From positions 124,001 to 188,000 of the forward strand of contig NZ_SBIV01000005.1 of NCBI RefSeq assembly GCF_004765795.1: DNA of 64,000 nt, written 5' to 3'. The position numbers were made by a program, and so were the translations under genes. The stretch comes from Halorussus marinus (lineage in GTDB: Archaea > Halobacteriota > Halobacteria > Halobacteriales > Haladaptataceae). Below the pieces are notes generated by a model. The model ran no database searches and was not told the origin of the DNA. It was given only the letters and a program-made list of their open reading frames with translations. This document shows, piece after piece, positions 1 through 64,000 of the stretch; the stretch's first letter is position 1, and each line of letters starts with the position of its first letter.

Positions 1-72
1 TCGGTCATAGACGCGTGGTACGGAACCACCACACATGAAACCCCCGCTACGGGGCGACGATATCGGTCGGGC

Positions 73-675
73 TCACCGGTCGACGCTCGCGGCGCCGCGG
101 TCGAGCGCGGCCCCGACCCGGTCGACGTCGCACACCGCCGACACCGGACGCGGCTCGTCGGGGTCGGCCGGCCGGTCGGCGAGCGACAGTTGCCACCACC
201 CCACGTCGCGCCACTCTCCGCGCTTGTACCCGACCGCTTCGAAGGTCCCGACTCGCTCGAACCCCTTCGACTCGTGGAGTCCGACGCTCGCGGGGTTCGG
301 GAGCGCGATCACCGCCACCGCGAGGTGGAACCGCTGGGCGGCCAGCGTCTCTAACAGCGCCTCGTAGAGTCCAGTCCCGACGCCCCGACCGCGCCAGCCC
401 TCCCGGACGTACGCAGAGACGTCGACCGCCCACCGGTAGGCCGCCCTGTCTTTGTGCGGGCCGGCCTTGGCGAACCCGACCACGGCGTTCGGCTCGGCGT
501 CGCCTTCCTCGGCTTCGCAGACCAGCCACGGGTACTGACCGTCCGCGATCTGCGCTCGGAGGTCGGCGACGCTCGGGGGCGTCTCGGCGAACGAAATCGC
601 GGTCTCGCGGACGACGGGGGCGTAGATCGCCCGGACCGCCGCCGCGTCGTCGGGGGTCGCGAACCGGAGTCTCAC
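73..675 (-). CDS. GNAT N-acetyltransferase, PAT/ArsN1-like
   Basis: This 200-residue protein is a single GNAT domain of the phosphinothricin/arsinothricin acetyltransferase type. The N-terminus reads MRLRFATPDDAAAVRAIYAP, followed by a segment containing ETAISFAETPPS, which is typical of that subfamily. The acetyl-CoA loop is GWRGRGVGTGLYEALL at about residues 93-108. The GTG start at 675 overlaps the stop of the upstream arsN2-like gene (GTGA), so the two are probably co-translated. Members acetylate the free amine of phosphinothricin, methionine sulfoximine or arsinothricin. The arsenic-type neighbours favour arsinothricin, but this is inference. Other small amine substrates are possible. 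Confidence 0.8.
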   Translation of the reverse strand: MRLRFATPDDAAAVRAIYAPVVRETAISFAETPPSVADLRAQIADGQYPWLVCEAEEGDAEPNAVVGFAKAGPHKDRAAYRWAVDVSAYVREGWRGRGVGTGLYEALLETLAAQRFHLAVAVIALPNPASVGLHESKGFERVGTFEAVGYKRGEWRDVGWWQLSLADRPADPDEPRPVSAVCDVDRVGAALDRGAASVDR

Positions 676-1118
676 GGGTCGACCTCCCGGCGCATGCAGA
701 CCGCGGCGTCGGGACAGAGGTCGTCGAACTCGGGGGTCTCTCTCAGCGACTCGGGCGCCGACTCGCGTTCGACGCGCTCGAAACCCAGCGACGAGAAAAA
801 CCCCGACGCCGTGGTCGTGAGCAAGTAGACGCTCTCGACGCCCTCGTCGGCGGCCTCGGCGAGCAGTCGGTCCCAGAGCGCGCGGCCGTACCCCTCGCCG
901 CGGGCCGACTCCGCGATCGCCACCGAGCGCACCAGCGCGTGGTCGCCCCGACGCTGGAGGCCGCCGACGCCGACGCGCTCGCCGTCGACCTCACAGCAGT
1001 AGAGCCACTCGAGGTCTTCGGGGAGGTCTTCGACTGGCAGGTCATTGGCCGCCAGCAGCGACTCGGCGTACCCGCGCTCGGCGGGGTCGGCCGGCCGGAT
1101 GCAGATGTCGGTCGCCAT
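672..1118 (-). CDS. arsN2: GNAT N-acetyltransferase, ArsN2-like
   Basis: This 148-residue GNAT protein begins MATDICIRPADPAERGYAES. Its acetyl-CoA loop is ARGEGYGRALWDRLL, followed by YLLTTTASGFFSSLGFERV and a C-terminal CPDAAVCMRR segment. That layout matches the ArsN2 group often annotated in haloarchaeal arsenic loci. It is the first gene of a two-gene minus-strand operon with the PAT-like gene. A TATA-like stretch at 1141-1150 lies about 27 bases before the ATG, which suggests a leaderless transcript. The intergenic region is shared with the divergent arsR-like gene. The exact substrate of ArsN2 proteins is not settled, so the function is given at family level. Confidence 0.75.
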   Translation of the reverse strand: MATDICIRPADPAERGYAESLLAANDLPVEDLPEDLEWLYCCEVDGERVGVGGLQRRGDHALVRSVAIAESARGEGYGRALWDRLLAEAADEGVESVYLLTTTASGFFSSLGFERVERESAPESLRETPEFDDLCPDAAVCMRREVDP

Positions 1119-1140
1119 GCAGAACGAATCGATCTGATAC

Positions 1141-1250
1141 GATATAAAAGTTTGGCGTGTGCTAGCGGTTCTAGGATCGAAATCGGAATATTAGGAACTA
1201 GAACGTGGTCGTGGCAAACCCTTATCCGAACACGAATCGTGCTAGCTCGA
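1141..1250. promoter_or_regulatory. Divergent promoter region with paired repeats between arsN2 and arsR
   Basis: The 133-base gap between the two divergent genes carries two TATA-like boxes, one per direction (minus strand at 1141-1150, plus strand CTTATCC at 1221-1227), each about 27 bases from its start codon. Between them lie an inverted repeat, GTTCTAG at 1168-1174 with CTAGAAC at 1198-1204, and a direct repeat GTGCTAGC at 1159-1166 and 1239-1246. The second copy ends five bases before the arsR ATG. Such symmetry fits binding by the adjacent ArsR-family dimer. Operator function is inference. Confidence 0.5.
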
Positions 1251-1251
1251 T

Positions 1252-1641
1252 ATGAGTGAAACCGGCGACTCGGCGCCGACCGGCGAAGCCCGCGAGACGC
1301 TCGAACGGCTGTACGACGACCCCGACGAAGAGATCCGAGCGCTGTTGGCGAACGGTCCCGACGAGGCCGCCGTCGAGGCCCAGTACCCCGTGTTCCGGGC
1401 GCTCGCCAACGAGGACCGACTCCGGATCCTCGACGCGCTCCGGGACGGCGAGCGGTGTGGCTGCGAGCTGATGGTGCTGGTCGAGGCGCCCCAGTCGACG
1501 GTCGCGACTCACCTCCGGAAGCTCCGGGACGACGGGCTGGTCACGAGTCGCAAGAAGGGCAAGTGGAACTACTACCGCATCGCCGACGCCGCGGTGATGG
1601 ACGTGCTCGATCTGGCGGTCGTGCTCCGGGGTGAGGGATGA
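1252..1641 (+). CDS. arsR: ArsR/SmtB-family metalloregulator
   Basis: This is a 129-residue winged-helix protein. The core YPVFRALANEDRLRILDALR, then ERCGCELM at the metal-binding alpha-3 helix, then QSTVATHLRKLRDDGLVTSR, is the standard ArsR layout. The CxC pair (CGC) sits where ArsR proteins carry their arsenite- or antimonite-sensing cysteines. A basic wing (RKKGKWNYYRI) follows. It starts at the ATG 27 bases after a TATA-like box, and its stop overlaps the ATG of the permease gene (ATGA). It is likely the repressor of both its own operon and the divergent acetyltransferase operon. Confidence 0.9.
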   Translation: MSETGDSAPTGEARETLERLYDDPDEEIRALLANGPDEAAVEAQYPVFRALANEDRLRILDALRDGERCGCELMVLVEAPQSTVATHLRKLRDDGLVTSRKKGKWNYYRIADAAVMDVLDLAVVLRGEG

Positions 1642-2621
1642 CCGGGGCGCTCGCGGGCGACCTCGCGGCCGCGTGGGACTTTTTCGTCCACCTCGGGGTG
1701 GTGCTCGTCCCGCTGTTCGTCGGCGGCGCGTTTCTGGTCGGCCTGCTACAGGAGTACCTGCCCCCCGAGCGAGTCGAGGCCATCCTCGGGCGCCACGACG
1801 GCGGGGCGGGGAACGTCGCGGCGGCCGGCATCGGCGCGGTCACGCCGTTCTGTTCGTGTTCGACGGTGCCGGTACTCGCCGGCCTGCTGAGCGCGGGCGC
1901 GCCGCTCGGGCTGGCGTTCTCCTTTCTGCTCGCCTCGCCGCTCGTCAACGAACTCGCGGTCCTGCTGTTGGTCGGGCTGTTCGGACTCCGGATCGCGGCC
2001 GTCTACGTCGCGGTCACGCTGGTCGCGGCGATCGTCTTCGGGCTCGCAATCGGTCGTCTCGGGCTCGAGGACCACCTCAAGGACGTCGATCTGCTCGCGG
2101 CCGACTCCCCGCGGGCCGCGACCGACGGTGGGGTCTCGACGGGCGAGGCGGCCGCCGACTGCGAGACCTGTGGCTGTGGCGCCGACCGGCCCGCCCCGGC
2201 GTCTCACCGCGAGCGGGTCCGGCGGGCCGCGACCGGCGCCCGGGAGTTCTTCGTCGACCTGCTCCCGTACCTCCTGCTCGGGATGACGCTCGGAGCCATC
2301 GTCCACGGGTTCGTGCCGGCCGAACTCCTCCGGAGCGTCATCGGCCCCGACAACCCCGTGGCGGTCCCCATCGCGGCGGTCGCGGGGGCGCCGATCTACG
2401 TGAGCATGAGCGCGATGCTCCCGATCGCGGCGTCGTTCGCCGCGCAGGGCATCCCCATCGGCACCGTGCTGGCGTTCGTGGTCGGGAGCGCGGGCGTCAG
2501 CGTCCCGAACCTCGTGTTGCTCAACAAGCTGTTCGACCGGACCCTGCTGGCCGCCTACGCCGCGACGGTCGTCGCCACCGGGATCGGGGTCGGGCTGTTG
2601 TTCAACGCAGTCGGGCTCTGA
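1638..2621 (+). CDS. DUF318-family permease (ArsP/SO_0444-like)
   Basis: This 327-residue integral membrane protein has about eight hydrophobic segments in two halves. It carries the family signature GAVTPFCSCSTVPVLAGLL near residues 70-90, and a cytoplasmic loop rich in cysteine (CETCGCGAD) between the halves. The second half contains PYLLLGMTLGAIVHGFVP and the related GAPIYVSMSAMLPI. ArsP members export trivalent organoarsenicals, while related SO_0444-type proteins are proposed metal exporters. Overlap with arsR and the two acetyltransferases across the divergent promoter support an arsenical role. Substrate specificity cannot be read from sequence. Confidence 0.8.
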   Translation: MTGALAGDLAAAWDFFVHLGVVLVPLFVGGAFLVGLLQEYLPPERVEAILGRHDGGAGNVAAAGIGAVTPFCSCSTVPVLAGLLSAGAPLGLAFSFLLASPLVNELAVLLLVGLFGLRIAAVYVAVTLVAAIVFGLAIGRLGLEDHLKDVDLLAADSPRAATDGGVSTGEAAADCETCGCGADRPAPASHRERVRRAATGAREFFVDLLPYLLLGMTLGAIVHGFVPAELLRSVIGPDNPVAVPIAAVAGAPIYVSMSAMLPIAASFAAQGIPIGTVLAFVVGSAGVSVPNLVLLNKLFDRTLLAAYAATVVATGIGVGLLFNAVGL

Positions 2622-2720
2622 GACCGTCGATCGCGATCCTCCGGCCGACGGGACGGCGGGCCCCGGCAGTCCGGGCCCCCAAGGTCAACCTTCATGGCCC
2701 CGTGCGACAGATGTGGTACT

Positions 2721-3749
2721 ATGACACAGGCCGCATACGAACCCGTCGAATCGCCCGACGCCACGACGGTGTTTCCGTACCACGACCTCACGCCGCCGAC
2801 GACGAGAGACGTCTACGAGGCCCGCCCGACCGTGCGAGACCACCTGCCGAAGACGCCGCTGGTCCGCAGCGAGTACCTCTCGGCGGAGCTCGACGCCGAC
2901 GTGTACCTCAAGCGCGAGGACACCCTCCCGACCGGCGCGTTCAAGGTCCGGGGCGGGGTGACGCTCGGCGCCCGCCTCGACGAGGAGTTTCGCGAGCGCG
3001 GGCTCATCGCGGCCAGCACGGGCAACCACGGCCAGTCGGTCGCCTACGCCGGCCGGACCTTCGACGTGCCGGTCACCATCGCGGTCCCCGACGACCCCAA
3101 CCCGGGCAAGGTCCGGTCGATGGAGCGGCTCGGCGCGACCGTCCTCGAGCGGGGCGCGAGCTACGACGTCGCCCGCGAGTGGGCCGAACAGCGAGCCGCC
3201 GAGGAGGGCTACCGCTACGTTCACTCGGCGAACGAGCCCGACCTGATCGCGGGCGTCGGCACCGCCGGCCTCGAAGTGCTCGACGAACTCCCCGACGTCG
3301 ACGCGGTGTACTGCCCGGTCGGCGGCGGGAGCGGCGCGGCGGGCTACTGTCTCACGCTCGGCGCGATCGCCGACGCTCGAATCGTGGGCGTGCAGGCCGC
3401 GGGCGCCGACGCGGTCTACCGTGGGTTCCACGAGGGCCACCTCGAACCCGGCGACGGCACCGACACGACCGCCGAGGGGATCGCCTCCCACGTCCCGTTC
3501 GCGCTCACGATGGACGTGATGTGCGACCGACTCGACGACCTCGAAACCGTCACCGACGAGGAGATCTGGGACGCCGTGAGGGCGACGTTCCGCGAGGACA
3601 ACCTCACCGTCGAGGGCGCGACGGGCGCGGGCATCGCCGCCGCGCTCCGGGCCGGCGAGGATCTCGCGGGCCAGACGGTCGTGATTCCGGTCACGGGCCG
3701 GAACGTCGCGGCGGACAAACTGGTCGCGGCGCTGGAGGGGGATCGATGA
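2721..3749 (+). CDS. Threonine/serine dehydratase-family PLP enzyme
   Basis: This is a 342-residue fold-type II PLP enzyme. The Schiff-base lysine is K75 in LPTGAFKVRGG. The phosphate/substrate loop is STGNHGQS, and the glycine-rich PLP phosphate loop is CPVGGGSGAAGY. There is no C-terminal ACT domain, so it resembles catabolic dehydratases and the hydroxyectoine-catabolism EutB branch rather than the regulated biosynthetic IlvA. ATG 2721 is preferred over ATG 2694 because the sequence before it is not conserved-looking. Its stop overlaps the start of the M20 amidohydrolase gene (ATGA), which implies a shared pathway degrading an amino-acid-like compound. Which one is not visible. Confidence 0.8.
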   Translation: MTQAAYEPVESPDATTVFPYHDLTPPTTRDVYEARPTVRDHLPKTPLVRSEYLSAELDADVYLKREDTLPTGAFKVRGGVTLGARLDEEFRERGLIAASTGNHGQSVAYAGRTFDVPVTIAVPDDPNPGKVRSMERLGATVLERGASYDVAREWAEQRAAEEGYRYVHSANEPDLIAGVGTAGLEVLDELPDVDAVYCPVGGGSGAAGYCLTLGAIADARIVGVQAAGADAVYRGFHEGHLEPGDGTDTTAEGIASHVPFALTMDVMCDRLDDLETVTDEEIWDAVRATFREDNLTVEGATGAGIAAALRAGEDLAGQTVVIPVTGRNVAADKLVAALEGDR

Positions 3750-5086
3750 GCGACGCCGCCGACCCCGACTCCGCGGCCGGCCGGACGCCCGTCCGCGAAC
3801 GCCTCTCGGCGCTCCGACGGGAGTTCCACCGCTACCCCGAGCCCGCGTGGCGGGAGTTTCACACCACCTGCAAGCTCGTCGAGGAGATCGAGGGGATCGG
3901 CGTCGACGACCTGTTCGTCGGCCGCGACGCGATGGCGCCCGACGAGCGCATCGCGGTCCCCGACGACGACGAACTCGCCGAGTGGCGCGAGGCGGCCCGC
4001 GACCGGGGCGCGGACCCCGACCGCCTCGACCGGCTGGACGACTGTACCGGCGCGGTCGCGGTGCTCGATCGGGGCGAGGGCCCGACGGTCGCGCTCCGGG
4101 TCGACATCGACGGGCTGATCCGGGCCGAATCGACCGCCGACGACCACGTCCCGGCCGCCGAGGGGTTCCGATCGGAGAACGAGGGCGTGATGCACGCCTG
4201 CGGTCACGACGCCCACATGACGGTCGGGCTCGCGGTGCTCGAAGCGATCAAAGACAGCGACTTTTCGGGGACGTTCAAGGTGTTCTTCCAGCCCGCCGAG
4301 GAGAAGGCCGGCGGCGCGCGCCCGATGGCCAAAGGCCCCCATATCGCGGACGTCGACTACCTGTTCGCGCTCCACGTCGGGCTCAACCATCCCACCGGCG
4401 AGGTGGTGGCCGGGATGGTCGAGCCGCTCGCGGTCACCAGCTTCGACCTCGAGTTCCGGGGCGAGTCGGCCCACGCCGGTCTCGCGCCAAACGAGGGCCG
4501 CAACGCGATGCAGGCGCTCGGCACCGCCATCGAGAACGCCTACGCGATCCCGCGCCACGAGGACGGCGCGACCCGGATGAACATCGGGAAGGTCGCGGGC
4601 GGGACCGCCTCGAACATCGTCGCCGAGCGCGTCGACGCCGAGGCCGAGGTCCGCGGGGAGACCACCGAACTGATGGAGTACACCCGCGAGCGCTTCGAGC
4701 GGGCGGTTCGGGGCGCCGCCGAGATGCACGACTGCGAGGTCGAGATCACCGTCGAGGGACAGGCGCCCCGGGCCGACAGCGACCCCGAACTCGCGGGGCT
4801 GGTCCACGAGGCCGCGTCGGGCCACGCCGACGTCACCGACCCGATCGAGTCGGCCCCCTTCGGCGCGAGCGAGGACGCCACCTTCCTGATGGACGCGGTC
4901 CAGCAGAACGGCGGGGCGGCCGCCTACGCCATCGTGGGCACCGACCACCCGACCGGTCACCACACCGCGACGTTCGACGTCGACGAGGCCACCATCCCGA
5001 TCGCTGTCGACGTGCTGACCGACGCGGTGCTGGCGGCGTTCGAACGCGATCCCCTCGGACGCGCCGGCCCCGACGGCTCGGCGTAA
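3746..5086 (+). CDS. M20-family amidohydrolase (AbgA/hippurate-hydrolase-like)
   Basis: This 446-residue metallohydrolase has the zinc-site motif MHACGHDAHMTVG and the catalytic glutamates in FQPAEEKAGGARPM. The dimerisation-domain hallmark is FDLEFRGESAHAGLAPNEGRNAM. The final zinc histidine lies near DHPTGHHTATFDVDE. These proteins hydrolyse N-acyl or aromatic-acyl amino acids such as p-aminobenzoyl-glutamate or hippurate-like amides. It is translationally coupled to the upstream PLP dehydratase. A plausible reading is that it releases a free amino acid which the dehydratase then deaminates. Confidence 0.85.
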   Translation: MSDAADPDSAAGRTPVRERLSALRREFHRYPEPAWREFHTTCKLVEEIEGIGVDDLFVGRDAMAPDERIAVPDDDELAEWREAARDRGADPDRLDRLDDCTGAVAVLDRGEGPTVALRVDIDGLIRAESTADDHVPAAEGFRSENEGVMHACGHDAHMTVGLAVLEAIKDSDFSGTFKVFFQPAEEKAGGARPMAKGPHIADVDYLFALHVGLNHPTGEVVAGMVEPLAVTSFDLEFRGESAHAGLAPNEGRNAMQALGTAIENAYAIPRHEDGATRMNIGKVAGGTASNIVAERVDAEAEVRGETTELMEYTRERFERAVRGAAEMHDCEVEITVEGQAPRADSDPELAGLVHEAASGHADVTDPIESAPFGASEDATFLMDAVQQNGGAAAYAIVGTDHPTGHHTATFDVDEATIPIAVDVLTDAVLAAFERDPLGRAGPDGSA

Positions 5087-5128
5087 CGTCTCCGGCCGCT
5101 TCGGTCGCCGTCGCGCGGTGACCCGGCG

Positions 5129-5371
5129 CTACCGCTGGTTCTTTCGTCGCTGCTCTTCGGCCTCGGCCTCGTACTTGCGGGCGGTCCGCTCGTCCTGGAG
5201 CTTTCGCTTGTACTCCCAGTAGCCGGCCACGATGACGAGCACCCCGAGGGCCGCGCCTCTGAGCGGCGTCCCGGCCAGCGAGAAGTAGGCGAACGCGCCG
5301 ACGGCGAACAGAATCGAGAGCCCGAGCGTCATCTTCGCCCATCCCTGCCGGGGCACCCGACGGTCGTCCAT
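5129..5371 (-). CDS. Small two-helix membrane protein
   Basis: This 80-residue protein has a polar N-terminus, two adjacent hydrophobic helices (MTLGLSILFAVGAFAYFSLA and LRGAALGVLVIVAGYWEY), and a highly charged tail (KLQDERTARKYEAEAEEQRR) that would form a cytoplasmic helix. The ATG at 5371 is preferred because a longer frame upstream lacks coding character and overlaps the promoter zone of the divergent M81 gene. I do not recognise the family. Function is unknown. Confidence 0.6.
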   Translation of the reverse strand: MDDRRVPRQGWAKMTLGLSILFAVGAFAYFSLAGTPLRGAALGVLVIVAGYWEYKRKLQDERTARKYEAEAEEQRRKNQR

Positions 5372-5449
5372 ACCCCGGGATTCCGGGGCCTCGCGTATCA
5401 AAGTTCGCCTTTCTCCGGACTTATGTCGCCGCCCGTCTAACTGACGTGC

Positions 5450-6982
5450 ATGACCGACGAGACGGTCGTCGTGGGGGAGTTCTCCCACGAGACCAACACG
5501 TTCGCGGCCCGGCCGACCGACCGGGCGGCGTTCGCCGACCGCCGAGAGTACGTCGGCGCGGCGCTACTTGACGCGCTCCGCGGGACCAACACGACGGTCG
5601 GCGGCGTCGTGGACGCCGCCGAGGATCGCGATCTCGACCTCGTGGCGAGCGTCGCGGCGGCCGCCACGCCGGGCGGGATCGTCACCGCCGACGCCTACGA
5701 CTTCTACGTCGAGGAGATCCTCTCGACGGTCCGGTCGAACGCCGCGGACCTCGACGGCGTCGTGCTCTCGCTCCACGGCGCGATGGTCCCCGAGGACGGC
5801 ACCGACGGCGAGGGGCCGCTCCTCTCGGCGGTCCGGGAGGCGGTCGGCCCCGATGTGCCGGTGGTCGCCACCCTCGACCTCCACGCCAACGTCACCGACG
5901 AGATGGTGGCCGCCGCCGACGCGCTGGTCGCGTTCGAGACCTACCCCCACGTCGACACCGCCGAGACCGGCCGGCGCGCGACCGAACTGCTCGTCGACCT
6001 GCTTCGGGACGACCGCGAGCTCTCGATGCGGATCGAGCGCCCCCCGATGTTGCCGTACGGCCCGCTCCAGAACACCCGGTCGGGGCCGATGGCGGAGGTG
6101 ATGGCGACCGCCCGCCGGTTCGAGGGCCGGGACGGCGTCGCGAAGGTCAACGTCTTCCCCGGCTTCCACAAGGCCGACGTGCCCGCGATGGGGTGTTCGG
6201 TCGTGTCGGTCGCCGACGACGCCTCGGCCGCCGAGTGGGCCGCCCGCGACCTCGCGGCCGAGCTCTGGGAGATGCGCGAGGCGTTCGTCGGCGAGTTCCC
6301 CGACCCCCACGACGCGGTCGGACGGGCGCTCCGGAGCGAGGCGGTCGCCGACCCCGAGGCCGGCCCGGTCGTGCTCGCGGACAGCGGCGACAACCCCGGC
6401 GGCGGCGGCACCGGCGACGAGACCGCGATCCTGCGCGAACTCGTCGACCGCGGCGCGACCAACGCCGGCATGGCGCTGCTGGCCGACCCCGAGGCGGTCG
6501 CGGCCTGCCTCGACGCGGGCGTCGGCGAGCGAGTCACCGTCTCGCTCGGGGGCCGGGCCGACGGCTCGTTCACCCCGCCGATCGGCGACGTCGACGGCTA
6601 CGTCGCGGCGATCACCGACGGCGAGTTCCGCAACACCGGCCCGATGGCGACCGGCACCGAGAACCACCTCGGGCGGACCGTGCTGTTCCGGTGTGGCCGC
6701 GAGGACGGCGTCTCGGTCGTCCTGACCGAAAAGCGGATCCAGCCCCTCGACGCCGAAATCTGGCGCCACGTCGGGGTCGCGCCCGAGCGCCTCGACGTGA
6801 TCGCGGTCAAGTCGAACAACCACTACCGGGCGAGCTACGAGCCGTTCGCGAGCGAGATCATCACGGTCAACAGCCCGGGCGTGGCGGCGTTCGACCCCCA
6901 CCAGTACGACTACCGGCGCATCGACCGGCCGGTGTTCCCCCTCGACGAGATGGCCGCCGACGACTACCCCGACTGGTACTGA
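5450..6982 (+). CDS. M81-family metallopeptidase (MlrC/microcystinase C-like)
   Basis: This 510-residue protein starts with VVVGEFSHETNTFAARPT, the family hallmark. The putative metal ligands lie in DLHANVTDEM and FETYPHVDTAETGRRA. A conserved ADSGDNPGGGGTGDET loop near residue 310 precedes the C-terminal MlrC domain, which contains VVLTEKRIQPLD and VVKSNNHYR-like segments. Family members hydrolyse linear peptides or amide-containing small molecules. In most prokaryotes they sit in amino-acid or amide catabolic loci, not toxin degradation. It stands alone between divergent and convergent genes. Confidence 0.85.
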   Translation: MTDETVVVGEFSHETNTFAARPTDRAAFADRREYVGAALLDALRGTNTTVGGVVDAAEDRDLDLVASVAAAATPGGIVTADAYDFYVEEILSTVRSNAADLDGVVLSLHGAMVPEDGTDGEGPLLSAVREAVGPDVPVVATLDLHANVTDEMVAAADALVAFETYPHVDTAETGRRATELLVDLLRDDRELSMRIERPPMLPYGPLQNTRSGPMAEVMATARRFEGRDGVAKVNVFPGFHKADVPAMGCSVVSVADDASAAEWAARDLAAELWEMREAFVGEFPDPHDAVGRALRSEAVADPEAGPVVLADSGDNPGGGGTGDETAILRELVDRGATNAGMALLADPEAVAACLDAGVGERVTVSLGGRADGSFTPPIGDVDGYVAAITDGEFRNTGPMATGTENHLGRTVLFRCGREDGVSVVLTEKRIQPLDAEIWRHVGVAPERLDVIAVKSNNHYRASYEPFASEIITVNSPGVAAFDPHQYDYRRIDRPVFPLDEMAADDYPDWY

Positions 6983-7016
6983 GTCCGTCGGCGGGTCGAC
7001 CTCGCCGGTCGTCGGT

Positions 7017-7649
7017 CTACCGGTCGGCGGGGAAAAATCGCTCGCGAACCGACTCGGCGACCCCGGTCAAGTGGGCCTGTCCGAAGACCGCGACCAGCAG
7101 GGCGCCGAGCGAGTTGAACATCGCGTCCCGAACCGTATCGTCGAGCCCGTGCTGGGCCAGCGGCATGGTGCGCCCGGTCGCGTCGGCGAGGGCGTCGAGG
7201 CCGAACTCGAACAACTCCCAGGCGACGCCGAACGAAAGCACCACCACGAAGATGTAGACCGAGAAGAACCGCCGCGGGATGTGGATGTCGTCGCTGTGGA
7301 GGTCGATGGCTCTGGCGGTCGTGTACCCGACCGCCGCGAGGAGCGAGGCCGACATCGCGTGGGTGAGGTGGTCCCACCAGCCGATCCGGGCGTAGAAGCC
7401 GGCCGACCCGAGCGTGTGCAACAGCACCGCGGTCGTGATCCAGAGGCCGAGCCACGGGTCCAGCGGGAGGTCGTAGTTGCGCTCGAACGCCGCGGGCAGG
7501 AACGTGACCACCAGGGCGAGGAGGCCGTTGACGATCGGCTTGGGCTGGCCGGTCAGGCCGCCGTAGCCGACGAGTCCGACCAGCACGACCTGCATCCCGC
7601 GAGTGAGTCGCCGCTGGTTCCGGAGCGACGGTCGCGGTAACGGGGTCAC
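7017..7649 (-). CDS. DUF2238/YjdF-like membrane protein
   Basis: This 210-residue protein has about six hydrophobic segments. Two conserved polar patches, GWWDHLTHAMSASLLAAVGY and VAWELFEFGLDALAD, correspond to the DxxxH and WELFE motifs of the YjdF/DUF2238 family. The GTG at 7649 overlaps the stop of the upstream gene (GTGA), which decides the start. Function of the family is not established. Pairing with another membrane protein suggests a two-component membrane unit. Confidence 0.6.
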   Translation of the reverse strand: MTPLPRPSLRNQRRLTRGMQVVLVGLVGYGGLTGQPKPIVNGLLALVVTFLPAAFERNYDLPLDPWLGLWITTAVLLHTLGSAGFYARIGWWDHLTHAMSASLLAAVGYTTARAIDLHSDDIHIPRRFFSVYIFVVVLSFGVAWELFEFGLDALADATGRTMPLAQHGLDDTVRDAMFNSLGALLVAVFGQAHLTGVAESVRERFFPADR

Positions 7650-8284
7650 CGTCTCACCGTCCGTTTGATCGCCCGCCAGAGCCGCCGGTCGCGCCGTCTG
7701 AAGTAGCCGTCGAACAGCACGCCCGCGGCGACGCCGGCCAGCGTGACGTACAGCCACTCGGTCATCAGCGCCTCGTTGTCGGCGAGGTACGCCGTCCCGA
7801 GAAACCGGTCTGCGTTCCACCGGAACACCGTCCAGGCCGCGACCGCCGCCATCGTCGTCATCACCACGAGCACGACGGCGAACCAGTGGGTGACCTCCAG
7901 CGCGGTGAACATGTGGAGTTCGACGATGACGAGCAACGCGAGCGCCGCGAGCGCGAGGTAGGTGGCGAAGGTGCCGACGCTCCCGCCGACGAGCCCGCGG
8001 ACCAGAATCGGCAGCGTCGCGACCACGAGCAGTTCCCACGGGAGCATCACCCGCCAGTCGCGGTACGCGACCGGCGGCAAGAGGACGACGGCCCCGACGA
8101 AGCCGACGAACAGTATCCACTGGTAGTCGACTTCGAGCACGCTGTCGGCGAACACGACCGCGAGGACGCCGACTACCACCCACGCGAGCGCGGCGTTGAT
8201 CGTCCCGTCCCGAAAGAGCCCCTGGAGCGCGTCCTCGAGGTCGGCTCGCGGGCTGTCCTCGGCTTCCCGCCCCCGATCGCTCAT
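7646..8284 (-). CDS. Conserved haloarchaeal membrane protein
   Basis: This 212-residue protein has a charged N-terminus (about 30 residues), then about six hydrophobic helices, and ends in a basic tail (GYFRRRDRRLWRAIKRTVRR). A histidine and glutamate pattern (VIVELHMFTALEVTHW) lies mid-protein. It is the first gene of a coupled pair with the DUF2238-like gene. I recognise no enzymatic motif. The name reflects topology only. Confidence 0.6.
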   Translation of the reverse strand: MSDRGREAEDSPRADLEDALQGLFRDGTINAALAWVVVGVLAVVFADSVLEVDYQWILFVGFVGAVVLLPPVAYRDWRVMLPWELLVVATLPILVRGLVGGSVGTFATYLALAALALLVIVELHMFTALEVTHWFAVVLVVMTTMAAVAAWTVFRWNADRFLGTAYLADNEALMTEWLYVTLAGVAAGVLFDGYFRRRDRRLWRAIKRTVRR

Positions 8285-8527
8285 TGCTTTCGAGTAGAGA
8301 CGGAATCGAGCCATAAGTCCGGCGATGTGCCCACCGCGGCGGCGCCGGACTCGGTCGACGCGCTCGGTCCGGGGATCACATTTTTGCCCGACCCACCATA
8401 CATGTGAGCGTGCGACACGATTCGCCGTCCGAACGACTCTCCCGGCTCCGAGCGAGTCCGCGACGGAGCCGTCCACGGGCGCCGAGACGGCGGGTGATCC
8501 CGAGATGACCGACGACTCGACACCACG

Positions 8528-9811
8528 ATGAGCGACGACACCGACGACGAGGCGCTCTACCCGAACCGCGGCCGAGCGACGCGACCGACCGGGGTGTCCC
8601 GACGACGGCTCCTCTCGGGGTCGGCGGCCGCCGGCGCGGCGGTGACGGCGGGCTGTATGGGCTCTACGACCGACGATTCGGGCGGCGACGGCGACGCCGA
8701 GGGGACGATCTTCGTGTTCAACACAGACGAGAAGACGGTCAGCGTCATCGACGCCGCGACCCACGAGGTGGTCGCGACGCCCCACCTCGGCGCGACCGCA
8801 TCGTTCCCCTCGAACCAGTACGCGCCGGGGCTGACCGACGAGCCGACCGACCCGCTGTGGCTCAACGTCGACCGGGGCGTGCGGGCGATCGAGGTTGGCT
8901 CGCTCTCGTCGGTCGCCGCGGTCGAGACCGGCTCGGGCGCCAACTGGCAGGAGCTGACTCCCGACGGCGCCCACCTCGTGGTGAGCGCCCGGGAGCCGGC
9001 CCACACCCAGTACCGCATCGACGCCGACCGCGAGTCGAGGTCGTTCGGCGAGGTCACCGCCGAGATCGACCGGGCCGACGAGGGCGGAATCGGCGACCGG
9101 GACGGCCCCGGTCCCTGCGACGTGACGATCCACCCCGACGGCGCGTACGCCTACGTCCCCGACATCTTCGGCGACACCCTCTCGGTGATCGACGTCGAGG
9201 CGTTCGAACTCGCCGAACAGGTCGCGGTGTCGCCGACCGACGGCGCCGACGCCGCCCGGCCGTGGATGGGGACCGCGGCCCCCGACGGCGAGACCCTGCT
9301 CGTCGAGCACGACGAAGGTGCGACCGGGACCGAGAGCGTCTGGGACGTGAGCGACCCGGCCGCCCCCGTCGAGCGCGCTCGGCTGACCGCCGACGACGGG
9401 CTCGGTCGCCGGCCGCTCACCAGCGAGATCGGCCCCGACTCGGCGTTCGGCTACGTGTTCACCCCCGGCTCGAACGACGTCACGGTGCTCGACCTCGACG
9501 CCGGGACGGTGGCCGACCGACTCGACGTCGGCGGGTCGGCGTTCGTCGGGACGTGGGGTCCGAGCCGCGAGCGCCTCTACGCCCCCGTCCAGACGGCCGA
9601 CGAGGTGGCGGTGATCGACCACGCCGACCGCGAGGTCGTCGAGACGATCCCGGTCGGCTCCAGGCCCTACGGCGCGACCGCCGCGACGGCCCGGCCCGAC
9701 GGCGACGCCGCGGCGAACGTCCGGGGTACGATGGCGTCGCTCGGGATCGACCTCGACGACGGCGGGACGACCTACTGCATCGGTAACTGCGCGTGTGGCC
9801 ACCGGCTGTGA
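8528..9811 (+). CDS. Tat lipoprotein with YncE-like beta-propeller
   Basis: This 427-residue secreted protein has a twin-arginine motif (SRRRLLSG, residues 24-31) and a lipobox ending at Cys43 (AVTAGC). An acidic Thr/Ser linker follows, then a series of propeller blades with repeated patterns such as TIFVFNTDEKTVSVIDAATH, DTLSVIDVEAFELAE and NDVTVLDLDAGTVADRL. These are typical of YVTN/YncE surface propellers, and the protein would be anchored outside the membrane. The last residues, YCIGNCACGHRL, hold three closely spaced cysteines, which is unusual and might bind metal or form a disulfide. Ligand or partner unknown. Confidence 0.75.
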   Translation: MSDDTDDEALYPNRGRATRPTGVSRRRLLSGSAAAGAAVTAGCMGSTTDDSGGDGDAEGTIFVFNTDEKTVSVIDAATHEVVATPHLGATASFPSNQYAPGLTDEPTDPLWLNVDRGVRAIEVGSLSSVAAVETGSGANWQELTPDGAHLVVSAREPAHTQYRIDADRESRSFGEVTAEIDRADEGGIGDRDGPGPCDVTIHPDGAYAYVPDIFGDTLSVIDVEAFELAEQVAVSPTDGADAARPWMGTAAPDGETLLVEHDEGATGTESVWDVSDPAAPVERARLTADDGLGRRPLTSEIGPDSAFGYVFTPGSNDVTVLDLDAGTVADRLDVGGSAFVGTWGPSRERLYAPVQTADEVAVIDHADREVVETIPVGSRPYGATAATARPDGDAAANVRGTMASLGIDLDDGGTTYCIGNCACGHRL

Positions 9812-9907
9812 TCGCCGGCCGTTCTCCCACTCGCCCTCGCCCGCGCGAACGAGCCCGCTCTCCCGGTGCCCGGAGGGTTATGCGTTCGGGCGTGGTACCG
9901 TCGACCG

Positions 9908-10591
9908 ATGACGTTCGACTCCGACGCCGTGAGGACGGTCACGTTCGACTCTTACAGCACGCTGGTCGACGTCGACGCGGCCGAGCGCGCGCTCGACGCT
10001 CGCGTCGAGGACCCCGAACCGGTCTCGAAGCTGTGGCGCTCGCGCTCGCTCGAGTACACCTTCGTCGCCAACCACGTCGACGCCTACCAGCCGTTCTACG
10101 AGATGAACCGCGACGCCCTCCAGTACGCGCTCGACGCCCACGGCGTCGACCTCCCGCCCGACGAGCGCGACGAGATACTCGCGGTGTACCACGAACTCGA
10201 CGTGTTCGACGACGTCCGAGACGGTATCGAGCGACTCCGCGACGCCGGCTACGACTGCTACGTCGTCTCGAACGGGAACCCCGAGATGCTGTCCTCGATG
10301 GTCGAACACGCGGGACTCGGCGACCTGCTCGCCGACACCATCAGCGCCGACGAGGTCCGGACGTTCAAGCCCGACGCGGCGCTCTACCGCCACGCGGCCG
10401 GCCGGACCGGGACCCCGATCGACGAGATCGCCCACGTCACCGCCGGGTGGTTCGACGTTCTCGGCGCCAAACACGCCGGCATGCAGGGAGTCTGGGCCGA
10501 CCGGAAGGGATCGCCGTGGGAGCCGTTCGACGGCCGGCCCGACCTCGTCATCGAGACGTTCCACGATCTCGCCGACGAACTCGGCGCCTGA
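9908..10591 (+). CDS. HAD-superfamily hydrolase (haloacid dehalogenase type II-like)
   Basis: This 227-residue protein has the HAD motif I variant VTFDSYSTLVDVD, with the nucleophilic Asp followed by SYST. Motif II is VVSNGNPEM, motif III the lysine in EVRTFKPDAALYRHA, and motif IV lies near VTAGWFDVLGAKHAGM. This order matches type II haloacid dehalogenases and related phosphatases. It starts at ATG 9908 after a non-conserved upstream extension. Whether it removes halide or phosphate cannot be decided from sequence. Downstream and convergent lies the halorhodopsin gene, with no obvious functional link. Confidence 0.8.
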   Translation: MTFDSDAVRTVTFDSYSTLVDVDAAERALDARVEDPEPVSKLWRSRSLEYTFVANHVDAYQPFYEMNRDALQYALDAHGVDLPPDERDEILAVYHELDVFDDVRDGIERLRDAGYDCYVVSNGNPEMLSSMVEHAGLGDLLADTISADEVRTFKPDAALYRHAAGRTGTPIDEIAHVTAGWFDVLGAKHAGMQGVWADRKGSPWEPFDGRPDLVIETFHDLADELGA

Positions 10592-10694
10592 CGCCGGCGG
10601 CTCTCGCGATCGAGACCGACCGTCTGGCGGGCCCGGTCGGGCGTCGCGACCGGACGGCTCCGGGAGTCGGCGTTCGGGGCCACTCGCGGCCCGG

Positions 10695-11507
10695 TCAGTC
10701 GTCGGCGGGCGCGGCGGCTTCGGCGCCCGTCCGCGTCGCTACCGTCCGTTCGTTCTCGGCGACCCACCGCAGGAGCAGGAACGAGAACACGTACTTCGCG
10801 AACACGTCGAGAAGCGAGTACCCCCACGAGGTGACCCCGACCGACTCGATCAGGGCGAACCCCTCGATGCCGACGGCCCAGATGATCGGATAGCCGAGCC
10901 ACAACACGAGCGTCAGCGCCCGAAGCGTCCCGAATATCTCGTCGGTTCCCGCCTCGGTCGCCGACGCGGGCCACTCGCTGGCAAGCGCGTAGATGACCAC
11001 CACGAAGAACGCGCAACTGATGAGGTAGAACACCCACCGAAACAGGTACGAGGAGGTCGTGAGAGCGGCCGCGAGCCCGGTCACGCACATCCCGATGTCG
11101 GCCGCGACGACGGTGAACAGGCTCCCGGTGTCGACGTCCGCGAGCAGGCCGAGCGCGAGCAGGATCATCGGCGTCGAGAGCGCCCACGTCAGATACCGTC
11201 CCCACTGGCTCATGACCTCCTCTCCGGCCAGCGCGTGGCCCGCCGGCATCTCGACGAACCCGACTGTCAGTCCCGAGAGCAGGCCGACGTAGCTCGAAAT
11301 CGACACCAGCGGGATCATGAGCGTCGCGCTCCAGATGAGCCGCGCGCGCCGATCGACGACGTTCCGTCCCATGTACACGAACAGCAGGATCGCGACGCCC
11401 GCGAGCGCGATGTTGATCCACAGCGACGAACTCAACAGGACGTCGTCCTGTATCTGCGAGTACGCGTCCGCCTGTGACACCTGAAACAGCATCTCGAACG
11501 AAGCCAT
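10695..11507 (-). CDS. hop: Halorhodopsin, light-driven chloride pump
   Basis: This is a seven-helix retinal protein of 270 residues. Helix C reads GRYLTWALSTPMILLALGLL. At the positions equivalent to bacteriorhodopsin D85, T89 and D96 it carries T107, S111 and A118, the TSA signature of chloride-pumping halorhodopsins. The Schiff-base lysine is K238 in DVFAKYVFSFLLL, with the counter-ion D234 four residues before. The segment CVTGLAAALTTSSYLFRW is nearly diagnostic for halorhodopsin. It would import Cl- in light and needs retinal from biosynthesis genes not present here. A GGAG-like sequence lies 7 bases before the ATG, and a TATA-like stretch (ATAAATAAG on the minus strand) lies near 11545. 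Confidence 0.95.
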   Translation of the reverse strand: MASFEMLFQVSQADAYSQIQDDVLLSSSLWINIALAGVAILLFVYMGRNVVDRRARLIWSATLMIPLVSISSYVGLLSGLTVGFVEMPAGHALAGEEVMSQWGRYLTWALSTPMILLALGLLADVDTGSLFTVVAADIGMCVTGLAAALTTSSYLFRWVFYLISCAFFVVVIYALASEWPASATEAGTDEIFGTLRALTLVLWLGYPIIWAVGIEGFALIESVGVTSWGYSLLDVFAKYVFSFLLLRWVAENERTVATRTGAEAAAPADD

Positions 11508-11582
11508 GCTAACTCCCCCCATGTTCGAGTGTTAGTTCTCCTACCATAAATAAGTAGAATCGCGCGGTTCCCGGCGCCGGCT

Positions 11583-12089
11583 CTACGGGACCTCTCCCGG
11601 CGTCGAGCCCCGAGTCCACTCGCCCGTCTCCGTCCCGCACGCCGCGCAGATCGCGACCACCGCCTCGTCGCTCGACGACGCTCCGGCGCGCCGCGTGAGA
11701 TCGTGGTCGGTCCGCTCGCCACACTCCGGGCACTCGCGAAGGGTCGTCTGCTCGCCGTACGAGAGGGGCGCGCCGAGCGCGAGCGCGACCACTCGCTCGT
11801 CGCCGCGGTTCCAGCCTCGCTGGAGTTCGCCCGGCGGGAACCGGACGATCTCGCCGGCCTCGACCGCGATGTCGCCCGATTCGGTCTCGAAGGTGGCGGT
11901 CCCCGACTGGACGTAGAACAGTTCCTCTTGGATCTCGTGGCTGTGGTACGCGAAGGCGAAGCTGTCGCCGGGTTCGAGTTCGTAGTAGTTGATCGCGAGG
12001 TCGGTCGCGCCGAGCGGTTCGGTCAGGCCTCGCATCACCGCGGCGGGCTGGACGTCGTTGTCGACGTCGTCGATCCGGACTTTCTCCAT
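11583..12089 (-). CDS. Cupin-domain protein with C-terminal zinc ribbon
   Basis: This 168-residue protein has a cupin barrel in its first ~110 residues. Motif 1 is seen as YHSHEIQEELFYVQSGTATFE and motif 2 around VRFPPGELQRGWNRGDE. Part of the usual metal-binding histidine set is present. The C-terminal ~55 residues hold two CxxC pairs (CPEC and CAAC), a small zinc ribbon. Cupin plus ribbon is a recurring haloarchaeal combination of unknown function. Located between the halorhodopsin and disulfide reductase genes on the same strand, with its own gap on both sides. Confidence 0.75.
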   Translation of the reverse strand: MEKVRIDDVDNDVQPAAVMRGLTEPLGATDLAINYYELEPGDSFAFAYHSHEIQEELFYVQSGTATFETESGDIAVEAGEIVRFPPGELQRGWNRGDERVVALALGAPLSYGEQTTLRECPECGERTDHDLTRRAGASSSDEAVVAICAACGTETGEWTRGSTPGEVP

Positions 12090-12191
12090 ACCCTCCGTGG
12101 TGGGCGGGGGATGAAAAAGCCGACCCCGGCGCGTCCCGACTCCGGGCGAGCGCTTCGACGCCGATCGGGGCGCCGAGAGGTGACCGACGCG

Positions 12192-13625
12192 TCAGTGGTG
12201 GTGATGGTGGTGGTCGTCGCCTCCGCGGGAGAACTGCCCCGCGAACGCGCGCTGGACGATCTCGGGGAGCGCGGGGTGGACGTGGACCGATTCGCGGATG
12301 TCCCCGACGGTCCCGGACCCGGCTTTCATCGCCACCACGACCTCCTGAATCAGGGCCGAGGCGTCGGGTCCGAGGATGTGACACCCCAGAATCTCGGCGT
12401 CGAGGTCGACGATCGCCTTCACGAACCCCTCGGCGTGCATCGCGTCGCCTCGGGCGGTCTCCTCGTACCGGTAGGTGTTCGTCGCGTACTCGCGGTCGGC
12501 CGCCCGGAGGTCGGCCTCGCGGGCGCCGACGCCGGCGACCTCCGGCGATCCGAACACCGCGAACGGCATCGCGTCGTAGTCGACCGGTTCGAGCCCCTCG
12601 CCAAACGCGTTCCGGGCGACCGCCCGGGCCTCGTGGTTGGCGGCGTGTTTCAGGAGGTACTCGCCGACGATGTCCCCGAGCGCCCACACGCCGTCGGCGG
12701 TGGTCCGCAGGTACTCGTCGGTCTCGACGAAGCCGTCGGCGTCGGTCTCGACCCCCGCGGCGTCGAGGTTCAGGGTGTCGGAGTTCGGGCGCCGTCCCGC
12801 CGCGACTAGCAGTTCGTCGCCGGTGACGGTCACGGTCGCGGCGTCCTCCTCGACCGTCCCCTCGTCCGAGTACGGGTCGGCCTCGACGGTGAGTCGGCCG
12901 TCGGCCTCCGAGACCGCGGTCGCTTCGTACCCGGTGTGGACCTCGAAGCGGTCCCGGTACCGGTCGGTGAACGCCTCGGCGACCGCCTCGTCGGCCGCCG
13001 GGAGCAGATTCGGCCGTCGGCCGACGACCGCGACCTCGCTCCCGAACGTCCCGAAGAAGTGGCTCAACTCCGCCGCGATGTACCCGCCGCCGACCACGAC
13101 GAGGCGGTTCGGGGGCGATTCGAGTCGGAGGGCCTCTCTGCTGGTGAGATACTCGACCGCATCGATCCCGTCGATCGGCGGGATCGCGGGTCTGGAGCCG
13201 GCCGCGATCAGCACGGTGTCGGCCCGGAGCCGGGCGCCGTCGTCGTCACCGCCCGAGATCTCGACCGTCCGTTCGCCCACAAATCGGGCCTCGCCGTCGT
13301 ACAGGTCGTGGCGCGACGACGATTCCAGCCCCCCGCGAATCGATTCGGCGTCGGTTCGGACGTCCTCGGTGACCGTCCGGACGATGTCGGCGAACGCCAC
13401 GTCGGTGATCTCCGCCGAGATACCGAACTCCTCGGCGCGTTCGATCGTCTCGACCACGTCGGCGCGGTAGAGCAACTGCTTCGACGGGATACACCCCCGA
13501 TTCAGACAGGTCCCGCCGAGTCGGCCCTTCTCGACCACCGCGACCGACTCCCCTCGGTCGGCCGCCACGTTCGCCACGTCGAGCCCCGACCCCGAACCGA
13601 CGACGAGAAAATCGTACTCCTCCAT
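12192..13625 (-). CDS. Pyridine nucleotide-disulfide oxidoreductase with natural His6 C-terminus
   Basis: This 477-residue flavoprotein has the FAD GxGxxG region (VVGSGSGLDVANVAADRG) and the redox-active disulfide C40/C45 in GGTCLNRGCIPSK. The NAD(P)-binding motif is VVVGGGYIAAELSHFF, and the C-terminal His-Glu dyad lies in HVHPALPEIVQRAF. That fits dihydrolipoyl dehydrogenase, mercuric reductase or mycothione-type reductases. Haloarchaea use gamma-glutamylcysteine as their thiol, and a bis-gamma-glutamylcystine reductase of this family is known in Halobacterium, so that role is a good alternative. No 2-oxoacid dehydrogenase genes lie nearby. The last residues are GDDHHHHHH, an intrinsic hexahistidine. 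Confidence 0.85.
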   Translation of the reverse strand: MEEYDFLVVGSGSGLDVANVAADRGESVAVVEKGRLGGTCLNRGCIPSKQLLYRADVVETIERAEEFGISAEITDVAFADIVRTVTEDVRTDAESIRGGLESSSRHDLYDGEARFVGERTVEISGGDDDGARLRADTVLIAAGSRPAIPPIDGIDAVEYLTSREALRLESPPNRLVVVGGGYIAAELSHFFGTFGSEVAVVGRRPNLLPAADEAVAEAFTDRYRDRFEVHTGYEATAVSEADGRLTVEADPYSDEGTVEEDAATVTVTGDELLVAAGRRPNSDTLNLDAAGVETDADGFVETDEYLRTTADGVWALGDIVGEYLLKHAANHEARAVARNAFGEGLEPVDYDAMPFAVFGSPEVAGVGAREADLRAADREYATNTYRYEETARGDAMHAEGFVKAIVDLDAEILGCHILGPDASALIQEVVVAMKAGSGTVGDIRESVHVHPALPEIVQRAFAGQFSRGGDDHHHHHH

Positions 13626-13965
13626 ACGGCCCGTACCGCGCCGACGGTGATGAACGCTGTTGCCGCCCACGCCCGTCCAGATCGACGGTCTCCGGGCGAT
13701 CGTGCGCCGCCGTCGGTCGATCGCGAGTCACGCTCCGGTAAGTTCTGCTTACCATCGGGACACGGCGCCTTACACATAAATAAACTTATAACAACTATCA
13801 ACTCCGGGTCACTCGAAACATCCGGCAAGTATCGGTGTATGGCTAAGAGTAAATGCAGTAGGTTGTGAACTAATGGCATAGATACTATAACGCTGTAAAC
13901 ACGTATGCACGGTTCAATTAGGGCGCGGATACGGCGAGACGGCGGGGCGCTCGATCGGGTGGGCC
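13626..13965. other. AT-rich intergenic region upstream of the HNH-repeat gene
   Basis: This 340-base gap separates divergent genes. The first ~120 bases look GC-rich like the genome. From about 13755 to 13920 the sequence turns AT-rich, with several stop codons in all frames and stretches such as TAAATAAACTTATAA. No tRNA, repeat array or conserved short gene was recognised. It probably carries the promoter of the downstream gene. The drop in GC is compatible with recent insertion or deletion. Confidence 0.5.
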
Positions 13966-15591
13966 ATGTCCTCTGATTCGCCTCGGAACGGGACGGATCC
14001 GACTATCTCGAAGTCGGAGCTGCTCGCGGAGCTCCGGCGTCTGGCCGACGAGCTCGATACGTCGCCGAGCGTCGATCAGATGGACGAACACGGCGCGTAC
14101 TCCTCGCGGACGTACCGCAAGCGCTTCGACTCCTGGAACGAGGCGAAAGCCGAGGCGGGCATCGAGCCGACCCGGACCGTCCGGTACTCGAAAGCGGAGT
14201 TGCTCGACCGACTGTGCGCGTTCGGCGACGAGATCGACGCCACGCCGTCGAAGGCCCAGATGCGAGAATACGGCCCTCACGCGCCGTCGACGTACGCCTC
14301 CCGGTTCGGATCGTGGACCGCGGCGCTCGAAGCCGCGGGCTTCGAACCCGAGACGGCCGCCACCGGCATCTCGGTGGAGGACCTCTTGGCCGACCTCCGA
14401 CGGGTCGCCGACCGACTCGACCGCCGGCCCACCTCCGAGGAGTACGACGAGCACGGTCGGTTCAGCGACTCGACGTACTTCCGGCGGTTCGACTCGTGGG
14501 ACGACGCGCTCGAACGGGCCGGCGTCGCCGATCGGTACGAGTCGGCGCCGTCGACCCAGCACGCGACCGCGGAACTCCTCGAAGAGCTCTCGCGGCTCGG
14601 CGAAGTGCTTGGCCGGGCCCCGACCCACACCGAGATGGAACGGCTCGGCGAGTACAGTCCCGGGACCTATCGCCGACGCTTCGGGTCGTGGCGCGACGCC
14701 CTCGCGGAGGCCGGCTTCGATCCGGACGCCGGCGAGCGAGCCACGGCGAAACGCCGGATCTCCGAGGAGCTGTTGCTCGCGGAGATTCGTCGGCTCGCCG
14801 ACGAGAACGGCCGGCCGCCGACCTATCAGGAGGTCGAGTCCGACGGACGCTACGCCGGCGCGACGTACCTCGATCGGTTCGGAACGTGGAACGACGCGCT
14901 CGAGGCCGCCGGCTACGACCGTCGGACCTCCCGGCGCGAGAAGATCCCGACGCGCGAGCTGGTCCGAGAGCTCCGGGCGCTCGCGGCCGAGGTCGGCTCG
15001 CGGCCGTACCGCAAGACCATGGACGACCGGGGACCCTACTCCGGGATGACCTACTACAACCGCTTCGGGTCGTGGCAGAGCGCCCTCGACGCGGCAGGTC
15101 TCGTCGTCGACGACGGCGTAGCCGTCCTGGTCGCGCGGTGTGACGCGTGTGCGACCCGCCTGCGCGAGCCGGTGGCCGACGTCTCGGCGGCTGACGGCGT
15201 CTTCTGTGATTCGACGTGTTACACCGGCTGGCGACAGCCGGTCGTCCGCGTCGACGCCGACGTGTTCGACGGGACCGACCCCGACGCCCTCGATCGACTG
15301 GCGGCGGCGCTTCGCGACGACGTCCTCGTCTCGGAGGTCCTGTACGCGCTCGACCACGCGCTGTCGTTCTTCGAGAGCGGGTTCGAAGCCGCCGAGTTCC
15401 TGGACCACCGGATCGCGGCCGACGGCGACGCGGTCGCGATCACCCGGTTCGGCGAGACGCCGCCCGAAGAGATTCGATTCGAGCGCTCGACGCTCCGGGC
15501 GCTCGCCGACCGGATCGAGGCGGCTCCCGAAAGCGAGCCCCACGATGCCACACCGGCCGATCCGACGTTGGGTCAGTCCGAGTCCGCTTGA
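13966..15591 (+). CDS. Multi-repeat 'homing endonuclease-associated repeat' protein with zinc finger
   Basis: This 541-residue protein contains six tandem copies, each about 50 residues, of the HNH-associated repeat (residues ~17-66, 76-126, 138-187, 202-252, 268-317, 329-379). Each copy follows ELLxELRRLADxLxxxPT, then a GxYSxxTYxxRFGSWxxALxxAG ending. A zinc-finger-like C392-x2-C395 ... C414-x3-C418 follows, then an acidic C-terminal domain of about 120 residues without recognised fold. No HNH, LAGLIDADG or GIY-YIG catalytic motif is present. The repeat domains are thought to bind DNA, so it is more likely a sequence-specific DNA-binding protein than a nuclease. Neighbours give no further clue beyond an accessory setting. 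Confidence 0.75.
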   Translation: MSSDSPRNGTDPTISKSELLAELRRLADELDTSPSVDQMDEHGAYSSRTYRKRFDSWNEAKAEAGIEPTRTVRYSKAELLDRLCAFGDEIDATPSKAQMREYGPHAPSTYASRFGSWTAALEAAGFEPETAATGISVEDLLADLRRVADRLDRRPTSEEYDEHGRFSDSTYFRRFDSWDDALERAGVADRYESAPSTQHATAELLEELSRLGEVLGRAPTHTEMERLGEYSPGTYRRRFGSWRDALAEAGFDPDAGERATAKRRISEELLLAEIRRLADENGRPPTYQEVESDGRYAGATYLDRFGTWNDALEAAGYDRRTSRREKIPTRELVRELRALAAEVGSRPYRKTMDDRGPYSGMTYYNRFGSWQSALDAAGLVVDDGVAVLVARCDACATRLREPVADVSAADGVFCDSTCYTGWRQPVVRVDADVFDGTDPDALDRLAAALRDDVLVSEVLYALDHALSFFESGFEAAEFLDHRIAADGDAVAITRFGETPPEEIRFERSTLRALADRIEAAPESEPHDATPADPTLGQSESA

Positions 15592-15869
15592 CCCGACCGC
15601 TTTCGGCCGTCCGGGTCGGATCACCGGCGCCCGGACGGTGACCTCGCGTTCGGACCGGTTCGGTGGCGATTCGTCTGTTCACCGTCTCGGTGGACGAGTT
15701 CGTCACCCGCCCTTTCGGGAGCGATCCAAAGCTATCCGATTTAGGATGTCGACGGAAGGGGGGTAGTTGGCGTCCTCGGGCGAGCGTCCGCACTCGGTAG
15801 GATCGCTGATAGGATCGGGACGCGTTGCTACACATCGGAAGCGTCTGGCGCAAATGGCTGTCCACGTAG

Positions 15870-16934
15870 TCAGTCTTTCTCCACGAGCGCGTACAGCTTG
15901 CCCGTATCTGTCCCGACGTACACGGTCCCCGACCCGACTGCCGGCGCTGATCGGACGACGCCGTTGGTGTCGAACGTCCATCGCTCCGTGCCCTCGATAA
16001 AGTTAACCGAGAATATCCGTCCACTTTCGTCCCCGATGTAGATCGCGCCGTGCGTAACCATCCCCGAAATCTGTGATGAGACTTCAGCGGTCAGCTCGTA
16101 CGGCCACGCTCCGTCCTCCTTACTGATGTTGTACAGATTAGTTCCGTCTCCCGCCACGTAGACGTAGCCGTCCATATATATCGGATACTGGTTCGGGACG
16201 TCGATCGCGCGCTCCCAGTCTCGTTGCCCGGTTCTCAAGTTTATCGCGAATACCGACGACTCTGTCGCACCCACCAGCCCCTCCTCCGGCTTCACGTTCG
16301 GCGTGAGTGATACGGGTCCCTCCGTCTCGTGCGTCCACGTTTCGCTTCCCTCACCGGTGTCGACCGCGTAGATGTTTCCTTCGGTGCTCCCGGCGTAGAC
16401 CGTATTCGTAGCTCCGAGGGCTGGCGACGAGTCGATCGAGGCGTCGCCGGAGAACGTCCACCGCTCGGTGCCATCCGTCGCATCGACCGCGTACAATTCC
16501 TTCGCGCCGACGTACACGGTTTTGCCACGCGCTACTGGCGATGACGAAACGGGACCGGCGGTGGAGTACGTCCACTTCTCGTCGCCTGTCTCCGCGTCCA
16601 CCGCGTACAGGGTTCGTTCGGTATCTCCTACAAAGACGGTTTTCTCGCCGATGGCCGGCGTCGACTGTATCGGTCCACCGGTCTCGAACGTCCACTGTTC
16701 GGAGCCCGATTCCACCGCATAGAGCGTACCTGAAGTACTCCCGGCATAGACGGTCGAGTCGGCCGATGCCGGGAACAGTGTCGCGTCGGTGTCGGCCGCG
16801 AACGTCCAGAGGTCGCTACCTCGCCCCGCTAACTCCCGTTGGACGCTCATCAGCGAGGAACACCCGGCGAGTCCCGCTATCCCAGCCGTCCCGAGGGTAC
16901 CGAGATAGGCCCTCCGTGTGTGTTCATTACCCAC
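15870..16934 (-). CDS. Lipoprotein with PQQ-like beta-propeller repeats
   Basis: This 354-residue protein has an N-terminal signal (HTRRAYLGTLGTAGIAGLAG) with a lipobox Cys25. It is followed by about seven blades of the PQQ-enzyme-like/BamB-type repeat, for instance VYAGSTSGTLYAVESGSEQW, VFVGDTERTLYAVDAETGDE and VYVGTDTGKLYALVEKD. It would sit on the outer face of the membrane. There is no dehydrogenase active site, so it is a scaffold or binding propeller. Its codon use is visibly less GC-biased than its neighbours, which suggests recent acquisition. Downstream partner genes are absent. Confidence 0.8.
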   Translation of the reverse strand: MGNEHTRRAYLGTLGTAGIAGLAGCSSLMSVQRELAGRGSDLWTFAADTDATLFPASADSTVYAGSTSGTLYAVESGSEQWTFETGGPIQSTPAIGEKTVFVGDTERTLYAVDAETGDEKWTYSTAGPVSSSPVARGKTVYVGAKELYAVDATDGTERWTFSGDASIDSSPALGATNTVYAGSTEGNIYAVDTGEGSETWTHETEGPVSLTPNVKPEEGLVGATESSVFAINLRTGQRDWERAIDVPNQYPIYMDGYVYVAGDGTNLYNISKEDGAWPYELTAEVSSQISGMVTHGAIYIGDESGRIFSVNFIEGTERWTFDTNGVVRSAPAVGSGTVYVGTDTGKLYALVEKD

Positions 16935-17413
16935 AAATATCGAAATACGTTAGTATCCGATATGAATTTCGAAACACTCCACGCGCCCGCGTACTCGATC
17001 TCTACGAGGACACCGAGGCTTCGGCCAGGGACAAGACGCGATCGCCGGATCTGTCTGGTCGAGTGGAGTCGCTCGGAGGACGAACACCCCGATCAGTCCG
17101 GCGACCCGAGGTACGTCCTCGCACGGCGAGTCGGTCGATCTGGGCGGTGTAGACTCGCCGATGTCGAACGAGCCCTGTTGTGATCCCGAACTGCCAATTT
17201 CTGGCTCGAACTCGGGGGTATTTTGTATAGCAATATTTGATTTATAGATTCTCGCGCGCAGAACCCGCGTCAGGCTTGGAGTTGAGGTGACTCTACCAGT
17301 CACCCAAACATCAAGACTTATACGATCGCTGAGTAAACGGCCCTACTGTCCGAGTATGAACGGCTTGAAATCGGTGTTCGACACGGCGACCGTCCTTCCC
17401 CCGGCAATCCGGC
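16935..17413. other. Intergenic region with hairpin and TATA box before the recombinase-like gene
   Basis: This 479-base region of mixed base composition has AT-rich patches at both ends. It holds a perfect 7-bp inverted repeat, GGTGACT/AGTCACC, at 17286-17304 with a 5-base loop, then a TATA-like CTTATACG near 17315-17322. No RNA gene was recognised. A short leader reading frame lies at its 3' end (17356-17421). Confidence 0.5.
17286..17304. repeat. Perfect inverted repeat (7-bp arms, 5-base loop)
   Basis: The arms are GGTGACT and AGTCACC around CTACC. The repeat lies just upstream of a TATA-like box for the recombinase-like gene, so it may be an operator. A role as recombination site is an alternative, because the downstream gene encodes a tyrosine-recombinase fold. 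Neither role is shown by the sequence alone. Confidence 0.4.
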
Positions 17414-17421
17414 ATGGCTGA
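17356..17421 (+). CDS. Possible 21-residue leader peptide overlapping the recombinase start
   Basis: An ATG about 35 bases after a TATA-like box opens a 21-codon frame reading MNGLKSVFDTATVLPPAIRH plus a final Gly. Its stop codon lies just inside the next gene, whose ATG it overlaps in another frame. If the TATA box at about 17318 is used, this would be the first start codon on the transcript. Translational coupling is possible. It may equally be chance. Confidence 0.3.
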   Translation: MNGLKSVFDTATVLPPAIRHG

Positions 17422-18691
17422 GGCGCACCTTGAGCCCGAAAACTGGTCGGCGCCCGACGACGTCCCGTGGACGCTACTGGGCCTCGACGGGCTCGTCGAC
17501 GCCTACCGGGCGGTCCTCGCGCCCGCGATGCGCGCGGACGGACTCGATCCCGAGGCCGGCCCGCCGAGCTACGAGTGGCTCCGCGAACACGGCTTTCGAC
17601 AGCTGATCTACGCTCTTCGCGAGCACCACGACCGGACGGTCGGGGAGTTCTGGCACGGGGAACTCGGCGTCGACTCCGGGACCGACGGCTACGACTGGGG
17701 AATCGACCACGAACCCACGATCGCGGCGCTGGAGGGGTTTCTCGACTCGAAGCGGTCCCGGGGGGGCCTCTCGGAGTCGTCGATCGACACGCTCCGCTAC
17801 CGGCTCGCGACGTACGTCCGGGCATACACCAAAGAGCGCGATACGGATGATCTCTTGGCGCCGGTCGCTCGCGACGGCGACGTGGCCCCCCACGAGGCCG
17901 TCGACGCGTGCTGGGCGGCCTTCGACCGCATCCACGCGGACTTCGACAGCGGCCGGACCAAGCGTCGGATCCACCGAGTGGTCGACGGCTGGTACGCCCA
18001 CCTGCTCAGGCGCAAGCGCGCCGCGGTCAACCCCGCGGACGGCCTCGACGAGGAGTACCGCTGGGAGGTTTCGGACGGCGATCCCTCGCGGCTGTCTGCC
18101 GACCACGTCCGGGCACTCTACGACGCCGCGGACGCCGAGCGCGACCGCCTGCTCGTGGTCGCGCTGTGTGCGTGGGGACTCCGTTCGGGCGAAGTGGCCG
18201 CGCTCCACCGGTCGAACGCGGTGCTCGACGACGACGGCGCGGAGGTTCCGTACCTCGACTTCGACGACCGGAAGAACGGGCCCGGGCAGGTGTCGTTGCT
18301 GTTCGGCGTCGCGTCGCTCCGGACCCGGATCGCGACCCTCGCCGACCGCCCCGAGTGGAACGGCTACCTCTTCCCGTCTGACCAGTCCGAGACGGGCCAT
18401 GTGAGCACCCAGACCGTCCGCAACCGATTCGACGCGCTCGCGTCGAGGGCGTCGCTTCCCGACGAGATCGACGGCCGGAAGCCGATCCCTCAGATGGGTC
18501 GGCGGTTCTGGTACGACGCCTACTCGTCGTCGCTCGAAATCGTCACCGACGGGCTCGAAGCCGTCGCGGCCGAACAGGGAAGTTCGAGCCCCGAGGTCGT
18601 CCTCCGGAACTACCTCTCTGCGGAGCGGGCCCGCAAGCTCCGGCGCGAACACATGCGCGAGCGACTGGCCGACGCGTTCCCGTCGCGATAG
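17414..18691 (+). CDS. Tyrosine recombinase/integrase-like protein with altered HxxR box
   Basis: This 425-residue protein has an N-terminal SAM-like core-binding region (about 95-210) and a C-terminal catalytic-like domain. Box I arginine R257 lies in CAWGLRSGEVAALH, the beta-hairpin lysine K288 in FDDRKNGPGQV, and the candidate nucleophile Tyr400 in VVLRNYLSAER. The box II HxxR motif appears as QMGR (Q360-R363), so the usual first histidine is replaced by glutamine. No att site or phage genes are adjacent. The next gene is an RdfA homologue, so it may be a resident chromosomal protein, perhaps a DNA-binding regulator derived from a recombinase. Confidence 0.7.
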   Translation: MAEAHLEPENWSAPDDVPWTLLGLDGLVDAYRAVLAPAMRADGLDPEAGPPSYEWLREHGFRQLIYALREHHDRTVGEFWHGELGVDSGTDGYDWGIDHEPTIAALEGFLDSKRSRGGLSESSIDTLRYRLATYVRAYTKERDTDDLLAPVARDGDVAPHEAVDACWAAFDRIHADFDSGRTKRRIHRVVDGWYAHLLRRKRAAVNPADGLDEEYRWEVSDGDPSRLSADHVRALYDAADAERDRLLVVALCAWGLRSGEVAALHRSNAVLDDDGAEVPYLDFDDRKNGPGQVSLLFGVASLRTRIATLADRPEWNGYLFPSDQSETGHVSTQTVRNRFDALASRASLPDEIDGRKPIPQMGRRFWYDAYSSSLEIVTDGLEAVAAEQGSSSPEVVLRNYLSAERARKLRREHMRERLADAFPSR

Positions 18692-18774
18692 CCCCACGAG
18701 CGGCTCGAAACCGCGTAGCTGACCCGGACTTCGTGGAACGCTCTCTCGGTCGCGCTACCGCGGCGGTCGAATAT

Positions 18775-18796
18775 ATAACATAGTATCATCTGTTAT
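18775..18796. promoter_or_regulatory. Inverted repeat upstream of the rdfA-like gene
   Basis: ATAACA (18775-18780) and TGTTAT (18791-18796) form an inverted repeat with a 10-base spacer in a short AT-rich patch. A TATA-like TTTATC near 18831-18836 then lies about 27 bases before the ATG at 18862. The repeat is well placed to bind a dimeric regulator. This is inference from symmetry. Confidence 0.3.
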
Positions 18797-18861
18797 CGAC
18801 TCGGGCCGTGTCGGCCACCTGATCGCGGGGATTTATCAGGTCGAACCCCCCAATACCGGGT

Positions 18862-19488
18862 ATGAGCGAAGAACCCCTGGACGAGTCTCTCTCGCGGACG
18901 AAGGTGGGGCGGCTCATCGCGGAGTACGACCTGCCCGCGGAGTTCGGCGCCCGACTCGAAGCCCGCTGGACCGGCGATGAGACCGAGCGGCTGAGCCTCC
19001 GGGACCTCGCGGACCTGTTCAACCGCCGGCTCCTGGAGGCGGCGATGGCCGACGCGGACCTGTCGTCGGTCGCGGGCGAGGTCGAGAACCTCTACGCGCT
19101 GTTGACCGGCGACGACGCGAGCGCGGGCGACCGGACCGAGGCCGAGAACCGCCTCGAACGCGCCGGGATCGACGTCGAGGCGCTCCGCGAGGACTTCGTC
19201 ACCTATCAGGCGATCCGAACCTACCTACAGCGCCGAGGTGCGGAGTACGAACAGCCGACCGACGAGGAACAGGTCCGGAAGGACCGCGACCGGATCCGCG
19301 GGCTCCGGACCAAGACGGCGACGATCACGGAGGATCGGATCGCGTCGCTCCGGAACACCGGCCGACTCGACCTCGACGAGTTTCGGGTCTTCGTCGACGT
19401 GAACGTCCTCTGTGAGTCGTGTCTCACTCGATACTCGATCGAGGAGCTGTTCGAGCAGGGCGGCTGTTCGTGCCGACAGGAGTCGTAA
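18862..19488 (+). CDS. rdfA: RdfA-family (rod-determining factor) protein
   Basis: This 208-residue acidic protein starts with a segment KVGRLIAEYDLPAEFGARLE followed by RWTGDETERLSLRDLADLFN, which I recognise as the N-terminal hallmark of the haloarchaeal RdfA family. The middle (VENLYALLTGDD, VDVEALREDFVTYQAIRTYL) is helical. The end holds C-x2-C and CSC cysteines (LCESCLTRY, GGCSCRQES) that may bind zinc. RdfA is needed for rod shape in Haloferax volcanii, where it lies near ddfA and an SMC-like gene. Here no SMC-like gene adjoins, only the recombinase-like gene, so this may be one of several paralogues. Confidence 0.75.
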   Translation: MSEEPLDESLSRTKVGRLIAEYDLPAEFGARLEARWTGDETERLSLRDLADLFNRRLLEAAMADADLSSVAGEVENLYALLTGDDASAGDRTEAENRLERAGIDVEALREDFVTYQAIRTYLQRRGAEYEQPTDEEQVRKDRDRIRGLRTKTATITEDRIASLRNTGRLDLDEFRVFVDVNVLCESCLTRYSIEELFEQGGCSCRQES

Positions 19489-19616
19489 GGCCGCCGGGGT
19501 CGGCTCGCTCGTGTCGGTCCGGACTGTTCGGACCACTCGGCTCAGCTCCGGGCCTCTCGCGCGCTTCCGACCCTTGCGGTCGGGCTGTATCCCGTCGAGA
19601 CGGCGTCTTTCGGATG

Positions 19617-19633
19617 TCGGAAACACTGTCCGA
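19617..19633. promoter_or_regulatory. Inverted repeat TCGGA-N7-TCCGA before the IclR gene
   Basis: TCGGA (19617-19621) and TCCGA (19629-19633) lie just upstream of a TATA-like GATTTAAG (19642-19649), which itself is about 27 bases before the ATG of the IclR-type gene. The spacing suits an autoregulatory operator next to the BRE/TATA element of a leaderless promoter. Binding by IclR is inferred. Confidence 0.4.
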
Positions 19634-19672
19634 ATATCCGGGATTTAAGCCGTCGGGCGGCGACCGGGGCGT

Positions 19673-20440
19673 ATGGAATGCGACCCCGAATCGGTGGCGA
19701 CGACCACCGAAACGTCGTTCGCGGTCGTCGAGGCTATCCGGACGCTCGACGGGGCCACGGCCGAGGAGCTCTCCGAGCATCTCGAACTGGCGCCGAGCAC
19801 GGTCCACCGCCATCTCGCGACCCTGCGCAAACACAGCTACGTCACCAGAGACGCGGGCGAGTACCGCGTCGGCTTTCAGTTCCTCACGCTCGGGGGTTAC
19901 GCCCAGCGCCGAGTCACCGCGTACCCGATGATCAAGGAGAAAGTCGACGCGCTCGCCGAGGAGACCGGCGAGCGAGCCCAGTTCATCGTTGAGGAGCACG
20001 GCTGGCGGGTGTACCTCTACACCGAGGTCGGCCAGAGCTCGGTCCAGACCGGCGCGCACGTCGGCAAGCGGGGCGTGCTCCACGCGAGCGCCGCGGGCAA
20101 GGCGATCCTCGCGAACCTCGGTCGCGAGCGGGTCGAGGAGATCGTCGACTGTCGCGGACTCCCCGAACCCGGGACGAACACCATCGCCGACCGCGAGTCG
20201 CTGTTCGACGAGCTCGACCGGGTCCGCGATCGGGGGTACGCGTTCAATCGGGAGGAGACGACCGCCGGCGTCCACGCCGTCGGCGCGGCGGTCACGGACG
20301 GTGCGGGCGAGGTCGTGGGCGCGCTCAGCGTCTCGGGGCCTGCCAATCGACTGACCGGCGAGGCCTTCACCGAGGCGCTCCCCGAGCGCATCCTCGAAGC
20401 CGTCAACGAGCTGGAACTACACATCGAACACTCGATGTGA
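19673..20440 (+). CDS. IclR-family transcriptional regulator
   Basis: This 255-residue protein has an N-terminal winged helix (TAEELSEHLELAPSTVHRHL, then ATLRKHSYVTRDAGEYRVG) and a C-terminal GAF-like IclR effector domain containing GVLHASAAGKAILANL and AVGAAVTDGAGEVVGALSVS. These are standard family features. Effectors are usually small carboxylic or aromatic acids. It lies just before a class III CoA-transferase gene in the same direction, and near a large catabolic gene set, so it likely controls one of these pathways. Confidence 0.9.
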   Translation: MECDPESVATTTETSFAVVEAIRTLDGATAEELSEHLELAPSTVHRHLATLRKHSYVTRDAGEYRVGFQFLTLGGYAQRRVTAYPMIKEKVDALAEETGERAQFIVEEHGWRVYLYTEVGQSSVQTGAHVGKRGVLHASAAGKAILANLGRERVEEIVDCRGLPEPGTNTIADRESLFDELDRVRDRGYAFNREETTAGVHAVGAAVTDGAGEVVGALSVSGPANRLTGEAFTEALPERILEAVNELELHIEHSM

Positions 20441-20552
20441 CTCGCCTCTCGGCCCGAACGGTCGGCCGACCGGCCAAGATCCCGCGACGGGGGTCGCGCG
20501 CTCGGCCCCGAGTGACCAGTAGACTTATCAAGTAATCCGCGAAGTGTTGGAT

Positions 20553-21812
20553 ATGAAGACCGACGAAACGGGACGACACCGACCGCTCGAAGACGTCCTC
20601 GTCGTCGATCTGACCACGTTCGTCACCGGCGGGTTCGCGACCATGATGTTGGCCAATCAGGGCGCGGACGTGATCAAGGTCGAGCGCCCGGGGGTCGGCG
20701 ACGCCTCCCGCTACGCCGGACCGCCGTTCGTCGACGCCGAGGACTACGACGGGCCCGGGCGGGCCGCGGCCGCCGAGGGAGAGTCGCCGTACTTCTGGAC
20801 GGTCAACTACGGCAAGCGGAGCATCGAACTCGACCTCACGGACGCCGACGGCCGCGGGGCGCTGTACGACCTCGTCTCGGAGGCCGACGTGGTCGTCGAG
20901 AACTTCCGGCCCGGGACCGCCGCGAAACTCGGCGTCGACTACGAGACGCTCCGCGAGCGCAACGAGGGGCTCGTCTACTGCTCGATCTCGGCGTTCGGCG
21001 AGACGGGGCCGTGGCGCGACCGCGCCGGCTACGATCTGCTGGTCCAGGGGCTCAGCGGGATCATGAGCGTGACCGGCGAGGCCGACGGCCCGCCGGCCAA
21101 GGTCGGGCTCCCACAGACCGACCTCATCACCGCGATGTGGGCGGCGTTCGGCACGGTCACCGCGCTGTACGACCGCGAACGGACCGGCGAGGGCGAACGC
21201 GTCGAACTCGGGATGCTCGACGCCGCGCTCCCGTGGCTCACCAAGCAGGCCGGCAAGACGTTCGTCGGCGAGGAGCCCGAACGCATGGGGACCAAAGACC
21301 CCGTGCTCGCCCCGTACCAGATGTTCCCCACCGCCGACGGTCACGTCACCGTCGCCTGCGGCAACCAGAGCCTCTGGGAGGAGTTCTGCGAGGCGATCGA
21401 TCGCGAGGACCTGCTCGACGACGACCGGTTCGCCACCAACGCCGACCGGGTGGCGCACATGGACGAACTCGAAGCCGAACTCTCGGCGGTGCTCGAACGC
21501 CGCCCAACCGACGAATGGGTCGACCTGCTCGCCGAGGAGCGCGGCCTCCCGGTCGGCCCGGTCTTCGACGTCGGGGCGGCGCTCGACAACGAGCAGGTCG
21601 AGGCCCGCGGCGTCGTCGACGCGGTCGAGCACCCCGCGGTCGGCGAGATTCCCGTCGTCGAACACCCGCTCAACTACGACCGGGCCGACGCCGGCTTCGA
21701 CCGGGCGCCGCCCCTGCTCGGCGAGCACACCGTCGACGTGTTGCTCGGACTCGGCTACGACGAGTCCCGAATCGTCGAACTCATCGAAGACGGCGTCATT
21801 CCCGAACCGTAA
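20553..21812 (+). CDS. CaiB/BaiF class III CoA-transferase
   Basis: This 419-residue protein begins PLEDVLVVDLTTFVTGGFAT, then MMLANQGADVIKVERPGVGD. It has the NYGKRSIELDLTDADGR and VVVENFRPGTAAKLGVDY motifs typical of formyl-CoA/carnitine-CoA transferases. These enzymes move CoA between carboxylic acids through an aspartyl-CoA anhydride. The ATG at 20553 follows a TATA-like CTTATCA by about 27 bases. An in-frame GTG 9 bases upstream is less likely. The adjacent IclR regulator points to activation of a carboxylic acid for degradation. Substrate not deducible. Confidence 0.88.
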   Translation: MKTDETGRHRPLEDVLVVDLTTFVTGGFATMMLANQGADVIKVERPGVGDASRYAGPPFVDAEDYDGPGRAAAAEGESPYFWTVNYGKRSIELDLTDADGRGALYDLVSEADVVVENFRPGTAAKLGVDYETLRERNEGLVYCSISAFGETGPWRDRAGYDLLVQGLSGIMSVTGEADGPPAKVGLPQTDLITAMWAAFGTVTALYDRERTGEGERVELGMLDAALPWLTKQAGKTFVGEEPERMGTKDPVLAPYQMFPTADGHVTVACGNQSLWEEFCEAIDREDLLDDDRFATNADRVAHMDELEAELSAVLERRPTDEWVDLLAEERGLPVGPVFDVGAALDNEQVEARGVVDAVEHPAVGEIPVVEHPLNYDRADAGFDRAPPLLGEHTVDVLLGLGYDESRIVELIEDGVIPEP

Positions 21813-21911
21813 CGGATCGTCCACGATGGGGTGTCGGTCGGTCGGCGCGGCTCTCGCCGACCGGTCGTCCGCAGTCGCCGTCCAGGAGAGATCGGAAAGA
21901 GAGCGAAGTTC

Positions 21912-23711
21912 TCAGAAGTTCTCCGGGTTGGGCGTCTCCCCTTCCGGCCAGGCCTCCAGCTCGGCGCCCGGCGGGTAGTGGAGCCTGCCCTGGTCGTCCC
22001 AGCCCCAGCCCGCGTCCGAGAGGGCCTGGCGGGCGGCCTCGACGTTGCGAGTCTCCTCGCCCACTTCGGTTAGGTACTGTTCGTCGTACCAGGGGTGTTG
22101 CTGGGAGTTGAAGGTGCAGTAGGTGACCTCTTCGGACTCGCCGAATGCGTAGGTCTCGTTGAGGCCCTGGCGGTCGACCGCGTACGACAGCGCCTGACGG
22201 AACTCTCGGAACATCCCGGGCGCGAACGACATCTGGGGCATCATCCCGAACGGGAGGAACGCCGCCCCGTTGACGATCTGGGCTGTGTCGCCCATGCTGT
22301 CGGCGATCTGGCGGCCCGCGTCCGGAGTCAGCGTCACCGCGATGCTCAGTTCGCCGTTCTCGAACGCTCGGCGGACCGCGGAGACGCTGTCGTAGATCTG
22401 CATGACGATCGGCGTCTCCACCTGGAACTGGGGATTCCCGTCGTGGGGCTCCAGCGCGATGTTCTCCTGATTGTTGTACGTCGAGATCCGGTACGGGCCG
22501 GCCCCGATCATCGGATCCTCGAAGTCGGTCGGGTTCTCCTCGATGCCCGCCTCGACGTAGGGATCGCGCGGTAGCACGCCGAACGTCGGCAGCTGGGCCG
22601 TCACCAGCGTCGGGGCCGGGTCCGGCGTGACGAACCGTGCCGTGCTGTCGTCGACGGCCTCGACGGTCAGCTCCTCGGGCAGCGCCGTCCACTGGTAGTT
22701 GCCCGCGTGGTACTGTTCGCTCAGGAACTCGTAGGTCCACTTCACGTCCCCGGCCGTCACCGGGTCGCCGTTGTGGAAGGTCGCGTCACGGAGGTTGAAC
22801 GTCACCTCCGTCCCGTCGTCGGACACCTCCCAGTCCTCGGCCAGCACGGGCACCCGCTCGTAGTCGGAGTTGTACAGCATCAGCGGCGAGTGGGTCAGTT
22901 GCGTGTACAGCCCCAGCGAGTCGGTGTCGCCGACCGTCGGGTAGAAGCTGCTGGTGAGGAACTCGCCGGGCAGGTTCGCCAGGATGGTGTCGGTCCCCGA
23001 CTGGGTCTGGGCCCCGCTCTCGACCAGCGCCGACCAGTTGACGGCCGAGAGCCCGGCGCCGCCGGCTTCGATCGGCTGGACCATGTCGGTGTTGAGCGCG
23101 GCGGTCGTCGGCCGTTCGATCGTCGGCACGAACGGCATGTCCTCCGAGTAGATGCTCATCGCCTCGCCGACGACCTGCCGGCGCTCCTCCGGGACCCCGA
23201 TCGTGGCCTGCTGGTCCACCAGCTCCGAGAACTCCGCGTTGGCGTAGTTCGAGGGGTTGTACTCACCGTTCGCCCCCGCCCGGTCGATGCTGTACGACTG
23301 CAGGAGGTTGTTGGGATCGAGCCGGCCCGGGTCCGGGCCGTGGCTGTTGACCGCGACGTGAAAGTCGCGCACGTCGTCGCCGACCGCGGTGATCCCTTGG
23401 GCCGTGGTCATCGGCTGGGTCTCGATCTGGATACCGAGGTCGGAGGCCACCGACTGGATGTTCGAGATGGTCTCCTCGAACAGGACCGTCGGCGGCCCCT
23501 GGTCGGACCAGTACTGGAACGTTAGCGTCGGTACCCGTTCGCCTAGTTCGCCGTCATCCGCCGCCGTCCCGGTCTCCTGACCGCCCCCCTCGGTCGTCGT
23601 CTCCTGGCGACCGCTGCCGCTACAGCCCGCCAGCCCCGCGGCCGAGGCGGCGCCGATCGCCTGCAGGACTCTCCGTCTGTCGACACTCTCCCGTTTGCCA
23701 TCTGTTGGCAT
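21912..23711 (-). CDS. ABC transporter substrate-binding lipoprotein (SBP family 5), circularly permuted
   Basis: This 599-residue lipoprotein has the signal DRRRVLQAIGAASAAGLAGC with lipidated Cys30. The two halves of an oligopeptide/nickel-type binding protein appear in swapped order. Residues ~60-230 look like the usual C-terminal part (NIQSVASDLGIQIETQ, then GPDPGRLDPNNLLQSY, PSNYANAEFSELVDQQ, EDMPFVPTIERP). Residues ~240-575 hold what is normally N-terminal (VLAEDWEVSDDGTEVTFNLR, FHNGDPVTAGDVKWTYEFL, GAGPYRI, FRQALSYAVDRQGL, RQALSDAGWGWDDQGRL). The protein then stops where a normal member would continue into its C-lobe. It is the last gene of the ABC operon, separated by 255 AT-rich bases, and may have its own promoter. 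Peptides or similar solutes are likely ligands. Confidence 0.85.
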   Translation of the reverse strand: MPTDGKRESVDRRRVLQAIGAASAAGLAGCSGSGRQETTTEGGGQETGTAADDGELGERVPTLTFQYWSDQGPPTVLFEETISNIQSVASDLGIQIETQPMTTAQGITAVGDDVRDFHVAVNSHGPDPGRLDPNNLLQSYSIDRAGANGEYNPSNYANAEFSELVDQQATIGVPEERRQVVGEAMSIYSEDMPFVPTIERPTTAALNTDMVQPIEAGGAGLSAVNWSALVESGAQTQSGTDTILANLPGEFLTSSFYPTVGDTDSLGLYTQLTHSPLMLYNSDYERVPVLAEDWEVSDDGTEVTFNLRDATFHNGDPVTAGDVKWTYEFLSEQYHAGNYQWTALPEELTVEAVDDSTARFVTPDPAPTLVTAQLPTFGVLPRDPYVEAGIEENPTDFEDPMIGAGPYRISTYNNQENIALEPHDGNPQFQVETPIVMQIYDSVSAVRRAFENGELSIAVTLTPDAGRQIADSMGDTAQIVNGAAFLPFGMMPQMSFAPGMFREFRQALSYAVDRQGLNETYAFGESEEVTYCTFNSQQHPWYDEQYLTEVGEETRNVEAARQALSDAGWGWDDQGRLHYPPGAELEAWPEGETPNPENF

Positions 23712-23966
23712 GGGGCGTAAGTCTCCACGGATAGCTAAAAGAATACCGGTGACATTGAACATATCTCCTCGCTTATTTTCCGGGGACGGTAGAAACTACA
23801 TTCTGTTTAATTATCAATTATATAGTTAATTTCGATCTTTTCCAAAGTAACTCCGACGCTCGGCGGTCCGTGCCGGCCCGTCTCGATGGCGATCGCGATC
23901 TCGGCGGTCTCCCCAGTCGCGTCTCCCGGACCAAAGGCGACCGGAACCGGGAGGTCTCGGACGGGG

Positions 23967-24968
23967 CTACTCGCCGTCGCTGCCGCTGACCGAGACCCGC
24001 GGGTCGAGCACCCCGTAGAGCAGGTCGACGAGGAAGTTCCCGAGGATCACCCAGACGGCGGCGACGAGGAACACGAACTGGATGACCGGGAAGTCCCGCG
24101 CGAGGACCGAACTGACCAGAAGCGAGCCGATTCCGGGCCAGTTGAACACGATCTCGATCAGGACGAGCCCGCTGATCGAGGCCGCGAGCGAGATGGGGTA
24201 GAGCGTGACGACCGGGAGGGAGGCGTGGCGAATGATCTTGCGCAGCAGCGTCGACTCCGGCAGGCCCTTCAATCGGTGGTAGTGGAGAAACTCCTGGTCG
24301 CTGACCTCGACGACGCTGTTGCGCATGATCAGGGCGGGGTACTGCATGAAGTACAGCATCACCGTCGCGAACGGGAGCGCGTAGTGCTTCCAGAACTCCG
24401 GCAGGAGGAACCGGCGCCAGTAGGGCTGGTCCTGGATCATGATCGACGTCGGCGTCGAGAGCATCCCCGACGTGGGGAAGATCCCCAGCGTCGAGGAGAA
24501 CACCGCGATCAGGATGATACCCAGGAAGAAGTCGGGGATCGAGTGGAACGCCGAGACGGTGATGATCCCCGATTTCTCGAGGTAGCCGCCGCGGCGCCGG
24601 CCCATGATCGCGCCGAACAGCCCGCCGATGATGTACGTCGCGGTGATCGCAGGCGCGACAAGCACGAACGAGTTGAGGATCCGGGGCGCGACCAGATCCC
24701 AGACCGGCTCCCCGTAGCGAAACGACTGGCCGACGTCGGCCGTCAGGAGGTTCACGATGTACCGGACGTACTGGACGTGAAGCGGCGCGGCGAGTCCCCA
24801 CTTGCGTCGCAGGGCCTCGATCTGCTGGGGATCCATCCCTTGCTGGATCAAAAGCGAGGTGTAATCGCCCGGCATCAGCCGGAAGAACAGGAACAGCGCG
24901 GAGGCGACGAGGAAGATCAGCACCGCCGTCACCGCCGTCCGCCGGGCGAAGTACCGCAGGCGGCTCAC
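23967..24968 (-). CDS. ABC transporter permease, DppB/OppB type
   Basis: This 333-residue membrane protein has the classic N-terminus YFARRTAVTAVLIFLVASAL, then LFFRLMPGDY. Six transmembrane helices follow, with an EAA-like loop before SLPVVTLYPISLAASISGLV and the IEIVFNWPGIGSLLVSSV motif of DppB proteins. The GTG start at 24968 overlaps the stop of the ATPase gene (GTGA). It forms the channel with the DppC-type partner encoded first in the operon. Confidence 0.92.
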   Translation of the reverse strand: MSRLRYFARRTAVTAVLIFLVASALFLFFRLMPGDYTSLLIQQGMDPQQIEALRRKWGLAAPLHVQYVRYIVNLLTADVGQSFRYGEPVWDLVAPRILNSFVLVAPAITATYIIGGLFGAIMGRRRGGYLEKSGIITVSAFHSIPDFFLGIILIAVFSSTLGIFPTSGMLSTPTSIMIQDQPYWRRFLLPEFWKHYALPFATVMLYFMQYPALIMRNSVVEVSDQEFLHYHRLKGLPESTLLRKIIRHASLPVVTLYPISLAASISGLVLIEIVFNWPGIGSLLVSSVLARDFPVIQFVFLVAAVWVILGNFLVDLLYGVLDPRVSVSGSDGE

Positions 24969-26026
24969 GGGCGCTCACCCCCGTCGCTCGCGGCCGGCTT
25001 GGGTTCGGCGCCCGCCCGCTCCTCGTGGTCGTAGTAGAGGTGACAGGCGACCTCGCGGTCCCCGTCGCCGTCCGGCGCGACGTCGAGGGGCGTCTCGTCG
25101 CAGACGTCCATCCGTTCGGGACACCGGTTCTTGAACCGGCACCCCTCCGGCATGTCTATCGGGTCACCGGGCTCGCCGCCGATGGTCGCCTGCTCGCGGT
25201 CGTAGTGCGGGTCGGGAATCGGAATAGATCGGATCAGCGCCTGCGTGTAGGGGTGTTTCGGGTCGGCGAGCAGCGCCCTGGTCGGGGCCTTCTCGACGAT
25301 CCGCCCGAGGTACATCACGTTGATGTGGTCGCAGATGTACGACACCGTCGACAGATCGTGAGAAATGTACACCATCGACACCCCGAACTCGTCTGTCAGC
25401 TCGTTCAACAGGTTCAGGATCTCGGCCTGGGTCGACACGTCGAGCATCGACGCGGGCTCGTCGGCGAGGATCACGTCGGGCTCGGTGATCAGCGCCCGCG
25501 CGATGGCGACCCGCTGTTTCTCCCCGCCCGAGAGCTGGTTCGGGAACTGCTGGATGTACTGGCTCGCGGGCGTCAGTCCGACGCTCTCTAGCATCTCCTC
25601 GATGTCGGTCCGGTCGTAGTCGATGCCGTGGATCTCCAGGGGCTCTGCCAGCGTGCGGCGCACGCTGAACTTCGGGTCGAGCGAGTTGAACGGATCCTGG
25701 AAGACGATCTGGACGTGCCGGCGGAACTCCTTCCACTCGTCTTTGGTGAACTCCGAGGTCGGTCGGCCGTGGAACCGCATCTCGCCGCCGGTCGGATCGT
25801 AGAGCCCGATGATCGTCCGCAGCAGCGTCGTCTTCCCACAGCCGCTCTCGCCGATCACGCCCTGGACCTGATTTTCCGCCAGCGTCAGGTTCAGGTCGTC
25901 GACCGCCCGCACCAGCTTGGGCCCCTCGCCGACGAGCCGATTTCTGATGGTCTCGGTGATCCCCGAGGTCGTGTCGAAGTGCTTTTCGAGCGACCGCAGT
26001 TCGAGGACCGGCGCCCCGTCGCTCAC
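24965..26026 (-). CDS. ABC transporter ATP-binding protein, OppF/DppF type
   Basis: This 353-residue ATPase has the Walker A VIGESGCGKTTLLRTIIGLY, the Q-loop IVFQDPFNSLDPKF, the signature LSGGEKQRVAIARAL, and Walker B DVILADEPASMLDVS. A C-terminal oligopeptide-transporter extension with clustered cysteines (MPEGCRFKNRCPERMDVC) may hold an Fe-S or metal site as in other family members. The GTG start at 26026 overlaps the stop of the preceding ATPase gene, which decides the start. It pairs with the OppD-type ATPase. Confidence 0.92.
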   Translation of the reverse strand: MSDGAPVLELRSLEKHFDTTSGITETIRNRLVGEGPKLVRAVDDLNLTLAENQVQGVIGESGCGKTTLLRTIIGLYDPTGGEMRFHGRPTSEFTKDEWKEFRRHVQIVFQDPFNSLDPKFSVRRTLAEPLEIHGIDYDRTDIEEMLESVGLTPASQYIQQFPNQLSGGEKQRVAIARALITEPDVILADEPASMLDVSTQAEILNLLNELTDEFGVSMVYISHDLSTVSYICDHINVMYLGRIVEKAPTRALLADPKHPYTQALIRSIPIPDPHYDREQATIGGEPGDPIDMPEGCRFKNRCPERMDVCDETPLDVAPDGDGDREVACHLYYDHEERAGAEPKPAASDGGERP

Positions 26027-27063
26027 TGTCCTCCCTCCAGAATGCTCGTCGACTCGGTCGAGCGTTCGAGGTGGTTCGCGGCGAGCTCCGACATCTCGCC
26101 GGCTCGGACGCACCACGCGAGGTGGTCGTCGTCGCCGGCGACCGGGGTGGCCGGCGGCGCGCCCTCCCGGCAGGCGGGCTCGGCCCACGGACACCGATCG
26201 GCGAACGTACAGAAGTCAACTTCGTCGCGCAGTTGGGGCGGGTGGCCGTCGATCACGGCCAGCTCTCGGTCCGGGAAGCGCACGTCGGGAAACGCGTTCT
26301 GGAGCAAGATCGCGTACGGGTGGCGCGGCCGGTCGAACACGTCGTCGACGGTGCCGGTCTCGGCGATCTGGCCCCCGTGCATCACCGCCATCGAGTCGCA
26401 GTTCTCGAACACCAGCGAGATGTCGTGGGTGATCAACAGCATGCTGACGTCCCAGTCGTCTTTCAGGCCGTTGATATAGTCCATGATCTGATCCTGCATG
26501 ATCACGTCGAGCGCGGTCGTCGGCTCGTCGGCGATGATCAGACTCGGCTGCAGAAACAGCGCGAACGCGATGATCGCCCGCTGTTGCATCCCGCCGGAGA
26601 ACTGGTGGGGGTAGTCGCTTATCCGGGACTCCGAAAGCCCGACCACGTCGAACAGCTCCCGGAGGCGGTCGAGCGCCGCCGGCCTCGAGAGGTCGGTGTG
26701 GTACTTCGCCATCTCGACGGCCTGCTCGCTCAGTTTCATCACGGGATCGAGACTGTTCATCGACGACTGGGGGATCACCGAGACCTCCTTCCAGCGGACG
26801 TTCTCGTTGAACTCCGACTCGGAGTAGTCCTGAATCTGCTCGCCCTTGAACCGGATCTCCCCGGAGACGACTTCCCCGTTGTCGTCGAGGCCGCCGACGA
26901 TCGAGTCGGCGATGGTGCTCTTGCCGCACCCGCTCTCGCCGACCAGCCCGAAGTAGTCGCCCTCGTCGATCGCGAACGAGGCGCCGTTGACCGCGCGGAC
27001 GTCGTCGCCGTCGGTCCGGTAGCGGATGTCGACGTCGTCGAATTCGAGTATCGGTTCGGCCAT
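26023..27063 (-). CDS. ABC transporter ATP-binding protein, OppD/DppD type
   Basis: This 346-residue ATPase has Walker A GLVGESGCGKSTIADSIVGG, signature FSGGMQQRAIIAFAL, and Walker B SLIIADEPTTALDVI. The C-terminal region has the family cysteine cluster (DFCTFADRCPWAEPAC). The ATG at 27063 lies 1 base after the stop of the DppC-type gene, so the genes are one operon. It energises uptake together with the OppF-type subunit. Confidence 0.92.
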   Translation of the reverse strand: MAEPILEFDDVDIRYRTDGDDVRAVNGASFAIDEGDYFGLVGESGCGKSTIADSIVGGLDDNGEVVSGEIRFKGEQIQDYSESEFNENVRWKEVSVIPQSSMNSLDPVMKLSEQAVEMAKYHTDLSRPAALDRLRELFDVVGLSESRISDYPHQFSGGMQQRAIIAFALFLQPSLIIADEPTTALDVIMQDQIMDYINGLKDDWDVSMLLITHDISLVFENCDSMAVMHGGQIAETGTVDDVFDRPRHPYAILLQNAFPDVRFPDRELAVIDGHPPQLRDEVDFCTFADRCPWAEPACREGAPPATPVAGDDDHLAWCVRAGEMSELAANHLERSTESTSILEGGQ

Positions 27064-27064
27064 C

Positions 27065-27967
27065 TCAGACCACCACCTCGTCGTCGCCGCCGCCCTCGTA
27101 GCCCCGCCCGAGCAGGTACAGCGACAGGACGGTCAGCGCGATCATGATTCCCGGCGGGAACGACCACCACCACGCGTCCGCGACCCGCCCGGCCTGATTG
27201 GCGTTGCGGATCATGATCCCCCACGTCGGCGTGAACGGGTCGGTGACGCCGATGAACGACAGGCCCGCCTGCTCTAGGATCGCCAACCCGACGCCCATCG
27301 CGAAAAACAGCCCGGCCATGTTGGCGATGTTCGGCAGGATGTGCTTGCGCATGATCCACGGCGTACTCGCGCCGGAGGCCCGCGCGGCCATGATGTATGG
27401 CCGTTGTTTGATCTGAAGCACCTGCGAGCGTATCACCCGAGCGATGAACCGCCAGAGCACGAGCCCGAGGATCGCGATCGTGGTGTAAAAGCCCGCGCCG
27501 AAGAACGTGATGAGGACGATCGCGAACGGGATGAACGGGATACCGTACATGAAGTCGACCAGCCGCATGAGGAGGCTCTCGGTCTTCCCCCCGACGTAGC
27601 CGGCGGTCATTCCCACCGACAGCCCGACCGTCATCATCAGCCCCCCCGCGAGAAGCCCGGTGATCAGAGTCGTCCGGGCCCCGATCAGAAGCCGCGAGAG
27701 CACGTCTTCTCCCCGATCGTTGGTCCCCAGCGGGTGTTCGAGCGACGGCGGCTCGTACCGCATCAGCTCCCCGCTCGCGGTCGTCTGTTGCTCGTTGTAC
27801 GGGTACGGCGCGATCATCGGTCCGACCACTCCGAGGATCAGAACCACTAGCAACACCCCGAACGCGAACCGGGTGATGCGCTCGGAGAGGAGATTTCGGA
27901 GCGTCCGCCGAGCGATGATCGCGAAGTCGCTGTCCCGGTACGCTCGGACCCGCTCCGCGACGCTCAT
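27065..27967 (-). CDS. ABC transporter permease, DppC/OppC type
   Basis: This 300-residue membrane protein is the first gene of the transporter operon. It shows the DppC N-terminal pattern with SLEHPLGTNDRGEDVLSRLL and IGARTTLITGLLAGGLMMTV. The EAA loop lies near YIMAARASGASTPWIMRKHI, followed by LPNIANMAGLFFAMGVGLAI. ATG 27967 is chosen over an upstream GTG since MSVAERVRAYRDSDF is a plausible N-terminus. The order permease-ATPase-ATPase-permease-binding protein is unusual in placing the binding protein last. Confidence 0.92.
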   Translation of the reverse strand: MSVAERVRAYRDSDFAIIARRTLRNLLSERITRFAFGVLLVVLILGVVGPMIAPYPYNEQQTTASGELMRYEPPSLEHPLGTNDRGEDVLSRLLIGARTTLITGLLAGGLMMTVGLSVGMTAGYVGGKTESLLMRLVDFMYGIPFIPFAIVLITFFGAGFYTTIAILGLVLWRFIARVIRSQVLQIKQRPYIMAARASGASTPWIMRKHILPNIANMAGLFFAMGVGLAILEQAGLSFIGVTDPFTPTWGIMIRNANQAGRVADAWWWSFPPGIMIALTVLSLYLLGRGYEGGGDDEVVV

Positions 27968-28123
27968 CGGTACCCCCACGGCCCCACGGCGCAGTAATCA
28001 CACTCTCCGTCGACGGTCATGATTTGCCATGTGTAAACACACCGCAACTGGTAAAAAGATTGTGCTGGGGCCGTCCCCGTCCGGATTCCCCACGGGAGTC
28101 GGTCCCGATCCGCGCCCGGGGGT

Positions 28124-28795
28124 TCATGCGCGGTGGCGCTCCAGCTCCGCCTCGACCGTGGCGGGCCCGTGAGCGCCGTAGAGCCGCGCCTCGACCGCCC
28201 CGTCGCGCACGAAAAGCAGTGCCGGTCCCGCGGTGAGGTCGTACTCCCGGTCGAGAAACTCCCAGTCGGCCGGCCCGTACACGGCGAACGGCATCACGCC
28301 CCGGGGCTCCTCGAAAACCGCTTCGAGGTCCCGCCGGGCCAGTTCACAGCTCTCCGAGTCGTCCAGCCAGACGTAGACCACCGCCGGCGAGTACACCCGC
28401 GTCAGGTGCGACAGATGAGTCGCCGGCACCGGGACGAACGCCGCCGGGACCCCGTCGGTCCTGACGTCGTAGTCGTCGCCCCGAAACAGCCACAGCGGGG
28501 GGAGCAACTGGAGCCACTCGTCGTCGGCCGCCGGCTCCAGGCGGTCGGCGAGCGCGCACAGCTCGGCCACCGTCCGTGGATCGGTCGCGCCGAGCGCCGC
28601 GAGCGGCTCGACCACCGTCTCCTCGTCGACCCGGCGGCGAACCGCGGGGAGGAGGTCGTCGGCGTCCCGACCCGCGAACTCGGCGGTGTAATCTGTGACA
28701 GCCTCCTCGAACTCCCCGGTCGTCGTCGCGGCTTCGCCGTCGACGGTCAGTACGCCGGCGTCGAATAGCACGCTATTTGATGACATCTCACGCAT
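28124..28795 (-). CDS. Hypothetical protein with thioredoxin-like C-terminal half
   Basis: This 223-residue acidic protein is helical in its first half. The second half (SPAVVYVWLDDSESCELARR, then MPFAVYGPADWEFLDREYDL and AGPALLFVRDGAVEARLYGA) has the beta-alpha pattern of thioredoxin-fold proteins, but there is no CxxC; only one cysteine follows the first strand (SESC). The start could be the ATG at 28795 or 28786. It is divergent from the aldo/keto reductase. Function unknown. Confidence 0.6.
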   Translation of the reverse strand: MREMSSNSVLFDAGVLTVDGEAATTTGEFEEAVTDYTAEFAGRDADDLLPAVRRRVDEETVVEPLAALGATDPRTVAELCALADRLEPAADDEWLQLLPPLWLFRGDDYDVRTDGVPAAFVPVPATHLSHLTRVYSPAVVYVWLDDSESCELARRDLEAVFEEPRGVMPFAVYGPADWEFLDREYDLTAGPALLFVRDGAVEARLYGAHGPATVEAELERHRA

Positions 28796-28970
28796 TTATC
28801 GGCGGTCTGCACGGTCATAAAACCTCCGCGGCCGGCGTGGGGGCCGTGCGGTTCCGGCGGTCCCGGCTGACCGTTTAGACCGCGAACCCCGGTCGCGCGC
28901 TTCGCTGTGCCCCGCCGCCGAGGCCGCGGCGGGGAAACGCTTTTTTGACCTGTTACCGATTACCACGGCT

Positions 28971-29789
28971 ATGACCGCGCGCACACAGATCCCGGCGCTC
29001 GGGCTGGGCACGTACCGGAACACCGACCCCGAGCGGTGCCGGGACAACGTCCGAACCGCGCTGGACGTGGGATACAGGCACGTCGACACCGCAGAGGCGT
29101 ACGGCAACGAGGAGGCGGTCGGCGAAGGAGTCGCGGCGGCCGACGTCGACCGCGAGGACGTGTTCCTCGCGACGAAAGTGCTCCACCCGAAGTTCGCCGA
29201 CGGGTACGCAACCGACGACGTCCTCGACAGCGCGCGAGACTGCCTCGACCGGCTCGGCCTCGAGCGGGTCGACCTGCTCTACGGCGTCCACTGGCCGGGC
29301 GGCGACTACGACTCCGAGGCGACGTTCGAGGCGTGCGCGGAGCTCCGCGAGGAGGGCGTCGTCGACCACATCGGGGTCTGCAACCTCACCCCCGAGCTGT
29401 TGGACGAGGCCCGGGCGGCCTCCGAGGCGCCGATCCAGGCGTTGCAGGTCGAGATGCATCCGCTCCTACAGCAAGAACGGCTCCGGGAGTACTGCGAGAC
29501 CCACGACATCACGCTCGTGGCGTACGCCCCGCTCGGCTACGGCGCGGTGTTCGAGAATCGGGTGATCGGGGAGATCGCCGAGGAGCGCGGCGTCAGCGAG
29601 GCGCGGGTGAGCCTGGCGTGGCTCCGCGAGAAGGGCGTCGCGACGATCCCGAAGGCGAGCACCGACGAGCACATTCGCGACAACTGGTCGTCCCTGGAGT
29701 TCGACCTCGACGAGCCCGAGATCGCGGCGATCGACGGCATCGAGCAGGAAGACCGCCAGTACGATCCGGACTACGCGCCGGCGTGGTGA
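28971..29789 (+). CDS. Aldo/keto reductase
   Basis: This 272-residue TIM-barrel NADPH-dependent reductase begins QIPALGLGTYRN. It has the catalytic Asp in YRHVDTAEAYGNEEAVGEG, Tyr in that same AEAYGN motif, Lys in VFLATKVLH, and His in LLYGVHWPGG. The C-terminal cofactor motif GVATIPKASTDEHIRDN is present. It reduces aldehydes or ketones of sugar or keto-acid type. It fits a catabolic context with the downstream HpcH-type aldolase and FAH hydrolase, although those are separately transcribed. Confidence 0.9.
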   Translation: MTARTQIPALGLGTYRNTDPERCRDNVRTALDVGYRHVDTAEAYGNEEAVGEGVAAADVDREDVFLATKVLHPKFADGYATDDVLDSARDCLDRLGLERVDLLYGVHWPGGDYDSEATFEACAELREEGVVDHIGVCNLTPELLDEARAASEAPIQALQVEMHPLLQQERLREYCETHDITLVAYAPLGYGAVFENRVIGEIAEERGVSEARVSLAWLREKGVATIPKASTDEHIRDNWSSLEFDLDEPEIAAIDGIEQEDRQYDPDYAPAW

Positions 29790-29838
29790 CCGTCCGATCG
29801 CTCGATCTCGGTCGGTCTCTCAGATCGCTCGATGGCGA

Positions 29839-30627
29839 TCACTCCGAGTCGGCGCGCAGCGAGTCGAGCCGCGACCCCAGCACGACCCGCGCCGACGCGA
29901 CCTCGTCGCCGAGTCGGAGCAGTCGGTACCCCCGATCGATCGCGGCCTCGGCGTCCGCCGCGTCGTCGGTGACCCACCCGAGGGGGACGCCGGCGTCGAG
30001 ACACGCCTCCCGTATCTCCGCGATCGCCCGCCGAACATCGGGATGATCCTTCTCGAATGGACGACCGATCGAAACCGAGAGGTCCGCGGGCCCGACGAAC
30101 GCGAAGCCGAGCTCCGGCACCGCTGCGATGGCGTCGAGGTTCTCGACCGCGGTCCGTGTCTCGATCATACAGCCCACCGACACCGCCTCGTCGTGGGCGG
30201 ACGGATCGATCGACGAGGCGTCGCCCCACCCGCTGTCGCGTCCGGCGCCGGCGCCGTAACTGCCCGGACGACCGTCGTAGGCGAACCGGGCGGCCTCGAT
30301 CGCCTGCCTGATCTCGTCGGCCGACTCTACGCGCGGAATCAGGAGCGTCTTGACGCCGGTGTCGAGCACCTTCCGGACGGCCGCGGGATCGCCGGACGGG
30401 AGCCGTACCACGAGGTCGATCTCGGCCGCGTCGGCCGCCCGCGCCAGTCGGTCGAGGACTCGGCTGTCGAACGGGCTCGCCCCGGCGTGTTCGAGGTCGA
30501 TCCACGCGAAGTCCAGTCCCATCTCGCCGTACACTTCGACGACCGACGGCGACGTCGTCGCGGCCCGGGCGCCGAGGATCGGCCCCTGTTCGTCGAGCAG
30601 GTGACTCACGCGACGCTGTTTGCCCAT
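29839..30627 (-). CDS. HpcH/HpaI-family aldolase
   Basis: This 262-residue class II pyruvate aldolase contains GLDFAWIDLEHAGASPFDSR, the DTGVKTLLIPRVESADEIRQ metal-site region, the CMIETRTAVENLDAIAAV segment with the metal-binding Glu, and FVGPADLSVSIGRP. These match 2,4-dihydroxyhept-2-enedioate/2-keto-3-deoxy-acid aldolases that cleave to pyruvate (or a 2-oxoacid) plus an aldehyde. The ATG 30627 is preferred over the upstream GTG 30636. Confidence 0.88.
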   Translation of the reverse strand: MGKQRRVSHLLDEQGPILGARAATTSPSVVEVYGEMGLDFAWIDLEHAGASPFDSRVLDRLARAADAAEIDLVVRLPSGDPAAVRKVLDTGVKTLLIPRVESADEIRQAIEAARFAYDGRPGSYGAGAGRDSGWGDASSIDPSAHDEAVSVGCMIETRTAVENLDAIAAVPELGFAFVGPADLSVSIGRPFEKDHPDVRRAIAEIREACLDAGVPLGWVTDDAADAEAAIDRGYRLLRLGDEVASARVVLGSRLDSLRADSE

Positions 30628-30850
30628 AGGTGTCACACATCACTGAGAGTATTCAGTATTCGGGACGGACCGGACGATCACACGCTCGGTCCGTGAGGCC
30701 GCTCGCGGCCGGCGGGAGCTGACTGCTTTGCTCGTCCGTCTCGGTCTGAAATCTGCGAGAGAATTACACTCACCGGCGCGTCAGTCGCTGACCGCCACGG
30801 TTTCCGGAGCAAAAATCTTTTTACGTATTCCCGCACCACTTCATGTCGCT

Positions 30851-31624
30851 ATGCAACGAGTTCGATTTCGCGACCCGGCCGGCTCCGTGCGGGTCGGCGA
30901 GTGGACCGACGAGGGGGTCGCCTTCGCCACCCGGCAGTTCGACCTCGACGAGGTGACGGTACTGTCGCCGGTCGAGCCGAGCAAGATCGTCTGCGTCGGG
31001 CTGAACTACGCCGACCACGCCGAGGAGACCGACTCCGAGATTCCGGAACGCCCGCTGTTGTTCCTGAAAGCGCCGAACACGCTCGCGGCCCACGGTGACA
31101 CCATCGCGCTCCCGGACGACAAAGAGCGCATCGACCACGAGGCCGAACTGGGGGTCGTCATCGGCGAGCAGTGTCGGAACGTCCCGGCCGACCGGGCCGA
31201 GGAGGTCATCGCGGGCTACACCTGCGTCAACGACCTCTCGAACCGGGACGACCAGCGCCAAGAGCAAAACTGGGTTCGGGGGAAGTCGTTCGACAACGCC
31301 GCCCCGATCGGGCCGGTGGTCGCGTCGCCTGACCGCGTCCCCGAGGACGCCTCGATCAGGCTCCGGAAGAACGGCGAGATCCAACAAGAGTCGACCATCG
31401 ACAACCTCATCTTCTCGGTCCCGGAACTGATCGAGGAGATCACCACGCTGGTGACCTTAGAGGAGGGCGACGTGATCGCGACCGGGACGACCTCGGGCGT
31501 GAGTCCGATCAGCGACGGCGATTCTGTCGAGATCGAGATCGAGGGCGTGGGGACGCTCCGCAACGAGTTCGTCGCCGAGGAGTTCTCCGGGGAGGTCGAA
31601 CACGACTTCATGCCGGACCACTGA
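30851..31624 (+). CDS. Fumarylacetoacetate hydrolase-family protein
   Basis: This 257-residue protein has the FAH C-terminal fold. Motifs include IVCVGLNYADHAEETDSEIP, LFLKAPNTLAAHGDTIALP, the metal-binding IDHEAELGVVIG, and WVRGKSFDNAAPIGPVV. Catalysis is usually hydrolysis, decarboxylation or isomerisation of beta-diketo or acylpyruvate acids. It is preceded by a TATA-like stretch (TTTTTACG) about 30 bases before the ATG. Together with the divergent HpcH/HpaI aldolase it suggests degradation of an aromatic- or sugar-derived keto acid. Confidence 0.88.
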   Translation: MQRVRFRDPAGSVRVGEWTDEGVAFATRQFDLDEVTVLSPVEPSKIVCVGLNYADHAEETDSEIPERPLLFLKAPNTLAAHGDTIALPDDKERIDHEAELGVVIGEQCRNVPADRAEEVIAGYTCVNDLSNRDDQRQEQNWVRGKSFDNAAPIGPVVASPDRVPEDASIRLRKNGEIQQESTIDNLIFSVPELIEEITTLVTLEEGDVIATGTTSGVSPISDGDSVEIEIEGVGTLRNEFVAEEFSGEVEHDFMPDH

Positions 31625-31979
31625 GTAGACGGTCGCGTTCGGCGCCCGCTCGACCCGGCGCGTCTCGGTTTGCCTGACTGAAGCCTCTCGTCGGGCGATA
31701 GTATAATTGTGTATTATTGTGTGTATAAAGCACTACTATATGCTTACTATCTACTTACTCTGTGTGCGATACGACTCGCGGATCTATCGACTAATTTAAC
31801 TCTGTTGTTAAAAGTGCCAAAAATAGAAACAATCGTATTTTAAACTATTTCTTGCGAATTATCGAGTGCAATATATACTGTCTCTTGGCTACCGCCCGTC
31901 TTGTTTGGTTCACTACCGCCGCCGTGACGGGATATAGAATTGCTCAAATAATAAAATACTACCGCCCCGCCTGCCCCGG
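31625..31979. other. AT-rich intergenic region, no gene recognised
   Basis: This 355-base gap lies between the 3' ends of two convergent genes. From about 31690 to 31970 the base composition drops sharply, with alternating A/T runs and many stops. A convergent gap of this length is longer than needed for terminators, so it may be a remnant of an inserted element. No inverted terminal repeats, tRNA or transposase fragment could be recognised. Confidence 0.5.
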
Positions 31980-33515
31980 CTACTCCGAGTCGAGCGCGCC
32001 GAACCCGGCCGGCGGTCGCCGGTGGTCGGTCGCCTGCTCGTACGCGTAGGCGAGTTCGAAGAGTCGCGGCTCGGCGAACTCCCGGCCGAGCAGTTCGACG
32101 CCCACCGGGAGACCGTCGTCGGTGAACCCGGCCGGCACGACCATCGAGGGCAGACCCGTGTGGGCCGACAGCTCGCAGTTCAGCTCCTCGAACGGCTGGT
32201 GGTCGGGAATCTCGACCGGCGGGATCGTCGACGGCGGGTACAGCAGGGCGTCGAGGTCCCGTTCGACCATCCGGCGCTCGGTGTCGATCTTGAGCCGGCG
32301 CCGCCGGTCGAGTCGCCGGAGGTAGCCGAGGTTTCGGTCGAGCGACTCCACGTCGGTGTCGAGGATGTCGCTACCCTCCAGTCGGGAGGCGACCGCCGGC
32401 GCGACCTCCCCGGACGCGACGATCTCCGCGAGCGAGTCGTACGCCACCGCGTCGTCGAGCCCCGCCAGATACGCGTCGAAGTCGCGTTTGAACTCGTACG
32501 GGATGACGCGAGCCGACCCGAGTTCGTCCGTGTCGGCGACTGTCACGGAGTCGACGATCGTCGCGCCCGCCGCCGCCATCTCCGCGATCGCGGAGTCGAC
32601 GACCTCGGTCACCTTCTCGGCCGCCTCGGCGGGCGCGCTCTCCTCGTCTTGTAGACCGAAGAACTCCCGGACGACGCCGATCCGAGCGCCGTCGAGGCCG
32701 TCCGCGTCGAGGTGCGAGACGTAGCCGCCGTCGGGGACGCGGCCGACGCCCCGCGCGGTGACGGGGTCCTCGGGGTCGTAGCCGGCCATCGCGTCGAGCA
32801 GTCGGGCGGCGTCGGCGACGCGCCGGGCGATGGGCCCCGCGGTGTCCTGGGACTCGCTCAGCGGGACGACGCCGGTGCGGCTGACCAGCCCGCGGGTCGG
32901 TCGGACTCCGACCAGATCATTGAACGCGGGCGGAGACCTGACCGACGAGCAGGTGTCCGAGCCGGTCCCGACCGCCCCGAGGTTCGCGGCGACCGCCGCG
33001 GCGGTCCCCCCGCTGGAGCCAGACGGCCGCCGGTCGAGGTCGTAGGCGTTGTGAGTCTCCCCGCCGAGCGAGCTGATGGTGTCGACGCCGTACGAGAACT
33101 CCTGGAGGTTCGTCTTCCCGACGATCACGCCGCCGGCCTCCCGGAGCCGGCGGACGACGAACGCGTCCTCGTCGGGGACCGACTCCGCCAGCGCGGTCGA
33201 CCCCGCGGTGGTCGGCATGTCGCGGGTGTCGTGGTTGTCCTTCAGCAGGATCGGGACGCCGTGGAGCGGGCCGACGAACCCCGAGTCCTCGAACTGGGCG
33301 TCGAGTTCCCGGGCGCGCTCGCGGGCGGCGTCGTTCAGCGTCAGTATCGCGTTCAGGTCGCCGTCGTACTCGTCGATCCGGGCCCGGTAGCGTTCGACGA
33401 GCTCTGCGGCGGTGACCTCGCCCGCCTCGATGGCGGCGCGGATGTCGCCGATCGTCGCTTCGAGCACGTCGAACGAGTCGGCGTCGCCAGTCGAATCCAT
33501 GTCTTGGAAGCGCAT
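31980..33515 (-). CDS. Amidase signature-family protein (GatA-like)
   Basis: This 511-residue protein has the Ser-cisSer-Lys amidase signature. The lysine lies in GVPILLKDNHDTRD, the glycine-serine loop in RRPSGSSGGTAAAVAANLGA, and the catalytic serine region in GTGSDTCSSVRSPPAFNDLV. Length agrees with standalone amidases rather than the tRNA amidotransferase, and no gatB/C genes are nearby. The start may be 33515 (MRFQD) or the internal ATG 33500. It hydrolyses an aliphatic or aromatic amide to acid and ammonia. The catabolic surroundings fit. Confidence 0.88.
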   Translation of the reverse strand: MRFQDMDSTGDADSFDVLEATIGDIRAAIEAGEVTAAELVERYRARIDEYDGDLNAILTLNDAARERARELDAQFEDSGFVGPLHGVPILLKDNHDTRDMPTTAGSTALAESVPDEDAFVVRRLREAGGVIVGKTNLQEFSYGVDTISSLGGETHNAYDLDRRPSGSSGGTAAAVAANLGAVGTGSDTCSSVRSPPAFNDLVGVRPTRGLVSRTGVVPLSESQDTAGPIARRVADAARLLDAMAGYDPEDPVTARGVGRVPDGGYVSHLDADGLDGARIGVVREFFGLQDEESAPAEAAEKVTEVVDSAIAEMAAAGATIVDSVTVADTDELGSARVIPYEFKRDFDAYLAGLDDAVAYDSLAEIVASGEVAPAVASRLEGSDILDTDVESLDRNLGYLRRLDRRRRLKIDTERRMVERDLDALLYPPSTIPPVEIPDHQPFEELNCELSAHTGLPSMVVPAGFTDDGLPVGVELLGREFAEPRLFELAYAYEQATDHRRPPAGFGALDSE

Positions 33516-33709
33516 ACCAATTCCAACACCTAACAACCATCGGTGTGACGGGTGCGTCGCCGGACCGAACGGTCGCGAGCCGACCGTCGCCTGCTCCCGG
33601 TGGCTGGCAGTCGTATCACCCTATTGATCTCGGTCTGACGTGAGTCAAATCGCTCCCGTCGCTGGTGGTACTACGAATCAACCGCTGCGTTCCGAAACCC
33701 TTTTCAATT

Positions 33710-33725
33710 TTTAGGCTGGCCTAAA
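33710..33725. promoter_or_regulatory. Perfect palindrome TTTAGGC-TG-GCCTAAA, candidate iron/metal-repressor box
   Basis: This 16-base site lies 4 bases before the ATG of the iron-type binding protein and just downstream of a T-rich TATA-like stretch (about 33701-33712), where repressor binding would block initiation. The TTAGG...CCTAA architecture resembles DtxR/IdeR-type operators, and haloarchaea have DtxR-family iron regulators. The link to iron is supported by the gene it precedes but is still inference. Confidence 0.55.
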
Positions 33726-33729
33726 CAAT

Positions 33730-34929
33730 ATGGCAGACGAAGTCAACGAACGACGATCTACCACGCGGCGTAACTACATGAAGTATGGCGGCGCTCTCGT
33801 TGGTAGCGGGTTGCTTGCCGGTTGTACCGGTGGAGACGATTCCCAAAACACCGTAACAGAATCGGATTCCACGCCGACTGCGACGGAGACGACGACCGCC
33901 ACACCGACCGAGACAACCACGGAAGACAGTTCGTACTCCGTGACGATAGAACCTGTTGGCGACGTCACCTTCGAGTCTGTTCCCCAAACGTGGGTCGCAG
34001 AAAATGCCAGTTGGGGGGACATGGGTGTTTCACTCGGATTGGAGAAGCCGAGTGCAATCGTCCTCACAGGCGAGTACCGGACGTGGGCATACGAGGACAT
34101 TCCGGGGCTCTCCACTGGCAAGGAGGATATGATTTCGCTCTGGCAAGACGGGATTTCCAAGGAGACCTTGTTAGAAATTGACGCCGACGTACACTTTATC
34201 GACCCGAACTATATGACCAACCTCATCCCCAACTGGAAGCGCGCGGATGTCACGGAGATGGCCGAGCGTCTCTCTCCGTTCTGTGGCAACACGAGCTTCT
34301 CGACGTATTCGTGGCACGAGGACTACCCGTACTACTCGCTGTACGAGGCCACCGAGAAGGTCGCACAGGTATTCCAGCGAATGGACCGTTTCGAGGCGCT
34401 TCAGGCGCTCCACGACGAGACCGTTTCGAGCATACAGGAACGACTGCCACCCGAGAGCGAGCGCCCGGCAATCGGGCTTCTCTCGCCAGCATCGACGCAA
34501 CCGGAAAAGTACTACCCCTATCGGCTCGGTGAGACGACTGCGTACAAACACTGGCACGACCTCGGTGTAAGCGATGCGTTTGAAGGCTCAGACATCCAGA
34601 GCTTTACGTCCGATCGCGGCACTATCGATTACGAGACGCTGCTGGACGTCGATCCCGAGATCATACTGTTCTACACCGACGAGCACTGGACGCGCTCAGA
34701 GTTCCGCGAGACGTACCTCACGTTCCTCCAAGACCACGACGTAGCGAGCCAACTACGCGCAGTTCAGAACGGTGAGGTTTATCCGGCAGGCGGGATGTAC
34801 CAAGGCCCGATTATCAACCTCGCAAAGACCGAACGTGCCGCGAAGCAGTTGTTCCCCGACGTTTTCGGCCAAGACGAGCAACTGTACAGTCGCCAACGAA
34901 TCGCCGATATTCGGGACGGAGACGTGTGA
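33730..34929 (+). CDS. Iron-siderophore/B12-type ABC substrate-binding lipoprotein
   Basis: This 399-residue lipoprotein has a signal (RRNYMKYGGALVGSGLLAGC, Cys32) and a Thr-rich linker of ~35 residues. A helical-backbone periplasmic-binding fold (FecB/BtuF type, PF01497-like) follows, with YETLLDVDPEIILFYTDEHW as the best motif, and a final NLAKTERAAKQLFPDVFGQ typical for this family. No permease or ATPase gene adjoins, so partners must be encoded elsewhere. Codon use and GC are clearly lower than neighbours, suggesting transfer. The perfect palindrome at its promoter suggests iron control. Confidence 0.82.
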   Translation: MADEVNERRSTTRRNYMKYGGALVGSGLLAGCTGGDDSQNTVTESDSTPTATETTTATPTETTTEDSSYSVTIEPVGDVTFESVPQTWVAENASWGDMGVSLGLEKPSAIVLTGEYRTWAYEDIPGLSTGKEDMISLWQDGISKETLLEIDADVHFIDPNYMTNLIPNWKRADVTEMAERLSPFCGNTSFSTYSWHEDYPYYSLYEATEKVAQVFQRMDRFEALQALHDETVSSIQERLPPESERPAIGLLSPASTQPEKYYPYRLGETTAYKHWHDLGVSDAFEGSDIQSFTSDRGTIDYETLLDVDPEIILFYTDEHWTRSEFRETYLTFLQDHDVASQLRAVQNGEVYPAGGMYQGPIINLAKTERAAKQLFPDVFGQDEQLYSRQRIADIRDGDV

Positions 34930-35264
34930 ACTACCCCACCCTACTCGCTCACGGCTGACACCGCTCGCCCCTTGAGTGTGGGACGTCCTGTTTCCACGAC
35001 GCGCTTTACAAACACCGAATCGGTATTCGGAGTGCGTCCAGAAGTCTAAGTACTCGCGGAGGCTACGGTTTACGATAAGTTCCCGGTCAGCATAGGCGCC
35101 GCTACCCCTCTAACCCGTTGGTGCAGGATCGTCAGAGACCGCGCGTTTCGCTACTCGTAGGAGTCGATTCGTGATATTCTCTACAGCGTCTACGACCTCC
35201 GTTTCAGCATAGCACACGAAGTGTCGCGACGTGTACACGGCGCGAATTGAACACTGTCGCCGAT
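34930..35264. other. Low-GC intergenic stretch downstream of the iron-type lipoprotein
   Basis: This 335-base region has no convincing gene. It starts CTACCCCACCCTACTCGCTC, a sequence that to my eye resembles the right end of haloarchaeal IS200/IS605-type elements. There is no transposase or TnpB reading frame here. A 66-codon minus-strand frame at 35110-35310 has plausible amino acids in its second half but no recognised homologue, and was not called. Confidence 0.35.
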
Positions 35265-35462
35265 TCACTGGCCCCCAACGAAGTCGGAGGTGAGTTCTAC
35301 GACGATCCACAACGGAAGGAGATACATTAGCAGGAGGGAGCCGATCTCGATTGCGCTAAATATCGGATTATCAGCCCCGGGAGCTGTAACAATAAAGGTC
35401 ATAACTACGAACCAGAGCGTGAGGACTTGGACCAATTCGCTTCTATCCATCGTCACGCGCAT
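35265..35462 (-). CDS. Possible small two-helix membrane protein
   Basis: This 65-residue frame encodes two hydrophobic helices (LVQVLTLWFVVMTFIVTAP and IGSLLLMYLLPLWIVVELTS) separated by a short polar turn, a composition unlikely by chance. It lies in the low-GC island. No family was recognised and the start (35462 or 35450) is uncertain. It could be a fragment of a larger, decayed membrane gene. Confidence 0.4.
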   Translation of the reverse strand: MRVTMDRSELVQVLTLWFVVMTFIVTAPGADNPIFSAIEIGSLLLMYLLPLWIVVELTSDFVGGQ

Positions 35463-35549
35463 GATGAAAGTGTGAACAAGAGTGCTTTCTGGTTAGTCGA
35501 CGATCCGTACTTGCCGCTCGGCCCGCGGGACCGTATAAATAGACGCCCG

Positions 35550-35972
35550 CTACGCTTCGATCAGTTCGATCAGATTGCCCTCCGGATCGCGGACGAACAG
35601 GATCGTGGCTCCGCTCTCGGTCGTTCGTGGGTCGCTGATCGTCTCGACGTCGCTCGGGAGCCCCTCGTGGAACGCCTCGACGTCCTCGACCGCGAGCCCG
35701 AGGTGCGTGGCGCCCGGCCGATTGACGGCGCCGGCGTCGGCGTCGTCGCCTTCCGGCTCGTACTCGACGAGTTCGACGCGGGCCGATCCGGCGTCGAGGT
35801 GCGCGAACCCGCCGGTCGCGCCGTCGACGCCGACCGCGTCGGCGAACGCCGGTCCCGAGACGGCGAATCGGTCGAGCACGTCGAGTCCGAGGACGTCCCG
35901 GTAGAACTCGATCGCGCGGTCGAGGTCGGCGACGGTGATTCCGTAGTGGTGGGCCGTTAGATTCGAACTCAC
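35550..35972 (-). CDS. VOC-family (glyoxalase-like) protein
   Basis: This 140-residue protein has paired beta-alpha-beta-beta-beta modules. Metal-site residues lie in HHYGITVADLDRAIEFYRDV (His), ARVELVEYEP (Glu), GATHLGLAVEDVEAFHEGL (His) and LFVRDPEGNLIELIEA (Glu). This is a complete glyoxalase/dioxygenase-type set. A GTG start at 35972 is chosen because HHYGITVADLD lies near the start in this family. Substrate (methylglyoxal hemithioacetal, methylmalonyl-CoA or another) is not decided by sequence. Confidence 0.85.
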   Translation of the reverse strand: MSSNLTAHHYGITVADLDRAIEFYRDVLGLDVLDRFAVSGPAFADAVGVDGATGGFAHLDAGSARVELVEYEPEGDDADAGAVNRPGATHLGLAVEDVEAFHEGLPSDVETISDPRTTESGATILFVRDPEGNLIELIEA

Positions 35973-36138
35973 GTCCGTGGCTGTGCGCCCCGGCCACAAG
36001 CCGGTTTCGCTCGAATCGGCGACGGCGCCGGCGGGCGAGTCCGATTGTCCCTCGCGGCGGGCCGCCCCGGCGGCTCCTGACACCCGGTAGCACAACCTTC
36101 AATTCGGTCGTCCGCGTTGTGGCTCCCACGACGAACCC

Positions 36139-37467
36139 ATGAGCGACGAATCCGCCGAGCCGACTCTGACAGCGACCGACGCCGCGGGCCTGACCGACGC
36201 CGCGAGCGCGTTGCGAACCGGCGACCGCGACCCGCTGGCGTACGTCGACGGGCTGGTCGACCGCGCCGAGGCCGTCGAGCCGACGGTTCGGGCGCTGGTG
36301 GCCGAGTCCGACCGCCGCGAGCGCGTGACCGCCGCCGCCGCGGCGCTCCGCGATCGGTACCCCGATCCGAACGACCGGCCGCCGCTGTACGGCGTCCCGG
36401 TCGGGGTCAAAGACATCTTCCACGTCGACGGGTTCCCGACGCGCGCGGGCTCGGAGCTCCCGATCGCCGAGCTGACCGGCGCGGAGGCCGGCGTCGTCTC
36501 CGCGCTCCGGGACGCCGGCGCGATCGTGCTGGGGAAGACGGTGACGACGGAGTTCGCCCACTTCGAGCCGGGGCCGACCCGGAACCCCCACGACCCCGAC
36601 CGAACGCCCGGCGGCTCCAGCAGCGGCTCGGCGGCCGCGGTCGCGGCGGGCGAGACGCCGCTCGCGCTCGGGAGCCAGACCATCGGCTCGGTGATCCGTC
36701 CCGCCGCATTCTGCGGGATCGTCGGATTCAAGCCGAGCTACGGCCGCGTCCCGATCGACGGCGTGATCCCGCTGGCCGAGTCGGTCGACCACGTCGGCGC
36801 GTTCGCCCGCGACGTGGCCGACGTCCGGGCGGCCGCGCCGGTGCTGTGCGAGACGTGGGAGCCCGTCGAGACCCCCGACGAGCCGGTCTTCGGGGTCCCG
36901 GGCGACCCGTACCTCGCGCAGGCGTCGACGGTCGGCCGCGAGCGATTCGACGCGCAGGTCGACGCGCTCGAACGGGCGGGCTACGAGGTCAGACGCGCCG
37001 ACCCGTTCGAGGATATCGACGCGCTCAACGAGCGCCACGAGCGACTCGTCGCCGCGGAGGCCGCGCTCGCGCACGCCGAGTGGTTCCGCGACTACGAGGA
37101 CAGGTACGCCGAGGGCACCGCCGAACTCGTCCGCGAGGGCCGGTCGGTCGGGGTCGGCGAACTGGCCGACGCCCGAGCGAGTCGGCGCGACCTCCGGGCA
37201 CGGCTGGCGGACGTGATGAACGAGGAGGGGATCGACGTCTGGCTCAGTCCGTCCGCGCCCGGGCCGGCGCCGGCAGGGATCGGCGACACGGGCGACCCGG
37301 TCATGAACCTCCCGTGGACTCACGCCGGGGTGCCCGCGATTTCGCTCCCGGGCGACCGCGCGGACGGCCTGCCGGTCGGGCTCCAGTGCGCGACGGCGTT
37401 CGGGGACGACGAGCGCCTGCTCGCGTGGGCCGAGTCGCTCGCGGCGGTACTCGCGGACGCGCGCTGA
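36139..37467 (+). CDS. Amidase signature-family protein
   Basis: This 442-residue protein has its catalytic lysine in LYGVPVGVKDIFHVDGFPT, the loop TPGGSSSGSAAAVAAGETPL, and the nucleophile region GSQTIGSVIRPAAFCGIVG. It is shorter than GatA-like amidases. It differs clearly in sequence from the amidase at 31980-33515, so the two are not recent duplicates. It precedes an AbgB-like amidohydrolase on the same strand (93-base gap), suggesting stepwise cleavage of amide-containing substrates. Confidence 0.88.
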   Translation: MSDESAEPTLTATDAAGLTDAASALRTGDRDPLAYVDGLVDRAEAVEPTVRALVAESDRRERVTAAAAALRDRYPDPNDRPPLYGVPVGVKDIFHVDGFPTRAGSELPIAELTGAEAGVVSALRDAGAIVLGKTVTTEFAHFEPGPTRNPHDPDRTPGGSSSGSAAAVAAGETPLALGSQTIGSVIRPAAFCGIVGFKPSYGRVPIDGVIPLAESVDHVGAFARDVADVRAAAPVLCETWEPVETPDEPVFGVPGDPYLAQASTVGRERFDAQVDALERAGYEVRRADPFEDIDALNERHERLVAAEAALAHAEWFRDYEDRYAEGTAELVREGRSVGVGELADARASRRDLRARLADVMNEEGIDVWLSPSAPGPAPAGIGDTGDPVMNLPWTHAGVPAISLPGDRADGLPVGLQCATAFGDDERLLAWAESLAAVLADAR

Positions 37468-37560
37468 CCGACCGCATCGTCCGGTGGGGGTCGCCGGCGG
37501 AACCGGCGAGCGCGGTCGGTGAGCCGAACGTTGATGGTCGGGCCCTGCGACTCCACGACC

Positions 37561-38979
37561 GTGTCAAAAGATACCGTGTTTCAGGACGTAGCCGAACAGC
37601 GCGACCGGCTGACCTCGATGGCCCGCCGTATCTGGGAGACGCCCGAACTCGGGCTCCACGAGGAAGAGTCCTCGCAGGTCCTGATCGACCGCCTCGAGGA
37701 GGCGGGGTTCGACGTCGAGGTCGGCGTCGGCGGGATGCCGACCGCGTTCGTGGCGTCGTACGGCGAAGGCGACCCGACGATCGGAATTCTGGGCGAGTAC
37801 GACGCGCTTCCGGACCTCTCCCAGACCACGACCGCCGAGCGCGACCCCGTCGAGGAGGGCGGCCCGGGCCACGGCTGTGGACACAACCTCTTCGGAGTCG
37901 CGGGCGTCGGCGGCGCGATCGCGGTCAAGCGCGCCATCGAGCGCGGCGACGTCGAGGGGACGATCGAGTTCTTCGGCTGTCCGGCCGAGGAGACGCTGGT
38001 CGGGAAGGTGTTTATGGCCCGCGACGGCGCGTTCGACCACCTCGACGCCGCGATTACGTGGCACCCCGCCGACCACACCACGCCCACGCTCAAGCGGTCG
38101 CTCGCGCTCGACTCGATGCAGTTCACCTTCGAGGGCGTCTCGGCTCACGCCGCCGCCTCCCCCGAATCGGGTCGGTCGGCGCTCGACGCGGTCGAACTCC
38201 TCAACGCCGGGGTCGAGTACATGCGCGAGCACGTCCCCGAGGAGGCCCGGATCCACTACGTCATCACCGACGGCGGCGAGGCGCCGAACGTGGTGCCCGC
38301 GGAGGCGACCGTCTGGTACTACGTCCGGGCGCCCACCCGCCCCGAGGTCGAGCGCATCAGCGACTGGGTGGGCGACATCGCGGGCGCGGCCGCCGCGATG
38401 ACCCGGACCGAGGTCGACCGGCGGTACGTCACCGGCTGTTACGACTACCTCCCGAACCGGACGGTGACCGACGCGATCTGGGAGACGATGGAGGAACTCG
38501 GCGCGGTCGGCTACGACGAGGCCGACCGCTCGTTCGCCGCCGACCTCCGCGAGACGCTCGACCCCGAGCAGATCGAGGCGAGCGTCGAGGGGATGCCGAC
38601 CGACCACGCCGACGCGATGCGCGAGGCGAGCCTCTACGACGAGCCGATCCCGCCCCACGGCGAGGGCGAGGTCGGCGGCGGCTCGACCGAGGTGGGCGAC
38701 GTGAGCTGGATCGCGCCGACCGGCCAGTTCCGCGGGGCGACGTGGGCGGTCGGCACGCCCGCCCACACCTGGCAGGCGACCGCCGCCAACGGCGACTTCG
38801 GCGAGGAGGGCGCGGTGTACGCCGCGAAGGTGCTCGGCGGGACCGCGTACGCGTTGCTCGACGATCCGAGCATCGCCGAGCGCGCGAACGAGGAGTTCGA
38901 CGAGGTGACCGGCGACCGGAGCTACGAGACACCGCTCCCGTCCGACGCCGAACCGCCGTTCGACATCACCGGCGAGTGA
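37561..38979 (+). CDS. M20-family amidohydrolase, AbgB-like
   Basis: This 472-residue protein resembles the AbgB subunit of p-aminobenzoyl-glutamate hydrolase. Motifs: TIGILGEYDALPDLSQ, GPGHGCGHNLFGVAGVGGAI, FFGCPAEETLVGKVFMARDG, FTFEGVSAHAAASPESGRSA and a C-terminal PAHTWQATAANGDFGEEGAV. It starts at GTG 37561 (SKDTVFQDV follows); upstream frames lack coding character. An AbgA-like partner is encoded 33 kb away (3746-5086), not beside it. Likely substrates are N-acyl-amino acids. Confidence 0.88.
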   Translation: MSKDTVFQDVAEQRDRLTSMARRIWETPELGLHEEESSQVLIDRLEEAGFDVEVGVGGMPTAFVASYGEGDPTIGILGEYDALPDLSQTTTAERDPVEEGGPGHGCGHNLFGVAGVGGAIAVKRAIERGDVEGTIEFFGCPAEETLVGKVFMARDGAFDHLDAAITWHPADHTTPTLKRSLALDSMQFTFEGVSAHAAASPESGRSALDAVELLNAGVEYMREHVPEEARIHYVITDGGEAPNVVPAEATVWYYVRAPTRPEVERISDWVGDIAGAAAAMTRTEVDRRYVTGCYDYLPNRTVTDAIWETMEELGAVGYDEADRSFAADLRETLDPEQIEASVEGMPTDHADAMREASLYDEPIPPHGEGEVGGGSTEVGDVSWIAPTGQFRGATWAVGTPAHTWQATAANGDFGEEGAVYAAKVLGGTAYALLDDPSIAERANEEFDEVTGDRSYETPLPSDAEPPFDITGE

Positions 38980-39131
38980 GCCTCGGGGGTCACCGCTCTG
39001 GCCGAAGTCGAACGCCGGTCGGCCGCGGTTCTCGGGGCTCCGGGTCGGGTCGACGCGTCGCGTTCGAGGTCGTCGCGAACTATCCAAACGCATTTGATCG
39101 GCGAGTAACTACCCTCAGAAATACACTACGG

Positions 39132-39500
39132 ATGCATTCTGTCCTGATCGCCGACGACGACGAGGAGATGCGCGAACTTCTCACCTTCAAACTGCAGAAC
39201 GGATACGACGTGACGGCCGTCTCCGACGGCGCCGAGTGCTGGAACCGGCTGGATACGGCCGCCGACGACCTCCCCGATCTGGTGGTGCTCGACGTCATGA
39301 TGCCCGGACTGAACGGGTATCGGGTCCTCGACCGGATGGACGGCGACGATCGGTTCGACGACCTCGAAGTCATCATGCTCACCTCCCGCGGGAAAGAAGA
39401 CGACATCGTCCGCGCGCTCGAAGCCGGCGCGACCGACTACATGACGAAACCGTTCTCGGCGAACGAACTCCTCGCGCGAATAAAGAGAGTACTCGAATGA
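39132..39500 (+). CDS. Receiver-only response regulator
   Basis: This 122-residue CheY-like protein consists of a receiver domain alone, with the acidic pair in IADDDEEMRE, phosphoacceptor D54 (VVLDVMMPGLNGYRV), T84 (IMLTSRGKEDD) and K106 (DYMTKPF). There is no output domain. Its stop overlaps the ATG of the HEAT-repeat gene (ATGA). The output is therefore probably through contact with the co-encoded HEAT protein or glycosyltransferase. The nearby histidine kinase is a candidate phosphodonor. Confidence 0.92.
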   Translation: MHSVLIADDDEEMRELLTFKLQNGYDVTAVSDGAECWNRLDTAADDLPDLVVLDVMMPGLNGYRVLDRMDGDDRFDDLEVIMLTSRGKEDDIVRALEAGATDYMTKPFSANELLARIKRVLE

Positions 39501-40588
39501 ACGGTACCTCGGCCGTCTCCGTCGAGACGCTCTCTCTGATCGGCGCCGTCGTGACCAGCCTCCTCGCCGTCGTCGGCCTGATCACGATCGGTCGATCCGT
39601 CCTGACCGCTCGACGCGACCGACGAACCGCGCAAGCGCGCGGGCAGATTCGTCGGGCGTTCCTCGAACGGATGGAGGCGACCGACCCGGCGTGGGACGAC
39701 TGGGTGACAGAGCTGAACGAGACCGAACGACGCGTCGCACAGGATCTCTTACGGGAGTACCTCGAACGGGTACGCGGGCGCGATCGGCAGTCGCTTCAGC
39801 GCCTCGGCTACGCGCTCGGCCTCGATCGGCGGGCCCGGCGCAAACTCCGCGAGGGAGACCGGTTCGAACGGCGGTGGGCGCTCAACTGGATCGCCCGCCT
39901 CGACGTCGATGTCCCGACGGCGTCGCTCGAGCGGACGTGTGAGAAGCATCCGGACGCGAGCGCCCCGGTGGCCCGGGTGCTCTACGAACAGGACCGCCCG
40001 GAGGCGGCGCGCATCGGGACAGAGCTGTTGCTACGCGGGTCCCGGCCGCTGTCAGTGCTCGGCGTGGACTCGCTCTACCAGCTCAACAAGCTCTCGCCCG
40101 CGCCGCTGTTCGAACGCGCGACGAGCTCGTACGACGAGTGGTCCGAGTCGCGACTCATCCAGGTACTCAGGGTGATCGGCGAAGCGGGCCCGGCGAACCC
40201 CGACACGTCGCTGGGGTGGATCGGCTTTCTGTTCGTGAGCAGTTCACCGGCCGTCAGAGCGGCGGCGGCCGAGTCGCTCGTCGGATACGGCTGGCACGAG
40301 GACGTTCGGGCCGCGGTCGACGTCGAGCGGATCCGAACCGACGAGTCGCCGCGGGTCCGAGGGGCGATCTACCGGATGCTCGGCACCTGGCAGGACGAGG
40401 CGTCGACGGCGGCGCTCCTCGCGGCCGTCGGCACCGAGACGGACCCGCGGTCGGCGATCGACGCGATTTCGGCGCTGGGCGAGCGTGCGAGAGACCTCGA
40501 CGAGACCGAACTGAGCGCCGCCAGCGCCGCCGCCAGAGAGTGGGTGCTGGCGTCGACCGAACCGACAAAGACCGAGGCGGTGCGATGA
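39497..40588 (+). CDS. HEAT-repeat protein with N-terminal membrane anchor
   Basis: This 363-residue protein has one transmembrane helix (TLSLIGAVVTSLLAVVGLIT, residues ~11-30) and a basic linker, then alpha-helical repeats over ~60-350. The clearest HEAT-type copies are SPAVRAAAAESLVGYGWHED, SPRVRGAIYRMLGTWQDEAS and DPRSAIDAISALGERA. It overlaps both neighbours by ATGA and so is made together with the response regulator and glycosyltransferase. The repeats probably act as a protein-binding platform linking phosphorylated regulator to the membrane enzyme. That role is inference. Confidence 0.8.
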   Translation: MNGTSAVSVETLSLIGAVVTSLLAVVGLITIGRSVLTARRDRRTAQARGQIRRAFLERMEATDPAWDDWVTELNETERRVAQDLLREYLERVRGRDRQSLQRLGYALGLDRRARRKLREGDRFERRWALNWIARLDVDVPTASLERTCEKHPDASAPVARVLYEQDRPEAARIGTELLLRGSRPLSVLGVDSLYQLNKLSPAPLFERATSSYDEWSESRLIQVLRVIGEAGPANPDTSLGWIGFLFVSSSPAVRAAAAESLVGYGWHEDVRAAVDVERIRTDESPRVRGAIYRMLGTWQDEASTAALLAAVGTETDPRSAIDAISALGERARDLDETELSAASAAAREWVLASTEPTKTEAVR

Positions 40589-41994
40589 CGTCCGTCGGCG
40601 ACGCGCTACTCCTGATCGGGTGGGTGGTTCTGGGGTACTACCTGGTGGTCAACGGCGTCTATCTGATCGTGCATATCGCGGCGCTGTACGGCGTCCGGAC
40701 CGACCTAAAAAAGCGTGCCGCGGGGACGATGTACCAGCGGTTCGCCTCGCCTTTCTTCCCCGGCGTGACCGTCGTCGTTCCGGCGTACAACGAGGAGGCA
40801 GTCATCGTCGAGAACGTCCAGTCGCTGTTGAACCTCAACTACCCGGAGCTCGAGATCGTGGTCGTCAACGACGGCTCGGACGACGCGACGCTCTCGGAGC
40901 TCCGTTCGGCGTTCGACCTCCGGCGGATCGACGCCCCGGTCCCGTTCGACGTCCCCAGCGAGCCGATCGAAGCGGTGTATCGGTCCGACGACGCCCCCAC
41001 CCTCCGGGTCGTCGATAAGGTAAACGGCGGTCGGGCCGACGCGGTGAACGCGGGAATCTGGCTCGCCGACCAGCCGCTTTTCTGTACGATCGACGCCGAC
41101 TCGATCATCGACAGGGACGGGCTCTTGCAGGCGGTCGAACCGTTCTTGGATCGCCCGGAGGAGACCGTCGCGACCGGCGGGACGATCCGCGTCGCGAACG
41201 GCTGTTCGATCGATAACGGGACGATCGAATCGGTCGACCTCCCGGAAAGCAGGCTGGCGGGCCTTCAGACGATGGAGTACCTGCGGGCGTTTTACTCCGG
41301 GCGACTGGGACTCGATCGGCTGAACGCCCTGATGTTGATTTCGGGCGCGTTCGGCGTGTTCCGGACCGACCTCGTCCGCGAGGTCGGCGGGTACGAGACC
41401 GCGAGCGTGACCGAGGACTTCGAGCTGACCCTGCGTCTGCACCGGTACCTCCGGGAGCGAGACCGGGAGTACAACGTCGAGTTCGTGCCCGAGCCGGTCG
41501 TCTGGACCGAAGTCCCAGAGTCGCGGGCCGCGTTCAGCCGACAGCGACGCCGGTGGTATCGAGGACTCCTCGACACGATGGCTCGCCACCGGCGGATGAT
41601 CGGTCGTCGACGGTACGGCTCGCCCGGCGTGTTCGGCTACCCCGCCTTCCTGCTCGCGGAGGTCTTCGGACCGCTGGTCGAGGGGTTCGGGTACGTGATC
41701 GTGCCCCTGGCGTTCGCGGTCGGGGCCGCGGACGCGTCGTTCATGCTCCTGTACTTCGGGCTCACGGTCGGGGTGGGCGTGCTCCTGTCGTGGTTCGGAA
41801 TCCTCAGCGAAGTCTGGAGCTTCAGGCGGTACGACCGACCGATGCAGGTCCTCCGTCTGCTTGGCCACGGCGTTCTGGAGAACTTCGGGTTCAGACAGTG
41901 GAAGACCCTGATCGCGTGGCGGGGGCTCTACGAGTATCTCCGCGGCGAGACGTCGTGGGGTGAGATGCGCCGCTCCGGGTTCGACGCCGACTGA
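40585..41994 (+). CDS. Processive family-2 glycosyltransferase (PgaC/hyaluronan-synthase-like)
   Basis: This 469-residue membrane enzyme has an N-terminal transmembrane region (about 5-35). A GT-A catalytic domain follows with VTVVVPAYNEE, VVVNDGSDD, the DxD motif D170-A-D172 (CTIDADSII), TED (276-278) and Q-RRRW (320-324), and several C-terminal helices. TED plus QxxRW is diagnostic of processive polysaccharide synthases such as PgaC/IcaA, hyaluronan or cellulose synthase. It would make an extracellular polysaccharide from UDP-sugars. No deacetylase or export gene is adjacent. Coupling to the receiver and HEAT genes suggests signal control. Confidence 0.88.
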   Translation: MTSVGDALLLIGWVVLGYYLVVNGVYLIVHIAALYGVRTDLKKRAAGTMYQRFASPFFPGVTVVVPAYNEEAVIVENVQSLLNLNYPELEIVVVNDGSDDATLSELRSAFDLRRIDAPVPFDVPSEPIEAVYRSDDAPTLRVVDKVNGGRADAVNAGIWLADQPLFCTIDADSIIDRDGLLQAVEPFLDRPEETVATGGTIRVANGCSIDNGTIESVDLPESRLAGLQTMEYLRAFYSGRLGLDRLNALMLISGAFGVFRTDLVREVGGYETASVTEDFELTLRLHRYLRERDREYNVEFVPEPVVWTEVPESRAAFSRQRRRWYRGLLDTMARHRRMIGRRRYGSPGVFGYPAFLLAEVFGPLVEGFGYVIVPLAFAVGAADASFMLLYFGLTVGVGVLLSWFGILSEVWSFRRYDRPMQVLRLLGHGVLENFGFRQWKTLIAWRGLYEYLRGETSWGEMRRSGFDAD

Positions 41995-42094
41995 GCCGAT
42001 TCATCCGGGACGACGACAACCGAAATTCAGCCGTCTTGTCACCGAACAGAACTAAGACAAACGATTGATAACACTCGGCTCTTTACTCGGGGTA

Positions 42095-45000
42095 ATGGCT
42101 CGTACAGATGTCGGGATCCCTGACTCCATTCACGTTCTGTACGTGAACGACGACGAGGGGTTCGCGGAGTTGACCGAGACGAAACTCCTGAGTCTCTCGT
42201 CGTCCTTCGAAGTCACGACCGTCGACACCGCGGCCGCGGCCATCGACCGGGTCGACTCGGCCGCAGTCGACTGCGTGGTGACCTCCTACTCGCTGGCGGA
42301 CGGGACAGGGATCGACCTCCTCGAACGACTGGGAGCCGACGGCTACGAGCTTCCGACGATCCTGTTTACCGGTCGTGGAAGCGAGCGGATCGCGGGCGAG
42401 GCGACACAGGCGGGCGTCTCCGATTACATCCCGATCCGGTCCGACCACGACAGCTTCGAGTTGCTCGCGCGCCGCGTCCGGACGCTCGTCGAGGCCGCCC
42501 GGAAGGAAGCGGTCGCCGAACGGATCTCCGACCGCTTCGAGCGGACGCTCGAACGCGCGACCGACGCGATCTACGCCGTCGACGACGAGTGGCGCATCGA
42601 GTACATGAACGAGAAGATGGCCGACCGCGTCGACTGCGACCCGGACGCCGTCGTCGGGACGACGCTCTGGGAGTCGTTCCCGTCGATCGTGGGCACGGAG
42701 CTCGAACGCCGATACCGAACCGCGATGCAGACCGGCGAATCCCGGACGTTCGAACACCGGATCGGAGCCCCGTTCGACTACTGGGTCGAGATACGGGTGT
42801 TTCCCGACGACGACGGCCTGACCGTCTTCTCCCGGGAGATAACGGCCGAGCGCGAGCGAGAACTCGATCTGGAGCGGAGCGAGACGATCCTCCGGAACAT
42901 CCACGACGCCGTGCTCGTCCTCGACGACGAGGGGGTCGTGCAGTTCACGAACGCGGCCGCCGAACGGCTTGTCACCGGCGAGCAGTCGACCCAACTCGAG
43001 GGCCGAGCGCTCGAGGTGGTCGTCGGCGACCGGCTGGCTGAGTCGGACGCCGAGCGGTTCTCGGCCGCCGTCGAGTCGACGCTGAACGAGATCGAGAGCG
43101 ACGGCGGGGTCACCGGCCTGTACGATTCGGACCTCAAACTCGACCTCGAAGTCGGCGGCCGCGACCGCTCGTTCGACGTCCGCTTTACGCCGTTCCGGAG
43201 CCGAGAGACCAAACGCGTGCTCGTCGTCGCCCGAGACGTCACCGAACAGCGCGAGGCCAACCGACGGTTAGAGCGCGAACGCGACTCGCTCAGGGAACTC
43301 CAGTCGGTCATGGCCGAGAGCGACGTCGCCGCCGAGACCCGCCTCCGCAGGCTGTTGGAAGTCGGCTGTCGGACCCTCGATCTCGAAATCGGGATAGTCT
43401 CGCACGTCCGGGGCGACGACTACGCGGTCAGGGCGGTTCACGCGCCCGACGCCGAGATCGAGGCCGGGGATCGGTTCGACCTCGAATCGACGTACTGCGA
43501 GGAGGTCGTCGGGACCGACGCGGTCTGTTCGTTCGCCGACGCGGTCGCAGACGGAAAGGAGACCCATCCCGCCTATCGCGAGTTCGAACTGGCGTCGTAC
43601 ATCGGCGCGCCCCTCGTCGTCGACGGCGAGCGCTACGGGACGGTCAACTTCTCGAGTCCGACCGTGCGGGACGCCGAGTTCGGGCGGCTCGAACGGACGT
43701 TCGTCGAACTGCTGTCCGAACTCGTCAGCGCGGAGATCTCGCGAGGGCGGGACCGCACCGAACTCGAACGCCAGGAGTTCCTGTTCGAACGCGTCCAGGA
43801 CATCGCGGACATCGGCGTCTGGGAGTACTTCCCGTCGACGGGCGACGTCCGGTGGTCGGCGGGCGTCCGAGAGATCCACGGCGTCGACCCCGAGTACGAG
43901 CCCACGCTGGACGACGCCATCGAGTTCTACCACCCCGCCGACAGGGAGACGATATCGGCGGCGGTCGACCGGGCGATCGAGGAGGGCGAGTCGTACGATC
44001 TCGACCTCCGGGTGGTCCGGACCGACGGCGAGGTGCGCGACGTCCGCGCGTGGGGCGAGTGTGTCGATGCCACCGCACGCGGCGACGTCGTGCTTCGCGG
44101 AGTGTTTCAAGACATCACCGAGCGAAAGGCCCGCAAGCGCGGCCATCAGGAACTCGCCGAGGAGTACGAGGCGCTGCTCGACACCTCCGGGGACGCGATC
44201 TTCCTGCTCGACGTCGACGAGACCGAGGGGGACCCGTCCTTTGAGTTCGCTCGGCTCAGTCCGGGCTACGAGACCCAGACCGGGCTCACGACCGAGCAGG
44301 TCCGGGGCCAGTCGCCCCGAGAGGTGTTCGGCGACGAACGGGGCGCCGAGCTCGCGTCGAACTACACCGCGTGTGTCGAACAGGGCGGCCCGATCTCGTA
44401 TCGCGAAGAGCTCGACATCGACGACGACGCGCGGTTCTGGGACACCAGCCTCGCGCCGGTCGTCGTCGACGGCGAGATCGTCCGTATCGTCGGCATCGCT
44501 CGGAACGTGACCGAACAGGTCGAGCGAGAGCGCGACCTCGAGACGACCAACGAGCGACTGGAGTCGCTCATCGAGGCGACGCCGCTGACCGTGATGGAGA
44601 TCGACACCGACGGAACCGTCGTCCGGTGGAACGACGAGGCCGAACAGATGTTCGGCTGGTCGCGCGAGGAGGTGCTCGGCGAACTCAATCCGATCGTCCC
44701 GGACGAGCGCCAAGCGGAGTTCGCGTCCCACCGACAGCGCGCCCTGAACGGCGAGCGAATTCGGGGCAAAGAGATACGACGGGAGACCAAAGACGGCGAG
44801 GAGCTTAATCTACTCCTGTCGGTCGCCCCGATCACCGACCCGGACGGCGAGATTTCGAGCATCCTCGCGGTCCTCGAAGACATCACCGAACAGAAGCAAC
44901 TAGAAGCGAAGCTCCGCTCGCTTCAGGAGACCGCCCAGCGGCTCAGCGGCGCCCAGTCGAGCGACGAGATCGGCGCCATCGCCATCGACGCCGCCGTCGA

Positions 45001-46000
45001 GATTCTCGGATTCGACCTCACCGCGATCTGGGAGTCGGCCGACCAGTCGGACGCGCTCGTCCCGCTGGCGGCCAGCGACGCCACGGAAGACGCGATCGAC
45101 GAGTTGCCGCGATTGGAGGCCGGCGAGAGCCTCGCGTGGGACGCGTTCGAGCAGTCCGATCTCCGGGTGTACGACGACCTGCAGGCCGAGCCCGCCCTCG
45201 ATGAGTCCGCTTCGGATCTCGTGAGCGGCCTGTTCGTTCCCCTCGGCGAGTTCGGGCTCCTCGGGGTCGGGACGCCGGAGAAAGACGCGTTCTCCGAGAC
45301 CGACGCCGATCTCTTCCGGATACTGGGCGCGACCGTCGAGGCGGCGTTCGCGCGGGCGAGCCGGGAGGTCCAACTCCAGCGCCAGAACGAACGGCTCGAC
45401 GAGTTCGCGAGCGTCGTGGCCCACGACCTCCGAAACCCCCTCTCGGTCGCCAAGGGCTTTCTCGACGTGGTCGGCGAGACGGGCGAGCTGGAGCATCTCG
45501 ATCGGATCGAATCGGCACACGACCGCATGGAGCGGCTCATCGAGGACCTCCTCACGCTGGCTCGCGGCGAGTCGACGGTCACGGACCCCGAGCGCGTCGA
45601 CCTCCGGAGCGTGACGACCGAGGCGTGGGGGTACGTCGACACCGACGAAGCGACGCTCACGGTCGCAGATGGCGTTCCCACGGTGGTCGGGGACGGCAGT
45701 CGGCTGACACAGCTGTTCGAGAACCTCTTCAGAAACGCGGTCGAACACGGCGGGGCGGCCGTCACGATCACCGTGGGCCCGCTCGACGCGGCGGAGGGGT
45801 TCTACGTCGAGGACGACGGCGAGGGGATCGCGCCAGAGAAACGCGACGAGATATTCGACTACGGCGTCACGTCCACCGAGGGCGGGACCGGCTTCGGGCT
45901 CTCGATCGTCGCCGACATCGCGGCGGCCCACGGCTGGACGGTGTCGGTGACAGACGGCTCGGACGGCGGCGCCCGCTTCGAGTTCGTCGCGGCCGAGTGA
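42095..46000 (+). CDS. Multi-PAS/GAF histidine kinase with degenerate receiver
   Basis: This is a 1301-residue cytoplasmic-type kinase. Residues ~10-135 form a receiver whose phosphoacceptor Asp is Ser64 (DCVVTSYSLADG) and whose conserved Lys is missing (DYIPIRSD), so it is a pseudo-receiver. Then come about five PAS domains and two GAF domains: PAS-PAS-GAF-PAS-PAS-PAS-GAF by eye. A HisKA domain with H1110 (ASVVAHDLRNPLSVAK) and a HATPase domain with ENLFRNAVEHG, DDGEGIAP and GTGFGLSIV follow. No transmembrane segment. The ATG 42095 is chosen because the frame upstream is not conserved-looking. It likely senses redox, light or small ligands and may phosphorylate the receiver at 39132-39500. 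Confidence 0.9.
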   Translation: MARTDVGIPDSIHVLYVNDDEGFAELTETKLLSLSSSFEVTTVDTAAAAIDRVDSAAVDCVVTSYSLADGTGIDLLERLGADGYELPTILFTGRGSERIAGEATQAGVSDYIPIRSDHDSFELLARRVRTLVEAARKEAVAERISDRFERTLERATDAIYAVDDEWRIEYMNEKMADRVDCDPDAVVGTTLWESFPSIVGTELERRYRTAMQTGESRTFEHRIGAPFDYWVEIRVFPDDDGLTVFSREITAERERELDLERSETILRNIHDAVLVLDDEGVVQFTNAAAERLVTGEQSTQLEGRALEVVVGDRLAESDAERFSAAVESTLNEIESDGGVTGLYDSDLKLDLEVGGRDRSFDVRFTPFRSRETKRVLVVARDVTEQREANRRLERERDSLRELQSVMAESDVAAETRLRRLLEVGCRTLDLEIGIVSHVRGDDYAVRAVHAPDAEIEAGDRFDLESTYCEEVVGTDAVCSFADAVADGKETHPAYREFELASYIGAPLVVDGERYGTVNFSSPTVRDAEFGRLERTFVELLSELVSAEISRGRDRTELERQEFLFERVQDIADIGVWEYFPSTGDVRWSAGVREIHGVDPEYEPTLDDAIEFYHPADRETISAAVDRAIEEGESYDLDLRVVRTDGEVRDVRAWGECVDATARGDVVLRGVFQDITERKARKRGHQELAEEYEALLDTSGDAIFLLDVDETEGDPSFEFARLSPGYETQTGLTTEQVRGQSPREVFGDERGAELASNYTACVEQGGPISYREELDIDDDARFWDTSLAPVVVDGEIVRIVGIARNVTEQVERERDLETTNERLESLIEATPLTVMEIDTDGTVVRWNDEAEQMFGWSREEVLGELNPIVPDERQAEFASHRQRALNGERIRGKEIRRETKDGEELNLLLSVAPITDPDGEISSILAVLEDITEQKQLEAKLRSLQETAQRLSGAQSSDEIGAIAIDAAVEILGFDLTAIWESADQSDALVPLAASDATEDAIDELPRLEAGESLAWDAFEQSDLRVYDDLQAEPALDESASDLVSGLFVPLGEFGLLGVGTPEKDAFSETDADLFRILGATVEAAFARASREVQLQRQNERLDEFASVVAHDLRNPLSVAKGFLDVVGETGELEHLDRIESAHDRMERLIEDLLTLARGESTVTDPERVDLRSVTTEAWGYVDTDEATLTVADGVPTVVGDGSRLTQLFENLFRNAVEHGGAAVTITVGPLDAAEGFYVEDDGEGIAPEKRDEIFDYGVTSTEGGTGFGLSIVADIAAAHGWTVSVTDGSDGGARFEFVAAE

Positions 46001-46019
46001 CCCGTCGGCTCGCCGGCGC

Positions 46020-46790
46020 TCACGCCCCCGCCGCCGACGTGTCGGGGCGGGGCGTCTCGGTCGTGGCGTTCGCGAACCACGGGACGACGACCTCGGCCAG
46101 CCGTCGATGGGCCGCCTCGTACGAGAGCGGGGCGGACGCGTCGCCGCGCTGGCCCCGATAGGCGCCGAACTGCGTGTGGTTGATCCCCGGAACCTCCCGG
46201 ACGGTCGCGTCGGGCGGCAGGCGGCTCCGGGCCGCGCGGTACGCGTCGCGGTCGAGGACGGCGTCGGCGCTCCCGGTCACGCTGAGGACCGCCAGCCCGC
46301 GGTCGCTCACGTCGCCGTCGCAGTACGAGGCGAACAGGACGAGCCCCCGGACGTCGTGGGACGCGGCGTACCGACACGCCGCGACGCCGCCAAGCGAGTG
46401 CCCGCCGACGACCCACGTCCGAACGTCCGGGTTCCGGGCCCGGATCTCGCCCGCGGCGTCGGCGTCGAGGAGCGCGACGTTGAGCGGCATCTTCGGGACG
46501 AACACCACGGCCCCGGTCCGGGCCACCAGCGGCGCGAGCGTCTCGAAGTAGGCGTCGGGCGCGACCCGGGCGCCGGGGTAGAAGACGACGCCGACGCTCG
46601 CGTTTCGGTCGGCCGGGGCCAACACCGCCACGTCGCCGTCGGTCGAGACCGACACCCGCGGGTCGTCCTCGACCGACTGGATCGAGGCGGGCGTCGCGTG
46701 GAACGGCGTCGAGAGGTAGGCGACCGCGCCGACGGCGCCGACGAGTACCACCGCCAGCACCACGACGACCGCCAGTTTCAGTCGGCGCAT
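46020..46790 (-). CDS. Membrane-anchored alpha/beta hydrolase
   Basis: This 256-residue protein has an N-terminal signal anchor (LAVVVVLAVVLVGAVGAVAY). An alpha/beta-hydrolase domain follows with nucleophile motif GGHSLGGVAACRYA, oxyanion region VVFYPGARVAPDAYF, acid DAVLDRDAY and catalytic His in PGINHTQFGAYRGQ. This corresponds to the serine hydrolases often annotated as carboxymethylenebutenolidase-like or esterases. It acts outside the membrane. It is convergent to the kinase gene and divergent from the AOR-like gene. Confidence 0.82.
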   Translation of the reverse strand: MRRLKLAVVVVLAVVLVGAVGAVAYLSTPFHATPASIQSVEDDPRVSVSTDGDVAVLAPADRNASVGVVFYPGARVAPDAYFETLAPLVARTGAVVFVPKMPLNVALLDADAAGEIRARNPDVRTWVVGGHSLGGVAACRYAASHDVRGLVLFASYCDGDVSDRGLAVLSVTGSADAVLDRDAYRAARSRLPPDATVREVPGINHTQFGAYRGQRGDASAPLSYEAAHRRLAEVVVPWFANATTETPRPDTSAAGA

Positions 46791-46874
46791 ACAGACGCTG
46801 GGCGGGGCTCGCTCAAAGCGCTGTCCGTTCGCCCTCGGGAAACGTTTTTGTCCCGGCCTCGCTTCCTTCCGGTG

Positions 46875-48611
46875 ATGTCACGTCGCCCTCCGGATCGACT
46901 GCTCCGCGTCGACCTCTCGGCCGGAAGCGTCGTCTCCGAGCCGATCCCCGACCGGTGGCGCCGCCGGTATCTCGGCGGAAAGGGGCTGGGCGCGCGGTAT
47001 CTCTACGAGGAACTCGACCCGGGGGTCGATCCCCTCGGGCCCGACAACGCCTTGCTTTTCGTGCTCGGGCCGCTCACCGGCCTCCTCCCCGGAGAGCAAC
47101 GCTACGCCGCGATCACCAAGTCCCCACTCACCGGAACGTTTCTCGATTCGTACGCCGGCGGGGCGTTTCCGGGGGCGCTGGCGGGCGCGCTCGGCGACCA
47201 CCTCGGCGTGCTCGTCGTCGGTCGGGCCCCGGAGCCGGTCCGGCTCGTCGTCGAGGACGGCGACGCCCGCATCGAGCCGGCCGAGACGTGGGGCGAGGAC
47301 GCGGTCGAGACCGCCCGGGCGTTCCCCGACGCCGCCGTCGCGTGCGTCGGTCCCGCGGGCGAGCACCGCGTCTCGTACGCGACCGTCGCCTCCGACGAGG
47401 CAGACCACCACGCCGGTCGCGGCGGCGCGGGCGCAGTGATGGGCTCAAAGCGCCTGAAGGCGGTCCTCGCACGGGGAGACCCGCCGTCTCCCGACGGAGC
47501 CCTCGCGGCGCTCCGCGAGCGCGACGAGCGCCGCCACGCCGCGGGCGACACCGGCCGGTGGCTCGCGGCCTCCGGGACGCTCGAAACGGTCGAATTCGCC
47601 GACGAGACGGGGGTGCTGGCCGCACGCGGGTGGCGCGAGCGGGGCTTCGAGGGCGCCGAGGAGGTCGGCGTCGAGGCGGCCCGCGAGGCCGCCGCCGGCC
47701 GCGAGAACGACGGGCCGCTCCCCGGCGGGTTCCGTGTCGAGACCGACGAGGGCGAGACTGTCCCCCGAGGCGCGACCGGCATGAACCTCGGCGCGGGGCT
47801 GGGGATCGAGGACTTCGACGCGGTCGCCGCGCTCGGCGAGCGGTGCAACCGGCTCGGACTCGATCTCATCGGGGCGGGCAACGCCGTCTCGCTGGCGATC
47901 CGGGCGGCCGACGACGCCACGCTCGACCGCGAGCTATCCTTCGGCGACCCCGACGGCGCCCGACGGCTTCTCGACGAGATCGCGACCCGGGAGACCGCCC
48001 TCGGCGACGCGCTGGCCGACGGCGTCGAGGCCGGCGCCGACCGGCTCGACGCCGACCGACTTGTCCCGGCGGTCAAGGCGCTGTCGCTCCCCGCCTACGA
48101 CCCCCGGGGCGCCCCGAGCATGGCGCTGGCCTACGCGACCAGCGACCGGGGCGGGTGTCACCGCCGGGCCCGGCCGGTCGAACGCGAGGTCTTCGACGGG
48201 GAGTGGCGCCCCGAGCGCGCCGCCGCGGCGGTCGCGGCGGCCCAGAACGCCCGGTCGGTCCGGTGGAGCCTCGTCGCCGACGACTTCGCCGGCGAGTCGG
48301 TCGCGGTCGGAGCGTGGCTCGACGCCGCGGGCGTCGACCACGACGACCTCGACACCGCCGGCGAGCGCGTCTGGAACCTCGTCCGACTGTTCAACGTCCG
48401 GGAGGGGCTCGATCGGGACGACGACGCGCTCCCGCCGGCGCTCGCCGGCCCGGACGGGGTGTCGTCCGATCGGTTCGAGGCGATGCTCGACGCCTACTAC
48501 GCCCGCCGCGGGTGGAGCCCGGCGGGACGGCCGACCCCCGAGACGCTCGATCGGCTCGGGCTCGGGTCGGTCCGAGACGCGGCGACGCCCGCCGGCGACC
48601 CCCGACGCTGA
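46875..48611 (+). CDS. Aldehyde ferredoxin oxidoreductase-family protein lacking Fe-S cysteines
   Basis: This 578-residue AOR paralogue retains the N-terminal domain (RYLGGKGLGARYLYEEL, ITKSPLTGTFLDSYAGGAFP), the pterin-binding HHAGRGGAGAVMGSKRLKAV (179-196), the second pterin region ERCNRLGLDLIGAGN (322-336) and the C-terminal RLFNVREGLDRDDDALPP. The usual CxxCxxxC cluster ligands, expected at about 275-290, are absent (AGRENDGPLPGGF). The fourth cysteine is also missing (SLVADDF in place of the typical SLxxCKF). It should bind a tungsto- or molybdopterin but not the [4Fe-4S] cluster. Electron acceptor and substrate unknown. Adjacent yqeC and fdh genes support a Mo/W-cofactor context. Confidence 0.85.
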   Translation: MSRRPPDRLLRVDLSAGSVVSEPIPDRWRRRYLGGKGLGARYLYEELDPGVDPLGPDNALLFVLGPLTGLLPGEQRYAAITKSPLTGTFLDSYAGGAFPGALAGALGDHLGVLVVGRAPEPVRLVVEDGDARIEPAETWGEDAVETARAFPDAAVACVGPAGEHRVSYATVASDEADHHAGRGGAGAVMGSKRLKAVLARGDPPSPDGALAALRERDERRHAAGDTGRWLAASGTLETVEFADETGVLAARGWRERGFEGAEEVGVEAAREAAAGRENDGPLPGGFRVETDEGETVPRGATGMNLGAGLGIEDFDAVAALGERCNRLGLDLIGAGNAVSLAIRAADDATLDRELSFGDPDGARRLLDEIATRETALGDALADGVEAGADRLDADRLVPAVKALSLPAYDPRGAPSMALAYATSDRGGCHRRARPVEREVFDGEWRPERAAAAVAAAQNARSVRWSLVADDFAGESVAVGAWLDAAGVDHDDLDTAGERVWNLVRLFNVREGLDRDDDALPPALAGPDGVSSDRFEAMLDAYYARRGWSPAGRPTPETLDRLGLGSVRDAATPAGDPRR

Positions 48612-48629
48612 CCGGGCGGCTGGCGGGGG

Positions 48630-49391
48630 TCACTCGACGACGTCGACCACTGGGTCCGGGGCGTTCATCCGGGCGAGCACCACCCGCGAGACGGCGTCGG
48701 TCCGGTCGAGGACGCCCGCCGCGATCTCCTCGCCGACCGCCCGGAGCGACTCGTCGTCGACCATGTTGACCAGCGGGACCGGGGTCGCGCCGTCGGGGAC
48801 GCCGCTCAGTCCGCCCCGCCGACTCGCGAGGACGCTCGCGACGTCGTCGGCGCGGATGCGGTCGCCGGGTCGCAGGCCCGTGAGCTCCGCGACGCGCTCG
48901 GGCCGGTGGACGTGGTCGTCGGCCAGCGGTTTCCCGACGGCTCTCGCGCTCGCGATCGGGACCACGGTGTCCGCGCAGGTCGGAATCTGGGGCTCGCGGT
49001 CGCCGGGAGCCTTGAACAGTCTGGTCCGGGCCCCGTCGGCCTTGACGAGGACCGGATCGACGCCGTCAACGTCGGCGACCTCGCCGACGACGCTCGGGTC
49101 GTAGCCCCGGTAGCGGTCCGAGCCCTCGCGCTCGGGCACCACGCCGAGCGGGCCGGTGTCGCCGGCACTCGCGGCCGCCTCGACGGCCGCGGCCGGGTCC
49201 TCGGTCACCTCGACGCGGTCGACCTGCGGATCGAAGATCGGGATCCGGACCGTCGCGATCACCACCGGCAGGGTCCCGTCGCGCCGGTCCGCGGCGCGGT
49301 CGGCGAGCGCGTAGAGTGTGGTTTTCTTCCCGCCGGCCCCGACCGCACAGGCGACGCCCGAGTCGGCCCGCAGCGCGGTGAGAACGTCCAT
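48630..49391 (-). CDS. yqeC: YqeC-family protein (selenium/Mo-cofactor related)
   Basis: This 253-residue P-loop protein starts with VACAVGAGGKKTTLYALADR, the YqeC Walker A variant (residues 18-25, GAGGKKTT). LPVVIATVRIPIFDP and VDPVLVKADGARTRLFKAPG follow, the latter with the conserved Lys-Ala-Asp-Gly motif. YqeC is associated with selenium-dependent molybdenum hydroxylases in bacteria, and haloarchaeal copies are annotated by analogy. Selenium use in this organism is not shown here: selD and yqeB are absent from the window. It is convergent with the AOR-like gene and in line with fhs and fdhA. Confidence 0.85.
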   Translation of the reverse strand: MDVLTALRADSGVACAVGAGGKKTTLYALADRAADRRDGTLPVVIATVRIPIFDPQVDRVEVTEDPAAAVEAAASAGDTGPLGVVPEREGSDRYRGYDPSVVGEVADVDGVDPVLVKADGARTRLFKAPGDREPQIPTCADTVVPIASARAVGKPLADDHVHRPERVAELTGLRPGDRIRADDVASVLASRRGGLSGVPDGATPVPLVNMVDDESLRAVGEEIAAGVLDRTDAVSRVVLARMNAPDPVVDVVE

Positions 49392-49431
49392 GCCGGGTGA
49401 TGTCGCCCCGCGAGGCTAATCGTTTCGGTTC

Positions 49432-51144
49432 CTAAAACAGCCCCGAGACGTTGCCGTCGCCGTCGACGTCCATGTCGGCGGCCGACGGGCGCTCGGGCAG
49501 GCCCGGCAGGGTCAGCACGTCGCCGGTCAGCGCGACGAGGAACCCCGCGCCCGCCGACGGGTAGATCTCCCGCACATCGAGCGTCCAGTCTTCGGGGACG
49601 CCCTTCTCGCTCGGATCGTCGCTGAGCGAGTGGAACGTCTTCGAGACGACCACCGGCGTCTCGTCCATCCCGAGCGCCGCCATGCGCTCGATGTCGTCGC
49701 GGGCGCTCGCGCTGAACTCGACGCCGTCGGCGCCGTAGATCTCGGTGGCGATGGCCTCGATCTTCTCGTCGATGGGGTCGGACAGCTCGTAGAGGTGCTG
49801 GACGTCGGGGTCGTCGTCGGCGGCGTCGACGACCTGCTCGGCGAGGTCGACGCCGCCCGCGCCCCCGTCGGCGAACACGGTCGAGGCGGCCGCCCTGATC
49901 CCGCGGTCCTCGCAGTGGTCGAGGACCGCCTGCACCTCTGCGTCGGTGTCCTGCGGGAAGCGGTTGAGCGCGACGACGACGGGGACGCCGAACTTCCGGA
50001 GGTTCTCGACGTGTTTGTCGAGGTTCGCGAGCCCGGCCTCGACGGCCGCGACGTCGGGGGCTTCGAGCGCCTCCATCTCGACCGGCCACATCTCCTTGCC
50101 GTGGTGTTTGAGCGCCCTGACGGAGGCGACGAGGACGGCCGCCGCGGGCTCGACGTCGCCGAACCGACACACCACGTCGAGGAACTTCTCGGCGCCGAGG
50201 TCCGACCCGAACCCGGCCTCGGTGACCACCCAGTCGGCCATGCCGAACGCCGCCTCGTCGGCGATCAGCGAGTTCGTCCCGTGAGCGATGTTGGCGAACG
50301 GCCCGCCGTGGACGAGCGCGGGCGTGCCCTCGGTGGTCTGGACCACGTTGGGCTTGAGCGCGTCCCGGAGCAGGGCGCTCGCCGCGCCCGCGGCCTCGAT
50401 GTCCGCCGCGGTGACGGGGTCGCCGGCGTCGTCGTAGCCGACGATGATCCGGCCGATCCGCTCGCGGAGGTCGGCGAGGTCCTCGGCGAGCGACAGGACC
50501 GCCATCAGCTCCGAGGCCGCGGTCAGTCTGAAGCCGTCCTCGCGGGGGACGCCGCCGGCGCCCCCGAGCCCGACCACCGTCTCCCGGAGCGCGCGGTCGT
50601 TCATGTCGATGGCACGGGGCCACTCGACGCGGTTGACGTCGATCTCGGGGTCGGCGCCCGTCTTGATGTGGTTGTCGACCATCGCGGCGATCAGGTTGTG
50701 GGCGGCGGTCAGCGCGTGGATGTCGCCGGTGAAGTGGAGGTTGATGTCCTCCATCGGAAGCACCTGCGAGTAGCCCCCGCCCGCGGCGCCGCCCTTGACG
50801 CCGAACACCGGCCCGAGCGACGGCTCGCGGATCGCGACGATCGCGTCCCGCCCGGTCCGGTTGAACGCCTGCCCGAGCCCGACGGAGGTCACGGTCTTGC
50901 CCTCGCCCATCGGGGTCGGCGTCATCCCGGTCACCAGTACGAGCTTCGAATCCCGGTCCCCGCGGTCGGTGAGTCGCTCGACGGCGTCGGTCCCGATCTT
51001 GGCCTTGTGGTCGCCGTAGCGTTCGAGGTCCTCGGGGGCGAGGCCGAACGGCTCGACCACTTCCTCGATGGGGTCGAGTTCGATCGAGCGAGCGATCTCG
51101 TCGTCGGACGGAATCTCGGGCTCGCCGGTGTCAGACGATGTCAT
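49432..51144 (-). CDS. fhs: Formate-tetrahydrofolate ligase
   Basis: This 570-residue enzyme matches formyl-THF synthetase throughout. The ATP loop is VTGMTPTPMGEGKTVTSVGL, and conserved signatures are EPSLGPVFGVKGGAAGGGYS, QVLPMEDINLHFTGDIHALT and ALVHGGPFANIAHGTNSLIA. It couples formate and tetrahydrofolate with ATP to 10-formyl-THF for purine, formyl-Met and C1 metabolism. It lies between a formate dehydrogenase gene and yqeC on the same strand, with gaps of about 40-90 bases. This suggests that formate is a shared metabolite. Confidence 0.97.
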   Translation of the reverse strand: MTSSDTGEPEIPSDDEIARSIELDPIEEVVEPFGLAPEDLERYGDHKAKIGTDAVERLTDRGDRDSKLVLVTGMTPTPMGEGKTVTSVGLGQAFNRTGRDAIVAIREPSLGPVFGVKGGAAGGGYSQVLPMEDINLHFTGDIHALTAAHNLIAAMVDNHIKTGADPEIDVNRVEWPRAIDMNDRALRETVVGLGGAGGVPREDGFRLTAASELMAVLSLAEDLADLRERIGRIIVGYDDAGDPVTAADIEAAGAASALLRDALKPNVVQTTEGTPALVHGGPFANIAHGTNSLIADEAAFGMADWVVTEAGFGSDLGAEKFLDVVCRFGDVEPAAAVLVASVRALKHHGKEMWPVEMEALEAPDVAAVEAGLANLDKHVENLRKFGVPVVVALNRFPQDTDAEVQAVLDHCEDRGIRAAASTVFADGGAGGVDLAEQVVDAADDDPDVQHLYELSDPIDEKIEAIATEIYGADGVEFSASARDDIERMAALGMDETPVVVSKTFHSLSDDPSEKGVPEDWTLDVREIYPSAGAGFLVALTGDVLTLPGLPERPSAADMDVDGDGNVSGLF

Positions 51145-51237
51145 AACGGCTCGGGCTTCGGCGCGACGGCTAATGAAGGATGCGCCGATTGCGGCGGGCT
51201 GAGAAGGCCCGCGGGGTCGGTCCGCACCGACGCGGCG

Positions 51238-53346
51238 TCAGTCGTCGGCGGCGCCGCGATCGGCGGGCTCGATCCCGACGTCTATCTCGGCGGCCGCGGC
51301 CTTGTACTCGGGAATCTTCGCGCGCTCGTCGAGCACGTCGTTCGTGAGCCGGTTCGCGGACGCCGCCGCGAAGTGGGGCGTGGTCCAGACGACGCCTTCC
51401 TTGATGTCGTCGGTGACCTCCGCCCGGACCTCGATCTCGCCGCGCCGCGACCGGAGCCGCACCGTCTCTCCGTCCTCGATCCCGTAGCGCTCGGCGTCGG
51501 CGGGGTGGACGTCGACGAAGTTCTCGGGGTGCTGGCGGTTCAGCGTCGGCGACCGCCGGCTCATCGTCCCCGTGTTGTAGTGTTCTTCGAGCCGGGCGGT
51601 CGTCAGCACCAGCGGGTACTCCTCGTCGGGCACCTCCTTCGGGGGCTGGTGGGTCACGCCCTCGATCTTCCCGAGGCCGTTTTCGGTGTCGAACGACTCC
51701 TCGTAGAGGAACGGATCGCCTTCGTCGCCGGGCTCGTAGCAGGGCCAGTGGACGCCCTCCTCGCCGAGCACGTCGTAGCTCATCCCGTGGTAGCTCGGAC
51801 AGACCTGTCGCAGTTCCTCGAAGACCGCCTCGGGGTCCTCGAAGTCGAACCCCTCGCCGAACAGCCGGGTGCCGACCTCCGAGAGGATGTCGAGGTCGTG
51901 TTTGGTGTTGTCGTGGACCTTCTGGACCGGCCGCATCCGCTGGACGCGCCGGTCGGTGTTGGTGACGGTGCCGCCCCGTTCGGCCCAACTGGTCGCGGGA
52001 AGGACCACGTCGGCGTACTTGGCGGTCTCGGTCATGAAGATGTCCTGAGCGACCATGAACTCGAGCTCTTCGAGGCGCTCCTCGACGCGGTTGCCGTCGG
52101 GCTCGGACATCACCGGGTTCTCGCCCATGACGTAGAGGCCGTGGACCGAGTCGCCGGCGGCGTGAGAGATCTCGACGTTCGTCAGCCCCGGCTCGTCGGG
52201 GATCTCGAAGCCCCAGACCTCCTCGACGCTCTCGCGGGCCTCGTCGTCGTCGACGAGCTGGTAGCCCGGCAGGACGTTCGGCATCGCGCCCACGTCGCAG
52301 GTCCCCTGAACGTTGTTCTGGCCCCGGAGCGGGTTCACGCCGGTCCCGGGTCGGCCGAGGTTGCCGGTCGCGAGCGCGAGGTTGATCTCGTTCTGGACGT
52401 TGTCGACCCCGCAGGCGTGCTGGCTCATCCCCATCCCGGTGAAGATGGCGGCGTTGTTCGCCTTCGCGTACTTCCGGGCGGCGAGCTCGATGTCTTCGAG
52501 CGGGACGCCACACTCCTCGGCGGCCGCTTCCTTGTCGAAGTCTTCGAGCGTCGCTTCGAGGTGTTCGAAGCCTTCAGTGCGCTCGGCGACGAACTCCTCG
52601 TCGACCCAGCCGTTCTCGAGCACCGTCTTGAGGACGACGTTCAACAGCGGGATGTCGGTCCCGGGGTTCAGCTGGAGGTGCATGTGGCGGTCGGTGTCCT
52701 CGATCTCGAACGACCGCGTGGTCTTGTTGGCGTGGGGGTCGACCTGGATCACGGTCGCGCCCTCGAGGACGGCCTGCCGGAAGTACTGGCTGTTGGCGAT
52801 GGGGTGTTGCTCGCCGGGGTTCGCGCCCTGAATCCAGAACACGTCGGCCGCTTGCTCCAGGTCGGCCATGCTGTTGGTCATCGCGCCCGCGCCGAGCGAG
52901 GTCCGGAGCGCCCAGACGGTCGAGGCGTGACACATCCGCGTGCAGTTGTCGACGTTGTTGGTGCCGTACCGGCGCGCGAGCTTCTGGAGGAGGTAGTTCT
53001 CCTCGTTCATCGTCTTCGACGAGCCGAAAAACCCCATCGCGTCGGGGCCGTGCTCCTCGCGGATCCGCTCCATCTCCTCGACGATCAGCTCGTAGGCCTC
53101 CTCCCACGTCGCCTCCCGGAACTCGCCGTCTTCTTTGAGCAGGGGCTCGGTCAGCCGGTCCTCGTGGTCGACGACCTCGGTCGCCGCACCGCCCTTGATG
53201 CAGACGCGGCCCTCGTTGACCGGCGCGTCGGCCCACGGTCGGAACTGCATGTCGCCCGGTTCCTCGCCCGGCGCGACCTGAATGCCGCAACCGACGCCGC
53301 AGTACGGGCAGATAGTCTTGACGGGGTCTTTGCTTTCACCTGACAT
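51238..53346 (-). CDS. fdhA: Formate dehydrogenase, molybdopterin alpha subunit
   Basis: This 702-residue molybdo/tungsto-bis-MGD protein has [4Fe-4S] ligands C13-x2-C16-x3-C20 and C49. The metal ligand is Cys139 followed by His140 (NVDNCTRMCHAS), matching the Sec/Cys-His pair of FdhF. Other marks are LARRYGTNNVDN, FWIQGANPGEQHPIANSQYF, ATGNLGRPGTGVNPLRGQNN and the C-terminal dinucleotide-binding domain with LTTARLEEHYNTGTMSRRSP. No selenocysteine is needed. Beta and gamma subunits are absent, so partner electron carriers are coded elsewhere. Next to fhs, it interconverts formate and CO2 at the entry of C1 metabolism. Confidence 0.93.
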   Translation of the reverse strand: MSGESKDPVKTICPYCGVGCGIQVAPGEEPGDMQFRPWADAPVNEGRVCIKGGAATEVVDHEDRLTEPLLKEDGEFREATWEEAYELIVEEMERIREEHGPDAMGFFGSSKTMNEENYLLQKLARRYGTNNVDNCTRMCHASTVWALRTSLGAGAMTNSMADLEQAADVFWIQGANPGEQHPIANSQYFRQAVLEGATVIQVDPHANKTTRSFEIEDTDRHMHLQLNPGTDIPLLNVVLKTVLENGWVDEEFVAERTEGFEHLEATLEDFDKEAAAEECGVPLEDIELAARKYAKANNAAIFTGMGMSQHACGVDNVQNEINLALATGNLGRPGTGVNPLRGQNNVQGTCDVGAMPNVLPGYQLVDDDEARESVEEVWGFEIPDEPGLTNVEISHAAGDSVHGLYVMGENPVMSEPDGNRVEERLEELEFMVAQDIFMTETAKYADVVLPATSWAERGGTVTNTDRRVQRMRPVQKVHDNTKHDLDILSEVGTRLFGEGFDFEDPEAVFEELRQVCPSYHGMSYDVLGEEGVHWPCYEPGDEGDPFLYEESFDTENGLGKIEGVTHQPPKEVPDEEYPLVLTTARLEEHYNTGTMSRRSPTLNRQHPENFVDVHPADAERYGIEDGETVRLRSRRGEIEVRAEVTDDIKEGVVWTTPHFAAASANRLTNDVLDERAKIPEYKAAAAEIDVGIEPADRGAADD

Positions 53347-53505
53347 AATTGGATCGCTCGCTCGGTCGCGAGCCTATAGTTGGAGGATGCTCCCGCCACG
53401 ATAATGTATCTTCCCCCGACAGCGGGGCCTCGCCCCGGCGCCCTCGGCCGAACGCCCGTTCCCGGGGGGAAACTTTCACCTCGGCGGCCGGTCTACTCGC
53501 CGGTC

Positions 53506-54066
53506 ATGGAGCTGACCCCCTCGCTCGTCGAGTCGACGGCCGCCGAGTACCGTGACGCCGAGCCGCTGTACGCGGTCGAGCGCGAGCACGTCGAGATGCT
53601 CCCCGGGACGTTCCGTGGCGACGAGTACGGCTGGCGCGACGTCGAGTGGGTGGTCCAGTGGTACTTCCGGCGCCACCTCGGGGGCTACCCCGACGCCGAG
53701 CGCCGGGCGACCGAGTCGGCGTTTCGGGACAACGACTTCGGGGCGATCGCCGACGCGCTCGACGCAGTCACCGGAGCCGAGTCGGTCGCCGACCGACTCG
53801 ATCACCTCACGGCGCTGGCGGGCGTCGACGCGCCGGTCGCCTCTGCGTTCCTGTTCTTTCTGTTCCCCGATACCTGCGTCTCGATCGGCCGCCGGGAGTG
53901 GGCCGCGCTCCGGGCGGCCGGCGAGGTCGACCGACCCTATCCGGAGGCGGTTTCGGCCGAGGAGTATCTCGCGTACCACCGGACCACCGCCGATCTGGCC
54001 GACCGCTTGGGCGTCGACGCGTGGACGCTCTACCGCGCGCTCTGGCGGCTCGGCGAGACGGCCTGA
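53506..54066 (+). CDS. Conserved hypothetical protein, HhH-GPD-like segment
   Basis: This 186-residue protein is mostly helical. The segment HLTALAGVDAPVASAFLFFL with FPDTCVSIGRREWAALRAAG resembles the helix-hairpin-helix part of HhH-GPD base-excision glycosylases (GVGxxxASxxL followed by a PD... residue), but I see no clear catalytic Lys/Asp arrangement. It starts at ATG 53506. Possible DNA-repair fold, low certainty. Name kept general. Confidence 0.6.
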   Translation: MELTPSLVESTAAEYRDAEPLYAVEREHVEMLPGTFRGDEYGWRDVEWVVQWYFRRHLGGYPDAERRATESAFRDNDFGAIADALDAVTGAESVADRLDHLTALAGVDAPVASAFLFFLFPDTCVSIGRREWAALRAAGEVDRPYPEAVSAEEYLAYHRTTADLADRLGVDAWTLYRALWRLGETA

Positions 54067-54677
54067 GATCGACGACGGTCTCGCCCCGCCCGGCCCGCGT
54101 CGACCGTATCTTTCGTATTAGTGGGATGAAGGCACAATACATTGCCGGCCGTCCGTCTCGCAGGCACCGGGGAGGCGCCGGTCGCGCCACGGCGCGGCGC
54201 GACGATCCCGCTCGGTCGGGATCGGGCGAGTCGCCGACCGGCACTCGGTTCGGAGTCCGACCCGGCGGTCTGTCCCGTCGAGCGAACGATTCGCTCGGGC
54301 GAGTCCCTCCCAGATAGGTTTGTAATATTCGGGCAATACCGGTGGGGTCGGCTCCGTCGGCGCTACGCCGCCCGATCGAGGGCCTCGCGGTCTCGGAACG
54401 CCGCTCGATTTCGCGCGTTTGGCGTCGAGAACCCGCTCGGTCGCCGAGGTCTGGCGATCGCCGACACGGCCTCCGTGACGCCGGTCGACGCGCCACTCCG
54501 GCCGGATCTGACGACCCCGTTCGGCCCGTTCGTTCGCGTTCGGCCCGTTCGGCGCGCCGTCCGACCGACCGTCGGCTCGGTCCGGGTCCGCGCTCGCCGC
54601 CGCCCGGACTGGCGCGCGATTGTGCGTTTTCTACACAAGTCTTTTAACCGCGTGGTGTCTACGTTCTGGTGAGACAA
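54067..54677. other. Long intergenic region with short repeats
   Basis: This 611-base gap lies before the HTH regulator. It is mostly GC-rich with an AT-rich patch at about 54308-54340. A 14-base direct repeat, GTTCGGCCCGTTCG, occurs at 54519-54532 and 54538-54551, about 130 bases before the regulator start. A TATA-like CTTTTAAC (about 54640-54647) likely belongs to that gene. Minus-strand frames exist (for example 54118-54336) but none was recognised as a family, and no RNA gene was found. Confidence 0.45.
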
Positions 54678-55082
54678 ATGCCAGACTCGATGTCCGAACA
54701 ACTCCAGCAAGACATGGAGTGTGAGGGGCTGTTAGAGTGCTTCCACGGCCTCAAACAGCTCGACAAGGAGTGTTTCCAGTCGCTCGTCGACGCCGACGAG
54801 CCCCTGACCGTCGACGAGATCGCCGAGGCCGTCGACCGCGAGCGCTCGACCGCCTACCGGGCGGTCCAGCGCCTGCTCCAGACCGGATTCATCCAGAAAG
54901 AACAGGTCAACTACGATCAGGGCGGCTACTACCACGTCTACTCGCCGACCGACCCGACCAAGATCGCAAACGACATGCAGCGGATGCTCAACGACTGGTA
55001 CGCCAAGATGGGCCAGCTCATCCAGGAGTTCGAGACCAAGTACGACCGGACCGACGCGACGGCGCCGTCGGCCGAGAGCTGA
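54678..55082 (+). CDS. TrmB/HTH-family transcriptional regulator
   Basis: This 134-residue protein has three cysteines in its first ~35 residues (MECEGLLECFHGLKQLDKEC). A winged helix follows (PLTVDEIAEAVDRERSTAYR, then AVQRLLQTGFIQKEQV), and a C-terminal helix (MQRMLNDWYAKMGQLIQEFE) likely dimerises. The cysteines suggest a thiol redox or metal response. A haloarchaeal redox-responsive TrmB-like regulator (OxsR) has this sort of layout, but homology was not tested. ATG 54678 is chosen because it lies about 30 bases after a TATA-like CTTTTAAC. Confidence 0.75.
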   Translation: MPDSMSEQLQQDMECEGLLECFHGLKQLDKECFQSLVDADEPLTVDEIAEAVDRERSTAYRAVQRLLQTGFIQKEQVNYDQGGYYHVYSPTDPTKIANDMQRMLNDWYAKMGQLIQEFETKYDRTDATAPSAES

Positions 55083-55118
55083 TCTCGGTCGCGGTCGACT
55101 CGCGTTCTCTCTGCGTTC

Positions 55119-56117
55119 TCAGCGCGCGATAGCGTCGAGTTCCTCGGGCGGACCGCCCGGGAGCGCATCGCGGTCGTGGGCCGCCTCGAAGTCGAGGTCC
55201 GGGCCCTTCGGCACGATCCGCTTCGGGTTCAGGTCGGCGTGGCTCCGGTAGTAGTGCTCGGTGATGTGATCCATGTTCACCGTCTCTGCCACGCCGGGCG
55301 TCTGGTAGAGGTCCCGGAGGTACGGTCCGAGGTTCTCGTAGTCGGCGATCCGGCGCACGTTACACTTGAAGTGCGTGTGATAGACCGCGTCGAACCGGAC
55401 CAGCGTGGTGAACATCGCCACGTCGGCCTCGGTGACCACCGGTCCACAGAGGTATCGGCGGTCTTCGAGCAGGTCGTCGTAGCGATCGAGCGCGTCGAAC
55501 AGTTCCGTGACCGCCTCGTCGTAGGCCGCCTGTCCGCCCGCGAACCCCGCGCGATACACCCCGTTGTTGATGGGCTCGTAGATGTCCTCGATGGTCGCGT
55601 CGATCTCCTCGCGGTAGCCCTCGGGGTAGAGGGTCGCGCCGTTCCCGATCCCGTGGAACGCGGTGTCGAGCATCCGCATGATCTCCTCGGACTCGTTGTT
55701 GACGATCGTCTCGCGCTCGCGGTCCCACAGCACCGGCACCGTCACCCGGCCCGTGAACTCGGGGTCGGCCGCGGTGTACACCTCCCGGAGGTAGTCAGAG
55801 CCGTGAACGTGGTCCTCGGTACAGCCCTCGCGGTCGGGCGAGAACTCCCAGCCGTCGTTCTCCCGGAACGGGTCGACGACCGACACCGAGATCGCGTCCT
55901 CCAGCCCCTTCAGGCTCCGGGTGAGGAGCGTCCGGTGGGCCCACGGACACGCCAGCGAGACGTAGAGGTGGTACCGTCCGGCCTCGGCCGGGAACCGGGC
56001 GTCGGGATCGGCCTCGACCCAGTCGCGAAACGACGTCTCCTGGCGATCGAACTCGCCGTCCTCGTTCGTGCTCTCGTACGCGTCGGTCCGCCACTCGCCG
56101 TCGACGAGCATGTTCAT
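55119..56117 (-). CDS. Glutathione S-transferase-family protein, glutathionyl-hydroquinone reductase type (YqjG/ECM4-like)
   Basis: This 332-residue protein has the Xi-class GST hallmark, catalytic Cys57 in LYVSLACPWAHRTLL. SVVDPFRENDGWEFSPD follows, then VPVLWDRERETIVNNESEEI (thiol gamma-glutamyl binding), and the C-terminal YLCGPVVTEADVAMFTTLVR. Bacterial enzymes reduce glutathionyl-hydroquinones. Haloarchaea generally make gamma-glutamylcysteine rather than glutathione, so the physiological thiol here is an open question. It follows a Cys-rich HTH regulator gene (convergent). Confidence 0.9.
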   Translation of the reverse strand: MNMLVDGEWRTDAYESTNEDGEFDRQETSFRDWVEADPDARFPAEAGRYHLYVSLACPWAHRTLLTRSLKGLEDAISVSVVDPFRENDGWEFSPDREGCTEDHVHGSDYLREVYTAADPEFTGRVTVPVLWDRERETIVNNESEEIMRMLDTAFHGIGNGATLYPEGYREEIDATIEDIYEPINNGVYRAGFAGGQAAYDEAVTELFDALDRYDDLLEDRRYLCGPVVTEADVAMFTTLVRFDAVYHTHFKCNVRRIADYENLGPYLRDLYQTPGVAETVNMDHITEHYYRSHADLNPKRIVPKGPDLDFEAAHDRDALPGGPPEELDAIAR

Positions 56118-56173
56118 GGCTCCGAGTAGGCGCGCGCGGCGTAAAGGCCTACGCCTCGCGGTCGACTCGACCG

Positions 56174-56887
56174 TTACTCCCGGACGAATCCGGTCGCCAG
56201 TTCGGCCTCCGCGCGCCGGAGGCGGTACGAGAGCGTCGACCGGGGCACACCGAGTTCCGCGGCTAACTCCTCGACGCTGATATCCCGGGGCGTCTCGTAG
56301 TAGCCCCGCTCGACCGCCGCCCGAAGCGTCTCGTACTGCTCGTACGGCAGGCCGGGCCGACCGCTGTACGCCGTGAGCCACGCCGACGCGTCGGTGACTC
56401 GCCGGAGGGTGAGCCCCACGTCGTCGTCGCCGCGGGCTCGCAGGTCGTCGTAGAGTCGACCGAGCGACTCGTCGCTGGGCACCAGAACTCGCCATGTGTA
56501 CTCGTCGGCCCGTCGCTCCGTCGCGAACAGCACGCCGGGCCCGAGGTGCGCGAGCGCGAGGTGCGGGATCGACACGCACCGGGCGGTCCGGCGCCACGAC
56601 CTGAACAGGATCCGGCTGGTCGGGTCCCGGTAGAGGACGTCGGTCCGGTAGTCGCGCGCGCAGTCGCCCGGCCCCAGACAGTCGGCGGCGTGGCCGTGGG
56701 CGTCGAGCGTGGCGGCCGCCTCCTCGACCGACCCCTTCGGCCCGACCAGCCGGTCCACGCGCCACCAGTGGTCGGGCGTGACCGCACACGCCAGCGAGTG
56801 GGCCGAGAGGTCCGGCTCCTCGCGAAAGGCGTCGGCGACCGGATCGACTCCCGGTTCGTAGTCGAGCCTGAGCGCGAACGCGCGCAT
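56174..56887 (-). CDS. HTH-10 (bacterio-opsin activator-like) regulator
   Basis: This 237-residue protein has a variable N-terminal sensing part and a C-terminal Bat-type HTH-10 domain. Domain marks are LPYEQYETLRAAVERGYYET, then PRDISVEELAAELGVPRSTL and SYRLRRAEAELATGF. There is no PAS or GAF domain, unlike full-length Bat. Such short HTH-10 proteins are numerous in haloarchaea and regulate adjacent or remote genes. It is divergent from the cytochrome oxidase gene, which is a possible target. Confidence 0.88.
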   Translation of the reverse strand: MRAFALRLDYEPGVDPVADAFREEPDLSAHSLACAVTPDHWWRVDRLVGPKGSVEEAAATLDAHGHAADCLGPGDCARDYRTDVLYRDPTSRILFRSWRRTARCVSIPHLALAHLGPGVLFATERRADEYTWRVLVPSDESLGRLYDDLRARGDDDVGLTLRRVTDASAWLTAYSGRPGLPYEQYETLRAAVERGYYETPRDISVEELAAELGVPRSTLSYRLRRAEAELATGFVRE

Positions 56888-57092
56888 ACGATCGGGTATC
56901 GACCTCCACGGAGTTAGTGTCGGCGGCCCGAGGTGCTCGACGGACGCACGACCGACTCCGTCGATCTGTCGCCGAAACTGAACCGAGCGGCGCCTCGCTT
57001 GCGGGCGGATTCGCGCCGAACGGTCCCGACCGAGGGGGATTTCGGCGTGCGCCAACCGAGGACACAGGTGCGTTTCCGTCGACGGTCGGGGT

Positions 57093-58853
57093 ATGGTCCA
57101 AGTCGGACTGCTCGTGCTCACCGTCGTGATGGGGCTGCTCTTGTTGGGCGTGGCCGCGTACATCCTCCGCGCGGAGAACTGGCGGTCGTACGCCGCCGCC
57201 GGCGGGGGGTACGGGGCTGGCGAACCGGTCACACACCGGGAGAAACCCGGCGGACTGATCCGGTGGCTAACCACGGTCGACCACAAGGACATCGGGCTCC
57301 TCTACGGGCTCTACGGCCTCACCGCGTTCGCGTGGGGCGGGATCAACATCGTACTGATGCGGACCGAACTGCTGACGCCCGAGACCGCGGTCATCGGCGC
57401 GAACTTCTACAACTCGCTTCTGACCTCCCACGGGATCACGATGCTGTTCCTGTTCGGGACGCCGATCATCGCGGCGTTCGGCAACTACTTCATTCCGCTT
57501 TTGATCGGAGCCGACGACATGGCGTTTCCCCGGATCAACGCCATCGCGTTCTGGTTGCTCCCGCCCGGAGCGATCCTCATCTGGTTCGGATTCTTCGCCG
57601 CGCCGCTGGGCATCGGTATCGAGCCCTCCCAGACGAGTTGGACGATGTACACGCCGCTGTCGGTCGAGCAGGCCAACCCCGGGGTCGACCTGATGTTGCT
57701 CGGACTCCATCTCACGGGCGTCTCGGCGACGATGGGTGCGATCAACTTCATCGCGACTATCTTCACCGAGCGCGGCGATGAGGTCGGCTGGGAGCGCCTC
57801 GACATCTTCTCGTGGACGATGCTGACCCAGTCCGGAATCATTCTGTTCGCGTTCCCGTTGCTGGGGAGCGCACTGGTGATGTTGCTCCTCGACCGGAACT
57901 TCGGGACGATGTTCTTCGCGGTCGAGGGCGGGAGTCCGTTGCTGTGGCAACACCTGTTCTGGTTCTTCGGCCACCCCGAGGTGTACATCCTCGTGTTACC
58001 GCCGATGGGACTGGTGAGCCTGATCCTCCCGCGGTTCTCCGGGCGAAAGCTGTTCGGGTTCAAGTTCGTGGTCTACTCGACGCTGGCGATCGGCGTCCTC
58101 TCGTTCGGGGTGTGGGCCCACCACATGTTCTCGACCGGGATGGATCCCCGCATTCGCGGGTCGTTCATGGCGGTGTCGTTGGCGATCGCGGTGCCGTCGG
58201 CGGTCAAGACCTTCAACTGGATCACCACCATGTGGAACGGAACCCTGCGGTTGACCGCCCCGATGCTGTTCAGTATCGGGTTCGTCCAGAACTTCATCAT
58301 CGGCGGGGTGACCGGCGTCTTCCTCGCGTCGGTCCCCGTCGACCTGCTCGTTCACGACACCTACTACGTGGTCGGACACTTCCACTTCATCGTGATGGGC
58401 GCGATCGCTGTCGCCGGGTTCGCGGGTATCTACTACTGGTTCCCGCTTTTCACCGGCCGGATGTACCAGAAGACCCTCGCGAAGATACACTTCTGGACCA
58501 CCATGATCGGGACGAACATGGTGTTTTTCGCCCTGATCCTCCTCGGGTACGACGGGATGCCCCGGCGGTACGCCACCTACCTCCCGCAGTTTCAGGACCT
58601 CCACGTCGTCGCGGGCGTCGGCACCTTCATCCTCGCGTTCGGCCAGTTGGTCTTCGTCTGGAACCTCGTCACGTCGTGGCTCGAAGGCCCTCGCGTGGAG
58701 TCGGGCGACCCGTGGGCCCTCGAAGACGACGGGCTCAAGACCCGCGAGTGGACGTGGTTCGAGCGCAAGCGCGAGACCGCCGTCGCCACCGACGGCGGCG
58801 ACGACGCGATCGCCGACGGCGGGGAACCCGAGGGCCCAGACGCCGGGGAGTGA
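57093..58853 (+). CDS. coxA: Heme-copper cytochrome oxidase subunit I (A-type)
   Basis: This 586-residue protein has an extra N-terminal transmembrane helix (residues ~1-26) before the canonical 12. Heme and copper ligands are visible: HGITMLFLFGTP, the CuB and cross-link motif WFFGHPEVYILVLPP, WAHHMFSTGMDP, and HDTYYVVGHFHFIVMG for hemes a3 and a. It reduces O2 to water and pumps protons. Subunit II and assembly genes are not in this window, so it is unlinked or a second oxidase. The C-terminus has an acidic cytoplasmic tail. Confidence 0.97.
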   Translation: MVQVGLLVLTVVMGLLLLGVAAYILRAENWRSYAAAGGGYGAGEPVTHREKPGGLIRWLTTVDHKDIGLLYGLYGLTAFAWGGINIVLMRTELLTPETAVIGANFYNSLLTSHGITMLFLFGTPIIAAFGNYFIPLLIGADDMAFPRINAIAFWLLPPGAILIWFGFFAAPLGIGIEPSQTSWTMYTPLSVEQANPGVDLMLLGLHLTGVSATMGAINFIATIFTERGDEVGWERLDIFSWTMLTQSGIILFAFPLLGSALVMLLLDRNFGTMFFAVEGGSPLLWQHLFWFFGHPEVYILVLPPMGLVSLILPRFSGRKLFGFKFVVYSTLAIGVLSFGVWAHHMFSTGMDPRIRGSFMAVSLAIAVPSAVKTFNWITTMWNGTLRLTAPMLFSIGFVQNFIIGGVTGVFLASVPVDLLVHDTYYVVGHFHFIVMGAIAVAGFAGIYYWFPLFTGRMYQKTLAKIHFWTTMIGTNMVFFALILLGYDGMPRRYATYLPQFQDLHVVAGVGTFILAFGQLVFVWNLVTSWLEGPRVESGDPWALEDDGLKTREWTWFERKRETAVATDGGDDAIADGGEPEGPDAGE

Positions 58854-58854
58854 C

Positions 58855-59283
58855 TCACTCGTCGGGCGAGAACGGGCCGACCCCGTCGACCGGGATCACG
58901 GAGTAATCGACCGTGAGCGTGTCCTGGGTCGCGCGGATCTTACCGACGAACGTCGAGATGTCCTCCAGCGACCCTTCGAGGGTGAAAAGCTCCATGCAGT
59001 AGTGGTCGCCGACGTGGTTGTGGACGTTCGAGGCGACGAGTCCCTCGTACTCGTGGCGGAGGTGCATCATCCGCTCTTCGACCGTGGTGTTCTCGTAGTT
59101 GAACAGGACGGTCACGACGCCCATCAGCTCGCGGTCTTCGAGCTTCCTGTCCTCGAACTCCCCGAGGAGGTTGCGGGCGGCCTCTCGAAACACCTCGCTT
59201 CGGCCCGTGTACCCGTGTTCGTCCGCGAACCCGTCTACGCGTTCGAGCAGTTCGTCCGGCATCGAGATGCTGACGACGGTCAT
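58855..59283 (-). CDS. nikR: Nickel-responsive regulator NikR
   Basis: This 142-residue protein has an N-terminal ribbon-helix-helix DNA-binding motif ([37 protein letters not shown]) and a C-terminal ACT-like nickel domain. Ligands fit the [14 protein letters not shown] motif (His, His and Cys), plus an upstream His in [10 protein letters not shown]. NikR represses nickel uptake when Ni is plentiful. No nickel transporter adjoins. Its stop lies one base from the coxA stop (convergent). Confidence 0.93.
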
Positions 59284-59436
59284 GTATTAACTCGCGGCCC
59301 TCGATATATTAGAACTTATTATTCGAGCTCTTCCCGACCCGGTCGTGACGATTGCGTTCGCGTGTCGGCGCCGCTGGGAACGCGACGTGCGCGGTCGCGT
59401 TGTTTTAAGTGACCCCGGTGCGATCGGTCCGGACGA

Positions 59437-60180
59437 ATGACTCTCGCCCCGTTCGCGGCCGCCGCGTCGGCCGCCGACACCGTTGTCGTCGACTTCCTCG
59501 GGGCGGTTCTGATCGCGGTCGCGGCGTCGTTTTTCGCGTTCTACGCCGGGCTGAACCGCCGACTCAACCGCCTCGAATCCCAAGACGTGTTCTGGGGCTA
59601 CCTCGTCTTCGCCGGGGCGGCGGCCGCGGTCTACGGGGTGGTCGGCGTCGCCGAGACGATCGTCCGGGCTCGACTCCTGACCGCGTTCGGCCACGGCGCG
59701 CTGTTGCTCTGTACGGTCTTTCTGGCGTTCTCGATGCGGGAGGTGTACTACAACTCCGCGCTCGCACCCCCGTCCGGGGAGAGTCGGGTGTCGCTGGGGT
59801 CCCTGCGTCGGATCGAGGCGGGGTTCGTCGCGGTGGTCGTCGTCGAGTGGGTCGCGGTCGCGCTCCTCGATCAGGTCGCGATCGCCCGGTTCGTCAAGGC
59901 CGGCGGGAGCCTCGCATTCGCGACTTACGGGGCGGTGTTCGCCGAGAAACTCGAATCCGTGACCCGCGGGACGCCGCTCGACACCCTCCGGCGCCACCTG
60001 CTCCCGGTGGTGGTCTGTCTGGGCGCCATCGGCGTGGTGGACCTCGGGACGGCCGCGGGGGTCCCGCCGGTCGTCGTCGACGGCGTCCGGAGCGTGTTCG
60101 TCGTGCTGGTCGCGGGCTTTCTCACTACCGCGACGATCCGACTCCAGCAGAACGTCGAGGGGCTGTCGACGTCCGAGTAG
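59437..60180 (+). CDS. Membrane protein, six to seven helices
   Basis: This 247-residue hydrophobic protein has helices at about 15-35, 50-70, 80-100, 128-147, 155-170, 185-200 and 210-228. There is a short basic loop (LNRRLNRLES). I recognise no active-site motif. The pattern of helices with few charges could fit a sensor or transporter. It stands alone between the divergent nikR and the HalX response regulator gene. Confidence 0.65.
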   Translation: MTLAPFAAAASAADTVVVDFLGAVLIAVAASFFAFYAGLNRRLNRLESQDVFWGYLVFAGAAAAVYGVVGVAETIVRARLLTAFGHGALLLCTVFLAFSMREVYYNSALAPPSGESRVSLGSLRRIEAGFVAVVVVEWVAVALLDQVAIARFVKAGGSLAFATYGAVFAEKLESVTRGTPLDTLRRHLLPVVVCLGAIGVVDLGTAAGVPPVVVDGVRSVFVVLVAGFLTTATIRLQQNVEGLSTSE

Positions 60181-60518
60181 CTCGACCTACCGAGGGTGAT
60201 CTGCTCGTCCGGTCGTCGCTCGCGTCCCGCGGCGCCGGCGCTGTCGAGTTCGAATCAGGGCGGCGAGGCGTTGACCGCCCGTCTTGTCAGAGGCACAGTT
60301 GTTTCACCGCAACGCCTGCGCGTCGAATGTACGAATCGCCCAGGCGTATATTCAGTGGGACGGAGACACGGATAGAGGTGTTGCATGATAATACGGCTCT
60401 TTTAATACTCTCCGTCGTCGACCGCGGCGTCGGTTTCCTACGCTAACCAAAATCTATAAGTGTATCATATCACATGATTCATTCAGCACCAGCGAGGCCA
60501 CAAGAACGGCGCCTGACC
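60181..60518. other. Intergenic region with AT-rich promoter part
   Basis: This 338-base gap is GC-rich for the first 100 bases and AT-rich from about 60290. A TATA-like TATAAG (about 60451-60456) precedes the HalX regulator gene, leaving a leader of roughly 40 bases before its ATG. No RNA gene was recognised. A GTTCGAATC string near 60248 was tested as tRNA T-loop and does not pair. Confidence 0.5.
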
Positions 60519-61082
60519 ATGTCCCCCAACCAATCGACTGTTCTCGTCGTCGACGACGAGCAAGACGTTGCAGACCTGTACGCGATGTGGCTTCAGGACG
60601 ACTACCACGTCCAGAACGCCTATCAGGGTCAGGAGGCGCTCGACATCCTCGACGAATCTGTCGACGTCGTCCTCCTCGACCGGCGGATGCCGGGCCAGTC
60701 CGGCGACGAAGTCCTCGAACGAATCCGCGAGCGCGAACTCAACTGTCGGGTGGTGATGGTGACGGCAGTAAAGCCCGACTTCGACATCCTCGAAATGGGG
60801 TTCGACGACTACCTCGTCAAGCCCGTCTCGGCCGACGAACTCCACGAGACGGTCTCGACGATGCTTGCGCGCGTCGACTACGACTCGAAACTCCAAGAGT
60901 ACTACTCGCTCGTCTCGAAGAAGGCGGTCCTCGAAGCCGAAAAAGACGAGCAGGCGCTCGAAGCCAACGACGAGTACGTCGAACTCCGCGAGAACGTCGA
61001 CCAGTTGCGAGAGGAAGTCGACGCCAGCCGCGACGAACTCACCGACCACGACGACTTCGTGGGCGCGTTCGAAGACCTCTGA
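60519..61082 (+). CDS. HalX-domain response regulator
   Basis: This 187-residue protein has a receiver (acidic D12, D13; phosphoacceptor D54 in VVLLDRRMPGQSG; T82; K101 in DDYLVKPVS). A C-terminal HalX helical region of ~65 residues (MLARVDYDSKLQEYYSLVSK, then a coiled segment YVELRENVDQLREEV) follows. HalX is a haloarchaeal output module of unknown action. ATG 60519 is preferred over the upstream ATG 60474 because the predicted transcription start falls after the latter. Confidence 0.92.
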   Translation: MSPNQSTVLVVDDEQDVADLYAMWLQDDYHVQNAYQGQEALDILDESVDVVLLDRRMPGQSGDEVLERIRERELNCRVVMVTAVKPDFDILEMGFDDYLVKPVSADELHETVSTMLARVDYDSKLQEYYSLVSKKAVLEAEKDEQALEANDEYVELRENVDQLREEVDASRDELTDHDDFVGAFEDL

Positions 61083-61092
61083 GCCGCCCGGA

Positions 61093-61731
61093 TCACTCGC
61101 CTCGCACGATCTCGAACGTTCGCCGTATCGCCGTTTCCTGTGTTTCCAGCGCCACGCTCGGTTCCACGTCGCCGCCGCTCGGGGCGTCTTCGCGGGCGCG
61201 CGCCGCGGCCGCTTCGGGCGTCAGCGGCAGGTGGACGAACCCGGCCGGCACGCGTCTGTCCTCGGCTTCCAGATACGCCCGCGTCCGGTAGAGGACGTTG
61301 TTGCAGAGGTGGGTTCCGGCGGTGTTCGATAGCCGGGCGGGGATCCCGTCGGCCACCAGCGCCTCGACCGTCTCGACGACGGGGAGGGTCGCGAAGTACG
61401 CCGCCGGCCCGCCGGCCGCCACGCGCTCGTTTCTGGGCGCGGCGTCGGCGTTGTCGGGGACACCCGCGCAGTCGGCGACGTTGAGGCCCACCCGCTCGAC
61501 GCTGATCGCCGAGCGCCCCGCGGCCAGCCCCGTCGCGACGATGGCGTCGGGGTCGAGCGTCTCGATCAACTCGATCATCTCGTCGCCGGCGCGGTCGAAC
61601 GCGACGGGCAGGACCCGACCCGCGATCTCCCGATCGCCGATCCGCTCGCCGTCGAGTCGGCGCGCGATCGCGGCGCTCGGATTCCGATCGTTGTCGCCGA
61701 ACGGTTCGTACCCGGTGAGCAACAGACACAT
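61093..61731 (-). CDS. pcp: Pyroglutamyl-peptidase I (family C15)
   Basis: This 212-residue cysteine peptidase starts MCLLLTGYEPFGDNDRNPS. The catalytic triad is E79 (AISVERVGLN), C143 (NTAGTHLCNNVLY) and H167 (GFVHLPL). It removes N-terminal pyroglutamate from peptides in the cytoplasm. Its start lies 43 bases from the perfect 16-bp palindrome at 61774-61789, so the gene may share regulation with the parA-side palindromes. Confidence 0.93.
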   Translation of the reverse strand: MCLLLTGYEPFGDNDRNPSAAIARRLDGERIGDREIAGRVLPVAFDRAGDEMIELIETLDPDAIVATGLAAGRSAISVERVGLNVADCAGVPDNADAAPRNERVAAGGPAAYFATLPVVETVEALVADGIPARLSNTAGTHLCNNVLYRTRAYLEAEDRRVPAGFVHLPLTPEAAAARAREDAPSGGDVEPSVALETQETAIRRTFEIVRGE

Positions 61732-61773
61732 GCGTTCGCGTGAGCGCCCGACCGCCTTGGAGTTTGCTCCCGG

Positions 61774-61789
61774 ACGCAAACGTTTGCGT
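61774..61789. promoter_or_regulatory. Perfect 16-bp palindrome with CGCAAAC/GTTTGCG half-sites
   Basis: ACGCAAACGTTTGCGT is a perfect palindrome 43 bases upstream of the pcp start. The same GTTTGCG half-site recurs once upstream of the divergent DUF456/parA promoter (63056-63062) and several times in the longer palindrome before parA. Shared half-sites within 1.4 kb suggest a common binding protein. Confidence 0.5.
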
Positions 61790-61927
61790 TTACGGTTCCG
61801 TAGACGTGTTCGTAAACACCGGCGCCCGCGGCGTTCTCTCTGGCGACGTTGCTTCGAAAGAATGTACCTCGTGTACCCCTACCCGAGGTAATTTTAGCCA
61901 CTCACCCCCTACGTATATGTTTTGTGC

Positions 61928-62479
61928 TTACCGAGCCGATTGCGGGCCCTCGACGGCCTCGACGGCGGTCTGAGTCCGCCCGTCGAAGACGAACTCGGTC
62001 CCGGGCCCGACGCCGGTCTCGTTGGCGAACCCGCGTTCGAGTTCGACTACGTATCGGGCGTCGCCGTCGCTCCGGTACCGATCGAGTTCACCCTCGTCTT
62101 CCGGCCCGGGCGTCGCGTGCTCGACGTTCAACACCGTGCCGTCGGGCGCGACGAAGATGATGTCGAGGGCGACGAGCGTGTTTTTCATCCAGAACGAACG
62201 TCGGTCGGCGCCGTCGTAGACGAACACCATGCCGTGGTGGTCCGGGAGCGACTCTCGGTTCATGAGCCCCTCGCGGCGCTCTGGCTTCGTGGCGGCGACT
62301 TCGAGGCTCACCGTGACGTTCCCGCGGTCGGTGACGAAGGTTCCGGTGACGTTGCCGCCGTCGGTCGTCGTGGCCTCGGGGAGCGACGCCTCGCCCCCGA
62401 ACGACTCGCCGATCCCGAGACCCAGACAGCCTCCAAGCACCACGAGCGCTCCGAGCGCGATCGCGCCGAGCAGTCTCAT
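61928..62479 (-). CDS. DUF192-family lipoprotein
   Basis: This 183-residue protein has a signal peptide with lipobox Cys18 (ALVVLGGCLG) and a DUF192 domain. Domain marks are VSLEVAATKPERREGLMNRE, then HHGMVFVYDGADRRSFWMKN and LDIIFVAPDGTVLNVEHATP. DUF192 proteins are extracellular and of unknown role. It follows the DUF456 gene (37-base gap) in the same direction. Confidence 0.88.
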   Translation of the reverse strand: MRLLGAIALGALVVLGGCLGLGIGESFGGEASLPEATTTDGGNVTGTFVTDRGNVTVSLEVAATKPERREGLMNRESLPDHHGMVFVYDGADRRSFWMKNTLVALDIIFVAPDGTVLNVEHATPGPEDEGELDRYRSDGDARYVVELERGFANETGVGPGTEFVFDGRTQTAVEAVEGPQSAR

Positions 62480-62516
62480 ACCCACGAATTCGCCCGTGCG
62501 ACCAAAAAACTGCACC

Positions 62517-62993
62517 TCAAATCGCGACCAGCGCGAACCCGACGACCAGCGAGACGGTGACGAGCAGCTGGACCGCCGCGGAGCCGAGCACGCCCGCGGT
62601 CGCGAACAGCCCGGCCCTGACGCTCCGGGTCGGCTCGCGAGTGCGGTAGAACTCGGCGAGAAACACCACGACGGTGACGCCGACGACGAGCCCCGCGGGG
62701 CCGGCGACCACCGCGAGCGGGAGGCCGGCGACCGCGGCCAGCACGGTGGTCTTGGTCGAGGCGCCGCCCGCCTTCGCCGCGAACGCGCCGGCGAAGTGAT
62801 CCGCGACCATCGCGCCGACGCCGACGAGCGTGAACGCGACCAGCGCGAGCGGGCCGGGTGTCGCGTACCCGGTCGACCACCAGTAGAGGTAGATTCCCAC
62901 CAGCGATAGCCCCGCGCCGGGGACCATCGGGACGACGCTCCCGACCACGCCCGCGAGCAATAGCGCGACCGCCACGACGAGCAGGAAGTCCAT
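62517..62993 (-). CDS. DUF456-family membrane protein
   Basis: This 158-residue protein has four to five transmembrane helices and the DUF456 marks VVGSVVPMVPGAGLSLVGIY, then VGAMVADHFAGAFAAKAGGA and GPAGLVVGVTVVVFLAEFYR. Role unknown. It is divergent from parA across a 160-base promoter region with GTTTGCG sites. Confidence 0.88.
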   Translation of the reverse strand: MDFLLVVAVALLLAGVVGSVVPMVPGAGLSLVGIYLYWWSTGYATPGPLALVAFTLVGVGAMVADHFAGAFAAKAGGASTKTTVLAAVAGLPLAVVAGPAGLVVGVTVVVFLAEFYRTREPTRSVRAGLFATAGVLGSAAVQLLVTVSLVVGFALVAI

Positions 62994-63129
62994 GGTGTCA
63001 CGTAGGGGGTGGCGACCGTTAGCGGTTCCGCAAAACCGCCATCAATCACGCATACGTTTGCGTTTTCGTTTACGCTATCAGAAACTATCAGCTTCCGCGG
63101 AGATGTCTGACGAAGGATTAAGTGAGGTG

Positions 63130-63151
63130 TTTGCGTTTGCGCAAACGCAAA
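63130..63151. promoter_or_regulatory. Perfect 22-bp palindrome immediately before parA
   Basis: The left arm is TTTGCGTTTGC and the right arm is its exact complement, GCAAACGCAAA, with no spacer. The palindrome ends two bases before the ATG at 63154 and contains four overlapping copies of the CGCAAA/TTTGCG half-site. Its position suits autoregulation of parA or a parS-like partition site. Its sequence is not one I recognise. Function is inferred. Confidence 0.6.
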
Positions 63152-63153
63152 TC

Positions 63154-64000
63154 ATGTCTCGGTCCATTCGCGCCTGTACCTTCCTCGACAAGGGCGGCAC
63201 CGGGAAGACGACCACGGCGGCCCACCTCGGGGTCGCGCTCGCCGAACGCGGCAAAGACGTGTTGCTCGTGGATCTCGCGGGCAAGCAGGGCGACCTCGTC
63301 AAGCACTTCGGCCGCTGGGCGGCGGTCGAAGACCAGATCGCCGCCGAGGACGACTGGCCGAACATCTCGACGGTGTTCCAGGACCAGTGGGACGCCATCG
63401 CCGAGAAACTGGGCGAGGCCGCGGTCGAGGATCTGATCCTCGACACCGAGGAGGGCGTGGACCTGATCCCGGCCCACCCGGGACTCGACAGCCTCGACGC
63501 CGAACTGGGCAACGTCGACGACGCACAGGACCGCTACTCCCGGTTCGACGCGTTCCTCGACGAGTACATCGAACCGCTGGGCTACGACGCGATCCTCATC
63601 GACCTGCCGGGGCTGACCAACAACGTCAGCTACAACGGCCTCTGGGCCGCCCGGAACGTGATCGTCCCGGTCGAGATGGGACCGTTCGAGTCCGAGCAGG
63701 CCGAGGCGCTCCGGGCGGACCTCGACAAGATCGCGACCAACTTCGACGTGGACGTCGACCTCGCGATGGTGCTCCCGAACAAGGTCGACAGCCGGACGAA
63801 ACTCGCCGAGGAGTACCTCGACGCGTTCGCCGAGGCCTACCCCGACGCGGTCGCGCCGGCCCACGTCCCGGTGAGCCAGGACATCCGGAACGCGGCCGAT
63901 CGGGGCCAGACGGCGTTCGCCCTCGACGAGCCCTCGACCACGGCCGAGCGTGCCCGCGAGGCGTTCCTCGAAAACGCCGACGCGCTTCTCGAGCGCCTCG
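63154..64000 (+). CDS. parA: ParA/Soj-family ATPase, truncated by window end
   Basis: The frame opens at ATG 63154 and stays open to the last base (282 codons). It starts MSRSIRACTFLDKGGTGKTT, the deviant Walker A of ParA/MinD ATPases (KGGTGKTT, signature Lys13). The switch region is VLLVDLAGKQGDLVKHFG, so the usual DxDxQ appears as DLAGKQ. The Walker B-like strand is DAILIDLPGLTNNVSYNGLW. Later segments are VIVPVEMGPFESEQAEALRA, LPNKVDSRTKL and VPVSQDIRNAADRGQTAF. It binds DNA non-specifically and partitions replicons or other cargo. No parB or segB gene is visible within the window. The 3' end lies beyond it. Confidence 0.9.
   Translation, partial: MSRSIRACTFLDKGGTGKTTTAAHLGVALAERGKDVLLVDLAGKQGDLVKHFGRWAAVEDQIAAEDDWPNISTVFQDQWDAIAEKLGEAAVEDLILDTEEGVDLIPAHPGLDSLDAELGNVDDAQDRYSRFDAFLDEYIEPLGYDAILIDLPGLTNNVSYNGLWAARNVIVPVEMGPFESEQAEALRADLDKIATNFDVDVDLAMVLPNKVDSRTKLAEEYLDAFAEAYPDAVAPAHVPVSQDIRNAADRGQTAFALDEPSTTAERAREAFLENADALLERL

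Follow-up and report, generated by a model that had tools for sequence, protein, structure and literature searches.

The gene at 21912..23711 on the reverse strand of the window (i.e., the whole 64,000-nucleotide stretch of Halorussus marinus DNA that was analysed) was confirmed to encode a circularly permuted solute-binding lipoprotein of the DppA/OppA type, belonging to solute-binding protein (SBP) family 5. Chains of this family usually carry a front part followed by an end part. Both fold parts were present in the 599-aa protein (HMMs and solved-structure profiles), but in reversed order, and the protein was therefore filed as a permuted variant rather than as an ordinary family-5 member. 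The permuted arrangement is old, common to a group of 40 or more sequences, and not a local accident. We consider it highly probable that this DppA/OppA-fold chain serves the adjacent DppB-C-D-F-type importer as its substrate-binding lipoprotein; the likeliest reading is an otherwise ordinary receptor whose lipid anchor has shifted to the other lobe. Firmly established are the order of the parts, their completeness and conservation, the operon, and a confident model of an Archaeoglobus protein with the same cut.

Order of the parts in the permuted chain

21912..23711 (-): circularly permuted SBP family 5 lipoprotein, 599 aa plus stop (ORF, Pfam, HMMs, solved-structure profiles)
23622..23711 (-): signal, residues 1–30, with twin-arginine motif DRRRVLQ and lipobox LAGC, Cys30 (sequence)
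23535..23621 (-): low-complexity acidic/Gly/Thr tether, residues 31–59 (sequence)
23016..23534 (-): end part relocated to the front, residues 60–232, equivalent to DppA ~357–487 and OppA ~369–494 (profile E 8.9e-14 and 1.9e-17, respectively)
22920..23015 (-): new joint, residues 233–264, old C-terminus onto old N-terminus (HMM and structure alignment)
21972..22919 (-): front part, residues 265–580, equivalent to DppA ~1–345 and holding the Pfam SBP_bac_5 match (Pfam, profiles, structure alignment)
21912..21971 (-): new C-terminal tail behind the AGWGWDDQGRLHYP motif, including the stop (sequence)

Family membership was clear from an SBP_bac_5 score of 171.8 bits against a cut-off of 32.4 (E 3e-50). 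The match spanned only residues 287–576 (profile 3–285 of 368), so that the last fifth of the profile was absent behind it. The original prediction had read a permuted family-5 order from motifs that were indeed all there, in the order given, and a collinear SBP_bac_5 match over residues 60–599, which would have refuted it, was not found. It erred in letting the protein stop where the C-lobe begins, as the chain in fact ends inside the C-lobe, shortly past a conserved helix ending AGW.

A profile of residues 60–232 and relatives matched solved OppA 369–494 (E 1.9e-17) and solved DppA 357–487 (E 8.9e-14); when a single sequence was used, the second match was only weak (4.6 bits), the front segment of this protein being divergent. 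With a whole-family profile, the rear part fell on AppA 17–345 and DppA 22–339, and the front part on AppA 360–496. Moreover, an HMM trained on six normal-order family-5 proteins, all from the Halorussus marinus genome, read 18 out of 18 permuted relatives as signal, end part, front part. Chance is excluded as the cause of the reversed order. Neither NCBIfam nor Pfam held a permuted-order model matching the protein, and none of the top 60 matches was a solved structure across the new joint.

Among the 16 permuted relatives compared for the signal, R12, R13, and A28 were invariant and G29 nearly so, while the Pfam TAT_signal match of the 599-aa protein was weak (E 0.45). The LHYP-type ending of the new C-terminal tail was present in relatives too.

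The close group comprised nine loci, i.e., the gene's own entry and eight in other genomes, with 69–90% identity and the order kept over the full length, and the original suggestion to look for this order in related haloarchaea was thereby borne out. Across four ortholog pairs, dN/dS was ~0.07–0.45 in both parts (a fifth pair, L009, was left out due to saturated dS), and judged from these substitution rates both parts are under purifying selection. Of the ten SBP_bac_5 genes in the Halorussus marinus genome itself, seven have the normal order and three are permuted (the target and two paralogues). One such paralogue is a single 585-codon frame with Pfam profile positions 289–353 ahead of 6–286, and a permuted SBP of the same genome (L076) lies within a complete Dpp operon.

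Since the genome is a draft of 37 contigs, a recent non-functional rearrangement or an artefact of assembly or gene calling might be suspected. However, the eight close relatives share the order, as do dozens of more distant sequences, annotated plasmid records among them, and the gene is under purifying selection within an intact operon, which leaves this suspicion scarcely credible. An assembly artefact in particular is ruled out by the relatives with the same order, and the sequencing rearrangement that was to be checked for was not encountered.

Operon, predicted fold and proposed function

Next to the permuted SBP gene lie two permease genes and two genes for ATPases carrying oligo_HPY tails, which is what defines an importer operon of the Opp/Dpp type; they are listed here with the conserved upstream gene and the linked catabolic genes:

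23967..24968 (-): DppB-type permease (Pfam BPD_transp_1; order kept in 7 relatives)
24965..26026 (-): DppF-type ATPase (Pfam ABC_tran and oligo_HPY)
26023..27063 (-): DppD-type ATPase (Pfam ABC_tran and oligo_HPY)
27065..27979 (-): DppC-type permease (Pfam BPD_transp_1 and OppC_N)
28124..28795 (-): conserved upstream operon gene, 223 aa (no Pfam match; thioredoxin-like by eye only)
28971-29789 (+): aldo/keto reductase (Pfam)
29839-30636 (-): HpcH/HpaI aldolase (Pfam)
30728-31624 (+): FAA hydrolase (Pfam)

The longest DppF-type ORF extends to 26194, and the start near 26026 was inferred from the Halorussus halophilus homologue. The DppB, DppC, DppD, and DppF genes had been thought complete, which agrees with their Pfam matches and with the operon order kept in relatives: the seven loci read with flanks carried a ~220-aa gene, DppC, DppD, DppF, DppB, and the SBP in that order, and an annotated Halorussus halophilus plasmid showed the same gene order at its permuted SBP operon. 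The 223-aa gene stays adjacent to DppC in 7 relatives. In relatives, the importer repeatedly has an amidase, an FAA hydrolase, an HpcH/HpaI aldolase, and an aldo/keto reductase in its neighbourhood; from these linked catabolic genes, a small amide or carboxylate compound may be weakly inferred as the substrate. Near the cluster lies another binding protein of unrelated type (Peripla_BP_2 by Pfam, 33730-34929, +), and a protein with six HNH_repeat (homing-endonuclease-associated) repeats was noted at 13966-15591 (+; Pfam E 5e-125).

The target was modelled from an alignment of window and related-locus sequences only, in which each normal-order relative was split into two fragments, and the model reached a pLDDT of 70.9 and a pTM of 0.74, with part of the front segment at a pLDDT of 35–60. 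Model residues 181–529 (protein 232–580) aligned with DppA 1–345 or OppA 1–361 (Z ~19–20). The superposition on DppA/OppA proposed earlier was thus obtained for residues 232–580 only, since Foldseek and VIA-align keep the chain order and leave the moved end part outside their alignments. The permuted protein of Archaeoglobus, which shares this cut, yielded a pLDDT of 95.7 and a pTM of 0.92, and its model residues 166–491 aligned with DppA 1–344.

By the published domain assignment of OppA (domain III ~271–486), the cut falls inside lobe II, and the lipid anchor would sit on that lobe together with the two new termini. The two original termini of family-5 proteins lie close together in lobe I, so that joining them should be cheap, and opening the chain elsewhere, at a surface loop, should be tolerated. 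In the proposed receptor, the original termini, both in lobe I, would be linked by ~30 residues, and the new termini would open in a lobe II loop near DppA residue 345–357. The folded protein would probably form the usual two-lobed clamp, be exported by the Tat route, be anchored via Cys30, and deliver its solute to the permease, the single clear difference from an ordinary receptor being that the anchor would hang from lobe II. The export route, binding, docking, and substrate are inferred only. The folded and probably functional product foreseen in the original prediction finds support here, albeit without expression, binding, or transport data.

The permuted chains might instead pair as a domain-swapped dimer, in which a chain's lobe II is completed by the front segment of its partner. 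Permuted chains can swap, and the joint is long enough for this in the haloarchaeal members. In the Archaeoglobus protein, however, the joint has only a few residues and the single-chain model closes the fold confidently (pTM 0.92; monomer models only), and we regard swapping as very improbable.

Recurrence of the permutation in family 5

It is very likely that the family-5 fold is permutation-prone and has undergone at least about seven independent permutations across archaea and bacteria, the Archaeoglobi included, that these opened the chain at about nine loop positions, and that some lineages later shifted their break once more. Junction-spanning matches to the type with the same cut as the target were present in at least 33 of 53 haloarchaeal genomes (phylum sample). 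The haloarchaeal members group with a Chloroflexota sequence (L171), a grouping that was not rejected (AU p 0.75; FastTree support 0.83). The same cut was found in Ketogulonicigenium, Roseomonas, and Neorhizobium (domain order verified), and the permuted SBPs of the first two lie in complete annotated importer operons. M28 peptidase genes adjoin the alphaproteobacterial permuted SBP operons L213 and L214, which would fit peptide uptake.

For sequences outside the haloarchaeal group, a 543-position HMM built from 65 normal-order proteins served as the reference for domain order. This gave nine classes of break (last position before the stop/first after the signal), i.e., ~112/117, 149/160, 241/245, 274/304, 284/285, 306/314, 380/385, 431/435, and 459/465, found in Archaeoglobus, Bathyarchaeota, Desulfurococcales and other Thermoproteota, and Chloroflexota. 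Mapped on the Archaeoglobus model (pLDDT 95.7), all nine contain or touch a loop; seven could be placed within a few residues, and the wide 149 and 274 classes are uncertain by 15–30 positions. The order was permuted at 16 of the 20 Chloroflexota and 24 of the 25 Thermoproteota loci examined, ratios that are not frequencies because these loci were chosen as the best junction matches, and 74 proteins were classed as normal by the same rule in the same tree.

On a 55-row tree, the ten states required 14 changes (minimum possible 9), and well-supported branches forced at least seven changes of the normal/permuted label. Such counts cannot separate gains from reversions; furthermore, some groups were named after the first tree had been seen, and normal-order sampling was narrow. 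The differing breaks could alternatively be later re-cuts of one ancient permutation, ancestral to all permuted family-5 proteins, and two permuted clades do mix break positions (241 with 459, and 284 with 380), so re-cutting may occur. Nevertheless, a single clade of all permuted rows was rejected (AU p 1.3e-47), as was a clade of haloarchaeal and Archaeoglobus rows (AU p 5e-6), the latter meaning that the 380 break arose more than once. Moreover, the Archaeoglobus permuted genes nest among normal-order ones with 85–86% identity, and a single origin would require repeated returns to the normal order. A single origin is therefore very unlikely, and repeated permutation remains our preferred explanation.

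Two further arrangements were observed. In Desulfurococcales (L112, L120, L118, L125, and relatives), breaks 241 and 459 are found together in a single permuted clade whose members have the joint and an inserted stretch in common, which gives the impression of a shifted break. In an Anaerolineae MAG (L097), two adjacent genes (4234-6753, + and 7106-9532, +) each carry another binding-protein-like region, SBP_bac_3-like by eye only, ahead of the family-5 SBP; the first gene is permuted with a break at ~152/163, and the second has the normal order.

Within the Archaeoglobi, the permuted genes of three Archaeoglobus loci (L063-L065) share 85–86% protein identity with normal-order genes of sister Archaeoglobi. 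At the DNA level, the halves of permuted and normal genes match reciprocally at ~80%, and only ~9 bases of the normal gene, at the cut, have no counterpart. A complete importer operon stands beside the permuted gene, and none beside the normal-order genes in the stretches read; the flanks of permuted and normal genes differ and revealed no trace of the permutation event. Such pairs constitute a natural experiment on how chain order and anchor position bear on folding, export, and docking. The permuted SBP of Archaeoglobus sp. JdFR-37 (L062:5733-7496, -) has no lipobox; instead, its new C-terminus bears a PGF-CTERM motif, matched just above the Pfam cut-off.

As to origin, the route would be tandem duplication, fusion, and then trimming. 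Under permutation by duplication, every fold element should be retained and the breakpoints should fall in loops, and both predictions are met by the permuted family-5 proteins. A duplicated intermediate was not found in the haloarchaeal lineage; a fused double gene from another archaeon (L066:4310-7387, +), with one in-frame 1026-aa ORF of two normal-order SBP_bac_5 units in tandem, shows only that such a form can exist. The tandem duplication and trimming initially suggested for the target is plausible and has not been demonstrated for its own lineage.

Comparison with known binding proteins

DppA, OppA, and NikA of E. coli (family 5/cluster C) resemble the target in fold parts, Pfam family, permease and ATPase types, signal, and lipobox. 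In contrast to these proteins, the target has the last third first, and its termini lie inside lobe II rather than lobe I. Natural circular permutation is usually regarded as rare; here, a large family of transporter receptors shows it repeatedly. The permuted order explains why such genes give only a truncated SBP_bac_5 match in profile searches, and split matches of this kind should not be taken as truncation or mis-assembly.

No earlier report of permuted family-5 proteins was found in the open literature searched (subscription papers and preprints lay outside the search). Within that literature, the nearest precedent and the sole published permuted SBP found is of another fold class, i.e., TpMglB-2 (Tp0684) of Treponema pallidum, a permuted tethered ABC solute-binding lipoprotein with a crystal structure (PMC4990184). 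Its authors proposed it and its relatives as 'Type Ic / cluster Bc' and raised the question whether tethering favours such a topology (PMC4990184). Assignment of the target to this TpMglB-2 type is ruled out by the full family-5 profile match in both of its parts. The two proteins are alike in being natural circular permutations of a tethered ABC binding lipoprotein, whereas TpMglB-2 has a Type I/cluster B sugar-binding fold, with N-lobe strands moved to the end and a fourth hinge crossing (PMC4990184).

Follow-up and report, generated by a model that had tools for sequence, protein, structure and literature searches.

A conserved receiver-HEAT-glycosyltransferase cassette in Halobacteria as a candidate two-component switch for polysaccharide synthesis

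Genes and features of the locus

The window analysed is a 64,000-nucleotide stretch of Halorussus marinus DNA (contig NZ_SBIV01000005.1), to which all positions refer. Three plus-strand genes encode a stand-alone receiver (REC, 39132-39500, 122 aa, PF00072), a membrane-anchored HEAT-repeat protein (39497-40588, 363 aa, PF13646) and a glycosyltransferase (GT2) membrane synthase (40585-41994, 469 aa, PF13641). The REC/HEAT and HEAT/GT2 junctions are both ATGA overlaps, as the original prediction had stated. That prediction overlooked two features. Directly 3' of GT2 on the same strand, starting 100 bp past its end with no overlap, lies a 1301-aa histidine kinase with the architecture REC-PAS-GAF-HisKA-HATPase (42095-46000). 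There is also a dip in G+C content, with 64-69% between 39 and 46 kb versus 71-77% in most flanking kilobases, and the kinase shares this lower-G+C stretch with the cassette.

The REC matches PF00072 over its full length (99.7 bits, 1.4e-28), and the receiver-only assignment holds. It is a single domain with the DD, D, T/S and K residues of a stand-alone response regulator, namely D9/D10, the phospho-acceptor D54 (codon 39291-39293), T84 and K106; nearly every aligned cassette REC retains D9, D54, K106 and T/S84. In a tree with 16 further REC domains from the same genome, the cassette RECs fall into a single clade of their own (SH-aLRT 87). The model for haloarchaeal chemotaxis CheY (CheY_Halo, NF041367) gave 69.7 bits, below its cut-off of 200.

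The HEAT protein scores 37.3 bits against PF13646 (HEAT_2, cut-off 27.7) and is predicted to fold as an all-helical solenoid (pLDDT 74.6), as expected of a HEAT-repeat protein. A fold search against the PDB returned no match at E ≤0.001; the weak matches included many HEAT/ARM proteins. The anticipated one-helix anchor is present as a single N-terminal hydrophobic segment, predicted from hydropathy to be a transmembrane helix (aa 14-32, 39536-39592, plus strand), and such a helix is common to cassette HEAT proteins.

GT2 scores 89.1 bits against PF13641 (cut-off 27) and has hydrophobic segments at its N terminus and at about aa 355-413. The DxD, TED and QxxRW motifs read from the sequence earlier were located at D170-A-D172, T276-E277-D278 and Q320-R-R-R-W324, and with D96 (in NDGS) they place the protein among the PF13641-type processive synthases; the motifs are kept in at least 96% of the aligned cassette GT2 proteins. 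No NCBIfam equivalog scored GT2 above its cut-off. The best profile was PgaC/IcaA (TIGR03937; 120.3 bits, cut-off 422.3), with NodC and CelA lower (CelA 60 bits, cut-off 699). In a few cassettes, e.g. in Halosolutus, GlmS and a sugar nucleotidyltransferase adjoin GT2; they do not do so in the window. Taken with the closest profile, these neighbours are a pointer from which we guess UDP-HexNAc as the substrate. Pfam found no PilZ, MshEN (c-di-GMP-binding) or DNA-binding domain in the REC, HEAT and GT2 proteins of the window, in line with the earlier remark that a c-di-GMP (PilZ) domain is absent.

Distribution, neighbours and inheritance of the cassette

The original prediction had staked its case on synteny beyond one species and on a synthase that does not act independently of its neighbours. 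Among 391 Halobacteria genomes, the window HEAT query gave strong matches in 61, with three further weak partial ones, and the GT2 query gave matches at E ≤1e-60 in 61. The two sets of genomes are identical (61 = 61; the tables were compared by hand and the counts are not phylogeny-independent). They span 24 genera and 66 loci. HEAT is adjacent to GT2 at every one of these (66/66), and by a hand tally REC lies directly upstream at 65 of the 66; it is diverged at one locus (L078) and missing from another (L077). In the 65 REC-bearing haloarchaeal loci the order is always REC-HEAT-GT2, the gaps are often -4, and REC and HEAT frequently overlap by ATGA. A search widened to the phylum, at E 1e-50, matched nothing outside this order. 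Bacterial versions exist as well (below), and synteny is thus conserved well beyond one species.

Several genomes hold multiple diverged cassettes: G269 (L055, L074, L079), G321 (L042, L043), G387 (L036, L092) and G115 (L022, L078). GT2 or HEAT frames are broken in L051, L160, L164, L165 and L082, through decay or sequencing error. Outside the 61 genomes GT2 leaves a single trace, in G070, a broken remnant that lacks HEAT.

Kinases or kinase-like genes, of several kinds, are frequent neighbours of the cassettes. We scanned 21 downstream genes with Pfam, hand-picked with co-directional genes enriched and the window kinase counted, and therefore not a random sample; HisKA and HATPase were found in 14, and 13 of these also have GAF. 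Nineteen upstream genes, likewise not random and picked mainly for overlapping or closely preceding REC, gave HisKA in 13, REC in 11 and HATPase in 4. In 12 upstream HisKA-like proteins the phospho-accepting His is replaced by Tyr or Phe (L055, L058, L060, L062, L063, L065, L067, L068, L069, L071, L075 and L076). Since HATPase occurs in only 4 of the 19, most of the Tyr/Phe proteins look like pseudo-kinase adaptors. The window kinase, judged by its Pfam domains, its G+C content and the recurrence of kinases beside the cassette, is a candidate phospho-donor for REC. Its own N-terminal REC domain apparently lacks the phospho-acceptor Asp (CVVTSYSL).

A further neighbour, which we call c4, is a secreted lipoprotein of about 720-880 aa with no Pfam assignment (L056:4435-6699 and relatives; L040:2-2155; L086:429-2651 and 2638-5763; L085:3304-5760; L089:3679-5766). 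The haloarchaeal proteins begin with a Tat-lipoprotein-like signal (RRRF...GC) and share the motifs GIEWPP and AEFG. As searches of PDB, NCBIfam and Pfam with a c4 profile gave nothing useful, a glycoside-hydrolase-like reading draws on these motifs by eye: they may correspond to the acid/base and nucleophile of clan GH-A. c4 occurs in 45 of the 391 genomes, 43 of which carry the synthase (Fisher p about 3e-40, uncorrected for relatedness); the remaining two matches are fragments. It is absent from the window genome.

The three genes appear to share a history. Distance matrices of the REC, HEAT and GT2 trees correlate at r 0.81, 0.81 and 0.87, shared species history contributing to these values. 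For each of the three cassettes of G269, REC, HEAT and GT2 share one set of nearest relatives; in G321 the nearest relatives match for L043, while L042 is not clean. Host families are intermixed in the GT2 tree. By these comparisons, the cassette transfers between families as one unit. The nearest named relative of the window operon is Halovenus aranensis, and the window copy clusters with Halovenus (GT2 86% identity) and a Salinirubellus plasmid instead of with its own family. This placement suggests horizontal transfer, and the copy was probably imported. We found no clean empty insertion site in the sister species, where the two genes that flank the window copy are not neighbours.

Bacteria offer a natural fusion: on a contig of a Treponema MAG, a single 952-aa ORF holds both HEAT and GT2. 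An overlapping upstream gene there carries REC and a GGDEF-like domain (its motif degenerate by eye), and c4 precedes. Relatives on plasmids are arranged as REC-TPR-HEAT-GT2 in Erythrobacter, REC-YaiO barrel-HEAT-GT2-Hpt in Mesorhizobium, REC-TPR-HEAT-GT2-Hpt in Devosia (GT2 in pieces), TPR/c4-HEAT-GT2 in Deinococcus and YaiO-HEAT-GT2 in Legionella. Also on plasmids are HEAT-GT2 pairs in Planococcus, Bacteroides and Paenibacillus and, in Emticicia, a set made up of REC, one unnamed gene, GT2 and YaiO. No neighbouring REC was seen at the Firmicute, Legionella, Bacteroides and Deinococcus loci. HEAT-GT2 can thus exist without REC, and HEAT may be structural; from this survey we take HEAT-GT2 to be the core and REC an addition. 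Diderms may have added an outer-membrane component. Several lineages added c4, which sits beside the HEAT-GT2 genes in Treponema, Paenibacillus, Deinococcus and Planococcus. A structure model of the Treponema fusion was of low confidence and unusable (pLDDT 48.7), because the alignment took in only the window and related-locus sequences.

Working model and alternatives

The perfect co-occurrence, the natural fusion and the congruent trees strongly support the coupling of HEAT to GT2, and on such comparisons their partnership is well supported. GT2 itself is a putative polymer-making, exporting synthase, for which the TPR/YaiO and lipoprotein neighbours are indirect support. The best reading of the cassette, to which we give a probability of roughly 0.55, is a synthase for an exported polysaccharide, with HEAT as obligate subunit and two-component gating through REC phosphorylation. 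A histidine kinase, often cassette-adjacent, would phosphorylate D54 of the dedicated REC. Phosphorylated REC would engage a complex of the synthase and its docked partner subunit, the one-helix-anchored HEAT protein, and alter its activity. GT2, a processive enzyme with its own transmembrane segments, would polymerise a nucleotide sugar (UDP-HexNAc being a guess) at the cytoplasmic face and extrude the chain.

REC lacks a DNA-binding output, which argues that control is post-translational, and with no output domain, protein-protein contact is the simplest route. The one-helix anchor of HEAT and its fusion to GT2 in Treponema make HEAT the likeliest receiver of that contact. We infer the gating of the synthase by REC, along with the physical docking, the action of REC through HEAT, the sign of the regulation, the substrate and the polymer. 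In the form originally predicted, phosphorylated REC would bind HEAT, and HEAT would then switch GT2 on.

The main rival to contact through HEAT is direct contact between REC and GT2, since REC-GT2 fusions, for which no HEAT is described, are reported in Methanobacteriaceae (PMC5847659). HEAT would then be a constitutive assembly or export subunit (cf. BcsB, PgaD and IcaD), and REC would act on GT2 or its delivery. We consider this unlikely, although a serious contender, and the bacterial HEAT-GT2 pairs with no neighbouring REC speak for it. The invariant REC-HEAT-GT2 order with its frequent REC/HEAT overlap, and the agreement of the REC and HEAT trees, can be set against it, but they do not separate the two options, REC and GT2 agreeing equally.

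Many haloarchaeal GT2s glycosylate lipid or S-layer components. That GT2 does the same and makes no polymer, with HEAT as a scaffold, is improbable, even though no equivalog profile reached its cut-off. It carries the full D, DxD, TED and QxxRW set with transmembrane segments on either side, and its top profile is PgaC/IcaA, ahead of CelA and NodC. What is more, TPR/YaiO proteins adjoin the synthase in diderm relatives, and the synthase is linked to a lipoprotein with a Tat signal, c4.

REC might also be a passenger of the operon, a CheY-like regulator aimed elsewhere or a phosphate sink, sharing the transcript for timing only. Stand-alone RECs account for about 40% of the response regulators in archaea, mostly with unknown targets (PMC5847659), which lends this idea some background. 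It is nevertheless very improbable for a REC that is kept at all but one of the 66 loci, falls in a single clade with a congruent tree, is co-transferred, and is also present in the alphaproteobacterial and Treponema loci. Finally, the HEAT gene, and with it the cassette, is missing from the whole remainder of the window's own family (27 genomes), as might be expected of chance neighbours or a one-genome artefact, but its occurrence in 61 genomes and across domains refutes this, and the patchiness fits horizontal transfer.

With gating through REC phosphorylation still the favoured reading, we also consider, at somewhat under even odds, a broader proposal. It posits a cross-domain class of synthases in which the HEAT solenoid would be the regulatory subunit that reads REC phosphorylation, so that two-component signalling would exert direct control over polymer synthesis, in archaea with no part for c-di-GMP, and in many members with a dedicated extracellular lipoprotein enzyme. 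The analysis names c4 as an uncharacterised partner family that follows the synthase across domains.

Comparison with known systems

A 2018 census states that most archaeal stand-alone receivers are found outside any conserved gene neighbourhood, which precluded inferring what they do (PMC5847659). CheY-type archaeal RECs are, like the cassette REC, single domains with an intact phosphorylation site, but the cassette REC is dedicated to one conserved synthase operon. The cassette thereby ties one stand-alone REC clade to one enzyme and provides a testable target. A comparable archaeal system is MTH_548 of Methanobacteriaceae, in which a receiver is coupled to a BcsA-like PF13641 glycosyltransferase (PMC5847659). 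Unlike the cassette, it is a single fused polypeptide of one methanogen family, with no HEAT reported. REC and GT2 are separate ORFs in the window and its relatives, and the fusion seen in Treponema is HEAT-GT2, not REC-GT2. In the literature searched, neither a HEAT-GT2 nor a REC-HEAT-GT2 system is described; with most subscription papers outside that scope, this is weak evidence of novelty.

The poly-GlcNAc synthase PgaC/IcaA has the GT2 fold, motif set and transmembrane arrangement of the window GT2, but in the cassette a HEAT partner and REC replace PgaD and c-di-GMP. The cellulose synthase BcsA is also a processive GT2 with D, DxD, TED and QxxRW and is gated post-translationally; the window GT2 differs in having no PilZ domain and a CelA score far below the cut-off. 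In NfrB/NfrA of E. coli, a locally gated GT2 exopolysaccharide synthase works with an outer-membrane partner, much as proposed for the cassette and its diderm relatives (PMC8669469). Its gating, unlike that proposed for the cassette, is by c-di-GMP through MshEN, and the same paper mentions no HEAT repeat protein. In its proposed working the cassette resembles these PilZ- and MshEN-gated synthases but, judged by its domains and profile scores, belongs with neither. It looks like an undescribed switch for polysaccharide production based on phosphorylation, not c-di-GMP, and would add a third post-translational gate for processive GT2 synthases beside c-di-GMP binding by PilZ and by MshEN.
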